46,541 nucleotides of DNA, taken from NCBI GenBank assembly GCA_028824715.1, contig JAPPCV010000046.1, positions 1 to 46,541 on the forward strand. Reading direction: 5' to 3'. Of this stretch, positions 1-46,541 are shown piece by piece; within the stretch, counting starts at the first letter, position 1, and each line of letters begins with the position of its first letter. This DNA comes from Boseongicola sp. (GTDB taxonomy: Bacteria; Pseudomonadota; Alphaproteobacteria; Rhodobacterales; Rhodobacteraceae). Position numbers and translations under genes: made by a program. A model generated the notes under the pieces. It saw only the letters and a program-made list of their open reading frames with translations, was not told where the DNA came from and did not search any database.

Positions 1-333
1 CGGATAGGCCGCCTGCATCGTGATCTGGTCGAGCACGCGCTTGGTGATGAAGGCGCAGAACGAATGGCAGAAGGGGATTTCGCCCGAGCGTGCCATGCCG
101 CCGGCCATGCCGATCATGTTCGCCTCGGCGATGCCTACATTGTGGAACCGTCCGGGCAGCTCGTCGCGGAACCGGTCGGTTTCGGTTGGGGGAACGAGGT
201 CGGCGCAAAGGGCGACGATGCGCTCGTCGGCCTTGGCGGCCTCGACCAGTGCGTCGCCGTAGGATCGCGGCAGGGTCTTGAAGGACCTGTTGATGAAATC
301 CGCAGCTTCGAGCTTGGTCAGGGTCTCGGCCAT
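1..333 (-). CDS. Transketolase, C-terminal (pyrimidine-binding) subunit, partial
   Basis: This is the first 111 codons of the second half of a split transketolase; the rest lies beyond the left edge. The start at 333 is ATG, six bases after the stop of the lipoyl-domain gene. The visible part has the transketolase pyrimidine-domain pattern, with ADLVPPTETDRF and the block FHNVGIAEANMIGMAGGMA, whose glutamate normally contacts the aminopyrimidine of ThDP. The N-terminal half is encoded at 3553-4380 in the same direction, so the two would combine into one enzyme. Split transketolases often serve specialised sugar catabolism (for example apulose-4-phosphate transketolase or sulfofructose transketolase) rather than the pentose phosphate pathway. 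Substrate unknown. Confidence 0.88.
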   Translation of the reverse strand, partial: MAETLTKLEAADFINRSFKTLPRSYGDALVEAAKADERIVALCADLVPPTETDRFRDELPGRFHNVGIAEANMIGMAGGMARSGEIPFCHSFCAFITKRVLDQITMQAAYP

Positions 334-339
334 GGCAGT

Positions 340-582
340 TCAATCGCCCTTTTCGATTCTGCAGACATTGTCACCGACAGGGACATCGTCTCCTTCGTCC
401 GCGAGGTGTTCCAGCATCGTGCCGTTGCAAGGCGCCTCGTACTCGTTCGTGACCTTCTCGGTTTCGACCTCGTAGAGGATGTCGCCCGCCTTGAAGCTCT
501 CGCCCGGACGGACCTTCCACGCGACAAGGGTGCCTTCTTCCATGTTCATGCCGATCCGGGGCATTTTCAGTGCGACTTTCAT
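340..582 (-). CDS. Free-standing lipoyl (biotinyl/lipoyl attachment) domain protein
   Basis: An 80-residue protein that is only a lipoyl domain. It starts MKVALKMPRIGMNMEEG and carries the attachment lysine, K43, within ETEKVTNE. Nothing follows the domain: there is no peripheral subunit-binding domain and no acyltransferase core, unlike a normal E2. It lies three bases after the E1-beta stop and six before the transketolase C-subunit start, so it is tightly embedded in the operon. It would present a swinging lipoyl arm to the E1 alpha/beta pair encoded just upstream. The acyltransferase and dihydrolipoyl dehydrogenase are either outside the window or borrowed from the housekeeping complexes. 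A biotin-carrier role is possible but less likely given ETEK rather than a AMKM-type motif. Confidence 0.85.
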   Translation of the reverse strand: MKVALKMPRIGMNMEEGTLVAWKVRPGESFKAGDILYEVETEKVTNEYEAPCNGTMLEHLADEGDDVPVGDNVCRIEKGD

Positions 583-585
583 TGT

Positions 586-1578
586 TCAGGCACCTCCTCC
601 TGTTGCGGCCTTGCCGAGAAGCCGGCGCACGGCGTCCGAGATGCTGGCTTCGTTCGGCAGGAGCGCCTTCTCCAGCGGCGGCGAATATGGCAAGGCCACA
701 TCCGGGACCGTGACGCGCCGGATCGGCGCCTTGAGCGCATCGAAGCACTGGTCGGCACAGATCGCCGCGACGTGGGACGCCGCGGAACACATGTCGCGCG
801 CCTCGTCCACGACGACCAGTCGACCGGTCCTGCGGACGGATTCAAGAATCGTCTCGCTGTCCAGCGGCACGACCGTGCGAGGATCGATCAGGTCGACGCC
901 GATCCCGGACCTTGCCAGTTCCTGCGCCGCGCGAAGTGCCGGCCGGACCATGGCGCCAATCGCCACGACCGTCACGTCGTCTCCTTCCTGAACCGTCGAG
1001 GCCTTGCCCATCTCGATGACATGATCGCCTTCGGGCACCTCGCCCTGTTCGCCGCCACGCCCCGCCGCCTGCAGGAACATCACGGGATTCGGATCATGAA
1101 TCGCCGAGCGCAGCAGGCCCATCGCATCGGCGGGCGTCGCCGGAAGGGCAACCTTGATCCCGCCCAGGTTCATGATCATCGGGTGCATCGCGTCGGAATG
1201 CTGCGCCGCGGCCGATCGACCTCCGCCGAAGACCCCCATGTAGACAATGGGCAGGGCGATCTGCCCGGCGGTCATGTAGCGCAGCTTGCTGGCCTGGTTG
1301 GCGATGCTGTCAAAGCCGGTGTACATGAAATTGCCGAACATCATGTGGCATACCACCTTGTACCCGGCCGCGGCAGCACCCACGGCCATGCCGCTCATCA
1401 CCGTTTCGGAGATCGGCATGTTGCGGACACGGTGGGCGCCGTGCTTGTCCTTCAAACCGCGCGTGTCGCCAAACAGGCTGATTTCGACATCCTCGCCGAA
1501 CACCACGACCTTCGGGTCCTTGGCCATTTCGCCATCAAGCGCTTCATTGATGGCCTGGATCATCCGTTTCTTTGCCAC
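586..1578 (-). CDS. 2-oxoacid/acetoin dehydrogenase E1 component, beta subunit
   Basis: A 330-residue protein with the transketolase-type pyrimidine domain followed by the C-terminal transketolase domain. Visible family features are VVVFGEDVE near residue 25, the ISETVMSGMAVGAAAAG block and the LIDPRTVVPLD segment that opens the C-terminal domain. It pairs with the alpha subunit encoded 15 bases upstream at 1594-2586 to make a heterotetrameric ThDP-dependent E1 that decarboxylates a 2-oxoacid or cleaves acetoin and passes the acyl group to a lipoyl arm, probably the domain encoded at 340-582. Length and architecture match PdhB/AcoB/BkdA2 proteins. Which substrate it uses cannot be decided here; an acetoin-type or pyruvate-type annotation would be guesswork. 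Confidence 0.88.
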   Translation of the reverse strand: MAKKRMIQAINEALDGEMAKDPKVVVFGEDVEISLFGDTRGLKDKHGAHRVRNMPISETVMSGMAVGAAAAGYKVVCHMMFGNFMYTGFDSIANQASKLRYMTAGQIALPIVYMGVFGGGRSAAAQHSDAMHPMIMNLGGIKVALPATPADAMGLLRSAIHDPNPVMFLQAAGRGGEQGEVPEGDHVIEMGKASTVQEGDDVTVVAIGAMVRPALRAAQELARSGIGVDLIDPRTVVPLDSETILESVRRTGRLVVVDEARDMCSAASHVAAICADQCFDALKAPIRRVTVPDVALPYSPPLEKALLPNEASISDAVRRLLGKAATGGGA

Positions 1579-1593
1579 GTCCCGGAACTCCCT

Positions 1594-2586
1594 TCAGGCA
1601 AACATGTAGTTGGTGCCCTGCATGGCAGGGTCGGGATAGGGCGAGCCTTCGGCGAACTGCACCGCCTCGGCCACTTCGGCGGCGATCTCCGCCTCGATCC
1701 GGTCGAGGTCGGCCTGGCTTGCCTGCCCGGCGTCCAAGACACGCTTGGCGAATGCAGGGATCGGGTCGCGGGCGATCCATTCGGCAACCTCTTCGTCCGA
1801 GCGGTATGTCGACCCAAGGAACGACACCTCGGCCTCGACGTGGCCGCGTTGCCGGTAGGTGCGCGCTTCTATCAAGGATGGTCCGTTGCCGGCACGTGCA
1901 TGCTTGATGGCCCGCGCAGCGCACTGGTGGACGGCGATCAAGTCGTTGCCATCCACCGCCTCGTGGGCGGCGCCGTAGGGCTTGGCCCGGTCGACGATGT
2001 TGCCTGCAGTCACGGTCGATGACGGCGAGAACTCGGAGAATCCGTTGTTTTCGCAAACGAAGATCACCGGCAGCTTCCAGAGCACGGCCACGTTCAGGGC
2101 CTCGCACAGGACTCCCTGGTTCGCGGCGCCGTCACCAAAGAAGGCAACGCCGACGGCTCCCTTGCCGTCCATCTGTGCAGCCCAGGCCGCTCCCGTGATG
2201 ATCGAGATTCCGGCGCCGACGATGCCATTCGCGCCGATGATTCCCTTGGAGAAATCCGCCACGTGCATGGATCCGCCGTGTCCCTTGCACATGCCGGTCT
2301 CGCGACCGTAGATTTCGGCCATCAGCAACTTGCTGTCTCCACCCTTTGCGAGGTAGTGGCCGTGTCCACGATGGGTCGAGGCAATCCAGTCGTCATCCGT
2401 GAGCTGCGAACAGAATCCGACGCCGACCGCCTCCTGCCCGATGTAGAGATGGACGGCGCCAGGTATGTTTCCCGCCTTGGCGTCATCGCCGATCCGCTCT
2501 TCAATCCTGCGAATTCGAAGCATGTCCCGGTAGAACCCAAGCATCTGCTCGTCCGAAAGATTTGCATCTGAAGGGGCAACGCTCAT
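1594..2586 (-). CDS. 2-oxoacid/acetoin dehydrogenase E1 component, alpha subunit
   Basis: A 330-residue E1 alpha subunit (E1_dh family). The ThDP/Mg motif is GDG at residues 151-153 followed by the EN-N pair at 179-181, and the phosphorylation-loop-type HRGHGH lies at 72-77. It binds the diphosphate of ThDP; the beta subunit downstream supplies the pyrimidine half of the site. The order alpha, beta, lipoyl domain reads like the start of an aco or pdh operon but without an E2 acyltransferase. It sits between a short-chain dehydrogenase and the split transketolase genes, so it probably handles an oxoacid or ketol produced within this pathway. Confidence 0.88.
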   Translation of the reverse strand: MSVAPSDANLSDEQMLGFYRDMLRIRRIEERIGDDAKAGNIPGAVHLYIGQEAVGVGFCSQLTDDDWIASTHRGHGHYLAKGGDSKLLMAEIYGRETGMCKGHGGSMHVADFSKGIIGANGIVGAGISIITGAAWAAQMDGKGAVGVAFFGDGAANQGVLCEALNVAVLWKLPVIFVCENNGFSEFSPSSTVTAGNIVDRAKPYGAAHEAVDGNDLIAVHQCAARAIKHARAGNGPSLIEARTYRQRGHVEAEVSFLGSTYRSDEEVAEWIARDPIPAFAKRVLDAGQASQADLDRIEAEIAAEVAEAVQFAEGSPYPDPAMQGTNYMFA

Positions 2587-2706
2587 TTCGAAGTGTCCTC
2601 TCTGTTGATCTGCCGAGAAGTGGTGGCGCGGATTGCCGGCGGCTTCGCCCGCAACGCGCGGCGGAAGCCGTGGCGTCCACGCACCGGGCCTTCCGGATCT
2701 CGGGAT

Positions 2707-3423
2707 TCAGTCATTTGCGATTCCTCCATCGACGTTGATCACCTGACCCGTGACGTAGGACGCATCGTCGGACAGGAGAAACGCTATCACCGCCGCGACG
2801 TCTTCGGGCTGGCCCAGCCGGCCGAGCGGGATGGTCGACAGAAGGGAGTCGCGCCCGCGCCGTTCGATCAGGCCCTCCGCCATCCGCGTTTCGATGATGC
2901 CGGGCGCCACGGCGTTCACGCAGATCCCCCGGTCCGCGACCCGCCGCGACAGCGCGCGGGTCAGCCCGACGATCGCGCCCTTCGCCATGGAATAGGCGGC
3001 GTGGTCGGGCACGCCCCTGTTGAATCCAAGCGACGAGGCAAGCGCGATGCGGCCGCCATCGGTCATGCGTGGCAGAGCCGCGCCGGCAATGTCAAAGGCG
3101 TTCGTTGCATTGTGCTGCATCGTTTGGTCGTAGATCTCGCGGCCGTCGGGGCCAAGATCATGGGGCATGAAGATGCCCGCCAGATGCACCAGCGCGGCAA
3201 CCGGTTCGGGCGCTTCCGGCAGCGCCTTCGCGCAGGCCGCCGGATCTTCGAGCCTGCTTTCGGCAATCGTGGTGCCTTCGGGCAGCGCCTGTCGCAGCGG
3301 CTCCAGCCGGCCGGCATCGACATCGACCAGATGCAGCCGCCATCCGTCCGCTGCCAGACGGCGGGCCAGCGCGACGCCGATTCCGCCGGCCGCGCCCGTG
3401 ATCACCGCGACCGGTGCCGTCAT
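2707..3423 (-). CDS. SDR family NAD(P)-dependent oxidoreductase
   Basis: A 238-residue classical short-chain dehydrogenase. The dinucleotide-binding motif TGAAGGIG is at residues 9-16, the catalytic serine at about 131, and the YxxxK pair is Y145/K149 in YSMAK. The C-terminal VTGQVINVDGG is typical of the FabG-like branch. It is transcribed with the transketolase and E1 genes, so oxidation of a hydroxyl on the pathway substrate or reduction of a ketol is the likely role. The cofactor and substrate cannot be determined; the Asp in LVDVDAG after the second beta strand favours NAD+ over NADP+. Confidence 0.88.
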   Translation of the reverse strand: MTAPVAVITGAAGGIGVALARRLAADGWRLHLVDVDAGRLEPLRQALPEGTTIAESRLEDPAACAKALPEAPEPVAALVHLAGIFMPHDLGPDGREIYDQTMQHNATNAFDIAGAALPRMTDGGRIALASSLGFNRGVPDHAAYSMAKGAIVGLTRALSRRVADRGICVNAVAPGIIETRMAEGLIERRGRDSLLSTIPLGRLGQPEDVAAVIAFLLSDDASYVTGQVINVDGGIAND

Positions 3424-3552
3424 GTCCCGCCTCTCCGGTCATGCGCCGATACATGCGACGCACCGCTTTGGCGGTTGCTGGGCTGTCGATGCCGTGTTTC
3501 CAAGTTCAATTGCGTCGGTCAGTCAAAGACCGGTCGTCCTTTCGTGTGAACG

Positions 3553-4380
3553 TCACTGCCGGGATTCCAGTTCGGCGCGGGCCGAGGCGGCAACCTCGGG
3601 CGGGAAGCGCAACTGGTGGAACTTCAACCCTTCCAGCGACGCGACACCCTTGCCCATCAATGTGTTGGCCTTGATGAAGCTCGGTTTGCCCCTGGTCGCA
3701 CGGGCTTGGTCATAGGCGCCCAGCAACGCGCCGATGTCATTGCCGTCGACCTCCTGACAGGCGAAGCCAAAGCTCTCCATCTTGTCCATCAAGGGCTCCA
3801 GCGACATGACGAGGTCCATCGGCCCCTCGGACTGCACGAAGTTGTAGTCCACGATCAGGCAGAGATTGTCGAGACCGCTGGCACCTGCGAGCATTGCGGC
3901 CTCCCAGATCTGGCCTTCCTGCATTTCACCGTCGCCGGCGATGACATAGACGCGGCGGGCGCGGCCCTGCCGCCTTGCCGCCAAGGCGCAACCGACGGCG
4001 ACTGACAGGCCCTGGCCAAGCGAGCCGCAGGTCGCCTCGACGAACGGCCCCATGCGCTCGGACGAGTTTATTTCCAGCGGCGAGCCGTCGGTGACATATG
4101 TGGAGAGCCGTTCCGTGTCGAAGAACCCGCGCTCCGCCAACGTGGCGTAGAAGATCGCCGTGTTGTGGGCGGTGGTCAGGAAGATCCGGTCCCTGTCCGG
4201 CCAGTCCGGATTGGCCGGATCCAACGTCGCCTCGGCGAAATAAAGCGACGTGAAGATGTCCGCTGCCCCGAGGCCTTGCAGAACGTAGCCCTGTCCCGAA
4301 GGCGCGACCATGTCCACCACGTGCATGCGGAGCCGCGTCGCGATCCTGTCAAGCTCTTCGAGGTTGTGTCCTGCTTGCAT
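3553..4380 (-). CDS. Transketolase, N-terminal (ThDP diphosphate-binding) subunit
   Basis: A 275-residue protein matching the N-terminal third of transketolase. It shows SLGQGLSVAVGCAL at 120-133 and the ThDP motif GDGEMQEGQ beginning at 149, closing with DYN at 178-180. It pairs with the C-terminal subunit at 1-333. The enzyme would transfer a two-carbon ketol unit between a ketose-like donor and an aldehyde acceptor. It is the first gene of the leftward arm and starts 65 bp from the divergent GntR regulator, so it is the likely controlled transcript start. Being separated from its partner by four genes is unusual, since the two halves are normally adjacent. Confidence 0.9.
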   Translation of the reverse strand: MQAGHNLEELDRIATRLRMHVVDMVAPSGQGYVLQGLGAADIFTSLYFAEATLDPANPDWPDRDRIFLTTAHNTAIFYATLAERGFFDTERLSTYVTDGSPLEINSSERMGPFVEATCGSLGQGLSVAVGCALAARRQGRARRVYVIAGDGEMQEGQIWEAAMLAGASGLDNLCLIVDYNFVQSEGPMDLVMSLEPLMDKMESFGFACQEVDGNDIGALLGAYDQARATRGKPSFIKANTLMGKGVASLEGLKFHQLRFPPEVAASARAELESRQ

Positions 4381-4419
4381 TGAATGTCCAAGGCGATGTA
4401 AAATGTCCTGGAACTTTGT

Positions 4420-4429
4420 ACCTGCAGGT
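4420..4429. promoter_or_regulatory. Perfect 10-bp palindrome, candidate operator of the divergon
   Basis: ACCTGCAGGT is a perfect palindrome in the 65-bp gap between the divergent transketolase and GntR genes, ending two bases before the GGGAGAGG ribosome-binding site of the regulator. GntR-family regulators bind inverted repeats and often control their own divergon. A role as operator is inference from position; a 10-bp palindrome can occur by chance. Confidence 0.3.
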
Positions 4430-4445
4430 CGGGAGAGGTTTCAAG

Positions 4446-5165
4446 ATGAATCTTCAGTCCATGAAGCGGAAGGCGGTCCCGTTGCATGCGGAAGTGGCAG
4501 GTGTCCTGCGACATCAGATCATGTCCGGGGACCTGCTGCCGGGCGCACGCCTTCCTGCGCTTCGGGAGCTGACCGAGGAGCTTGGCGTCGCGCGCATGAC
4601 CGTGGTGCAAGCGATGAACACGCTGGAAGATGAAGGTCTCATAGAGAAGCACTCAGGTCGCGGAACCTTTGTGCGCAAGGTCCAGATTCCTGACCGCGTC
4701 TCGCTGCAGGTGCGCGCAGAGATTTCGGAGATCTATGCGATGGTGGAGCAACTCGAAGTCTCGGTACGCAAGGGCGACGCAACCATCGAGAAGTCCAAGG
4801 ACGGAAGGTATTTTCGCTGCATGCGCCGCATCCATGCGCGGGGCGGCAAGCCATTTTGCCAGGTCGATATCCAGCTCGACGACCAAGTCTATGAACGCGC
4901 ACCAGACCGCTTCATGCAGGAGATCGTCGTCGCGGTCCTGCGCGACCTTGGCGTGGATATCGCAAATGCGCGCCAGAGAATCACGGTCGCCTATGCAGAC
5001 TTCGGCCTCGCGAAGGCGCTCGGGATCAAGGTGAACTCAGCCGTCTTCAAGGTGTTCAGGGAGTTCTTCGACGAACGCGGGGCCCTGATCTACTCGGCGA
5101 AGCTGTTCTATCCCTGTGACCTGCTTGAGCTGGAGATCGAGTTCACGACTGACAACCCTGCGTGA
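4446..5165 (+). CDS. GntR/HutC-family transcriptional regulator (UTRA domain)
   Basis: A 239-residue regulator. The N-terminal winged helix-turn-helix (about residues 8-72) includes the family pattern LPALRELTEELGVARMTV and GLIEKHSGRGTFV. The C-terminal half is a UTRA effector domain, ending in YSAKLFYPCDLLELEIEF, as in HutC/FarR-type members. The ATG at 4446 is chosen over the upstream start at 4380 because GGGAGAGG lies 7-8 bases before it and homology begins there. It sits between two divergent arms and probably senses the substrate or an intermediate of the pathway and represses both arms in its absence. Confidence 0.9.
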   Translation: MNLQSMKRKAVPLHAEVAGVLRHQIMSGDLLPGARLPALRELTEELGVARMTVVQAMNTLEDEGLIEKHSGRGTFVRKVQIPDRVSLQVRAEISEIYAMVEQLEVSVRKGDATIEKSKDGRYFRCMRRIHARGGKPFCQVDIQLDDQVYERAPDRFMQEIVVAVLRDLGVDIANARQRITVAYADFGLAKALGIKVNSAVFKVFREFFDERGALIYSAKLFYPCDLLELEIEFTTDNPA

Positions 5166-5195
5166 GCCGCATGACTGCGCGGGCGGACTTGCGGC

Positions 5196-5232
5196 TTGAC
5201 ATTTCGTGTGCATGCATCAAAGATACGTACGT
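5196..5232 (+). promoter_or_regulatory. Possible promoter and palindromic sites upstream of tctC
   Basis: A consensus -35 box TTGACA lies at 5196-5201; the best -10 match at 17-bp spacing is the weak AAAGAT at 5219-5224. Two 8-bp palindromes, TGCATGCA (5209-5216) and ACGTACGT (5225-5232), overlap the spacer and the -10 region, a position where a repressor could act. The transporter gene starts at 5277 after AAGGGAGAG. Assignment is by eye only. Confidence 0.3.
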
Positions 5233-5276
5233 CTGGATCAATGAGTCACAAGATGAAAGCAAGGGAGAGCTTCAAC

Positions 5277-6242
5277 ATGAACCTTATCAAGTTGGCCGCT
5301 GCCGCCACGGTCGTGCTGGGCCTCGGCACCGGTGCCGCGCTGGCCGAATACCCGGAGAAGCCGATTACGCTGGTCGTGTCGTTCGCCGCAGGAGGCAACG
5401 CGGACATCGGCGCGCGCCTGACGGCCGAAGCCGCCAGCGCGGAGCTGGGCGTGCCGATCAATGTCGTGAACAAGCCCGGCGGCGCGCACATTCCTGCAAC
5501 CATGAGCGTGCTCGAAGCGGATGCGGATGGCTATACCATCTTTCAATGGTCTCCTCCGAGCTTCATGGTTGTCCCGCTGACCCGTGCGGTGCCCTACAGC
5601 CCGAGGGAGGACTTCATTCCTTTCTATGCGGGCCCAACGGCATCCAATGCGCTCTACGTTCGGGCTGACAGTCCCCTCCAGACGTTCGAGGACTTTCTTG
5701 AAGCCGCGAGGAGCGAGAAGCTTAGCATGGGCGTCAACAACCTCGGCGCACCTCCGAACCTCAGCGCGGTTCAGCTGGCGTCCGAGTTCGGCCTGGAATT
5801 CAAGACCATCGCGCTGAAGACCGTTCCTGCAACCATGACCGGCCTGATTGGCGGACAGGTTGACGTTGGCGTCGGACAGATCGCGACAATCAACGCGTTC
5901 AAGAACGAGATCCGGCCCCTGATCATCCTGGACAACAACCGCCAGCCCTACTTTGAACAGCATCTGCCTGGCGTTCGCACCATAGGCGAAGCATCCCCGG
6001 GCAAGGAAGCCGGCGTCTGGGTTCACGGAGGCTGGGCCGTAAAGGCCGGAACCCCTCAGGAAATCGTCGACAAGCTGATTGCCGCTACCGCAGTGCTGGG
6101 CACCGAGGAGTTCATCTCCACCCTGCCGCCGGGCATCGACTGGCAGTTCGTGCACGGCCCCCACGACGTCGGGCAGCTTCTGCAGTCGGGCATCGACCTG
6201 TACTCGCCCATCCTTGACGGGCTTGGGCTGCTGCACAAGTGA
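5277..6242 (+). CDS. Tripartite tricarboxylate transporter substrate-binding protein (TctC/Bug family)
   Basis: A 321-residue periplasmic binding protein. The signal peptide spans about residues 1-23 with cleavage after GAALA, and the mature protein begins EYPEKPITLVVSFAAGG, the standard Bug-family opening in which the glycine-rich loop binds a carboxylate of the ligand. The ATG at 5277 follows AAGGGAGAG at a good distance and gives a clean signal peptide; an upstream in-frame start at 5196 does not. With the TctB and TctA genes that follow it forms a secondary, ion-driven importer. The ligand is probably a carboxylate or other anion; its identity is not visible. Confidence 0.92.
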   Translation: MNLIKLAAAATVVLGLGTGAALAEYPEKPITLVVSFAAGGNADIGARLTAEAASAELGVPINVVNKPGGAHIPATMSVLEADADGYTIFQWSPPSFMVVPLTRAVPYSPREDFIPFYAGPTASNALYVRADSPLQTFEDFLEAARSEKLSMGVNNLGAPPNLSAVQLASEFGLEFKTIALKTVPATMTGLIGGQVDVGVGQIATINAFKNEIRPLIILDNNRQPYFEQHLPGVRTIGEASPGKEAGVWVHGGWAVKAGTPQEIVDKLIAATAVLGTEEFISTLPPGIDWQFVHGPHDVGQLLQSGIDLYSPILDGLGLLHK

Positions 6243-6321
6243 AGTCCACGTGCGGAACCGGTTCGGGTGCCGCCAATCCGCGGCGCCCGTTCCACATTCC
6301 GCGTGCACGGGATACGGAATC

Positions 6322-6777
6322 ATGCTGACCCAGCGAGTGGCCAACATGGTCTTCACGGTCCTGGTCATCATCGCCTGTGGCTATTTTGCAGTGGTTGCAC
6401 AGGGATTCGAGGCCGCCGGACTGCTGGCAAGTTCCGGGCTTCCATCGAGATTCTTCCCGCAGCTCCTGTTGGGATTCACGGCACTTTGCGCGGCGGTCGT
6501 GCTTTATGTCTACGCCGTGAAGGGTGAGGCCGGAGATGAAGGCCAAACCGTTTTCGCGTCATCCGCAGAGGCCAGGCGCGGCCTGCTGGCGCTGGGTGCG
6601 GCCGTGGTCAGCTACATTGTCTGGCAGAATTTCGGATACATCGCGATGGCGCTGACATCCGGGCCGCTCCTCTGCTTGGCGATGGGCGTGCGCAACCCGG
6701 CTGTCTACGGCGTCGTCCTGGCGTTGGCGGCAAGCGTCTACCTGGTTTTCACCCAGTTGCTGGGGACACAATTCTAG
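6322..6777 (+). CDS. Tripartite tricarboxylate transporter small membrane subunit (TctB)
   Basis: A 151-residue membrane protein with four hydrophobic stretches (about residues 9-30, 42-66, 85-105 and 110-145), as expected of TctB. A characteristic RFFPQLL segment follows the first loop. The ATG at 6322 is preferred because it starts just before the first membrane helix. Its TAG stop shares a base with the GTG start of tctA, so the two membrane subunits are translationally coupled. Confidence 0.87.
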   Translation: MLTQRVANMVFTVLVIIACGYFAVVAQGFEAAGLLASSGLPSRFFPQLLLGFTALCAAVVLYVYAVKGEAGDEGQTVFASSAEARRGLLALGAAVVSYIVWQNFGYIAMALTSGPLLCLAMGVRNPAVYGVVLALAASVYLVFTQLLGTQF

Positions 6778-8285
6778 TGTTTGACGCTGCTGCAGTAGGG
6801 GTCGCGTTCGCGAACCTTCTTGATCCGTTCACGATGATTTTGCTGGTGACCGGAATCCTTCTTGGACTGGTCATCGGAATCCTCCCAGGTCTTGGGCCGC
6901 CGATCGCAATCGCCTTGGCATTGCCCTTCACGTTCTACATGGAAGCGGTTCCGTCGCTGATCCTGCTTCTGGCGATCTACAATGCCGCGATCTACGGGGG
7001 GTCAATTTCGGCCATTGCCGTCGGAATTCCGGGAACCGGGGCCGCGATCGCGACCGTCATGGACGGACACGCGATGTACAAGCAAGGTCGAGGCGGCGAG
7101 GCGCTGGGCCTGTCGCTGACCGGCAGCATCATTGGCGGGCTTGTAAGCGTCCTCTGCCTTACCTTCATCGCGCCCGTGCTTGCCCAGGTCGCGATCAAGT
7201 TCGGGCCTCGGGAATTCCTTGCCATCTCGATTTTCGGATTGGTCGTCGTAGTCCGCGTTGCGGGTGCCAACCTCTTCAAGGGACTGCTTGTCGGCGGCCT
7301 GGGCATCTTCCTGACGACCTGGGGGCTGGATGAACTGAATGGCGCAGAGCGCTACACCTTCGGGACCTATCACTTGTATGAAGGCATACCGCTGGTTCCG
7401 TTTCTGGTCGGCATTTTCGCGGTGTCCGAGGTCTTGATCGGGGCGGAGAAGGCGCTGAAACGAATCGAGTTCGACAAGACCAGCCTGACCGTGAAGATCC
7501 CGGGCCTGAAGACCCTGTCCAGGCTCAAGGGCAACCTGGCGCGATCTTCGCTCCTGGGCACGATAATCGGGATCATCCCCGGAGAGGGCGCCGCGGTCGG
7601 CGCGTTCTTTGCCTATTCGGAAGAGAAACGTCGTTCCAAGGAGCCGGAAAGGTTCGGCACGGGCATTCCCGAAGGCATCGTTGCTCCCGAAACGGCGAAC
7701 AACGCGACCGTCGGCGGCGCGCTGGTTCCGACACTGACCCTAGGCGTGCCAGGCAGTCCGGCCGCAGCGGTCCTGCTGGGCGCGTTCCTGATCCAGGGCC
7801 TGGCACCGGGGCCGACGCTCTTTGACGAGCGTCCGGACATCATGTACTCCCTGTTCCTTGGCCTCTTCTTCATCAACATCCTGCTGTTCTTCATCGGCCT
7901 GTTCGCGATCCGCTTTGCCGCAATGCTGATCAAGGTACCGATGACCGTGATCGTGCCGACCGTCCTCTTGCTGAGCTTCACCGGCATCTATGCGGTCTCG
8001 AACAGTCTCTTCAACGTGGGGGTCCTGTTGGCGGCCGGCGTGCTGGGATACGTCGTCAGGAAGCTGGGCTATTCCATAGCGCCGCTGTCCATCGGCTTCG
8101 TGCTCGGCCCGATCCTGGAAAACTCGCTGCGCCAGTCCATCACGATCGCGGATGGCAGCACGGCAGAATTCTTCAACACCCCGATCGGTCTCGGGATCTA
8201 CGCCGCCCTGGCGCTGACAATCCTCTGGGGACCTATCTCGACCTGGGTGAGAAGCCGCATGGCGGGAAAGGTTGAGGATCCATGA
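6777..8285 (+). CDS. Tripartite tricarboxylate transporter large membrane subunit (TctA)
   Basis: A 502-residue polytopic protein of the TctA family (DUF112). The signatures GILPGLGPPIAIALALPF near the N terminus and IIPGEGAAVGAFFAYSEEKR followed by GIPEGIVAPETANNA and LGVPGSPAAAVLLGAF in the middle are family-defining. It starts with GTG in a TAGTG overlap with tctB. Its TGA stop overlaps the ATG of the sulfatase gene (ATGA), so transporter and sulfatase are made together, which is strong contextual evidence that the sulfatase acts on the imported compound. Confidence 0.93.
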   Translation: MFDAAAVGVAFANLLDPFTMILLVTGILLGLVIGILPGLGPPIAIALALPFTFYMEAVPSLILLLAIYNAAIYGGSISAIAVGIPGTGAAIATVMDGHAMYKQGRGGEALGLSLTGSIIGGLVSVLCLTFIAPVLAQVAIKFGPREFLAISIFGLVVVVRVAGANLFKGLLVGGLGIFLTTWGLDELNGAERYTFGTYHLYEGIPLVPFLVGIFAVSEVLIGAEKALKRIEFDKTSLTVKIPGLKTLSRLKGNLARSSLLGTIIGIIPGEGAAVGAFFAYSEEKRRSKEPERFGTGIPEGIVAPETANNATVGGALVPTLTLGVPGSPAAAVLLGAFLIQGLAPGPTLFDERPDIMYSLFLGLFFINILLFFIGLFAIRFAAMLIKVPMTVIVPTVLLLSFTGIYAVSNSLFNVGVLLAAGVLGYVVRKLGYSIAPLSIGFVLGPILENSLRQSITIADGSTAEFFNTPIGLGIYAALALTILWGPISTWVRSRMAGKVEDP

Positions 8286-9775
8286 GGAAAAGACCGAACA
8301 TCCTTCTGATCTACGCCGACCAGATGCGGTACGACGCGATGAGCTGTGCGGGCAATCCGACCGTAAGGACGCCGCACATCGACAGGCTGGCAAGCGAGGG
8401 AGTCCAGTTCACCGAGGCCTACGCGTCGTACCCGGTCTGTTGCCCGTTTCGCGCCTCCGTGATGACGGGCAAGTACGCCCAAAGGCACGGGTTGGTTCAA
8501 AACCACTTCCCGCTGCGCGGCGATCAGGTCTTCCTTGCCGATCTGATGAAGGATGCCGGCTACCGGACCGGGTATATCGGAAAGTGGCATCTCGAAGGCG
8601 GGCCCAAGCCCGGCTTCGTGCCGCCCGATCGCCGATTCGGCTGGGACCACTTCATAGGCTTCAATCGCGGCCACGAGTACATGTCATCCATATACTACGA
8701 TGACGATGGTCAGGCCTATCATTCCAAGCGCTATGAACCGGACTACCAGACCGATCAGCTGATCGACTTCATATCCGACGCGTCGACCGCCAAGGACGCC
8801 AAGCCCTGGATCGGGTACGTGAGTTATGGTCCCCCGCACTTCCCGATGGACATGCCGGACTACCTGCGCAGGGTCTACAGCCCGGACGAGGTTCCCTTGC
8901 CGGCAGGCGTTCCGAACATGGAACTGCAGCGCAGGACCCAGAGAATCCGAAACGAGGTCTGGTGTGGCGGCGATCCGCGGTCGGGACACGCGAGCCATGC
9001 GGCCTACGACACAAAGCCCGTCGGAGAGCCGGAAACGGAGGCCGAAATCCGCGAGTTCATCGCCGAGTACTACGGCATGATCCACAACATAGACTGGAAC
9101 GTTGGACGGATCCTGAACGAACTTGATCGCCAGGGAATCGCGGATGACACGGTCGTGCTGTTCTTCAGCGATCACGGCGACATGTGCGGCCAGCACGGCC
9201 ACTACTGCGGGATCAAGAACACGGCTTACCGGGCCGCAATGCACGTGCCGTTGATCGTCCGGTACAGCGCTCGGTTCAAGCCGCAGAAGACCGAGGCGCT
9301 TGTCGATGTCGGCCCTGACATGATGCCAACGATCCTCGACATCGTTGGTGCGGACATGCCCAAGGACATCGATGGCCAAAGCTACCTTCCCGTTCTCGAC
9401 GGCGAAGAGGCCGAGGCGCGCGACGCGATCTGGTACCAGGTCTTTGCCCAGACGGGCGCCAACCCACACGAGTTTGCGCCGTTTGCCGAGCGCGGCATTC
9501 GCACCAAGGACTGGCTCTACATGCGCCACAAGGACAAGCGCGTGCTGCTATTTGACGAGCGTGCAGACTACCATGAACAGAACAACCTGGTGGATGATCC
9601 GGCGTATCAGACGCTGATGGACGAGTTTGACGCCCGGATCGCAGCCCACATGGAGGCGAGCGGCGATGATTGGGAGATGGCAGCGGACTTCCCGCCGCCA
9701 GGTTGGATCACCCACGCCGAGGCGAAGAAACACCTTGAAGAGGTGCTCCTGCCGAACGCGATCGAGGTCGCCTGA
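8282..9775 (+). CDS. Sulfatase (type I, formylglycine-dependent), cytoplasmic
   Basis: A 497-residue sulfatase of the alkaline-phosphatase superfamily. The formylglycine motif CxPxR is CCPFR at residues 53-57, so C53 would be converted to formylglycine by a maturase encoded elsewhere. Metal-ligand patterns ADQMR near residue 13 and FFSDHGD in the C-terminal half are present, as is GKWHLEGG. There is no signal peptide: the catalytic fold begins at residue 5. The enzyme should therefore hydrolyse a sulfate ester inside the cell. The start overlaps the tctA stop. The motif context differs from choline sulfatase (CAPARAS type), so that name is not justified; the substrate is unknown. Confidence 0.92.
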   Translation: MRKRPNILLIYADQMRYDAMSCAGNPTVRTPHIDRLASEGVQFTEAYASYPVCCPFRASVMTGKYAQRHGLVQNHFPLRGDQVFLADLMKDAGYRTGYIGKWHLEGGPKPGFVPPDRRFGWDHFIGFNRGHEYMSSIYYDDDGQAYHSKRYEPDYQTDQLIDFISDASTAKDAKPWIGYVSYGPPHFPMDMPDYLRRVYSPDEVPLPAGVPNMELQRRTQRIRNEVWCGGDPRSGHASHAAYDTKPVGEPETEAEIREFIAEYYGMIHNIDWNVGRILNELDRQGIADDTVVLFFSDHGDMCGQHGHYCGIKNTAYRAAMHVPLIVRYSARFKPQKTEALVDVGPDMMPTILDIVGADMPKDIDGQSYLPVLDGEEAEARDAIWYQVFAQTGANPHEFAPFAERGIRTKDWLYMRHKDKRVLLFDERADYHEQNNLVDDPAYQTLMDEFDARIAAHMEASGDDWEMAADFPPPGWITHAEAKKHLEEVLLPNAIEVA

Positions 9776-9864
9776 ACAAGACACGTCCAGGTTGCGGTCC
9801 CAAGCGAGACGTTCGCCGCCAGCCAGTCCCGCATGGGACGACCCGAGTTCACAAGGGGAATCCG

Positions 9865-10623
9865 TTGGAAACCAGGGGCGATCACGTTCTCATCACAGGC
9901 GGGTGCGATGACATCGGCCTCGGCATCGCGCACGCGTTCCTGGACCAGGGCATGCGGATCACGCTGGTCGACCCGAACATCGCGCCAGGCCAGGCGCTGG
10001 CCGCCGAGCAGGATCGCGCAAGCCTGATCGAGCTTGACCTTGCCAATGCGGAAGCCGTCGCGGCGCGGCTGAATCCCTTGGCGCAGTCACCTGACGCGCC
10101 GGACGTTCTGATCAATGGCGCCGGCTGGGCACCCAAGACAAGCCCGGAAGGCAAGCCCCGGACGGCCCGGGAAATGCCTGTGGCGCATTTCAGCCGGGTC
10201 GTGTCTGCCAATCTCGCTGCAGTCCTCCAGCGCACCGGCATCTTCATTCCGGCCATGCTGGCGCGTGGGCATGGGCGCATCATCAACATCGCGTCGCTTG
10301 CCGCACGGATCGGCGGAACCGTGGCACCGGTGCACTATGTCTCGGGCAAGGCCGGAGTGCCGGGGCTGACGAGGGTTGTCGCGCGCGAACTGGGTGGCAC
10401 GGGACCGACGGTCAACGCGATCAATCCCGGCAGAATCGACACCCAAATGATCAAGGACGTGCCCGACGAGGCAAGTCAGGCCATCGCCGCCCGGATCCCT
10501 GCGGGCCGGCTCGGTCTGCCAGCCGATGTCGCCAAGGTCTGCCTGTTCCTGGCCGCCAACCTCGCAGACTGCCTGACCGGGACGGCAATTGAGGTCAACG
10601 GCGGCCTTTACGTCGGACCGTGA
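9865..10623 (+). CDS. SDR family NAD(P)-dependent oxidoreductase
   Basis: A 252-residue short-chain dehydrogenase. The nucleotide-binding loop is TGGCDDIG (residues 11-18), the catalytic serine S144, and Y158/K162 form the YxxxK pair. LVDPNIAPG after the second strand has an acidic residue, favouring NAD+. It starts with TTG, preceded at a suitable distance by AAGGGGA (9853-9859); no ATG or GTG fits better. It is the next gene after the sulfatase (89 bp gap) and probably oxidises the desulfated product. Confidence 0.86.
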   Translation: METRGDHVLITGGCDDIGLGIAHAFLDQGMRITLVDPNIAPGQALAAEQDRASLIELDLANAEAVAARLNPLAQSPDAPDVLINGAGWAPKTSPEGKPRTAREMPVAHFSRVVSANLAAVLQRTGIFIPAMLARGHGRIINIASLAARIGGTVAPVHYVSGKAGVPGLTRVVARELGGTGPTVNAINPGRIDTQMIKDVPDEASQAIAARIPAGRLGLPADVAKVCLFLAANLADCLTGTAIEVNGGLYVGP

Positions 10624-10668
10624 ACGCGTCGATGAAGCCGTCACGATTCAAGCGCTGAGGAGCGGACC

Positions 10669-12381
10669 ATGCCAAACGAAGTCACGAGGGCGATGAATGG
10701 CGGCGAGGCGATCGTCGAGATGCTTCGGCGGTTCGACGTGGACATGATGTTCGGCCTGCCAGGCGAACAAACCCACATTCACGATGCAATATTCCGTCGC
10801 AACGACATCCGGCATCTGCTGGTGCGGCACGAACAAGCAGCGGCAAAGATGGCCGATTCCCATGCGCGAGCAACCGGCAAGGTCGGTGTCTGCGATGCCA
10901 CGGTCGGGCCGGGCGCCACCAACCTGATCAGCGGCATTTCAGAGTCCTTCCTCTCGGGCATTCCCGTCGTGGCCATCGTCTCCGACGTTCGGGCGGACTG
11001 GCGCGGTCGTGAATCGTTTCAGGAGATCGACCAGACAACGCTCTTTCGCTCGATCACCAAGAAGGTCTTCTCGGTGGATCATGTCGAGCGAATTCCGGAA
11101 TTCGTGAAGCGGGCCTTCCAGATCGCGACCACCGGACGGCCTGGCCCAGCGCTTCTGAGCTTCCCGATGACGACGCTGCGGACGACGCACGAATTCGCCG
11201 AAGAAGACCTGGAAGTCGACACGCGCTACGCCCGATGGCCAGCGTACCGACCAACGCCACCCCGGCACGAGATTGCCGCCGCGGTCGACGCAATTCTCTC
11301 CGCGACGCGTCCGATCATCCTCGGCGGCGGCGGCGTGATGGCCTCGGGCGCGACGGCCGAGGTCAGGAAGCTCGCCGAACTGCTCGACATGCCGGTGGCG
11401 ACGTCCTACATGGGCAAGGGCTCGCTGCCAGAGCATCACCCCCTCAGCCTCGGACCCTATGGTCTCCTCGGGAGACCGGTGTCGAACGAATACGTCCTTC
11501 AGGCGGATTTGGGACTGGCCTTGGGGACCCGTTTCAACAACGTCGGCACGGCCGCTTGGCGCATTCCTGACAGGAAGACGCGCCTGGTCCAGATCGACAT
11601 CGAGCCAACCCAGATCGGCCGCAACTACACGGTTGACCTGGCACTGACGGGCGACATCAAGGCCGTGTTGCGGGAGATGCTCGACCTTCTCAGGTCCGAC
11701 CCTCGCGTCACGCCGAAAACGACGCAGCGCGACGCCGTTTCCGCCATTTCCTCGAATTGGCGAAAGGAGAAGGGCATCGAGTCACCGCTAGCCCAGGATC
11801 GTGACGCCAGGCCGGTTCATCCGATCCAGGTCATCCGTGCGATGCGGGACGCCATGCAGGACGACGACGTCCTTGTCTGTGATTCCGGATTCAACCAGAT
11901 TTGGGGCGGCCAGTATTTCGAGGTGCGGAGTCCGGGACGAAACTACCTGGGACCGCGCGGCTTCGGCGTAATGGGCTATGGCTTGCCTGCCGCAATCTCG
12001 CGCGCATTGACAACGCCCGACCAGAAAGTCGTCTGCCTGACCGGCGACGGCGGATTCGCCATGGTTGTCCAGGAGTTGGAGACAGCCGTGCGCAGCGGCG
12101 CCAACCTTGCCGTCGTTGTCATGAACAACTCGAACATGCATTTCATAAAGGACAACCAGAGGCTCTTCTTCGACGGCCGCTACATTTCCACCGAGTTCAC
12201 CGAGTTGGACTACGCCGAAATTGCGCGCGCGTTTGGCTGTACGGGCATTCGGGTCGAGAACAGCGGTGAATTGGACCACGCACTTGCCGAAGCGATGCGC
12301 AGCGACAAGACGTCAGTGATTGACGTGCGCATTCTGGACGACGCTGTGCCGGAGCGAGTCAGCCTCCAGTCATTCAAGTGA
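10669..12381 (+). CDS. ThDP-binding enzyme, acetolactate synthase large-subunit-like
   Basis: A 570-residue protein with the three domains of the pyruvate oxidase/acetolactate synthase family. The catalytic glutamate is E55 in RHEQAA, and the ThDP motif is GDGGF at 459-463 closing with NN at 486-487. There is no small regulatory subunit gene alongside, and the cluster is catabolic, so biosynthetic acetolactate synthesis is unlikely. A 2-oxoacid decarboxylase, carboligase or lyase is more plausible. The N-terminal segment does not resemble sulfoacetaldehyde acetyltransferase (Xsc). It is the last gene of the rightward arm. Confidence 0.85.
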   Translation: MPNEVTRAMNGGEAIVEMLRRFDVDMMFGLPGEQTHIHDAIFRRNDIRHLLVRHEQAAAKMADSHARATGKVGVCDATVGPGATNLISGISESFLSGIPVVAIVSDVRADWRGRESFQEIDQTTLFRSITKKVFSVDHVERIPEFVKRAFQIATTGRPGPALLSFPMTTLRTTHEFAEEDLEVDTRYARWPAYRPTPPRHEIAAAVDAILSATRPIILGGGGVMASGATAEVRKLAELLDMPVATSYMGKGSLPEHHPLSLGPYGLLGRPVSNEYVLQADLGLALGTRFNNVGTAAWRIPDRKTRLVQIDIEPTQIGRNYTVDLALTGDIKAVLREMLDLLRSDPRVTPKTTQRDAVSAISSNWRKEKGIESPLAQDRDARPVHPIQVIRAMRDAMQDDDVLVCDSGFNQIWGGQYFEVRSPGRNYLGPRGFGVMGYGLPAAISRALTTPDQKVVCLTGDGGFAMVVQELETAVRSGANLAVVVMNNSNMHFIKDNQRLFFDGRYISTEFTELDYAEIARAFGCTGIRVENSGELDHALAEAMRSDKTSVIDVRILDDAVPERVSLQSFK

Positions 12382-12763
12382 ACGCAGGGACGCGCACGCG
12401 AGCATCCCGGCGGGACGCCGGAACGCTTGCGTGAAGGCAGCCTCTCGCGATTTCCGAAATCCACGTCGCCGATCTGGCGCCACGACACCGGAACTGCCAT
12501 CCGGCTTGCCACGCCGCCTGCGTCGAGCTCCTCGTGCCATGCCATGTCGCGGATTGGCCGAGGCACCCCAGCCTGCCTGCCAACGGGAAGTCTCCTGGAC
12601 AGCGGTCTCGAATGGTGATCGGATCTTCCTCCCCGCCCCGAACGCGCGCTGGCAACGGCCCTGCCCGCCAGCCTCGGTGGCGCGGCCTGCAGGCACGCCT
12701 GTCGCCGGAACGGTCGGGGAGACGCGCCCCGGCAGGCGACTCATCTTCGCGATGCCAAGCCTC
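12382..12763. other. 382-bp interval at the end of the catabolic cluster, no gene recognised
   Basis: Converging genes flank this stretch. Open frames cross it on both strands but none resembles a known protein or has a convincing start. A small hairpin, CCGGC-GGGAC-GCCGG at 12407-12421, lies 26 bp after the ThDP-enzyme stop but has no T-run, so it is at best a weak transcription-ending structure. Confidence 0.5.
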
Positions 12764-13444
12764 TCAGGCGCGGGCTGTCTTCAGGAACTTAGCCATCCTG
12801 TCCCCGACAAGTTCCGGCGACGCCGGAAGGCAAAGCCCCTTGCGCGCTTCTTCCATGCGGTCCTCAGGAACCACGCCGGGAGCGCGGGTGTCCAGAAGCA
12901 TGCGGACCGCGTCATCGTCGAATTCGGGATGGGGCTGAACGGTCAGTGCCCAGTTTCCGTAGGCCAAACCTGCGTAATCGCAGCCGTCCGCCGTGGCAAT
13001 TGTGCGGGCCATGTCCGGCTTGCGGACCACCTGGTCCTGGTGCCATGCGTTCACGGCAATGGCTTCGCCTTCGAAATCGTATTCGACGCGACCGACCGAC
13101 CATCCGCCTGAAAACTTCTCGACCCGCCCCCCGAGCGCCTGGGCGATGACCTGGTGCCCGAAACAAATCCCGACCATCGGGACGCCGTCCGTGCGAGCAT
13201 TGCGGATGAAGTCTTCCAAGGGTGGAATGAAGGGTTCGTTGTCATAGGCCCCGTGACGGGAGCCAGTGAGCAACCAGCCTTCGGCATCGCCGACGGAATC
13301 CGGGAACTCCATGTCGACCACGCTCCAGGTCCGGAAGGTCAGGCCGTGACCGGCAAGGATGCTTGAATAAAGGTCAGTGTAGGTGCGGTCCGCGTAGCCG
13401 TCCGCGGTCGGAAAGTGGCCGCATTGCAAGATGCCTATCAGCAT
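12764..13444 (-). CDS. Class I glutamine amidotransferase (GATase1 domain)
   Basis: A 226-residue stand-alone amidotransferase. The nucleophile C94 lies in GICFGHQ and the rest of the triad is H172/E174 in VQPHPEF, so it looks active. The GSRHGAYD segment and overall length match GMP-synthase-like or gamma-glutamyl-gamma-aminobutyrate-hydrolase-like single-domain proteins. No synthetase partner is nearby. The ATG at 13444 is preferred over an upstream in-frame start at 13534 because the fold begins there and AGGTG precedes it. It is probably not part of the sulfatase cluster, since it is convergent and separated by 382 bp. Confidence 0.87.
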   Translation of the reverse strand: MLIGILQCGHFPTADGYADRTYTDLYSSILAGHGLTFRTWSVVDMEFPDSVGDAEGWLLTGSRHGAYDNEPFIPPLEDFIRNARTDGVPMVGICFGHQVIAQALGGRVEKFSGGWSVGRVEYDFEGEAIAVNAWHQDQVVRKPDMARTIATADGCDYAGLAYGNWALTVQPHPEFDDDAVRMLLDTRAPGVVPEDRMEEARKGLCLPASPELVGDRMAKFLKTARA

Positions 13445-13598
13445 GAAACACCTGAACTCCTTGCGCGGGACACTAGACTTGGAAAATCGCGGCGACAAGC
13501 GCCTTGCGACGCGTCCGCCCGACATGCCCCGCACTGGTTCACGTTTGATGTCGCGGACCCGTCAATTCCGGGGTCGCCCGAAGGGACTCTCGCTCCGG

Positions 13599-14288
13599 TC
13601 AGGCGACCAGGCGATATCCGCCCGACTCGGTGATCAGCAAGCGCGCATTCGAGGGTTCCGGCTCGATCTTCTGCCGCAATCGGTAGATGTGCGTCTCAAG
13701 CGTATGCGTCGTGACACCGGCATTGTATCCCCAGACCTCGTGGAGAAGCACGTCGCGTGCCACGACTCCTTCCGAGGCCCGATAGAGGAACTTCAGGATG
13801 TTCGTTTCCTTTTCGGTCAGGCGAATCTTCTTTTCGTCCTCGGTGAGCAACATCTTCTGGGCGGGCTGGAACGTGTAGGGTCCAAGCTGAAACACCGCGT
13901 CCTCGGACTGTTCGTGCTGCCTGAGCTGCGCACGAATCCGCGCGAGCAGCACGGGAAACTTGAACGGCTTGGTGACGTAGTCATTGGCGCCGGCATCAAG
14001 ACCCAGGATCGTGTCGGCATCGGTGTCGTGGCCCGTGAGCATGAGGATCGGACACTTGACGCCCTGCTTTCTCAACACGCGGCAAAGCTCGCGTCCGTCC
14101 GTGTCAGGCAGCCCGACGTCCAGTATCACCAGATCGTACAATGCCTGCTTGACCTTCTGCGTGGCTTCGGCGCCATTGGCTGCCTCGAAGACGTCGAAGT
14201 CTTCGGTCAGAATCAGCTGTTCGCCAAGCGCCTCGCGCAGGTCGTCATCGTCATCCACCAGCAAGATCTTTTTCAGGTTCTGGGCCAT
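13599..14288 (-). CDS. OmpR/PhoB-family two-component response regulator
   Basis: A 229-residue response regulator. The receiver domain has the acidic cluster VDDDDD at 11-16, the phosphoacceptor D57 in LVILDVGLPD, a threonine in LMLTGHD and the conserved lysine in YVTKPF. The C-terminal winged helix contains IRLTEKETNILKFLYR and ends THIYRLRQKIEP. The start at 14288 is taken because the receiver fold begins there; the open frame continues 112 codons upstream without homology. The sequence closely resembles an abundant Rhodobacterales regulator that I believe is CenR-like (cell envelope control), but I am not certain of that name. No kinase gene is adjacent. Confidence 0.9.
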   Translation of the reverse strand: MAQNLKKILLVDDDDDLREALGEQLILTEDFDVFEAANGAEATQKVKQALYDLVILDVGLPDTDGRELCRVLRKQGVKCPILMLTGHDTDADTILGLDAGANDYVTKPFKFPVLLARIRAQLRQHEQSEDAVFQLGPYTFQPAQKMLLTEDEKKIRLTEKETNILKFLYRASEGVVARDVLLHEVWGYNAGVTTHTLETHIYRLRQKIEPEPSNARLLITESGGYRLVA

Positions 14289-14445
14289 TGCGTCCTCCGC
14301 AGCTATCCCGGAGGACATGCGAGGGCTCCGGGCGTCTTGCAAGAAATGCTGCAAAATTTCACTTGGACGTGTCACAGGCGGTGGAAATGTTTCAAGGAAT
14401 AGCGGAAACAGGCTTGGTGAGAGATCTGAACGGTAAAGGACACCG

Positions 14446-15522
14446 ATGTCGCTGAAACCGAACCTCCGGGAACGCATTGCGCGGGCACGTACCGACCTGC
14501 GGCTGGGACTGCCGGTCGTCGTCGCGTCCGGCGCTTCGCGTGCGTTGGTCCTTGCAGCGGACGGGATTGACCCCGTCAGGCTCGCCGACGTCGTGAAGCA
14601 TGGCGCCACCGTATTGGTGATCACTGCCCGTCGCGCGGAAACACTGAGCGCACGGGCCTATGACGGCGATCTTGCGCGCCTTCGGCTGCCTCTCGACGCG
14701 ACCGCAGCCTGGGTAGCCTCGGTCGCCGACCCGCAAGACGATCTCTCACGGCCAATGAAGGGGCCCTTCACATCGGAACGGGGCGGCTCGGCCCGCATTC
14801 ACGGGCTCGCCCTCCGACTGGTCAAGTCCGCAAGGCTCCTCCCCGCAGCCATAGTGACAGAAATCGAGGCTGCGCCACCCGAGGAACTGACGGTGCTTGA
14901 CGCGGACGGTCTTGATGAAATCCTGACGGCGCCGGCAACCCATGAAGAGGTTGTCGCAGGCCGAGTGCCAACGGCCCTCGCCGCAAGGAGCCGTGTGCAC
15001 GTGTTCCGGCCCGATGATGGCGGCGAGGATCATGTGGCTGCCGAAATCGGGAAGCCGCCGCGAGGCGCCCCGGTGCTGACGAGACTGCATTCGGCCTGTT
15101 TCACCGGCGATGTCCTTGGATCCCTGAAATGCGATTGCGGGGCACAGTTGCACGCGGCCCTGAAGCAGATGGAGGAAGCAGGAGCGGGCGTTCTGCTCTA
15201 CCTCCATCAGGAAGGTCGCGGCATTGGCCTGGCCAACAAGATGAGAGCGTACAGGCTGCAGGACCAGGGATTTGACACCGTTGAGGCCAATCACCGTCTT
15301 GGATTCGAGGATGACGAGCGCGACTTTCGCACGGGGGCTGACATTCTGAAGCGACTTGGATTTTCGTCAGTGCGCCTTCTCACCAACAATCCGGCCAAGG
15401 TCGACATGATGGCGACGCAGGGAATCGAAGTCGTTGAGCGGGTACCCCTGCGGGTCGGAAGAACCGCCGAAAATGCGGCATACCTTGACGTCAAGGCCAG
15501 GAAGTCGGGGCATATTCTGTGA
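14446..15522 (+). CDS. ribA: GTP cyclohydrolase II
   Basis: A 358-residue protein. It opens riboflavin synthesis by converting GTP to the diaminopyrimidine precursor. The C-terminal catalytic domain starts near residue 200 and carries [19 protein letters not shown], where C218, C229 and C231 are the zinc ligands, followed by [10 protein letters not shown] and [10 protein letters not shown]. The roughly 200 N-terminal residues form an extra domain common in alphaproteobacterial RibA proteins and lack obvious dihydroxybutanone-phosphate synthase active-site motifs. It diverges from the response regulator gene. I see no FMN riboswitch in the 157-bp leader. Its stop overlaps the next gene's GTG. 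Confidence 0.92.
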
Positions 15523-16100
15523 ACGAGCCAGCCAATGCGACGGCATTCGGTTCGAATGGACGCCTTTTCGACCGGGTGGCGCGGCGGGGACGATGCGGAA
15601 GGCCTGCCGCCATGGTTCTTTCCCGATCCGGGCTTTGGTTCCGGAAGCGGCGCTTTCCCTGCACCATTGGCAGAAGCGGCGTCGTTGTGGAGAAGCGCGA
15701 AGGAGACGGCGGCACGCCTTCGGGCATCCATCGGATTGTCGGAATGCTTTATCGTGCTGACCGGCTGGCGAGACCTGCACCTTGGGCCAGAACGATCCAT
15801 CCAGACGACTGCTGGTGCGATGATGCCGGACAGCCGGCCTACAACAAGTTGGTACGGGCGCCCGTTGGAGCATCCCATGAGCGGCTTTGGCGTTCAGACC
15901 GACTTTACGACCTCGTGTTGCTGACGGATTGGAACTGGCCTGACGCAAGGCCGGGGGAGGGGTCGGCGATCTTTGTGCATCGCTGGCGACGTACGGGTTG
16001 CCCGACGGAAGGCTGCATTGCGCTGCGGCCCGACGACCTTGCGTGGATCGCCCGTCGTCTCCCGATTGGCGCGAGGTTGATCGTTCCGCCTCAAGCGTAG
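15519..16100 (+). CDS. L,D-transpeptidase (YkuD) family protein
   Basis: A 193-residue protein with a YkuD-type domain starting near residue 30. Catalytic candidates are H154 in IFVHRW and C166 in the TEGCIAL motif. The family crosslinks peptidoglycan or attaches proteins to it, but this short branch has no visible signal peptide, so export is unclear. The GTG start at 15519 overlaps the ribA stop (GTGA). An ATG at 15612, preceded by GGAAGG, would remove 31 residues with little homology and is an equally defensible start. Coupling with ribA is probably only for expression. Confidence 0.75.
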
Positions 16101-16464
16101 TGTCTCGACAGGAATGCCGTTGATGCTGCACGCGAGTGTCGGCGGCACCGTGTGCGAACATCACCCGGCGTCACTGCCGGCACCCATGAACAGGACGGCC
16201 AAGTCGCCGCGTGCCGTCTGCTGGCGGCGGGCACTGCCTGGTTTGTCGAAACGAGGGAAGCACGAGGTTCGCACCGTCACTCTTCCAGTTCCCCGCACGC
16301 TTTCGGAGCTTGCGCATTCGAACGCACGCTCACCTCTCCGGCTGCCTCCGGGTGATGCTCCCCCATGCCGCATCGCGCGTTCCAGGCTGCCCGGTCTCTC
16401 CGGTGCCATCCAGGCGCGATGTCGCCTTGCCTCGACCAAGCCCATCCCGAGGAAGGCGCTTGCC
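16101..16464. other. 364-bp convergent interval, no gene recognised
   Basis: The stretch lies between two converging genes. Open frames exist on both strands, as usual at this GC content, but their translations are rich in Arg, Pro and Ser and look like out-of-frame sequence. I see no clear terminator or RNA structure. Confidence 0.5.
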
Positions 16465-17118
16465 TCAACCGCGGTCCCGAGGCCCGAAGACTGCGGAACC
16501 CACACGGACATGTGTCGCCCCCTGAGCGATCGCCTCTTCGAGATCGCCGCTCATTCCCATCGACAGGCAAGGCAGATCATTGCGATCCGCAATCTTCTCC
16601 AGGAGCGCGAAGTGCAGGCTGGGAGGCTCGTCGACAGGCGGAAGGCACATGAGCCCCTTGAGCGGCAAGTCAAGCGCCCTGCATCCCGCAACCAGATCGT
16701 CCGCATCGTCCACGGCAACGCCGGCCTTTTGGGGTTCGTTTCCGGTGTTCACCTGGACGAACAGGTCCGGGCAGGATCCGGTCTCGCCCGCAATCCGGGC
16801 AATCGTCGTGGCAAGTTTCAGGCGATCCACCACGTGAATTGCGTCGAACAACGCCATGGCGGCCCGCACCTTGTTGGTCTGAAGCGCGCCAACGAGGTGC
16901 AATTCAATGTCCGGGAGGCGTTCGCGAAAGGCCGGCCACCTTTCTTGGGCTTCTTGCAAACGGTTCTCGCCGAAGACGCGATGGCCTTGCCCCAGGACAG
17001 CCTCTATGCGGTCAAGCGGCTGAAGCTTTGATACGGCGACCAGCGAAATGTCAGCAACATCTCGTCCGTGGGCATCAGCGGCACGGGCGATGCGCGACCT
17101 GGTGTCAGTCAGCGACAT
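16465..17118 (-). CDS. yggS: YggS family pyridoxal phosphate homeostasis protein
   Basis: A 217-residue PLP-binding TIM-barrel protein. K31 in LVAVSKLQP is the lysine that holds PLP. Other family signatures are FGENRLQEAQERW, HLVGALQTNK, DLFVQVNTGNEPQK and LSMGMSGDLEEAIAQGATHV. It keeps free pyridoxal phosphate and amino-acid pools in balance rather than catalysing a known reaction. Its ATG lies 14 bp inside the end of the upstream TPR-sulfotransferase gene, implying coupled translation. Confidence 0.93.
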   Translation of the reverse strand: MSLTDTRSRIARAADAHGRDVADISLVAVSKLQPLDRIEAVLGQGHRVFGENRLQEAQERWPAFRERLPDIELHLVGALQTNKVRAAMALFDAIHVVDRLKLATTIARIAGETGSCPDLFVQVNTGNEPQKAGVAVDDADDLVAGCRALDLPLKGLMCLPPVDEPPSLHFALLEKIADRNDLPCLSMGMSGDLEEAIAQGATHVRVGSAVFGPRDRG

Positions 17119-19285
17119 GGCCGTCCCTTCTCAGAATGTCGATCATGGGTTTCAACTCCGCTTCGAATCTCCGCCAACTCTTCACCGACGCGCTCGTAAT
17201 TGGCTGACGCACCTGGAAGACACTGAGCGTCTGCACCCGGCCGGCGCTTTCGTGGAAGTTCAGGCACGCGTCCTCCCAATCAAGCCCGCAAGCCGCGATC
17301 AGTCTTCTGGTTTCCACTTCCGGGTGCGCAACCAGCGTCTCGTAGGACACTTCATGGAACCAGCCTGGCACGCGCTCGCGCCAAAGGTCGATCATGCGTT
17401 CGAATTCATCGTAGTACCGAGCCAGTTTTTCGAGATCGTAGGCATAGCCATGCGTGCCCTGGGCAAACCTGCTCTTGTAGATCGAGAACAGGTTGTCCCT
17501 CGGATCCCGCCGCACCACCAGGAAGCGCGCGTTTGGCAAGGCCAGCTTCAAGGCACCGATGTGCTCGAACGTGTAGATCGACTTGTCGGTCACGTGAAGG
17601 GCGCCGGGAAACTGCTTGGCGATGGCATTGGCGTAGTCCCGACCGATTCCGGCAACGACGTCAGGGTCGAGTTCACCACTGGACCCGCCCGGCCTCGCGG
17701 AAAGCAGGGCGCGGCAGAAATAGGACGCAAAACCGAGTTCGCCGCCGCACTCGACGTCTGAATGCGCGGCAATGATCTGCTCGACAAGCGTCGTGCCGGA
17801 CCGGGGCAACCCGGTCACGAAAATCGGTGCGAATCCGTTCTTGGCCGCCGGGGACGTCGCCGCGAAATCAATCCGTCCATAGGTTTCACGACAGTCGGCG
17901 ATTTCAGCAAAACGCTGTCCGGCGGACACGCTGGACAGCCCGTCCGCGATCCGGTTCGCCTCGTCCAGAAACCGGAAGACGCGGGCGTCGTCACGGGTGT
18001 CTTCAAGGGCCTTGGCGATGGCGAATCCGAGGTTCATGCGATCTTCGTCGCCGACGTCCTTGCGCTCGTACAGATCGACCATTTCGTCGATGATCGGGTC
18101 GTCCCTTGTGGCCCTGCGACTGACCATGAGACGGCGGTAGGCATCGCCGTTCGTCGGGAGCTGCTCGATGACACGGCGAAAGAGTTCATGCGCCTCCTCG
18201 AATTCGCCTCGCGTCTGCAGCATCGATGCCTTTGACATGAGCGCCCCGGCATGCGCAGGCTCGTTCTTCAGGATCTGGTCGAGTTCGTCCAGCGCGTCTG
18301 CGGACCGTCGGACATGCTCAAGCGATTCTGCGAGGGCAATGCGCAGGCCGACCGCGACGCCTTTCCCGGACCTTGCGGAGAGCGCGACCGCATGCGCATA
18401 GGCATCGACGGCGGCATCGTGATCGCCGTGGCGTGCACAGGCATCCCCGAGTTCGACAAAGAGACGGGCATCCTTGCGATCCAGGCGGGACGCGCGCTCC
18501 AGCAGGACGATGGCCGCCTGGTGATGGCCCAACCTTGACAGGGACGCGCCCAGGCCGGTCAGCCCTGGCACGCCGTCGGGCGCAAGGATCACGGCGGGCC
18601 GCATGGCCTCTGCAGCGTCGCGAATCCGGCCTGCGTTGAACAGGACCCGGCCAGCGCCCCCATAGGCCTCTGCATAGTCCGGATCCAGCCTTATGGCGCG
18701 CTGATAGCTGGCGACGGCATCTTCGGGGCGGCTCTGGATGGCCTGTGCCTCGGCAAGGATGCAGGCCACCACGGCGGAGCGCGGGGCCTTGCGCAGAATC
18801 CTTGACGCCTTCGCCTCGACCGTCGCGACGTTACCGGAACGAAGATCGGCGACCAGCCCGGCGATGACCTTTGCAGGAACGCCGCCCGAACGCGGGCGCG
18901 ACTCCTTCCGGAGCGACCCGAACCGGTCCTGCAGCCGGACGCGGACTTTCGGGTCGATGGGCGCGGACTTCAGTGCAGCAAGGAGGTCACGCCTGTCGGC
19001 TTCGTTGCCGCCAAGGGCGACCGCCTCCGCCCGGCCTTGCCATACCTGCGCGGCATCAGGTTGCAGGAACGCTGCACGACGAAACCAAGCGATGGAGTCC
19101 TTGAAGCGGAGGGTCTTGAGCAGGAGGCGCGCGACCTGGAAGCTCGCATCGGCGTGCTCGGGACTGTCCGCGACGACGCCCAGGAATTCCGTCAGGGCCT
19201 CGCGGAGCTTCTGCTCCGAGAGCAGCCTGACTCCGGCCTCGTAGGTGAAAGCGTGATCTGCGATCTCGGGTCGGGACGGTGGCAT
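17105..19285 (-). CDS. Tetratricopeptide repeat sulfotransferase
   Basis: A 726-residue fusion. The first two thirds consist of tetratricopeptide repeats (for example around EALTEFLGVVADSPEHADAS and YQRAIRLDPDYAEAYGGAGR). The last 240 residues are a sulfotransferase domain whose PAPS-binding P-loop is TGLPRSGTTLVEQI, near residue 490, with VVRRDPRDNLFS as the 3'-phosphate-binding segment. Such proteins transfer sulfate from PAPS to an unknown, possibly protein or glycan, acceptor. There is no signal peptide. It overlaps yggS by 14 bp. Nothing links it to the sulfatase cluster 7 kb away. Confidence 0.9.
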   Translation of the reverse strand: MPPSRPEIADHAFTYEAGVRLLSEQKLREALTEFLGVVADSPEHADASFQVARLLLKTLRFKDSIAWFRRAAFLQPDAAQVWQGRAEAVALGGNEADRRDLLAALKSAPIDPKVRVRLQDRFGSLRKESRPRSGGVPAKVIAGLVADLRSGNVATVEAKASRILRKAPRSAVVACILAEAQAIQSRPEDAVASYQRAIRLDPDYAEAYGGAGRVLFNAGRIRDAAEAMRPAVILAPDGVPGLTGLGASLSRLGHHQAAIVLLERASRLDRKDARLFVELGDACARHGDHDAAVDAYAHAVALSARSGKGVAVGLRIALAESLEHVRRSADALDELDQILKNEPAHAGALMSKASMLQTRGEFEEAHELFRRVIEQLPTNGDAYRRLMVSRRATRDDPIIDEMVDLYERKDVGDEDRMNLGFAIAKALEDTRDDARVFRFLDEANRIADGLSSVSAGQRFAEIADCRETYGRIDFAATSPAAKNGFAPIFVTGLPRSGTTLVEQIIAAHSDVECGGELGFASYFCRALLSARPGGSSGELDPDVVAGIGRDYANAIAKQFPGALHVTDKSIYTFEHIGALKLALPNARFLVVRRDPRDNLFSIYKSRFAQGTHGYAYDLEKLARYYDEFERMIDLWRERVPGWFHEVSYETLVAHPEVETRRLIAACGLDWEDACLNFHESAGRVQTLSVFQVRQPITSASVKSWRRFEAELKPMIDILRRDGHVAD

Positions 19286-19574
19286 GCGGCGTTTCCGGGA
19301 ACTCGCGGCGAAACTATGTCCGGGCCCGCCTGATGTCGAGAAGCGGAAAGCAACACCGACTGGTCAACCGAACCGCCATCGGCCGGTTCGGGCCGAATGA
19401 CGGGACACCGGCTCGTTCAGCACTTCCTTGCAGCGCCCGTCTCCTGCAAACGCGGGCTGGCGATGGTCGAGCGACACCCCAGCGCTCGAAATCCCTTGAG
19501 CCCCCACGGTCTCTCGGCTACTCATGCTTGGGATCCGGTGGCATCGCGCCCCCTTCCGAGTGGATGGCCAGAGA

Positions 19575-20039
19575 ATGAGACCAAGTCGATTCGCCCTTGT
19601 ACTGACGATCGTTGCCGTGACCCTGTCGGGTTGTGGTCGTGACCAAAGCGATACCGGCGGCGATCCGTCGGGTTCTGCCCCCGAGGAAGAGCGCCGGGAG
19701 ACCATCTGGGACCTCTTCACCAACATCGACGACCCGAACACGACGCTCGAAGTCAACAAGTACATCTGGAATGCCTCGTTCGACATCCTGAATTTCCTGC
19801 CGATCGAATCCGCCGACCCCTTCTCGGGCGTGATCGTGACCGGCTACGGCACGCCTCCGGGCGGGGGCCGTGCATACCGCGCGACCGTCATCGTGCGTGA
19901 TCCGGCGCTTGACGCGCGTTCGCTGAAGGTCGCACTCCTGACCCGTTCCGGTCCGGCACCGACGGAAGCCGTACGCACCGTCGAGAATGCCATCCTCACC
20001 CGCGCCCGCCAGCTTCGGGTTCAGGACCGGGGTCTCTGA
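19575..20039 (+). CDS. DUF3576 domain lipoprotein
   Basis: A 154-residue lipoprotein. The signal peptide ends in the lipobox LSGC with C20 as the acylated residue. The mature part contains IWDLFTNIDDPNTTLEVNKY and WNASFDILNFLP, which I recognise as the DUF3576 family typical of Alphaproteobacteria. The ATG at 19575 gives the proper signal peptide; the open frame begins upstream at 19524. It precedes leuS by 105 bp, a conserved arrangement in Rhodobacterales. Envelope role assumed, molecular function unknown. Confidence 0.82.
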   Translation: MRPSRFALVLTIVAVTLSGCGRDQSDTGGDPSGSAPEEERRETIWDLFTNIDDPNTTLEVNKYIWNASFDILNFLPIESADPFSGVIVTGYGTPPGGGRAYRATVIVRDPALDARSLKVALLTRSGPAPTEAVRTVENAILTRARQLRVQDRGL

Positions 20040-20144
20040 CGACCCCACAGGTGCCGCGGAGCCCGACACGCCTGCGGCATTGCTCCCTAGACCTTTGTCG
20101 CAGCACGGAATAATCAGGCGCTGCACGAAGTCCGAGGATGGCGC

Positions 20145-22688
20145 ATGTCCGGCTACGACACGAAAACCATCGAACCCAAATGGCAGGCCCGCTGGCAGGA
20201 AGCCGAGACCTTCCTCGCTGCCCGTGACAGGAGCAGGCCCAAATACTACGTGCTCGAGATGTTCCCCTATCCCTCGGGGCGCATCCACATCGGGCATGTT
20301 CGGAACTATACGATGGGCGACGTCATCGCGCGCTACAAGCGGGCGACCGGCCACAGCGTCCTGCACCCCATGGGCTGGGACGCCTTCGGCATGCCGGCCG
20401 AGAACGCAGCCATGGCCTCGGGCGGCCACCCAAGGGACTGGACCTACGGCAATATCGACACCATGCGGGAGCAGTTGAAGCCTCTCGGGCTCTCGATCGA
20501 CTGGTCCCGCGAGTTCGCGACCTGCGATCCGGAATACTACGGCCAGCAGCAATCCATGTTCATCGACTTCATGGAAAGAGGCCTCGCCTACCGCAAGAGC
20601 GCAACAGTGAACTGGGATCCGGTCGACATGACTGTTCTGGCCAACGAGCAAGTCATCGACGGCAAGGGCTGGCGTTCAGGGGCGGAAGTGGAACGACGCG
20701 AACTGACGCAGTGGTTCTTCCGGATCAGCGATTTCTCGGAGGAGCTTCTGAACGCCATTGACGGGCTGGATGAGTGGCCGGCGAAGGTCAAGCTGATGCA
20801 GCAGAACTGGATCGGCAAGTCGCGCGGCCTCCGGCTTTCGTTCGAGCGCACCGATGGCGGCGAGGCCATCGAGGTGTATACGACACGCCCCGACACCCTC
20901 CTGGGAGCCGCCTTCATCGGCATTTCTCCGGACCACCCGCTGGCAAGGAAGCTGGCTGAGGACAACCCCGATGTGGAGGCCTTCCGCACGGCCTGCCAGA
21001 AAGGCGGTGCGACCGAAGAGGCGCTCGAGAAAGCGGACAAGCTCGGCCTGGACACCGGGCTTTCCACAAGGCACCCGCTGGACCCGGATTGGGAACTTCC
21101 GATCTGGATCGCAAACTTCATCCTCATGGACTATGGCACCGGCGCGATCTTCGGCTCTCCGGCACACGACCAGCGTGACCTGGACTTCTGCCGCAAGTAC
21201 GGCCTTCCGGTCATCGACACGTTCCTTTCGCTCGACGACCCGCGACCGGTCGAAAGCGAGGCTTTCGTTCCGCCAAGGACCGAGCGCGTCAAGTGGATCG
21301 ATCATTTCACGGGAATCGATGTCGCGACGGGGCAGGAAGCCATTGACGCCACAATCGATTTCGCCGAAGCGAATGGCTGGGGCGAGGGAGTGATACAATA
21401 CCGCCTCCGCGACTGGGGGTTGTCCCGCCAGCGCTACTGGGGCTGCCCGATTCCGGTTGTTCATTGCGATGACTGCGGCACCGTGCCCGAAAGGAAGGAG
21501 AACCTGCCGGTCCTCCTTCCCGCCGACGTGAGCTTCGATGAACCGGGCAACCCGCTCGTGCGCCATCCGACCTGGCGCGACACCCCGTGTCCCAATTGTG
21601 GAAAGCCCGCCGAACGCGAAACCGACACCATGGACACGTTTGTCGATTCATCCTGGTATTTCGTGCGCTTCACGGCGCCTCGGGCAAAGACGCCGGCAGA
21701 CATGGACGAGGCTGCCTACTGGATGAATGTCGACCAGTATATCGGCGGCATCGAGCACGCGATTCTTCACCTCCTGTATTCCCGCTTCTTCGCCCGGGCC
21801 ATGCACCTGTGCGGTCACTTGCCGAAGTCGGCCATTGAGCCCTTCGACGCACTGTTCACGCAGGGCATGGTGACTCATGCCATCTACCAGACCCGGGACT
21901 CAGACGGCCGCAGAATCTATCATTTCCCCGAAGACGTGGAGCTGAGGGACGGCACGGGCTACCTGAAAGACGGCAGCAAGGTCGACATCATTGCTTCGGC
22001 AAAGATGTCCAAGTCCAAGAAAAACGTGGTCGACCCGGTCAACATCATTGACCGGTACGGCGCCGACACCGCCCGCTGGTTCGTTCTGAGCGACTCGCCG
22101 CCCGAGCGCGACGTGGAATGGACCGCCGCCGGGGCTGAAGCTGCGCACAAGCACCTGGCCCGGGTTCACCGAATCTCGACAGAAATCGCTGCGGGCAAGG
22201 ACACGGGATCGGACGACGACGCCCTGTTGCGCGAGCTTCACAAGACAATCCACGACGTGACCATGGGGATCGAGAGCTTCGGGTTCAACACCTCGATCGC
22301 CAAGCTCTATGCATTCACGAACGTCCTCGCAAAGTCCAAGGCGTCGCAACCCGCTCGGCACGAGGCAATCAGGGTCCTGGCTCAGCTCATGTCGCCGATG
22401 ACACCCCATCTGGCAGAAGAGATATGGGCCATGCAGGGTGGCGAAGGGCTCGTGGCAGACGCGCCTTGGCCGAAGGCGGACGACGCATACCTGGTTGAGG
22501 ATTCGGTTACGCTGCCGATCCAGGTCAACGGCAAGCGGCGATCAGAGATCGTCGTTGCCAAGGACATTGACAGTACCGAGCTTGAAAAGCTCGTGCTTGC
22601 CGATCAAGCTGTCATCAAGACGCTGGCAGGTGGCCAGCCGAAGAAACTGATCGTCGTGCCCGGCCGCATCGTCAATGTCGTCGTCTAA
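20145..22688 (+). CDS. leuS: Leucyl-tRNA synthetase
   Basis: An 847-residue class I aminoacyl-tRNA synthetase of full bacterial length that charges tRNA-Leu. HIGH lies at residues 48-51 ([12 protein letters not shown]) and KMSKS at 620-624. The editing (CP1) domain is present with [11 protein letters not shown], and a zinc-type cluster with paired cysteines occurs around [11 protein letters not shown] and CPNCGK. The end overlaps the start of lptE by 14 bp. Confidence 0.97.
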
Positions 22689-23208
22689 CATATCCTGCAC
22701 ATGCCCCGCCCGCACACCGGGCGCCAGGACATCGGGTGCGCGGCACACTCGCAGGGCCATGATCCTTTCGCTCGCCACGCTGGCCGGCTGCGGCTTTGCG
22801 CCGATTCACGGCCCCGGAGGTCCCGCTCGCAGTCTCAGAGGCCGGATCGCGGTCCTGGCACCTGCCGACGAGGAAGGTTCGGCGCTTGTCCGCCGGCTTG
22901 AGGACCGGCTGGGGACTCCGCAGGAGGCCGACCTGGTTCTGGCCGCCAAGATCCGGATCGGCGAAACGGCGGTCGGTTTCCTGTCCGGCGGCGAAATCAG
23001 CCGCTTCAATGTCGAGGGCCAGGTCGACTGGCAACTGGCCGACAGCACTGGCGCCGCGGTCCTGACCGGTCGCGAACGCGGCTTCACCAGCTATGCCGCG
23101 ACATCAACCACTGTCGCGACGACGTCAGCCCGTCGCGATGCCCGCCGCCGGCTCATGGTCATCCTCGCCGACCACATCGCCACCAACATCCTGACGCACG
23201 GCTCATGA
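22675..23208 (+). CDS. lptE: LPS assembly lipoprotein LptE
   Basis: A 177-residue predicted outer-membrane lipoprotein that would partner LptD in delivering lipopolysaccharide to the cell surface. The lipobox is LAGC, with C39 as the lipid-attachment residue if translation starts at 22675, inside the end of leuS. The n-region is unusually long and contains RR. An in-frame ATG at 22759 would leave only 10 residues before the cysteine, too short for a signal peptide, so the upstream start is preferred. Position between leuS and holA is the conserved place for lptE. Confidence 0.8.
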
Positions 23209-24227
23209 AGCTGTCGACCCGCGACGCTCCGGCCTACTTCGCGAAGCCCGACAAGAACTCCACCGGGCTGTTGATCCATGGCGCGGACGCAATGCGCGTC
23301 GCGCTGCGCCGGCAGGAGGTCATCAGGGGTCTCATTGGGCCCGACGGCGAGGATGAAATGCGGCTGACCCGCATTCCGGCAGCGGAACTCCGAAAGGACA
23401 CGGCACTGCTTGCAGACGCCGTGAAGGCCCGGAGCTTCTTCCCCGGCCTCCACGTCGCATTCGTCGAGGATGCGAACGACGGTTTGGCCGACACGATCGC
23501 TTCCGCCCTGGCTGACTGGTCCGAGGGCGATGCCCAGATCATTGTCACGGCAAGCAGCCTGCCGGCACGTTCGAGGTTGCGGGGAATCTTCGAGACCCAT
23601 GAAAATGCCTACGCGACGGGCATCTACGACGACCCGCCGTCCCGTGCCGAAACCGAGGCGGCCTTGAAGGCTGCAGGACTCACGGACATCTCGCCGGATA
23701 CCATGTCGTCAGTCACGGAACTGTCGCGCGTCCTTGATCCCGGCGAGTTTCGCCAGACTCTTGCGAAGATCGCGCTTTACAAGGCCGGCGACGAGACGCC
23801 GCTCACGCCGGACGAAGTCGCTCTTTCCGGCCCCAGTTCCGTGGAGGCCGGCATCAACGATGTCCTCGACGTCGCGACGGACGGCAAGACTCACGAGGTC
23901 GGACCTGTATTGCGGCGTCTCGAAGCCCAGGGAACAACCCCTGTCAGTCTTTGCATTGGCGCCACCAGGCACTTTCGGAGGCTGCACCTGGTTGCCGCCG
24001 ACCCTTCAGGCCCCGGCGCGGGCGTTTCAAGGCTCAGGCCCCCGGTTTTCGGCCCGCGCCGCGACCGCTTGCAACGTCAGGCAACCCGATGGGGCATGCG
24101 CAAACTGGAACGTGCGCTTGCCATCTTGCTCGACACCGATCTCAAGCTCAGGTCCGGGGCGCGAATCCCCGAAATGGCCGTGATGGAGCGTACGCTGCTC
24201 CGGATCGCCTTTCTGGGAAGGCAGTGA
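23205..24227 (+). CDS. holA: DNA polymerase III subunit delta
   Basis: A 340-residue protein that would act in the clamp loader, opening the beta clamp. The N terminus has LLIHGADAMRVALRRQEVI, and the C-terminal third has the conserved helices FGPRRDRLQRQATRWGMRKL and LERALAILLDTDLKLRSG. The start overlaps the lptE stop by four bases (ATGA). The leuS-lptE-holA order is standard for these bacteria. Confidence 0.9.
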   Translation: MKLSTRDAPAYFAKPDKNSTGLLIHGADAMRVALRRQEVIRGLIGPDGEDEMRLTRIPAAELRKDTALLADAVKARSFFPGLHVAFVEDANDGLADTIASALADWSEGDAQIIVTASSLPARSRLRGIFETHENAYATGIYDDPPSRAETEAALKAAGLTDISPDTMSSVTELSRVLDPGEFRQTLAKIALYKAGDETPLTPDEVALSGPSSVEAGINDVLDVATDGKTHEVGPVLRRLEAQGTTPVSLCIGATRHFRRLHLVAADPSGPGAGVSRLRPPVFGPRRDRLQRQATRWGMRKLERALAILLDTDLKLRSGARIPEMAVMERTLLRIAFLGRQ

Positions 24228-24345
24228 TGCCGAAGACTCTAACGCATGCCTTGCCCGTCATGCAGGCCGGAGCCATAAAGGGTCCGTCCAGCAAAGTGTG
24301 CGTGGAACGACCCGATCGCAATGCCGACATGGCCGGGAGCCGAAA

Positions 24346-25854
24346 ATGAACCTGACACGAACCCTGATCGCCTCCCTCCTCCTCGCACTTGGTGCGATGC
24401 CAGCCCTTGCCGAACTGACGGCGGAGCAGGTGCTTGAGCATCAGCTGTCCCAGTACTCGACACCAGAGTTCACTGTGCGCGCCGGCGGCAAACGCCGATC
24501 GGGGAACGTGCTGACCGTGGACCGATTCCTGGCAGAAGTCGCATTGCCCGATCAGGAGGGATCGCTTCTGGTTGCTGTCGGCGGGGCCAGTTTCGCCGAG
24601 CGCAACGACGGTACCGTCCTCGTTACCTTCCCACCGGAATCTCCGTTGACCGTCCAGGCGTTCGCCCGGGAGGGCGAGGAGTTCGCGCTTGCAGCGACAG
24701 TCACGCAATCCGGTGCGCAGACCATTGTCTCCGGCACGCCGGACCAGATCCGCTACGAGTCCACAGCCCCGTCGATCACCATAGACGAATTCCGGATGAT
24801 CGAAACGGAAGTGCCAGAAGATGTGTCCGTCGCCGCATCAATCAAGTTACTGGGGTACAAGGGCCATTCTGACATCAGTGGGGGCGGCCTCAGGGATTTC
24901 CGCGGCGAGGACACCTTGGACAGCCTCCAGGTGCACGTTGACGTCGACGACCGTGGCGGCGGCGAGTCCTTCAGCCTGCGGCTCGAAATTGCGGACATTG
25001 CCGCACGGTCCGCTGGCAAGATTGCGTGGCAGAGCCTTGGGAATTCCCTTGTCGCGTCGATCCTGGATGGAAACACGCTCGACCTTTCCGCAAGCCTTGG
25101 ACGCGCCAGCTATTCGTTGACTGGAAGGGGACCGGACGCGGATCACTTCGAATTTTCGTCCGAGAGTTCATCGAGCGACGTGTTCATCAAGATGGACCGC
25201 AACGGCATCGACTATGGCGGCACGACTCGCGGCTCGGTCCTGTCCGTACTCGCCCAGGAGCTTTTTGGTTCCCCGGTGGAAGTCCGGTTGCCGGAAGCGA
25301 GTGCCCGATTCCTGCTTCCGATCGTGCCGGACCATGAGCCCCAGGACTTTGCAGCCCGCATCGCGGTCCGGGGACTTGAGATCGATCAGATGCTCTGGTC
25401 GATGTTCGATCCGGAGGGCGTGCTTGACCGTGAACCCGCAACGTTCGTCCTCGACACGGGCGGCGAGGTGATCGTGTTGCGGGACGGTCTTGACGGCGAC
25501 TTCTTCGAATTCATGAACATGGATCATGCGCCTGTGGATGTCCGTACCCTTGACTTGAACGAGATCAGGATCAAGCTGGCCGGCGTCGAGGTCACGGGAG
25601 ACGGAGCCTTTGCCATCATCACGCGACCAGAAGAGCCTTGGCCCGTCGGCAGTGCGGACCTGACGGTCACGGGTCTGGACAAGCTTCTCGACGGGCTGGT
25701 GAAAGTCGGAATCGTGCAGGATCTCCGGGCGTTGGCGTTTCGCGGCATGGTGGAAGCGCTCGCACGGCCCGATGAAGGGCTGGACGACTTCGGCTTGACC
25801 ATCAAGACCGGAGAGGACGGCTCCGTTGTCCTGAACGACCAGCGAATTCGGTAG
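24346..25854 (+). CDS. DUF2125 domain-containing exported protein
   Basis: A 502-residue protein with a clear signal peptide (about residues 1-20, cleavage after AMPALA). The body is rich in beta-strand-like segments and matches, by my recognition, the DUF2125 family found in Rhodobacterales and relatives, where function is unknown. The ATG at 24346 is chosen because it starts the signal peptide; the open frame begins at 24298. It is probably periplasmic. It is convergent with the coxG-like gene, with an inverted repeat between them. Confidence 0.75.
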   Translation: MNLTRTLIASLLLALGAMPALAELTAEQVLEHQLSQYSTPEFTVRAGGKRRSGNVLTVDRFLAEVALPDQEGSLLVAVGGASFAERNDGTVLVTFPPESPLTVQAFAREGEEFALAATVTQSGAQTIVSGTPDQIRYESTAPSITIDEFRMIETEVPEDVSVAASIKLLGYKGHSDISGGGLRDFRGEDTLDSLQVHVDVDDRGGGESFSLRLEIADIAARSAGKIAWQSLGNSLVASILDGNTLDLSASLGRASYSLTGRGPDADHFEFSSESSSSDVFIKMDRNGIDYGGTTRGSVLSVLAQELFGSPVEVRLPEASARFLLPIVPDHEPQDFAARIAVRGLEIDQMLWSMFDPEGVLDREPATFVLDTGGEVIVLRDGLDGDFFEFMNMDHAPVDVRTLDLNEIRIKLAGVEVTGDGAFAIITRPEEPWPVGSADLTVTGLDKLLDGLVKVGIVQDLRALAFRGMVEALARPDEGLDDFGLTIKTGEDGSVVLNDQRIR

Positions 25855-25857
25855 ACT

Positions 25858-25887
25858 TCTTCACGGCAAAGCGGAGGGGCGTGAAGA
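25858..25887. terminator. Inverted repeat between convergent genes, possible terminator
   Basis: TCTTCACG (25858-25865) and CGTGAAGA (25880-25887) form an 8-bp perfect stem with a 14-base loop, starting four bases after the DUF2125 stop codon and before the end of the convergent coxG-like gene. It could serve both strands. No long T-run follows, so intrinsic termination is uncertain. Confidence 0.4.
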
Positions 25888-25942
25888 GCTCACCCGTGCG
25901 ATTGCCTTCGGCGCGACACGCCGGACCTGACGAATTCCGGGC

Positions 25943-26401
25943 TTAGCTCTGAACCCGTTCCAGGACCGTTTCCTCAAATCTGGAAAAGAACCGGTCCGCA
26001 AGCTTCTTCGCGAAGGAATCGATGAGTCGGCTGCCGAGCTGGGCCAGCTTGCCGCCGATCTTCGCCTCCACTTCATAGCTGAGCCTGGTGCCGTCGCCTT
26101 CCGCCTCCAACTGTACCAGCGCTCCGCCCTTGGCAAATCCGGCCGCTCCGCCCTTGCCTTCGCCCTCCAGGCGGCAGCTCCTCCCGGGATCGATGTCCCG
26201 GAGAAAGACGGCGCCTCTGAAAGTCGCCTTGACCGGCCCAACCTTCTGGACCACGACCGCCTCGAAGCCGTCGTCAAGGTTGCCGGTCAATTCCTCGCAG
26301 CCCGGAATGCACTTCTTCAGAACCTCCACATCGAGAATGCTCCCCCATACAATGTCCGGTGGAACCGCGATGACGCGCTCTTCGACCATTTTCATTGGCA
26401 T
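25943..26401 (-). CDS. CoxG/SRPBCC family protein (CO dehydrogenase subunit G-like)
   Basis: A 152-residue SRPBCC-fold protein of the CoxG type, with PPDIVWGSILDVEVLKKCIP followed by GCEEL, the family's opening pattern, and a C-terminal helix. In carboxydotrophs CoxG helps anchor CO dehydrogenase to the membrane, but many copies occur outside cox operons and their role is unknown. No cox genes are visible here, so the CO-dehydrogenase label should not be over-read. Translation may begin at 26401 or at the second methionine, 26395. Confidence 0.82.
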   Translation of the reverse strand: MPMKMVEERVIAVPPDIVWGSILDVEVLKKCIPGCEELTGNLDDGFEAVVVQKVGPVKATFRGAVFLRDIDPGRSCRLEGEGKGGAAGFAKGGALVQLEAEGDGTRLSYEVEAKIGGKLAQLGSRLIDSFAKKLADRFFSRFEETVLERVQS

Positions 26402-26501
26402 GCCTCAACCGTTGCCTGTCTTGCGTGAATCCGGCATGGCGCATGGGATGTCAACAAATCCGTCGCTTGAAGCCGGGAGCCTGCCGCACTAGGTCCGGTC
26501 C

Positions 26502-27845
26502 ATGACTTCCCTTGCCAAACTGACGGACGCCCTCCTGCATGCGGCAACAAGCGCCGGCGCGGCGACAGCGGATGCCATCGCGATCAAGGGCAGTTCCGTT
26601 GCGATCGACGTGCGGGACCGCGCGCTGGAGCATGCGGAAAGTGCCGAAAGCGTGGAGATCGGCCTCCGCGTGCTGCTCGGCCGGCGGCAGGCCAGCGTGG
26701 CCTCGTCCGACACCAGCGCTGAGGCGATTGCCGAAATGGCCGAGCGCGCGGTCGACATGGCAAGGGTTGCGCCAGAAGACGCACATGTCGGCCTGGCCGA
26801 TCCCGATCAGCTTGCGCAGCACTGGGACCTGGACGCGCTGGACCTGGTCGATCCTGCGGATCCGCCCGCTCCGGCAGAAATGGAGAGGACGGCGCTGCAG
26901 GTCGAAGCGGCAGCTCTCTCGCATCAGGGAATCTCGCAAGTTGACGTTGCCGCCGCATCCTACGGGCGGAGCGCATTTCACCTTGCAGCAAGCAACGGGT
27001 TTTCGGGAGGATGGGAGCGCACCTCTCACGGCACCTATTGCGTTGCCATTTCGGGCGAAGGCCTCGAAATGGAGCGTGACCATTGCAGCGAAAGCCGAGT
27101 CCATCGATCCGACCTGCCTGACGCCGACGACATCGGGCACCTCGCCGCAGAGCGCGCCATTGCCCGTGCCGGTGCGCGAAAGCCCGAAACCGGCGCATTT
27201 CCCGTCCTCTATGACGAACGCATCGCCGGCAGCCTGATCGGCCATCTGCTGCAGGCCTCGAATGGCGCGGCCGTGGCGCGTGGCAGCTCTTGGCTTCGCG
27301 ACAGGCTTGGGAAGAAGGTCCTGCCCGACGGCTTGTCCATCATCGAGAACCCGCACCGTCCCAGGGTCTCCGGATCCCGGCCCTTCGATGCCGAGGGTCT
27401 GCCGACGCGCACCCGAAGGATAGTCGAAGACGGGGTCCTGAACGGTTGGACACTTGATCTCGCGACCGCCCGCAAGCTCGGCATGGAAAGCACTGCCAGC
27501 GCATCCCGGGGCACGGCCTCGCCACCCTCCCCGTCGGTCACGAACATCGCGTTGAGCGAAGGCTGCGTCTCCCGGGACGATCTGCTTCGCGACATGGAAA
27601 ACGGCCTGATGGTCACTTCGCTGATGGGGACGTCCATCAATCCCACGACCGGAGACTACTCTCGCGGCGCCAGCGGGTTCTGGATCGAGAACGGCGAAAT
27701 CGCCTACCCGGTCAACGAGTGCACGATCGCGGGCAACCTGCACGACATGTTCCGGACCATCCGCCCCGCAAATGACGCGCGCCGCCATCTTCGACGGGTT
27801 GTTCCGTCGCTCCTGGTCGAGGGCCTGACCGTTGCCGGCAAGTGA
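26502..27845 (+). CDS. pmbA: TldD/PmbA family metalloprotease-related protein
   Basis: A 447-residue member of the TldE/PmbA branch, the non-catalytic partner of TldD in the protease that trims peptides such as microcin B17 and degrades CcdA-type antitoxins. Signatures are RHLRRVVPSLLVEGLTVAG at the C terminus and GTSINPTTGDYSRGASGFW, with ENGEIAYPVNECTIAGNL following. The HExxxH motif of TldD is not seen, as expected of PmbA. The last 14 bp overlap the next gene. Confidence 0.92.
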   Translation: MTSLAKLTDALLHAATSAGAATADAIAIKGSSVAIDVRDRALEHAESAESVEIGLRVLLGRRQASVASSDTSAEAIAEMAERAVDMARVAPEDAHVGLADPDQLAQHWDLDALDLVDPADPPAPAEMERTALQVEAAALSHQGISQVDVAAASYGRSAFHLAASNGFSGGWERTSHGTYCVAISGEGLEMERDHCSESRVHRSDLPDADDIGHLAAERAIARAGARKPETGAFPVLYDERIAGSLIGHLLQASNGAAVARGSSWLRDRLGKKVLPDGLSIIENPHRPRVSGSRPFDAEGLPTRTRRIVEDGVLNGWTLDLATARKLGMESTASASRGTASPPSPSVTNIALSEGCVSRDDLLRDMENGLMVTSLMGTSINPTTGDYSRGASGFWIENGEIAYPVNECTIAGNLHDMFRTIRPANDARRHLRRVVPSLLVEGLTVAGK

Positions 27846-28602
27846 CCTCGACCTTCTCGAGGAAACGGCGCGCGAAGCAGGCGAGATCGCGAGCCGATTC
27901 TGGCGCGGCGACCAGCAGGTATGGGACAAGGGCAAGGAAGGTCCGGTCAGCGAAGCCGACCTCGCGGTCGACCGGCACCTGAGGGAACGGCTTCTGAACA
28001 TGCGTCCCGACTATGGCTGGGTGAGCGAGGAAACCGAAGACACCCCCGCTCGCCTTTCGGCCAAGCGGGTCTTCATCATCGATCCCATAGACGGAACGCG
28101 TTCCTTCATTGCAGGGGAGCACACCTGGGCGCACTCGCTTGCAGTGGCGGAAGACGGTCGGGTGGTCGCCGCCTGCGTCTTTCTGCCGGTTCGCGGGAAG
28201 ACCTATCTTGCGGCGGCTGGTGCAGGCGCAACGCTGAACGGCGCACCGATCGCGGCGCTGCAGCGCGACAGGCTGGAAGGGGCCTCCTTGCTGAGCTCGC
28301 GCGTCGGGCTCAGTCCCAAATACTGGTCCGGCGGACCTCCGGACGTAAAGCGTCACTTCCGGTCGTCCTTCGCGTATCGCCTGGCACTTGTGGCCGAAGG
28401 CAGCTTCGATGCATCGCTCACGCTGCGTCCGACATGGGAGTGGGACGTCGCGGCGGGCGCTCTCATTGTCACGGAAAGCGGGGCGCGTGTCAGTGACCGA
28501 AACGGCCGCAGCCCGAAGTTCAACAGCGGCTCACGCCAAGTGAACGGAGTGATCGCCGGCGGCCTTGTCGTACACGGGGAACTGTTGAAACGCCTGGCGT
28601 AG
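27832..28602 (+). CDS. Inositol monophosphatase family protein (3'(2'),5'-bisphosphate nucleotidase-like)
   Basis: A 256-residue Mg-dependent phosphatase. Metal-binding motifs are SEETED at 65-70, DPIDGTRSF beginning at D84, and EWDVAAG in the C-terminal half. It starts with TTG at 27832, inside the end of pmbA, which is consistent with coupled translation. Rhodobacterales relatives in the same position are annotated as CysQ-like nucleotidases that remove the adenosine bisphosphate left by sulfation reactions, or as inositol monophosphatases; the sequence alone does not separate the two. Confidence 0.87.
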   Translation: MPASDLDLLEETAREAGEIASRFWRGDQQVWDKGKEGPVSEADLAVDRHLRERLLNMRPDYGWVSEETEDTPARLSAKRVFIIDPIDGTRSFIAGEHTWAHSLAVAEDGRVVAACVFLPVRGKTYLAAAGAGATLNGAPIAALQRDRLEGASLLSSRVGLSPKYWSGGPPDVKRHFRSSFAYRLALVAEGSFDASLTLRPTWEWDVAAGALIVTESGARVSDRNGRSPKFNSGSRQVNGVIAGGLVVHGELLKRLA

Positions 28603-28643
28603 TTGCCGCGGGATGCCTTCAGAAGGTTGGCGCACTTGGCGCT

Positions 28644-29702
28644 TCACGCCGCCAGTTCGGGCATGCAGTCCGCCACGATGTCCAGGGCCTTGCGCATGAC
28701 GGAAGGCAGGTCCTCCCTGCGCAAGCCGGACACGAAGTGCCCGCGGTCAGGTCTCGCGTCGTCCTGCAATTCCGTCATGCGCAGCGAGAGGCGCAACTGG
28801 AAATGGGTAAAGGCGTGCCGCACCTCGACGCCCGGATCCCGCCATTCGCCGCGAATTGGCGGCGCCTCCTCCGGAGGTTCCGCGGTCCATTCCGTTCCCG
28901 GCCAGCACAGCATGCCTCCGAGAAGGCCTCTTTCCGGTCGCGTCTGCAACAGCCACGCGCCGTCCGCACGACGTGCCAAATAGGCAATGCCGTAACGCAC
29001 GGGCTTGGCCTGCCTGGCCGCTCTCTTCGGCAACTCCCGCTGTCGGTGCGCCGCCCTCGCCTGACAGGCACTGACCCAGGGACAGATGCCGCAAGCCGGG
29101 GACTTCGAAGTGCAGATCGTGGCCCCCAGATCCATGACCGCCTGGGCATAGTCACCGGGGCGCCCGGCGGGGGTCAGCCGCGTCGCCAGGGCGACCAGTT
29201 CAGGCTTTGCCTTGGGAAGCGGGGTCTCGACGCCGAACAGCCTGGACATGACCCGTTCCACGTTTCCGTCAACCACCGTCTCGGGCCTGTCGAAGGCGAT
29301 CGCGGAAATGGCGGCGGCCGTGTAGGGACCGACCCCCGGCAGGCGCAGCAGGTCTGCACGCATCTCCGGAAACCGGCCCTCATGTTCCTGAACGATCGTC
29401 CGGGCGCATTTCAGGAGATTCCGTGCCCGCGCATAGTAGCCAAGGCCAGCCCATTCGGCCATGACATGCGCATCTTCGGCAGCGGCAAGCGACCTGACAT
29501 CCGGCCACCTGTCCTGGAATCGCAGGAAATAGGATCGAACGGCAGCCACCGTTGTCTGCTGCAGCATGATCTCGCTCAGCCAGACTTGATAGGGATCGGG
29601 AACCTTGCCCGCCTTCCTCTCCGACGGCCCAACGCGCCACGGCAAGTCGCGTGCGTGGGCGTCGTACCATGCCAAGAGAGTCGCGGCGGAAGGGTCACGC
29701 AT
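28644..29702 (-). CDS. mutY: A/G-specific adenine DNA glycosylase
   Basis: A 352-residue base-excision enzyme that removes adenine mispaired with 8-oxoguanine. The catalytic E44 is in WLSEIMLQQT, the helix-hairpin-helix is LPGVGPYTAAAI at 121-132, and the essential D145 is in VVDGNVERV. The iron-sulfur cluster loop has C197, C204, C207 and C213 with the canonical 6-2-5 spacing. A NUDIX-like C-terminal domain that reads 8-oxoG follows. It diverges from the DUF721 gene. Confidence 0.95.
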   Translation of the reverse strand: MRDPSAATLLAWYDAHARDLPWRVGPSERKAGKVPDPYQVWLSEIMLQQTTVAAVRSYFLRFQDRWPDVRSLAAAEDAHVMAEWAGLGYYARARNLLKCARTIVQEHEGRFPEMRADLLRLPGVGPYTAAAISAIAFDRPETVVDGNVERVMSRLFGVETPLPKAKPELVALATRLTPAGRPGDYAQAVMDLGATICTSKSPACGICPWVSACQARAAHRQRELPKRAARQAKPVRYGIAYLARRADGAWLLQTRPERGLLGGMLCWPGTEWTAEPPEEAPPIRGEWRDPGVEVRHAFTHFQLRLSLRMTELQDDARPDRGHFVSGLRREDLPSVMRKALDIVADCMPELAA

Positions 29703-29790
29703 TGTTTATGCCTCCGTCCGGGGCTTTCGGCTGGTCACAGCGCACATGATCCCTAGAATAGTGTGAGGGCGATCCTCCGGAAAGCGGGCA

Positions 29791-30303
29791 ATGAAGTCGC
29801 AAGGCAAGATGCAGGAACCAAGACGCCGCGAACGCGGTTTCGAGCGTGCCTCAGGCCTTGTCGCGGGCCGCGTCCGCGCGGCGGGCGAACATCGCGGCTT
29901 TGCGGTTTCGAGACTTCTCACGCATTGGACCGAGGTGGCCGGCCCGGACATCGCCCGCGTTTCGCGGCCGGTCGAGGTCACCTATGGCCGCGGTCTCGGG
30001 GCTACGCTGACCCTCCTGACGACCGGCCCCGAGGCGCCGATGCTGGAAATGCAGAAGGACAAGATCCGTGAACGCGTGAACGCGTGCTACGGCTACGGCG
30101 CGATCGAGAAGATTCGCATCACGCAGACCGCCGCAACGGGATTTGGCGCTCCGGATGCGACCGCGGAACGCATGGACATCGGGTCCGCGAGGCCAGTCTC
30201 GAACGAGGCACGGGAGGCCGCCAGCGAAATCCGGGACGAAGGCCTTCGCAAGGCACTTGAACGCCTCGGGTCGAACGTCCTATTCGACGACAAGCACAAA
30301 TGA
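29791..30303 (+). CDS. DUF721 (DciA-like) domain protein
   Basis: A 170-residue protein with the DUF721 domain in the N-terminal two thirds: a conserved WTEVAGPDIARVSRP block followed by a strand-rich core. DUF721 proteins include DciA, the ancestral loader of the replicative helicase, and many bacteria carry such a gene near mutY. Assignment as the working helicase loader is inference. The C-terminal 50 residues look poorly structured. It precedes the DsbA-family gene by 10 bp. Confidence 0.82.
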   Translation: MKSQGKMQEPRRRERGFERASGLVAGRVRAAGEHRGFAVSRLLTHWTEVAGPDIARVSRPVEVTYGRGLGATLTLLTTGPEAPMLEMQKDKIRERVNACYGYGAIEKIRITQTAATGFGAPDATAERMDIGSARPVSNEAREAASEIRDEGLRKALERLGSNVLFDDKHK

Positions 30304-30313
30304 GGTTTCGGCC

Positions 30314-30985
30314 ATGATCCGACGATTTACGATTCTTGCCGCGTTGGCCGCTGTTGCCTTCGCGACCACACAATTCCTCTCCGCGCGAAACGTGATGCCC
30401 AGCCCCGTCGGTCAGGCTCTGGCGCAGGACGCGAAGGATATCGACACGTCGATGATCAGGGAGATGACGCTCGGCAACCCGGACGCGGCGGTGACCGTGA
30501 TCGAGTACGCCTCCTTCACATGTCCGCACTGCGCGACGTTCCACGCCGGGCCGTACAAGCAGCTCAAGGCCGAGTACATCGATGCCGGACTGATCAACTT
30601 CGTCTACCGCGAGGTCTATTTTGACCGTTTTGGCCTTTGGGCCGGAATCACTGCCCGTTGCGGCGAAGGCGCCGAAAGCAGGTATTTCGGCATCGTGGAG
30701 ATGCTCTACGAACAGCAGCGGGACTGGGCCGCCAGCGCCGGCGGCGCCCATGAGATTGTCGAGAAGCTCCGCAGGATCGGCAAGACGGCCGGACTGACAG
30801 ATTCGGATCTGGACGGGTGCTTCACCGACGGCGACCGGGCACAGGCGCTCTACGCACTGTATCTGCAGAACGCGGAGGCGGACGGTGTCAGGTCCACGCC
30901 AAGTTTCGTCATTGACGACAAGCTGCATGGCAACATGTCATATGCCGAGTTGAAGGCCCTGATTGATGAGGCGCTCGACGGGTGA
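30314..30985 (+). CDS. DsbA family thiol:disulfide interchange protein
   Basis: A 223-residue thioredoxin-fold protein. An N-terminal hydrophobic segment (about residues 6-24) targets it to the periplasm or anchors it. The active site CPHC is at C70-C73 in YASFTCPHCATFH, and the cis-proline loop is STPSFVID. It would oxidise or isomerise disulfides in exported proteins. The ATG at 30314 follows GAGG at suitable spacing; the open frame begins further upstream without homology. Confidence 0.92.
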   Translation: MIRRFTILAALAAVAFATTQFLSARNVMPSPVGQALAQDAKDIDTSMIREMTLGNPDAAVTVIEYASFTCPHCATFHAGPYKQLKAEYIDAGLINFVYREVYFDRFGLWAGITARCGEGAESRYFGIVEMLYEQQRDWAASAGGAHEIVEKLRRIGKTAGLTDSDLDGCFTDGDRAQALYALYLQNAEADGVRSTPSFVIDDKLHGNMSYAELKALIDEALDG

Positions 30986-31107
30986 TGGCGCCCCTGCCCG
31001 CGGAGGTGGCGGCGATGGCTCGCCTGCTCAGGTGCAGTCATGTCGATTGGACGAGGATTCGTGCGGCAACCCCTTCGACAAGAGATCCGAAGCGTAAGGC
31101 ACCGTAG
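30985..31107 (+). other. Possible 40-codon ORF at the island boundary
   Basis: An ATG at 30985 shares a base with the stop of the DsbA-family gene (TGATG) and opens a 40-residue frame ending in TAG at 31105-31107. It resembles nothing I know. It may be a chance frame or the stump of a gene cut by the insertion that follows. In relatives smc often lies here. Confidence 0.15.
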
Positions 31108-31175
31108 GTGACCGGGTCTCTTGCGTCGTCCACGATCATGACCTACATGTTGGTCAATTGGAAGGGGATGATGCG

Positions 31176-31415
31176 ATGCAGATGGCCGTTGCCGAAGCCA
31201 AGGCCCGGTTCGCTGAGTTGATCCGCCGGGCCGAGGCAGGCGAAGCGATCGAGCTGACACGCTATGGCCGTCCCGTGGCCAGGATCGTTGGCGCCAACCG
31301 TCCTGCCGGACGGCCCCTGATCGGCGCCATGGAAGGCGCCTTCACCTTGCCGGACGACATGTTCGAGGGCGACGACGAGATTGCCGGGCTGTTCAAGCGG
31401 AGCGCCAGGAGCTAG
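31176..31415 (+). CDS. Type II antitoxin, Phd/YefM family
   Basis: A 79-residue protein starting MQMAVAEAKARFAELIRRAE, the standard Phd/YefM fold, with GEAIELTRYGRPVARIV next. The N-terminal part binds DNA and represses the operon; the acidic C-terminal tail (LPDDMFEGDDEIAGLF) would wrap the toxin and occupy its active site. The ATG at 31176 follows GGAAGGGGAT. The stop abuts the toxin's GTG start with no spacer, so the pair is translationally coupled. Confidence 0.9.
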   Translation: MQMAVAEAKARFAELIRRAEAGEAIELTRYGRPVARIVGANRPAGRPLIGAMEGAFTLPDDMFEGDDEIAGLFKRSARS

Positions 31416-31784
31416 GTGCGGCTGCTTCTCGACACCCATGTCCTGCTCTGGGCGGTATTGAACGATCCCCGTCTGACCGAGGCCCAGGCAATGGCTATCT
31501 CTGAGGGAGAGACCTATCTTTCGGCAGCCAGCGTGTGGGAAATCGGGATCAAGCGCGCGATCGGCAAGCTCGACGTTCCCGACGAACTCTTCGACATCGC
31601 GGTCGACGCAGGCTGCCGCCCGCTGCCAATTTCCTGGGCCCATGCCGAGGCGGCCGCTGCACTACCGCTTCACCACTCCGACCCGTTCGACCGCATGCTG
31701 ATCGCGCAGGCGCGCCGCGAGGGTCTGCGTCTGGCGAGTTCGGACCCCAGGCTGGCGACCTACGACGTCGACCTTGTCAGCTGA
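31416..31784 (+). CDS. PIN domain toxin (VapC-like ribonuclease)
   Basis: A 122-residue PIN-domain protein. The acidic active-site residues visible are D6 in LLLDTHVLLW, E42 in ASVWEIGIK, D89/D92 in HHSDPFDRMLIAQA and D110 near the C terminus, so it appears intact. Family members cleave tRNA or rRNA when released from the antitoxin. The GTG start immediately follows the antitoxin's TAG. The DTHVLLWA opening and the Phd partner place it in the group often named after Sll0205 of Synechocystis. Confidence 0.9.
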   Translation: MRLLLDTHVLLWAVLNDPRLTEAQAMAISEGETYLSAASVWEIGIKRAIGKLDVPDELFDIAVDAGCRPLPISWAHAEAAAALPLHHSDPFDRMLIAQARREGLRLASSDPRLATYDVDLVS

Positions 31785-32176
31785 TGCCGAACGCTCCAGG
31801 CCGGCCTTCAATGACCGGCGCCTGCCTGTTCAGGGCGACGGAGAGGCGTCTCCAGGCTTCCCGGCGCCACACCGCCCTCAGGCCGACGTGCAGGAGACCC
31901 ACGACGACGTCCGTGCACATGAAGACCTTCACACGGTCCGGCAGAGGGGAGAGGCGGCGACCACGCCTCGGCACGGCCGGCGGGAACGGCGGAGGGCGCC
32001 AGGCGCCTCGCGCCAGTGCGGACAGACGTTCAGTGCGTACGCTTCTCGATGGGGTCGAACGGAATGCTGAAGTTCGCCATGGCGGAACACATGGACATCC
32101 GGGGTCCGGCCAGGGATCGGCACCCTTGCCGCGATCATGACGCCGCGGAAGCGGCCGCCGTCGGATCGGCAGCGCC
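31785..32176. other. 392-bp interval with coding-like fragments, no gene assigned
   Basis: No complete known gene is visible. On the plus strand a frame open from the TGA at 31920 continues to the TGA at 32178; its last 38 codons start with ATG at 32064 and overlap the next gene's GTG (GTGA). On the minus strand a 22-codon ORF ending near 32037 reads FSIPFDPIEKRTH at its C terminus, which looks like a real protein end. These may be scraps of decayed genes. Confidence 0.4.
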
Positions 32177-33208
32177 GTGACGGTCTATGTCGAGTTGAAG
32201 GACGGCGGGGCCGTGTTCCGGCATCCCTCCGGACATGACGATGCCATGGACGAGCTCGACGGCGTCCTGGACCGGCGGGACAAGGGCCGCCTGGACGGAG
32301 ACCGGTATCGCCGCGCGCTGGAAGGCCTTGTCTGGCGACATCCCTGGTTCATCGAAGGCCACGTGCACGTCGGGGACGCGCTGTTCGAGCGGAGGGAGTT
32401 CGGGCCCGCCCTGGAGGCCTACGGGCGCGGATACGCGCTGGGTGCGGCGGCGTTGCCGGCCGGGTTCGACGAACGCATCGCGTGGCGGCATCCGGAGAAC
32501 CGGCCGTTCCTGCGCGCCGCATACGGCGTCGCGCTCTCCAAGGTGCGCACGGGCCGGCGCGACGAGGGAATCTCGACGATGGCGAGGATGCTGGCGTGGA
32601 ACCCGGAGGACCACCAGGGGATCCGCCTGGTGATCGGTTCGGAGCTTCTGCGCGCGGGCGAGGACGAGAGGGCGATGTCGTTCTTCGAGACGGGCATGGA
32701 GCCGGACTGGTACCCGCCCTTGCGCTACGAGGCGGCGCTGCTGCTCCTGCGCCAGGGTCTGCACGTCGAGGCGGCGACCAGACTTCGGCGCGGCTTCGTC
32801 GAGAACGGCTACATCGCCGAAGTCCTGTGCGGCAATCCGCATCCGCTGCCGGGCGCCATCTGGCATGGTTCCGACTGGGCCGGTCCGGGCGTGGCGATGG
32901 AATACGTGCTGGACTACGGCATGCTGTGGCACGTGACCCCCGAGGCCGTCGCGTTCCTGCGATGGCTGCACACGCATCCGAAGGTCATGGCGGAGCGGGC
33001 CGGCATTCTCCAGCTGGAGGAGGCCCTTCTGTGGGAGCGCGACGCCACGCGGCGCGCATCCATCCGCGACAGGGCGGAGGCCGCCCGGGAACGGATCGAT
33101 GGCCGGCTGTCCGAGCAGATCGTCGTCGAGCGCACGGACCGGCATGGACGGTCCGTGCTTCCCTGGCTGCGTCCGGGCGATCCGGCACCGGGGCGGACCA
33201 CCGAATGA
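32177..33208 (+). CDS. TPR-like hypothetical protein
   Basis: A 343-residue soluble protein I cannot name. The middle (about residues 55-220) looks like helical repeats of TPR type: YRRALEGLVWRHPWFIEGHV, GDALFERREFGPALEAYGRG and LAWNPEDHQGIRLVIGSELL followed by an AGEDERAMSFFE helix. A second half with WYPPLRYEAALLLLRQGLHV continues the pattern. The C terminus is charged and Arg-rich. There is no signal peptide or membrane segment. The GTG start overlaps the TGA of a short upstream frame. GC content is higher than in the core genes and the gene sits between a toxin-antitoxin pair and a broken HU gene, suggesting acquired DNA. Confidence 0.7.
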   Translation: MTVYVELKDGGAVFRHPSGHDDAMDELDGVLDRRDKGRLDGDRYRRALEGLVWRHPWFIEGHVHVGDALFERREFGPALEAYGRGYALGAAALPAGFDERIAWRHPENRPFLRAAYGVALSKVRTGRRDEGISTMARMLAWNPEDHQGIRLVIGSELLRAGEDERAMSFFETGMEPDWYPPLRYEAALLLLRQGLHVEAATRLRRGFVENGYIAEVLCGNPHPLPGAIWHGSDWAGPGVAMEYVLDYGMLWHVTPEAVAFLRWLHTHPKVMAERAGILQLEEALLWERDATRRASIRDRAEAARERIDGRLSEQIVVERTDRHGRSVLPWLRPGDPAPGRTTE

Positions 33209-33281
33209 CCGGAACGCGCGGCTGCCTTGATGCGCACGTTCGGCGCCCTGGCCCTGGGGAACGGCTGCGGGGGGACGGGAG

Positions 33282-33546
33282 ATGAAGAAAACAGACATCG
33301 CAAGCCGCGTGGCGGGCAGGACGGTCTCGGCAGGTCCGCCGCCGAGAGCGCCGTCGACGCCGTGCAGGAGGCCATCGCCGGGGCGCTGACGAGAGTGGAG
33401 ACGGTCAGGCTTGTCGGGTTCGGCACGTTCTCGACGAGGCGCCGCGGCGCGCGCACCGGGCGCAATCCGCGGACAGGGGAGCCCGTGGAGATCGCGGCGT
33501 CGAGGTCACGGCGGCACGCCGGTCATGAAGCATGCCTGAAATGCTG
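33282..33546 (+). pseudogene. HU-family DNA-binding protein gene with a frameshift
   Basis: ATG at 33282, after a strong GGGGGGACGGGAG region, begins MKKTDIASRVAGRT in one frame. After about codon 14 the homology moves to another frame, reading GLGRSAAESAVDAVQEAIAG and then VRLVGFGTFSTRRRGARTGR and NPRTGEPVEIAA, the DNA-binding arm of HU. Comparing with the expected codons, one base is missing near 33321-33324. The end is also degenerate: the usual basic C-terminal helix is poor and no in-frame stop follows at the family's 90-residue length. It is probably an inactivated HU gene; a sequencing error is the alternative. Confidence 0.65.
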
Positions 33547-33642
33547 CATTGCATTGCATGCGGATAGCCCAACATGCACTGCACCCATGCCAGGAAGCGG
33601 CACAGAGCCGCCACTTCGCGCACCACCCGCCGAGTCTGCTTC

Positions 33643-34659
33643 TCAACTGGAGACACCCTTGGACTCCGTTGGCGGAGCCACCTGCAGACCGGCAAGCGCT
33701 GCGTCCAAGACTGAGGCGTCATCCATTGCCAGCCGCACCGGCATGGTCAGGACACCCAGGCGGGACGAGGACGGCAAGCGCACTGCATCCTTTTCCGTCG
33801 TCACAAGTTGTGCAGACAGGGAACGCGCATCTCGTTCCAGGCGCGCAATCAATGCATCGCCCAGCGGCTGATGGTCATCCAGGGCCTCGGCCTGCACAAG
33901 CTCCGCCCCGACGCTCCTGAGCGTCGCGAAGAACTTCTCGGGGCGTCCGATCCCCGCAAACGCAAGAACCCGCAGACCCTTCCAGTCCATGCCGGTCGGC
34001 AGAACCTCAAGACTTCCTTTCGCGTGAGGCACCGAAATTGCGTCGCCCCACATCTGCCGGAATCTCTCCTGCGCATCACGGTCGCCAATTGAGAGCACCA
34101 GATCGGCCCGCGCAAGACCTGCCGCCACCGGCTCGCGCAATGGACCGGCCGGCATGACTCTCCCGTTGCCGAACCCCGTTGCCGCGTCGGCCACGACAAT
34201 CTTGAGGTCCTTGGCTACACTTGGATTCTGCAGCCCGTCATCCATGACGATCGCGCGTGCCCCCGCAGCTTCGGCCGCACGCACTGCCGCGGCACGGTCG
34301 CGGGCAACCCACGTGGGCGCAAATGCAGAAATCAGGAGGGGTTCGTCGCCGACATCGTCTGCGCCGTGCCGTCGATCGTCGACCCGCAAGGGTCCCTTTT
34401 CCTTTCCCCCGTAACCTCGCGCGACCACATGCGTGCCCGCACCCAGGCGTTCGAGCAACGAGATCACGGTCGGCGTCTTGCCAGTGCCGCCAACGTTGAT
34501 GTTGCCGACACAGATAACCGGGACACCGGCCCGGTAACCTGTCCCGCGTGCAATTCGGCGCGCCGCGGCGACTGCCCAGACTGCCGCCAGGGGTGCCAGC
34601 AGCCGGGCCTTCCATCCCGGCCTGTCGGGCGGGTTGGCCCAGAACGACGGAGGACGCAT
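33643..34659 (-). CDS. lpxK: Tetraacyldisaccharide 4'-kinase
   Basis: A 338-residue membrane-associated kinase that phosphorylates the lipid A disaccharide. The P-loop GGTGKT is at residues 57-62 within VGNINVGGTGKTPTV, and ARGYGGKEKGPLRV and VMDDGLQNPSVAKDL are family motifs. An N-terminal hydrophobic helix spans about residues 18-34. The ATG at 34659 is preceded by GGAGAAGG; the longer upstream frame has no homology. The Kdo transferase gene that often precedes lpxK in Rhodobacterales is not upstream here. Confidence 0.94.
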   Translation of the reverse strand: MRPPSFWANPPDRPGWKARLLAPLAAVWAVAAARRIARGTGYRAGVPVICVGNINVGGTGKTPTVISLLERLGAGTHVVARGYGGKEKGPLRVDDRRHGADDVGDEPLLISAFAPTWVARDRAAAVRAAEAAGARAIVMDDGLQNPSVAKDLKIVVADAATGFGNGRVMPAGPLREPVAAGLARADLVLSIGDRDAQERFRQMWGDAISVPHAKGSLEVLPTGMDWKGLRVLAFAGIGRPEKFFATLRSVGAELVQAEALDDHQPLGDALIARLERDARSLSAQLVTTEKDAVRLPSSSRLGVLTMPVRLAMDDASVLDAALAGLQVAPPTESKGVSS

Positions 34660-35148
34660 CACGCCTTCTCCAATGCCGCACGGGCCGGCCGGACAAACCC
34701 GTTCGTCCGCCCTGCCATCACGGTCGTGCCTTCGGCTGCCGCCCTTCGGGCGGACGGCATGCGCGTCTGGACATGGCCACGCGTCATGCGTGGCCGGACC
34801 TCGTCCTCCGACCTGCCGGGCAGGTGCCACGTGGCGCTGCGCGGACACGACATGGTCCGGCTGCAAGGAAGAATCAGTTCGGGAAATTCATGCGCGACTG
34901 AACTGTCAGCGTCGCGGGTGGCCTGTCGGAGTGACGCTCGACCAGCAGGGCGGGCTGGCGGCTCGCCGAGTTTCCGAATTCCGCCGGCGCATGGCATTGG
35001 CCATGCCCGAAATCCCGAAGTCAAGGGGCGGCGCATGAAAGGGCGTCCGGGACCGGCACATCCCCACGACGGGGTGCGACCGCCTTTGCAGCCCCGGCGA
35101 CCAGGGAAGTCGATGCAGACGGACATTCAGTCACGTGCATGATTCCTG
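34660..35148. other. 489-bp interval where waaA would be expected, no gene recognised
   Basis: The stretch lies between two genes of the same direction, DUF4170 and lpxK. I read the minus strand for traces of Kdo transferase and found none. An open frame from 35126 to 34659 exists, but its translation is rich in Arg, Pro and Gly and looks non-coding. A small palindromic stretch around 34775-34795 (GCCACGCGTCATGCGTGGC) could form a stem. Confidence 0.5.
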
Positions 35149-35394
35149 TCAGTTGCTCAACTCCTCGGTGGAAGACCCCTCGGCGTCTTCGTCTCGAAGC
35201 CGGTGCAAGTGTGCAATGAAGTACCGCATATGCGCATTGTCCACGGTGCGCTGCGCCTCGGCCCTCCATGCATTGTAGGCCGTCTGATAGTCCGGGAAGA
35301 TTCCCACGACATGGATGTCGTCGACATTCCGGAACACGCTCTTTGCCGGATCGACAAGTTCGCCGCCAAAGACGAGATGCAGCCGTTGAGCCAT
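35149..35394 (-). CDS. DUF4170 domain protein
   Basis: An 81-residue protein beginning MAQRLHLVFGGELVDP and containing FPDYQTAYNAWRAEAQRTVD, which I recognise as the DUF4170 family. It is conserved in Alphaproteobacteria, usually beside lipid A or Kdo genes, with function unknown. No signal peptide or membrane segment. The terminal DEDAEGSSTEELSN tail is acidic and probably disordered. Confidence 0.85.
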   Translation of the reverse strand: MAQRLHLVFGGELVDPAKSVFRNVDDIHVVGIFPDYQTAYNAWRAEAQRTVDNAHMRYFIAHLHRLRDEDAEGSSTEELSN

Positions 35395-35483
35395 TGCGCT
35401 CCTCCTCCAAACGTCCTGCCAAGGCTAGACCGTGTCCGTCAGCCGTCAAGCGCCGGTTCGAACACCGCGCCGGAATCCCTCGC

Positions 35484-36218
35484 CTAGCGCACCGTCATCC
35501 GTTCGCGGCCACGTGCGCTCAACAGGTGGACGTCACCTCCGTCAAACACGACGGGGACAATCGGGCGTCCCATGGCGGCGCCTGCATCGATGTTGACGCG
35601 GTTGCCATAGTGCGTCGGCACGTACACTGGCGTATGTCCATGCACGATCAGCGCCTCGTGGTCATCACGATACCAGTGGAACTCTTCCCGAATCCAGACA
35701 AGGTCGTCCTCGTCCTGCTCGTCCATCGGAATGCCCGGACGAATGCCCGCGTGAACGAAGATCATCCCGTCTTCGCGATGCCAGAACGGAAGAGCCGCGA
35801 GAAATTCGCGATGCGAGTCAGGCACAAGGGATCGTCCCTGCGCGAAGAGGGACGCCGTGTCCCTGGGAACGTCACGCCCCAGCCCGTAGGATGCAAGCGT
35901 CGCCAGGCCTCCCATGCCGGTGCTCAGCCAGAACCAGGCGTTCTGAATCCCGTCAGGGGAATCGGAGTCGCACAACAGGAACTCGGCGAAACACCGGTCG
36001 TGATTGCCGCAGAGCACTATCCAGTCCTCGCCGCACGCGATGCCGTCGATCAGGAACTGGATCACGCCCCTGGCATTCGGCCCGCGATCCACGAGGTCGC
36101 CGACATGCACGATTCTCCCGGAAGCGTCTCCAGCCTGTGCACGATCCTCGGCAATCAAGGCATGCGCCGCCTTCAACTGGTCTAGATGTCCGTGGATGTC
36201 TCCGATCGCGTAGATCAT
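35484..36218 (-). CDS. Metallophosphoesterase (serine/threonine protein phosphatase-like)
   Basis: A 244-residue calcineurin-like phosphoesterase. The dimetal motifs are GDIHGH at 6-11, GDLVDRG at 40-46 and GNHDR at 71-75, followed by a C-terminal VHAGIRPG and IVHGHTPV, which complete the site. This is the pattern of bacterial PrpA-type protein phosphatases and of ApaH-like diadenosine hydrolases; the substrate cannot be chosen by eye. It follows the aquaporin-like gene by nine bases and may be part of the serC-serA transcript. Confidence 0.9.
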   Translation of the reverse strand: MIYAIGDIHGHLDQLKAAHALIAEDRAQAGDASGRIVHVGDLVDRGPNARGVIQFLIDGIACGEDWIVLCGNHDRCFAEFLLCDSDSPDGIQNAWFWLSTGMGGLATLASYGLGRDVPRDTASLFAQGRSLVPDSHREFLAALPFWHREDGMIFVHAGIRPGIPMDEQDEDDLVWIREEFHWYRDDHEALIVHGHTPVYVPTHYGNRVNIDAGAAMGRPIVPVVFDGGDVHLLSARGRERMTVR

Positions 36219-36227
36219 TGTTCGCGC

Positions 36228-36905
36228 TCAGCTTCCTGCGGATGCATTGTCTCTCGCGAAGAGCCAATGTGCAAACAGGCCGGCCACGACCGCCCCAACC
36301 AGTTCCGCAGCAACGAAGCCCGGAACGTCCAAGGGGCGAATTCCCGAAAAGCTGTCCGTGAATCCCCGTGCAATCGCGACGGCGGGATTGGCGAACGAAG
36401 TCGACGAAGTGAACCAGTAGGCGGCCCCGATGAACAGGCCGACAAGCCAGGGCACGGCTTCCGGTCGCTGTCGAATCCCCGCCAGGATGACCAGCACCAG
36501 TCCGAATGCCGCCACCGCTTCCGCGAGCCACATCGCGCCGCCCGTTCGCACTGTCGTTGAGGCCTGGATGACCGGCTGCGCGAACATCAGGTGCGCAAGG
36601 AATGTGCCCGACACGCCGCCGGCGACCTGGGTGATCGCAAACGCCAGGGCATGAAGACCGGAAATCTCGCGCCTGATCAGGAATGCGAGCGTGACGGCCG
36701 GATTGAAATGCGCGCCGGAAACGGGGCCAAGGGCCGTGATCAGAACAACCAGAATGGCCCCGGTCGGAAGGGCGTTGCAAAGGAGCTGAAGCGCAACGTC
36801 ATCCGTCAGCCGCTCGGCCATGATGCCAGAACCGACAACGGTCACGACCAGAAGCCCCGTGCCCAAAGCCTCTGACGCCAGATGTCGGATCGGAATCCCT
36901 TGCAT
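36228..36905 (-). CDS. MIP family channel (aquaporin-like)
   Basis: A 225-residue six-helix channel of the major intrinsic protein family. The two NPA loops are at 68-70 (GAHFNPAVT) and 173-175 (SFANPAVAIAR), with R180 in the selectivity-filter position. This makes it a water or small neutral solute pore; similar short MIP proteins with arsenic genes conduct arsenite, but no ars genes are here. The ATG at 36905 overlaps the serA stop (TGATG). Confidence 0.9.
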   Translation of the reverse strand: MQGIPIRHLASEALGTGLLVVTVVGSGIMAERLTDDVALQLLCNALPTGAILVVLITALGPVSGAHFNPAVTLAFLIRREISGLHALAFAITQVAGGVSGTFLAHLMFAQPVIQASTTVRTGGAMWLAEAVAAFGLVLVILAGIRQRPEAVPWLVGLFIGAAYWFTSSTSFANPAVAIARGFTDSFSGIRPLDVPGFVAAELVGAVVAGLFAHWLFARDNASAGS

Positions 36906-38500
36906 CACGCCACGTCGAATTGCAGTGGGCGAACCTGGCCAAAGAGTCCGGTCTTGCGCAACTGGTCCAGCGCCGCATGGGGAACAGGCTCATCGACGTA
37001 GAGAAGAGCGATCGCATCGCCGTTCTTCTCGGATCGGCCCAGCGTGAAGTTCGCGATGTTGACACCGTTCGAACCAAGCGTGGTGCCGAGGGTTCCGATG
37101 ATCCCCGGGACGTCCTCGTTGGTCGTGTATACCATGTGTGCGCCGATCTCCGCGTCGATGTTGATGCCCTTGATCTGGATGAACCTGGGCTTGCCGTCGC
37201 TGAACACCGTCCCCGCGATTGACCGCTCACGCCGATCGGTGACGATCGTAAGCTTGATGTAGGCGTCAAAGACGCCTGACTTGGCCTGGGTCGTGGTCGA
37301 GCACTTGATGCCCCGGTCCTTCGCAATGACCGGCGCCGAGACCATGTTCACGTCCTCGTTGGAGGCCTTCAGGATTCCCGCCATCGCCGCCGCGTTCAGG
37401 GCATCGGTGTTCATGCTGGCCACTTCCCCGTCAAACAGCAGGTTGATCGCCCGGATCGGCTCCTCGGTAAGCTGCCCTGCAAATGTGCCGAGATGGTCCG
37501 CGAGCTTCACCCAAGGCCCCATGATCTTCGCTTCCTCACCGGTGATCGAGGGCATGTTGATCGCGTTTGTCACGGCACCCGTCAGCAGGAAATCCGACAT
37601 CTGCTCGGCCACCTGGATGGCCACGTTTTCCTGCGCCTCCGTCGTGGAGGCGCCAAGATGCGGCGTCGCGACGACATTCGGCAGGTTGAAGAGCGGAGAA
37701 TCGGTCGCGGGCTCCTCGGCAAACACGTCAAGTGCCGCGCCAGCCACATGTCCCGATTGGAGCGCCTCCGCCAGCGCCGCCTCGTCAAGCAGGCCGCCGC
37801 GCGCGCAGTTGATCACGCGTGCCCCGGGTTTCATCCGCTTGATTGCGTCCGCGGAAAGAATGTTCCGCGTCTTGTCGGTCAGCGGCACGTGAAGCGTGAT
37901 GAAGTCGGACCGGGCCAGCAACTCGTCCAGATCGACCTTCTCGACTCCCAGCTTCCCGGCACGCTCCTCGGCAAGGAACGGATCATGTGCAATCACCTTC
38001 ATCCGCAGCCCGCGCGCACGCGCGATGACGATCGAGCCAATGTTTCCGGCGCCGATCACGCCGAGCGTCTTGCCTGTCAATTCCACTCCGAGGAAGCGCG
38101 ACTTCTCCCACTTTCCGGCGTGGGTCGAAACGCTCGCCGCCGGGATCTGGCGGGCGACCGCGAACATCAGGGCGATTGCATGCTCGGCAGTGGTGATTGA
38201 ATTGCCGAACGGCGTGTTCATCACGATCACGCCCTTCTTCGATGCGGCGGGGACCTCCACGTTGTCGACGCCGATGCCTGCGCGACCCACGACCTTGAGC
38301 CTGGATGCCGCGTCGAGGAGTTTCGCGGTCACCTTGGTCGCCGACCGGATGGCCAGCCCGTCGTACCTGCCTATGGCTGCAAGCAATCGATCCTTGTCCC
38401 GTCCCAACTCTGGTTCGAAGGTGACGTCCAGGCCCCTGTTCCTGAATATCCGGACCGCCGCCTCGGAAAGATTGTCGCTTACCAGCACCCTTGGTGTCAT
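36905..38500 (-). CDS. serA: D-3-phosphoglycerate dehydrogenase
   Basis: A 531-residue enzyme that opens serine synthesis by oxidising 3-phosphoglycerate. The substrate and NAD domains contain VGRAGIGVDNV and VIGAGNIGSIV, with INCARGG and VDEAALAEAL-like catalytic-loop context; an intervening domain and a C-terminal ACT domain with NEDVPGIIGTLGTTLGSNGV follow, giving the long form that is usually serine-sensitive. The ATG at 38500 is the homology start; the frame is open upstream. It lies 89 bp after serC and is probably co-transcribed. Confidence 0.96.
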   Translation of the reverse strand: MTPRVLVSDNLSEAAVRIFRNRGLDVTFEPELGRDKDRLLAAIGRYDGLAIRSATKVTAKLLDAASRLKVVGRAGIGVDNVEVPAASKKGVIVMNTPFGNSITTAEHAIALMFAVARQIPAASVSTHAGKWEKSRFLGVELTGKTLGVIGAGNIGSIVIARARGLRMKVIAHDPFLAEERAGKLGVEKVDLDELLARSDFITLHVPLTDKTRNILSADAIKRMKPGARVINCARGGLLDEAALAEALQSGHVAGAALDVFAEEPATDSPLFNLPNVVATPHLGASTTEAQENVAIQVAEQMSDFLLTGAVTNAINMPSITGEEAKIMGPWVKLADHLGTFAGQLTEEPIRAINLLFDGEVASMNTDALNAAAMAGILKASNEDVNMVSAPVIAKDRGIKCSTTTQAKSGVFDAYIKLTIVTDRRERSIAGTVFSDGKPRFIQIKGINIDAEIGAHMVYTTNEDVPGIIGTLGTTLGSNGVNIANFTLGRSEKNGDAIALLYVDEPVPHAALDQLRKTGLFGQVRPLQFDVA

Positions 38501-38589
38501 TGCTGCCTGTTCCTCTCTCGTCTCCACATGCGATGCGGTTGCCTGTCCGGCGCATGGCCATGGACCGCAACCAGCGCGAATTCCCGGCC

Positions 38590-39753
<1,164 letters not shown>

Positions 39754-39770
39754 TCTCAATATCCTTCCAG

Positions 39771-39840
39771 ATATGCGCCCCTCGTTGGGGAGGAGTGTCC
39801 CGAGCCCGCGAATAAGGGTGCACGGACCCTTTCGCAAGGC
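39771..39840 (-). ncRNA. serC leader RNA (two-hairpin motif)
   Basis: On the serC transcript two hairpins precede the ribosome-binding site. The first, spanning 39835 to 39808, pairs GCGAA with TTCGC and AGGGT with ACCCT around a CCGTGC loop, with a two-base bulge. The second, at 39790-39778, pairs CCCC with GGGG around a five-base loop. Two hairpins just before the start codon of a serC-serA operon is the arrangement of the serC RNA motif reported in Alphaproteobacteria, thought to regulate the operon; I match it by position and shape, not by a covariance search. Confidence 0.6.
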
Positions 39841-39896
39841 ACAAATTGCCGCTAGAGCCGCTGCAACGGAACCGACGCTACACGGCTGACCAACCC

Positions 39897-40754
39897 ATGC
39901 CCGTCATCTCGCTGATCGCGCCTCGCGGACTCCTGGATCCGGCCCTGGTCTCGTCGCTGCAGGGCGCGTTCGGCGCGACCGGAGACGCCGTGTGGCTTGC
40001 TCCGGACGAGGCCGCCGAGTTTCCCGTTGCGGCACGTCCCGGCAATCTCGACGAGGTTCGAGGGGGAATTGCCGGACAAGCCGTGGACCTGAACTTCATC
40101 GATGACGGCGATCGCCGGAAGTCCCTTCTGATCGCCGACATGGACATGACCATGATCGGGCAGGAGTGCATCGACGAACTCGCCGCCGAAGCCGGTGTCG
40201 GCGAGAAGGTTGCAAGCATCACCGCCCGAGCCATGAGCGGCGAGCTCGAATTCACCGAAGCGGTTGCCGAACGGGTCGGCCTGATGAAGGGCCTGTCGAT
40301 CCGTGCGATCGAGCATGTCCTCGAGACCCGCATCACCCTTGCCTCAGGCGGCAAGACGCTGGTGCGGACAATGAAGGCACATGGCGCCCGCACGGCCTTG
40401 GTCTCCGGCGGATTTGTCCAGTTCGCCGCACGCGTCAGCGAACTGCTCGGATTCGATGATGTCCGCGCGAATGCGCTTCTCGTCGAGAACGGCCGCCTCA
40501 CCGGGGACGTGAAGCGCCCCATTCTCGGTCAGGACGCCAAGGTGGAGGTGCTGACCAGGCTTTCGCCCGATGCATCCCGTGCGATCGCGATCGGAGACGG
40601 GGCAAACGATCTTGGCATGATCACCCGTGCAGGCATGGGGGTCGCCATGCATGCCAAGCCGGTCGTCGCAAGCGCCGCGCCGCTGCGGATCGATCACTCG
40701 GACCTGACCGCCTGTCTTTTTCTCCAAGGCTACTCAATCGAGGAATTTTCCTGA
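39897..40754 (+). CDS. serB: Phosphoserine phosphatase
   Basis: A 285-residue HAD-family phosphatase that completes serine synthesis. The nucleophile motif DMDMT has D81 and D83, and SGGF plus [12 protein letters not shown] complete the HAD site. An N-terminal extension of about 70 residues precedes the phosphatase core, as in proteobacterial SerB. The ATG at 39897 is the homology start. It diverges from serC, so all three serine genes share one 143-bp control region. Confidence 0.95.
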
Positions 40755-40814
40755 CTGGTCCGCGCAAAGGGCCTTGCGCACACGGTAGCCGGGCACCCCA
40801 GGACGGAGTGTCTC

Positions 40815-41501
40815 TCACGCAAGGTAGCGCGCCAGTGCGCCATGAGGATTCGCGAACAGGTCGCCGGTGTCCTCCGCGGGTCGAAGCTGCCCGTCTTCCA
40901 TGAAAATCGTTTGCCGGGCCACGCGCCTGGCGTCTTCGGGATCGTGGGTCACCATCAGCACGGTCTTGTCAGCCAGCAACGACTTGACCAGGGTCAGCAT
41001 CTCCAGCCGCAACGCCGGACCAAGGGCGGAAAACGCCTCGTCCATCAGCACAAGGGGACGGTCCGTCAGAAAGGCGCGTGCCAGCGCCACCCGGCTCTGC
41101 TGCCCGCCCGAAAGCTCCCCAGGCATCCGTGCCCCCATTCCGTCAAGGCCAACCGCCGCAAGCGCTTCTGCGGCACGTTCCCTTGCGGCAGGCAGGGGCC
41201 GGGCGCGAGGCGATGCGCCAAGAGCGACATTGGTAGCCGCATCGAGGTGCGGAAAGAGATTGTTGTCCTGGAAGAGCACTGCCACCGGCCTCTCGCCAGG
41301 TGCAAGCGCCGTCAAGTCGGATCCGTTCCAGCAAACGCGGCCCTCATCCGGAAGCTCGAACCCGGCAATCAGCGACATCAACGTGGACTTGCCGCCCCCC
41401 GAAGGACCAATGACCGCGACGATTCCCGGCCCTTCCACCGACCCGTCCGCGTGCAGCACGAATTCTTCTCGCCGGAAGGCAATGCGGTCAAGCGTCAGCA
41501 C
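40815..41501 (-). CDS. thiQ: Thiamine ABC transporter ATP-binding protein
   Basis: A 228-residue ATPase of the thiamine/TPP importer. Walker A is GPSGGGKST at 32-40, the Q-loop LFQDNNLFPHL, the signature LSGGQQSRVALARA, Walker B LVLMDEAF and the H-loop VTHDPEDA. The Walker B tail reads DEA where DEP is usual. Its start overlaps the end of thiP by 14 bp. Last gene of the riboswitch-controlled operon. Confidence 0.93.
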   Translation of the reverse strand: MLTLDRIAFRREEFVLHADGSVEGPGIVAVIGPSGGGKSTLMSLIAGFELPDEGRVCWNGSDLTALAPGERPVAVLFQDNNLFPHLDAATNVALGASPRARPLPAARERAAEALAAVGLDGMGARMPGELSGGQQSRVALARAFLTDRPLVLMDEAFSALGPALRLEMLTLVKSLLADKTVLMVTHDPEDARRVARQTIFMEDGQLRPAEDTGDLFANPHGALARYLA

Positions 41502-43053
41502 GCCGCGCTCCCCTGTCCAATATCCAGAACACCCCGAAACTCAGCGCAAGGAGCAAGACGGCGGCCCCGCCTGCCTCTTCCATCCGATACGCTCCCATGA
41601 GCCGATAGACCTGCAGCGGCAGCGTCGCCGTGTCGGGATCGGCAAAGAGCGCTATCACGCCAAGATCCCCCATCGAAAGCGCAGCCGCCAGACCGGCCGA
41701 GAATCCGAGCGGTCGCCGGAGGCGAGGCAGGACAACGAGCCTGAGGCGCACCCAACCATGCAGGCCCAGCGTATCGGCCAGACGGCCGTATTCCGACTCG
41801 ATTGTCCGGCAGGCTGGCACGAGCGAGCGAAGCGCGAACGGCAGTGTCACGAACGCGTTCACAAGCGCCGTGACAGGCAAGGCAAGCGCTTCGGGATTGG
41901 CAACGGGATGAATGAGCACGAAGAGCCCGGTGCCAAGAACGAGTGGCGACGCCGCCAATGCGGTCAGGCCCGCCGTTTCGATCCAGCCGCCTTGGCTCTT
42001 CAGGCGCGTCGCCGCCAGGGCCATCACGACAGAAAGTGCGACCACAATGACGGTCGACGCACCAGCCACGCCAAGCGAACGAAGGGCCGACACCCAGACG
42101 GCCTGCGGAAGACCAAGGACTTCCGGCAGGCCGCGCGCCACGGCGGACGCGATCGGCACGAGGAGAAACAAGGCTGCGAACAGGATCAGGATTCCGTCAA
42201 GCAGCTTCAAGACAGGCGTGCGCCCGTCCCAGCGCATCATGGGGCGATCAAGCCCATGCGCGAATCCAGCGTGACGCAGGACCCGATAGGCGAGCAGCGC
42301 CAGGAACACCGTGATTGCCAGCTGGATTAGCGACAGGAAAGCGGCACGGTCGAGATCGAACTCGAACCGGAGGGCCTGATAGATCGCCAGTTCCACCGTG
42401 GTCGCACGTGGCCCGCCGCCAAGCGTGAGAGCCACTGCAAAGCTCATGGTGCAGAGCACGAAGATCACCAGCGCGGCGCCCGGCACGACTTGCCGCAGCA
42501 TCGGCCACTCCAGATGCCGGTTCACGGCGCTCGCATCCATGCCGAGGCTCGCAGCCAGACGAAAGCGCTCGGACGGGATCTCATGCCAGCCCTGCAGGAC
42601 GAGCCGCGTTGCCAGCGGAAGGTTGAAGAAGACGTGCGCCAGGACGACGCCATGGAGCCCGTAGATCGAGATCTGCGGCAGCCCCATCATTCCAAGCCCG
42701 GCATTGACCAGCCCGCCCCGTCCAAAGACGGCCAGCAACCCGAAGATGGCAACGATCACCGGCAGCAGAAAGGGCGCGCCGAGGAGAGTGACGAGAGCTC
42801 CGCGACCCGGAAACCGCCGTCGCGCGAGCGCCCGGGCAACCGGCACCGCGAGGGCCACGCTGAACGTCGCCGACAGAAACGCCTGCCACAGCGTGAACCG
42901 GATTGCAGCCCAGTCCGCCCGGGCCAGGCCACTGCCCGGCTCCGCGACACGGATGATCGCGACGGTCGCAAGCAGGATCAGCAAAGGGATCGCCGCGGCA
43001 GCGGCGATCCCGATGGCGCCTGTGGCACCTAGCGGCTGAGCGCGTTCAGCCAT
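41488..43053 (-). CDS. thiP: Thiamine ABC transporter permease
   Basis: A 521-residue inner-membrane permease with about twelve hydrophobic segments, made of two tandem transport modules. Each has the EAA-type loop that contacts ThiQ; the first is near ASLGMDASAVNRHLEWPMLR and the second near LADTLGLHGWVRLRLVVLPR. It overlaps the end of thiB by 25 bp and the start of thiQ by 14 bp. Confidence 0.93.
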   Translation of the reverse strand: MAERAQPLGATGAIGIAAAAAIPLLILLATVAIIRVAEPGSGLARADWAAIRFTLWQAFLSATFSVALAVPVARALARRRFPGRGALVTLLGAPFLLPVIVAIFGLLAVFGRGGLVNAGLGMMGLPQISIYGLHGVVLAHVFFNLPLATRLVLQGWHEIPSERFRLAASLGMDASAVNRHLEWPMLRQVVPGAALVIFVLCTMSFAVALTLGGGPRATTVELAIYQALRFEFDLDRAAFLSLIQLAITVFLALLAYRVLRHAGFAHGLDRPMMRWDGRTPVLKLLDGILILFAALFLLVPIASAVARGLPEVLGLPQAVWVSALRSLGVAGASTVIVVALSVVMALAATRLKSQGGWIETAGLTALAASPLVLGTGLFVLIHPVANPEALALPVTALVNAFVTLPFALRSLVPACRTIESEYGRLADTLGLHGWVRLRLVVLPRLRRPLGFSAGLAAALSMGDLGVIALFADPDTATLPLQVYRLMGAYRMEEAGGAAVLLLALSFGVFWILDRGARRADA

Positions 43054-44018
43054 TCATCCAGTGCAGGGCCACGGGCGGAACGCGCCTCCGCTGCCGAAAA
43101 CAGCAATGGCTTCGCGGGCTGGATCAACGTCTCGAAGCCGTCCGGCAGGCCGTCGTCCGGAATGGCGGCGGGATACATCCAGTTCGTTGTCGGAATGATT
43201 GCCTGGAACGCGTCGGCAAGCATGAACGCCAGGAACCGGTCCGCCAGTTCCGGCTGGTCCGTCGACGCCAGCTTGCCAGCCACCTCGACCTGCATGTAGT
43301 GGCCCTCCGCGAACGGCGCCGCGGCCTTGCTGGCATCCCCTTCCGCAATCAGGTGATAGGCGGGCGAGGTCGTGTAGGACAGGACCATGTCGGCCTCGCC
43401 TTCCAGGAACATGCCGTAGGCCTCGGACCAGCCCGGCGTGACCGTCACGACATTGTCGGCAAGCGCGCTCCAGATTTCCGCCGCGCGGTCCCCGTAGGCA
43501 GCCTTGACCCACAGGAGAAGTCCGAGTCCAGGCGTGGACGAGCGCGGATCCTGTATGACGATGGACACGTTGCTGTCGGCAAGTTCCTCGAAGCTTTGCG
43601 GAACGCCTTGCAGGCCGGTGTCATGCACGAACGCGAAGTAGCCCCAGTCATAGGGCAGGAAGGTCTCGTCCTCCCAAGCGACCGGCACGTCGAGGTCAAC
43701 GACGGTGCCGCCATGAGGCGCGAAGAGCCCGGTGGCCTCGGCCTCGGCCGTCAGGTTGGTGTCGATTCCGAGCACGATGTCGGCCTCGCTCCGCTCGCCT
43801 TCCAGCTTGACGCGCGCCAGAAGCGCTGCGCCGTCTCCTGCGGCCAAGAATTTGAGATCACACTTGCACGTCTCTTCGAAGGCGGCCTCGACGGCAGGGC
43901 CTGGTCCCCAGTCCGACGCGAAGCTGTCATACGTGATGACGGTGAGTTCTGGCAGGTTCCCGGCCGTGGCAGCGCCAGCTGCCAGGACAAGTCCTGCACC
44001 AAGGCATGGAATTCGCAT
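43029..44018 (-). CDS. thiB: Thiamine ABC transporter substrate-binding protein
   Basis: A 329-residue periplasmic binding protein. The signal peptide covers about residues 1-19 and the mature protein begins near NLPELTVITYDSFASDWGPG, the usual ThiB opening. ADIVLGIDTNL and TTNWMYPA-type segments further on match the family that binds thiamine, TMP and TPP. First gene after the TPP riboswitch. Confidence 0.93.
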   Translation of the reverse strand: MRIPCLGAGLVLAAGAATAGNLPELTVITYDSFASDWGPGPAVEAAFEETCKCDLKFLAAGDGAALLARVKLEGERSEADIVLGIDTNLTAEAEATGLFAPHGGTVVDLDVPVAWEDETFLPYDWGYFAFVHDTGLQGVPQSFEELADSNVSIVIQDPRSSTPGLGLLLWVKAAYGDRAAEIWSALADNVVTVTPGWSEAYGMFLEGEADMVLSYTTSPAYHLIAEGDASKAAAPFAEGHYMQVEVAGKLASTDQPELADRFLAFMLADAFQAIIPTTNWMYPAAIPDDGLPDGFETLIQPAKPLLFSAAEARSARGPALDEWLNALSR

Positions 44019-44063
44019 CTCTCACTCCTTGTTTCAGGACGGGGGAAAGGATGAGGATGCTCG

Positions 44064-44145
44064 ACCTTCCCTCCGCCGGCGTTATCCGGTTCAGGTTCAA
44101 CGGGTTCGCGGAATTGCATCTCAGCCTTGGAAGGCACCCCGAGGT
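44064..44145 (-). promoter_or_regulatory. TPP riboswitch (THI element) upstream of thiBPQ
   Basis: On the minus strand the leader reads ACCTCGGGGTGCC, then GGCTGAGA, then AACCCGTTGAACCTGAACC and GGATAACGCCGGCGGAGGGA, ending AAGGT, which matches the conserved THI-box parts in order. P1 pairs ACCT with AGGT at the two ends. It would reduce thiBPQ expression when TPP is plentiful. The aptamer ends about 45 bases before the thiB start, room for a Shine-Dalgarno-sequestering helix. Confidence 0.95.
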
Positions 44146-44567
44146 ATCTCGTTCATAGCGGCCTCTCATGTTCGCGGCAACCCTCGCTTTGGCCCGATGC
44201 GAAGGCGGACTCGAATTTCGCCGCGACATCCTCGACGTCGCTGCCGAGGAAGGTGCGAATAGGGACTCGCTCCGGTGACACCATGAAATCTTCGCCATCT
44301 TGCGCAAGAATGAAGATGTAAGGGACTAACCATCTTGGGCCTCGGTCTGGCCATCCGCGACGTCTTCAGCGAGCTCAAACTGACCCAAACCGCGCTGAAG
44401 TACGAGAGATTCCTAGATAAGTCGGCCACTCGAACAGCACGAACTTCATAGTGGCCCGTCTGCCGGACTCCATGCCCGACATGTTGCCCCGGTCGTGAAT
44501 GTTGGCCGACGCGTTGCGGCTGGCGCGGTCCCTGGGCCCGACGATCTCCGCAAGAACTCGAATGGCG
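44146..44567. other. 422-bp interval between the riboswitch and tumA, coding-like debris
   Basis: No complete known gene is visible. On the minus strand a 43-codon ORF (44284 down to 44153), open further upstream, contains VPIRTFLGSDVEDVAAKFES and looks protein-like; it ends eight bases before the TPP riboswitch. A 24-codon frame at 44449-44375 starts MKFVLFEWPTYLG. On the plus strand LKLTQTALKYERFLDK near 44378-44425 also looks protein-like. I identify none of them. Local GC is lower than in the core genes. Confidence 0.35.
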
Positions 44568-44927
44568 CTAAGCCGCAGCGCTCACATCGAATTCGAAGTG
44601 AATGCGGGCATAAGGGAATTCGACCCCCTTGTCGGTACGGTCGATGACCCCTGCGTTGATGAGCGTGATCACGTCGCGATGCACGGCCTGCACGTCGCGA
44701 CCGACACGCCGGGCAACCTCCCGGATCGACAAGGTTCCCTGCTCTGCCAACGCCTTCACGATTGTGAGGCGGGACGGGGCCAGAACCCGGTGCATGTCGT
44801 CGTAGCTGCCGAAATCGAGCGTGGGGTTGGCTTCGACGGCTTTCCCGGCCAAGGCGCAATTCCCCGCCGCGACAAAGCGGGCCTTGGCGTCGGCTGCAGT
44901 GCTCAGGCGAACGGTCAGAGTGTTCAT
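44568..44927 (-). CDS. HTH regulator, TumA-like antitoxin (HVO_A0114 family)
   Basis: A 119-residue protein with a winged helix-turn-helix in the C-terminal half: PSRLTIVKALAEQGTLSIRE followed by VARRVGRDVQAVHRDVITLI. I recognise this as the HVO_A0114-type putative antitoxin that accompanies TumE toxins. The start at 44927 overlaps the stop of the toxin gene (ATGA), and toxin precedes antitoxin in the operon. The antitoxin frame is intact although the toxin is broken. Confidence 0.8.
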   Translation of the reverse strand: MNTLTVRLSTAADAKARFVAAGNCALAGKAVEANPTLDFGSYDDMHRVLAPSRLTIVKALAEQGTLSIREVARRVGRDVQAVHRDVITLINAGVIDRTDKGVEFPYARIHFEFDVSAAA

Positions 44928-45215
44928 TCCAGCATCCTTTCCATGTCGGCCTGGAAGGCATCATAGAGCGCTTCCAGGGATGTGAACGCAATGGACTCCT
45001 CAACGCCCCCTATGTGCCGGTGATCGCCTTTTTCCCGCTCATTGTCGTAGCGCAAGACACATTCACCTCTCATCACGAGGGCCAGCCTGTATTTGTAGGG
45101 GTGCTCGCTGCCGGGAACTGGTGTAGGCAGGTGCAGGCAGGTGCCACAGCACGACCTCGAAGAAAGTCGTATCATCTTTCACCGTGCGGGACTTCTCGAT
45201 CAGTTTGGCCTTCAT
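44924..45215 (-). pseudogene. TumE-like toxin (DUF6516), disrupted by a 10-bp tandem duplication
   Basis: Translation from ATG at 45215 gives MKAKLIEKSRTV and FFEVVLWHLP, then loses homology. The downstream frame resumes with TPVPGSEHPYKYRLALV, then CVLRYDNEREKGDHRHIGG and on to the end at 44924, the pattern of TumE/DUF6516 toxins. At the junction the 9-bp unit AGGCAGGTG occurs twice (45125-45133 and 45135-45143) with period 10. Removing one 10-bp copy restores a single frame reading WHLPTPVPG. The toxin is therefore probably inactive. Family and disruption are both read directly; inactivation is inference. Confidence 0.75.
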
Positions 45216-45947
45216 GTTGTCATGGATAACAACAGACAATGGTGTCGTCAATCGGTACAACATGCGCCTGGCAAACCCACCGGCGAAGATGCACTCCCTG
45301 CTCGAAATGCATGGCTACGTCGCAACGTTCCTTGACGCCTCGTCGGGTGCAGGATGTTACATTGATCGATCCTGCACCGACATTTTTCTCGCTCCCAGAC
45401 CGGATTCCCATCCAGATCAGTGGCAGGCCGGGAGGACGATCTTTCCCGGCAGCCCGTTTCCGGTAGCGTCTGCCGTCCGTGCGGGATGACATGCTTCGGC
45501 CTTTCGGCTCAGGCCATCGGCCTTCTCTTGTCAATCGCCCCTTTCGGCCGACAGTGGCCCGCCGATGACCAGCGACAGGAAGCATCGACCCGCGCCATCG
45601 CAATCCGTTCGCCGAGGGGACGCCCGACGCCGCTGTGGCCGTAGCTTAGACAACGCTCCAATGGCACGAGATCAAGGACGGCGACGAAGTGGCCGTGCCT
45701 TTCGTTCGGGGGACCGACCGCCTCCGCAAGAGCGGGGAACAGCTCTCCTTGAAACCGGTATTTTTTTTGCCTGATTGGCGGTCGCCCAAGGACATGGGGC
45801 TCTCTCCTCAGTAGAACTGCCCCTGCATCGAGACACAGCCATCAACCAACTCGTCGATGCCGCCGATGCAGAGTCCCAATCGCTGGCCAGATAGTCCGCC
45901 GACCAGAAGACTGCAGGAGCGTGCACGTGTCCGCGCGGAGCCGACCG
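45216..45947. other. 732-bp interval, gene debris with one coding-like fragment
   Basis: No complete gene is recognised. Between a TAG at 45647 and a TAG at 45812 the plus strand has a 54-codon open frame without ATG, containing IKDGDEVAVPFVRGTDRLRK and LSLKPVFFLPDWRSPKDMGL. It reads like the C terminus of a real protein that has lost its start; I cannot name the family. A run of eight or nine T at 45760-45768 lies inside it. The rest shows only short frames. Confidence 0.4.
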
Positions 45948-46091
45948 ATGCCCGGGCCGACGAAGCTGAACGTCGAAGAGACGGTGGAACGGCTGGGCCC
46001 GCCAGAGGACGTACACGCCAATTCTTGCTGCGACGAGGCCGAAAACGACAATTCGGTGTGCGACAACTGCATCTGCGAATCCTTCCCATGA
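45948..46091 (+). CDS. Small cysteine-rich protein, hypothetical
   Basis: A 47-codon ORF from ATG at 45948 to TGA at 46089, 38 bp ahead of aroC and in the same direction. It starts [17 protein letters not shown] and its second half has five cysteines: a CC pair, then C-x2-C-x-C near the C terminus within acidic sequence. About three quarters of third positions are G or C, as in neighbouring genes, and GGAG lies nine bases before the start. The cysteine pattern suggests metal binding, but I know no family that fits, and the frame could be chance. Confidence 0.35.
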
Positions 46092-46128
46092 GAAAGGAGA
46101 GCGGGTATTAGGTCCGCAGGAGCAGACC

Positions 46129-46541
46129 ATGAGCGTCAACACCTACGGACATCTCTTCCGGGTCACCACCTGGGGCGAAAGCCACGGACCTGCGCTTGGC
46201 GCGACGGTTGACGGCTGCCCGCCAGGCATCCCGCTTGAGCCTGCGGACATTCAGGTCTGGCTCGACAGGCGCAGGCCCGGTCAGAGTCGCTACACCTCGC
46301 AGCGACGTGAGGCGGACGAAGTCGAGATCCTGTCCGGCACTTTCGAAGGCAGGACCACCGGCACGCCGATCCAGCTCATGATCCGGAACACCGACCAGCG
46401 GTCGAAGGACTATGGCGACATTGCCGAAAAGTTCCGCCCCGGCCACGCCGACATAACCTATTGGCAGAAATACGGCATCAGGGACTACCGGGGAGGCGGT
46501 CGTTCATCCGCCCGCGAGACGGCCGCGCGCGTCGCTGCAGG
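46129..46541 (+). CDS. aroC: Chorismate synthase, partial
   Basis: The first 137 codons of chorismate synthase; the gene continues past the right edge. The enzyme makes chorismate from EPSP with reduced FMN. Visible signatures are GESHGPALG near residue 17, the [17 protein letters not shown] block with the conserved PGQ, and [20 protein letters not shown] followed by [16 protein letters not shown]. The ATG at 46129 follows AGGAG. Confidence 0.96.

Follow-up and report, generated by a model that had tools for sequence, protein, structure and literature searches.

A gene cluster in Boseongicola sp. combines a tripartite importer, a formylglycine sulfatase and ThDP-dependent enzymes around a GntR/HutC-type regulator. 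We give about even odds to the view that it serves the regulated catabolism of a small carboxylate-bearing sulfate ester through import, intracellular desulfation, oxidation and ThDP-dependent cleavage without phosphorylation, followed by aldehyde dehydrogenase (ALDH) and enolase-superfamily (MR_MLE) steps, the most likely class of substrate being sulfated sugar acids or comparable polyhydroxy acids. This would represent a recurrent yet rare route in which a sulfate ester is taken up whole, desulfated inside the cell and its carbon skeleton cleaved without phosphorylation. It would involve a transketolase-fold clade that annotation would call transketolase despite the loss of several substrate-binding residues, and an apparent natural swap of one such histidine-less enzyme for an acetolactate-synthase (ALS)-fold enzyme. 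Identification of the substrate would tie particular bacteria, including the sponge-associated Ca. Rhodobacter lobularis (PMC4559732), to a pool of sulfated organic matter.

Gene content and promoter elements

The analysed window (46,541 nucleotides; contig C139) contains a GntR/HutC gene flanked by two divergent arms, TctCBA–sulfatase–SDR–ALS-like on the plus strand (arm 1) and TktN–SDR–E1αβ–lipoyl–TktC on the minus strand (arm 2, or arm A; Table 1). Pfam domain and curated-model scans recovered every component named in an earlier, sequence-only reading of this DNA, which had drawn the cluster too small, as two further genes (ALDH and MR_MLE) lie outside the window. The end of contig C55 is repeated in the first 55 bases of the window, and C55 carries the rest of TktC, a decayed ALDH and the MR_MLE gene. 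Since TktC and MR_MLE occur in the same order on a single contig in four same-genus genomes (L031, L033, L034 and L035), the join of C139 and C55 is very likely real. Values of dN/dS of ~0.03-0.21 in 12 of 13 genes and 0.33 in SDR2 (TctB left out) indicate purifying selection on the cluster genes.

Table 1. Features of the cluster and their positions in the window.
Feature	Position	Strand	Basis or remark
TktC (C-chain, N-terminal part), enzyme A	1..333	-	pyrimidine-binding and C-terminal domains; continues on contig C55 (L005 15594-16298)
Lipoyl domain, stand-alone	340..582	-	Pfam Biotin_lipoyl; 80 aa
E1 beta-type ThDP subunit	586..1578	-	domain/model searches
E1 alpha-type ThDP subunit	1594..2586	-	domain/model searches
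SDR1	2707..3423	-	Pfam
TktN, N-chain, split histidine-less transketolase-fold ThDP enzyme A	3553..4380	-	Pfam, alignment, tree
Operator-like element AGGTACAAAGTTCCAGGAC, upstream of TktN	4405..4423	-	
GntR/HutC-type regulator (GntR + UTRA)	4446..5165, ATG 4446	+	
-35-like TTGACA	5196..5201	+	from sequence; operator-like element ~20 bp downstream
Operator-like element AGATACGTACGTCTGGATC, upstream of TctC	5221..5239	+	
TctC, binding protein	5277..6242, ATG 5277	+	leader peptide by eye
TctB	6079..6777	+	ORF; homology with many relatives starts at ~6322
TctA, large membrane subunit of TTT importer	6777..8285	+	
S1-type formylglycine sulfatase, predicted cytoplasmic	8282..9775	+	
SDR2	9865..10623	+	Pfam
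Acetolactate-synthase-like ThDP enzyme, apparently in place of split ThDP enzyme B	10669..12381	+	

The regulator contains both the GntR helix-turn-helix and the UTRA domain that define the HutC subfamily and scores 76 bits against the curated HutC model (cut-off 220), and thus appears to be a member of this GntR subfamily but not HutC itself. One 19-bp operator-like element recurs in the promoters on the TktN and TctC sides, which makes the control of both arms by one regulator plausible, as the earlier reading had proposed; we infer that GntR acts by repression. No further matches were found in the window's genome with a pattern derived from the two window sites, whose own perfect match is circular. 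The weights of the element rest on 24 downstream regions out of 25, L078 being left out for its low score. The divergent regions were scored against simple shuffles, and for four of the 23 the result was no better than 2-4 per 100. Pfam matches to TctA, TctB and TctC and a leader peptide on TctC, recognized by eye, identify the importer as a tripartite tricarboxylate transporter (TTT). PDB sequence searches with TctC, MR_MLE and the sulfatase indicated no substrate, with solved relatives of TctC and the sulfatase being only distant.

Distribution and lineage-specific components

A query with the ALS-like protein (P0002) gave no match at E<=1e-130 among 197 other genomes of the family, and the sulfatase was therefore taken as query. 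The genome scan yielded 32 loci with sulfatases of at least 66% identity in alpha- and gammaproteobacteria, and within the family the system was present in three of 197 other genera sampled. A split transketolase-fold or ALS gene accompanies the sulfatase in 31 of the 32 loci, compared to none of ten unrelated sulfatase loci, which lack any of the partner genes. The gene for the split ThDP enzyme A lies at the same locus in 25/32, so that both arms are linked there. In 23 of the 25 it diverges from GntR, with other arrangements in L085 and L093. Among the seven loci that lack it, L064, L067, L068 and L072 start at a contig end short of its place, and L078, likewise cut by a contig end, retains only fragments of TktN and MR_MLE. 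In the stretch covered, L079 and L089 encode importer and sulfatase without arm A. The 32 loci are not independent and include five same-genus genomes (L062, L063, L065, L066 and L090) and three loci carried under two labels (L087, L082 and L084 correspond to L045, L046 and L047); furthermore, several loci end at contig ends and presence refers to identity thresholds set by the analyst.

The carriers, which number a few dozen bacterial genomes, include marine forms. Pacificoceanicola onchidii XY-301, Primorskyibacter sedentarius DSM 104836 and HIMB11 are carriers available in culture, and L079, one of the two loci without arm A, belongs to Primorskyibacter. Going by their names, other MAG carriers are presumably of sponge origin. 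HIMB11 is described as planktonic (PMC4148974).

A second histidine-less split enzyme (enzyme B, TktN2/C2) is encoded in 24 of the 32 loci and the ALS-like enzyme in seven, with no locus containing both. One or the other is found on the side of the sulfatase in 31/32, encoded by the other strand in the case of L067 and L068. At >=50% identity, SDR1 was detected in six of seven ALS loci and never among the 24 loci with TktN2/C2, and SDR2 is degraded or undetected in four of five same-genus relatives. Comparison within the genus and across the 32 loci led us to discard E1αβ, the lipoyl domain and SDR2 as core parts; together with the ALS-like enzyme, all of which had been listed as parts of the cluster, they are lineage-specific. 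ALDH is full-length in some relatives, lost or in decay within the window's genus, and intact or partial in only 11/32 loci. The order TktN–TktC–ALDH–MR_MLE is shared by L069, L070, L071, L074, L080 and L084; L081 shows it with TktN3/C3.

Catalytic signatures

TktN and TktC carry transketolase Pfam domains and find their best PDB matches in the split transketolase 6yak/6yaj. The Asp of the GDG motif is conserved in 48/48 N-chains and the catalytic Glu in 42/42 C-chains (here and below, 19 of enzyme A and 23 of enzyme B). Of the transketolase active-site residues His30, His103, His469 and Asp477 (yeast numbering), His30 is replaced by Tyr and His103 by Asn, Ser or Met in all 48 N-chains, and His469 and Asp477 are replaced in all 42 C-chains. 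His263 is retained in 44/44 N-chains of enzymes A and B but missing from the A3 column, which may be misaligned, and the His69 position is invariant in 12/12 sequences of a separate alignment. His481 is kept in 41/42 C-chains, and Arg528, presumably a phosphate contact, is present in 19/19 C-chains of enzyme A and aligns with Gly in 23/23 of enzyme B. In a tree of 70 sequences (midpoint-rooted for drawing only, with A3 as a long branch), both N-chain histidines are absent from 60/60 members of one side and present in 10/10 of the other, which places the 'split transketolase' in a well-supported histidine-less clade. TktN alone scores 132 bits against TIGR00232 (cut-off 682) and 224 against NF004559 (cut-off 488), where a split chain is expected to fall under a full-length model. 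The former designation as a two-subunit transketolase is a domain-level name, and a canonical transketolase pathway was dropped in view of the four replaced active-site residues, yet His481 and, in enzyme A, Arg528 remain.

Homologs of these ThDP enzymes elsewhere often lie beside TRAP importers (L114, L061/L117 and L054/L060; scanned in L114, L061, L054 and L060) and, in L114 and L054, also beside MR_MLE; the neighbours in L114 include an altronate/galactarate-type dehydratase and PfkB. This context agrees with the catabolic, sugar-acid-like setting suggested previously, with the exception of an A-type homolog in G385 (L113), which has no sugar-acid gene among four scanned neighbours.

The ALS-like enzyme reaches 467 bits against a curated biosynthetic large-subunit cut-off of 538, and a role as biosynthetic acetolactate synthase was discarded on account of this score and the presence of TktN2/C2 in its stead in 24 loci. 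It appears to be a natural replacement of one histidine-less split enzyme, and probably substitutes for it functionally. The lone lipoyl domain contains the expected lipoyl Lys (ETEKVT) and lacks an E2 catalytic domain. Of a 2-oxoacid/acetoin dehydrogenase complex, the cluster encodes only E1αβ and this domain; neither an E2 acyltransferase domain nor E3 was found within it.

A catalytic set of KxK, three metal ligands, an Asp-His dyad and Glu, the signature of the MR subgroup, is invariant in 15/15 aligned MR_MLE orthologs and was recognized by eye in the window genome's own copy. Both MR_MLE and ALDH score far under curated models of known sugar-acid enzymes (96 bits for the HIMB11 MR_MLE ortholog against the talarate/galactarate dehydratase model, cut-off 500).

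The sulfatase contains the formylglycine motif C53-C-P-F-R57. Its C-x-P-x-R, metal and sulfate-site residues are invariant in 32/32 sequences (window and 31 loci), and its fold (best Foldseek E 3.8e-31) agrees with these residues in pointing to the S1 formylglycine sulfatase class. No leader was visible by eye in the window or the 32 loci, consistent with the earlier description of the enzyme as signal-less, and extracellular polysaccharide desulfation was dropped on this ground. A formylglycine-generating enzyme (FGE) gene lies within the locus in 13/32, and the window's own genome encodes one.

Proposed route, alternatives and known systems

From these features we infer the step order and every reaction of the following route. 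TctCBA would take up a small sulfate ester with a carboxylate, the cytoplasmic sulfatase would strip its sulfate and an SDR would turn a hydroxyl into a ketone, next to which split enzyme A would cut the keto-acid without prior phosphorylation. ALDH would oxidise the aldehyde-acid fragment to an acid that MR_MLE would dehydrate or racemise, leading into central metabolism. In most of the lineages covered, split enzyme B would catalyse a further ThDP step, a role that would fall to the ALS-like enzyme in the window; here, as in the rest of the genus, E1αβ and the lone lipoyl domain may trap a two-carbon fragment as acyl-lipoyl. Of the earlier interpretation, the co-occurrence, the common regulation of both arms (through the shared element), the leaderless sulfatase and the sugar-acid context are supported; the transketolase identity, the core gene list and the cluster extent are not. 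The proposal is favoured by the retention of most of the gene set in the 32 loci, set against its absence from the ten control loci, and further by purifying selection, the FGE and SulP genes, the invariant catalytic residues of sulfatase and MR_MLE, the predominance of carbohydrate sulfatases among the nearest structures listed, the recurrent TktN–TktC–ALDH–MR_MLE order, the neighbours of the ThDP homologs and the element present in both promoters. Counted against it are the distance of TctC and the sulfatase from solved relatives, flavoenzyme genes unusual for a plain sugar-acid route, the decay of ALDH in the genus and its limited occurrence, the two loci without arm A, the low curated scores of MR_MLE and ALDH, the context of L113, and the retention of His481 and Arg528 in enzyme A.

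Those flavoenzymes (FMO-like in 11/32 loci, PAMO/steroid-monooxygenase-like BVMO in five and GMC oxidoreductase in four), together with relatives of a luciferase-like monooxygenase and an alpha/beta hydrolase further away in L077, L086 and L087, would suit a sulfated ketone or alcohol of more hydrophobic character, such as an aromatic, terpenoid or sterol-like compound, with its skeleton opened by ThDP acyloin lyases and flavin monooxygenases. However, the FMO-like, BVMO-like and GMC enzymes are all absent from the window's six closest relatives, scans of a subset of the recurring neighbours detected no ring-cleaving dioxygenase, CoA ligase or thiolase, and the MR_MLE and TTT/TRAP partners suggest small hydroxy-acids; we consider such a substrate unlikely. 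The two arms might instead serve unrelated functions under one regulator, sulfate scavenging and a separate carbon catabolism, as loci L079 and L089 and sulfatase/TctA pairs without these ThDP genes in G021 would allow. The position of TktN2/C2 or ALS on the sulfatase side and the operator-like element common to both arms render this quite unlikely.

A formylglycine phosphonate monoester or phosphodiester hydrolase acting on a phosphorus ester appears very unlikely as the identity of the 'sulfatase': PMH structures and the phosphoric/sulfuric ester hydrolase model PehA are among its matches and FGE would suit either enzyme, but the arylsulfatase model is ahead (236 vs 198 bits, both under their cut-offs), carbohydrate sulfatases head the list and form the majority of the 50 nearest structures listed, and a SulP sulfate permease is encoded in 2/32 loci (a third homolog, in L077, is under thresholds). 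A conventional pathway, such as sulfo-TK or apulose-4-phosphate transketolase, with transfer of glycolaldehyde onto phosphorylated sugars, seems most improbable; the Pfam domains, the 6yak/6yaj matches and the kept His481 and Arg528 speak for it, whereas the four replaced residues and the lack of a kinase among the window's cluster genes and the scanned recurring neighbours speak against it.

A rather unlikely extension of the preferred sulfate-ester route is that the histidine-less split proteins represent ThDP acyloin lyases of a new class, which would act on unphosphorylated keto-acids and release an activated hydroxyethyl (methyl-ketone) unit instead of glycolaldehyde. Sulfated fuconate or rhamnonate would be examples of a suitable 6-deoxy sugar acid. 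This would explain the replacement of one split enzyme by an ALS-type enzyme, the insertion of an acetoin-dehydrogenase-like E1 and lipoyl carrier in the arm, and the methyl-ketone-type Baeyer-Villiger enzymes of some lineages.

The literature searched, which included few subscription papers, contained nothing combining transketolase, sulfatase, tripartite tricarboxylate transporter and mandelate racemase and no account of this system, in agreement with the earlier remark that no described pathway with the combination is known. Enolase-superfamily and sulfatase expansions are described for SAR202, in a paper that makes no mention of transketolase (PMC6946804). Acetoin dehydrogenase and the E1 of PDH resemble the cluster in pairing E1αβ with a lipoyl carrier but differ in their E2 acyltransferase domain and E3. 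The sulfo-TK pathway of sulfoquinovose uses a canonical-type transketolase in a phosphorylated route. It shares transketolase subunits acting on a sulfur-bearing sugar and differs in its sulfonate, as opposed to a sulfate ester; the cluster instead encodes a sulfatase and histidine-less enzymes, and no kinase was observed in it. A tartrate-type MR_MLE dehydratase, together with ALDH, could process a C4 aldehyde acid. In Gluconobacter, a 5-keto-gluconate-forming host, a mutant transketolase is described to yield such an acid, tartaric semialdehyde (PMC12016104), a loose precedent for keto-acid cleavage that differs in relying, as described, on an engineered canonical transketolase without sulfatase, importer or MR_MLE. 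Rif15 of rifamycin biosynthesis, likewise a two-subunit ThDP enzyme of transketolase fold, is described to catalyse an unusual reaction, although it is biosynthetic and uses fructose-6-P as donor (PMC6002545).

Gene content, conservation and distribution of the cluster

All genes named in the sequence-only reading were recovered in the window by Pfam and NCBIfam scans. Because the window's contig (C139) overlaps contig C55 by 55 bases, the left arm can be followed onto C55, which contains the remainder of TktC, a 178-aa aldehyde dehydrogenase (ALDH) remnant with similarity confined to the C-terminal part of the enzyme, and an MR_MLE enolase-superfamily protein. TktC is followed by MR_MLE on a single contig in four same-genus genomes (L031, L033, L034, L035); the contig of a further same-genus locus, L032, stops before this region.

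Features with coordinates in the window and in two further stretches
Feature	Contig or locus	Position	Remark
Overlap with C55	C139 (window)	1-55	identical to the final 55 bases of C55
Operator-like element	C139	4405-4423	
GntR, likely start	C139	4446	ATG; read from the sequence
Operator-like element	C139	5221-5239	
TctC, likely start	C139	5277	ATG, then leader peptide; read from the sequence
TPR protein with C-terminal sulfotransferase domain	C139	17105-19285	726 aa; ~5 kb from the sulfatase cluster
Second TctABC cluster of the window's own genome	C151 (L006)	94-19000	
Decayed cluster copy	L116 (genome G104)	7823-10193	partial TctA; first 82 sulfatase residues fused into TktC2; broken TktN2

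TktN orthologs (92-96% identity) are present in five of the seven other genomes of the genus, all five of which share GntR, TctCBA, the sulfatase, the acetolactate-synthase-like enzyme (ALS), SDR1, E1α and E1β in synteny; lipoyl, TktC and MR_MLE are present in the four genomes with sufficiently long contigs. Compared with the window's genome, dN/dS was ~0.03-0.21 in 12 of 13 genes tested and 0.33 for SDR2. Full-length SDR2 occurs only in the window's genome (G000) and G001, with remnants in G002, G003 and G007 and none detected in the G005 locus, while ALDH is partial in G000, G001 and G003 and was not detected in the G002 and G007 loci; thus, both genes are undergoing loss in this genus.

A survey of 198 genera in the family, one genome apiece and the window's own among them, gave sulfatase matches (E ≤ 1e-120) in five genomes. 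Besides the own genome these are G090, G188 and G207, at 70-73% identity, and G021, whose matches (53-55%) have none of the cluster's ThDP genes nearby. Only three of 337 genomes of the class gave a TktN match at E ≤ 1e-70: the own genome, G385 (58%) and G506 (49%). When contigs from 84,980 species were scanned with an alignment of six sulfatases, 42 loci were obtained, 32 at 66-95% identity, which take in the five same-genus genomes, and ten at ≤33%. Carriers among the 32 include Paracoccaceae/Roseobacteraceae, Geminicoccaceae, Granulosicoccaceae and Thioalkalivibrio sp. HK1. The cluster is decayed in one further locus (L116), and in Ca. Rhodobacter lobularis (L091) TktN, TctC, TctA, sulfatase and TktC2 are each fragmented, reflecting decay or sequencing errors.

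Partner genes in the 32 loci were scored by identity thresholds chosen for this analysis. The importer is nearly universal (TctA 31, TctC 30, TctB 30), followed by GntR (28), MR_MLE (23), SDR3 (19), FGE (13), ALDH (11, with partial copies in L062 and L063), FMO-like (11) and BVMO-like (5) genes, GMC (4) and SulP (2); SDR2 (7, some partial), SDR1 (6), ALS, E1α and E1β (7 each) and lipoyl (4) also occur. The search for the gene set elsewhere confirmed that the sulfatase co-occurs with split transketolase-fold genes, as ThDP enzyme A (TktN/TktC or the variant TktN3/TktC3) is encoded in 25 loci and TktN2 and TktC2 (enzyme B) in 24 each. Four of the seven loci without enzyme A start at a contig end before its place (L064, L067, L068, L072), L078 has TktN and MR_MLE as fragments only, at a contig end, and enzyme A is missing from L079 and L089 within the stretch seen. 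None of the ten low-identity loci contained scored partner genes, one sulfatase self-match aside.

Enzyme B and ALS never co-occur in the 32 loci, and one or the other is present in 31, the exception being L079, which has distant transketolase-like genes only. SDR1 accompanies ALS in six of seven loci, the seventh (L064) being a 5.3-kb contig, and is found with TktN2/TktC2 in none of 24. This pattern suggests that ALS may functionally replace TktN2/TktC2. ALS is carried by close relatives of the window and by Pacificoceanicola onchidii (L093, 78% identity), so the events are few. The window's own genome also encodes a TktN2/TktC2 pair (59-61% identity), at another place; its neighbours are a TRAP importer, an epimerase, SDRs, zinc ADHs and a further GntR.

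Sulfatase and split transketolase-fold enzymes

C53-x-P-x-R57, D13, K101, H103, H186, D297, H298 and K312 are invariant in the sulfatases of the window and 31 loci (32 of 32 sequences), and the own genome contains one formylglycine-generating gene (FGE). By eye, no hydrophobic leader was seen ahead of the catalytic domain, in agreement with the proposed signal-less enzyme. The predicted model (pLDDT 85.3, pTM 0.91) matched mainly carbohydrate sulfatases (21-27% identity) among the 50 matches listed, with phosphonate monoester hydrolases lower among them, which supports the predicted sulfatase class but does not indicate the substrate.

The split transketolase of the sequence-only reading stands as a pair of split transketolase-fold genes but lacks several active-site residues of transketolases. 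Using the genome's own full-length transketolase as reference, we compared 48 N-chains (20 A, 24 B, 4 A3) and 42 C-chains (19 A, 23 B, 0 A3) at the positions of yeast transketolase H30, H103, H263, H469, D477, H481 and R528, the last a phosphate contact. H30 and H103 are missing in 48/48 N-chains, which retain the ThDP aspartate, and H469 and D477 in 42/42 C-chains, which retain the catalytic glutamate. H263 is kept in 44/44 A and B N-chains, H481 in 41/42 C-chains, and R528 in 19/19 A C-chains, its column being glycine in 23/23 of B. In a tree of 70 sequences, a branch (support 99/91) parts 60 histidine-less chains from ten with both histidines. The loss of H30, H103, H469 and D477 suggests that the donor differs and that the phosphate site is weaker, without pointing to a particular substrate.

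Neighbours of histidine-less homologs were scanned in several loci, L114, L113, L054 and L060 among them. The A-type homolog of G506 (L114) lies near LacI, MR_MLE, a TRAP importer, SDRs, a PfkB kinase, an altronate/galactarate-type dehydratase and a GMC oxidoreductase with 57% identity to its counterpart in the sulfatase clusters. In other Rhodobacteraceae, a fourth subclade without the histidines is accompanied by SDR genes at most loci mapped; the two scanned further, L054 and L060, both encode TRAP importers, with MR_MLE in L054 and an iron ADH in L060. The G385 homolog (L113) runs against this pattern, its four scanned neighbours (FAD protein, MFS transporter, amidase, HlyD-type protein) including no sugar-acid gene. 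L113 excepted, the theme is an organic-acid importer, an SDR and a ThDP enzyme that lacks the histidines; a sugar-acid type gene is often present as well.

The fourth-subclade loci, L054 and L060 among them, apparently represent a further uncharacterised catabolic cluster. Separately, the second TctABC cluster of the own genome (L006) contains a sulfotransferase, an arylsulfotransferase-like protein, an MBL-fold protein, LysR, an FAD monooxygenase, ALDH, Fe-ADH, the start of another sulfatase and a further E1αβ pair (~55% identity), whose accompanying lipoyl-like protein is altered (VTGKAS).

A shared promoter element

Weights from 24 of 25 GntR–TctC regions gave the operator-like consensus AGGTACGTACATCTAGACC. 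Applied to TktN–GntR regions, these weights were beaten by at most one of 100 shuffles at 19 of 23 loci and by 2-4 per 100 at the remaining four. A pattern derived from the two window elements, whose own perfect match is hence circular, had no third perfect match in the 5.24-Mb genome; when up to two mismatches were allowed, there was no excess over the control (8 in all versus 14). The downstream element shares bases with the -10 region expected after TTGACA, a placement that would fit a repressor.

Proposed pathway

The gene order TktN–TktC–ALDH–MR_MLE is found in six relatives and, with TktN3/TktC3, in L081. From this order, we propose that TktN–TktC would cleave a keto acid, ALDH would oxidise the resulting aldehyde acid, and MR_MLE would dehydrate or epimerise the ALDH product. 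With moderate confidence, a sulfated sugar acid is our best single guess for the substrate; the chief feature that it leaves unexplained is the flavin monooxygenases of some lineages. In gammaproteobacterial MAGs (L071, L072, L074, L075, L089), a phenylacetone/steroid-monooxygenase-like Baeyer-Villiger enzyme is linked to the sulfatase cluster, the L072 protein scoring about 600 bits against 1w4x. A mutant transketolase is reported to make tartaric semialdehyde (PMC12016104), which may serve as a loose precedent for the keto-acid cleavage step.
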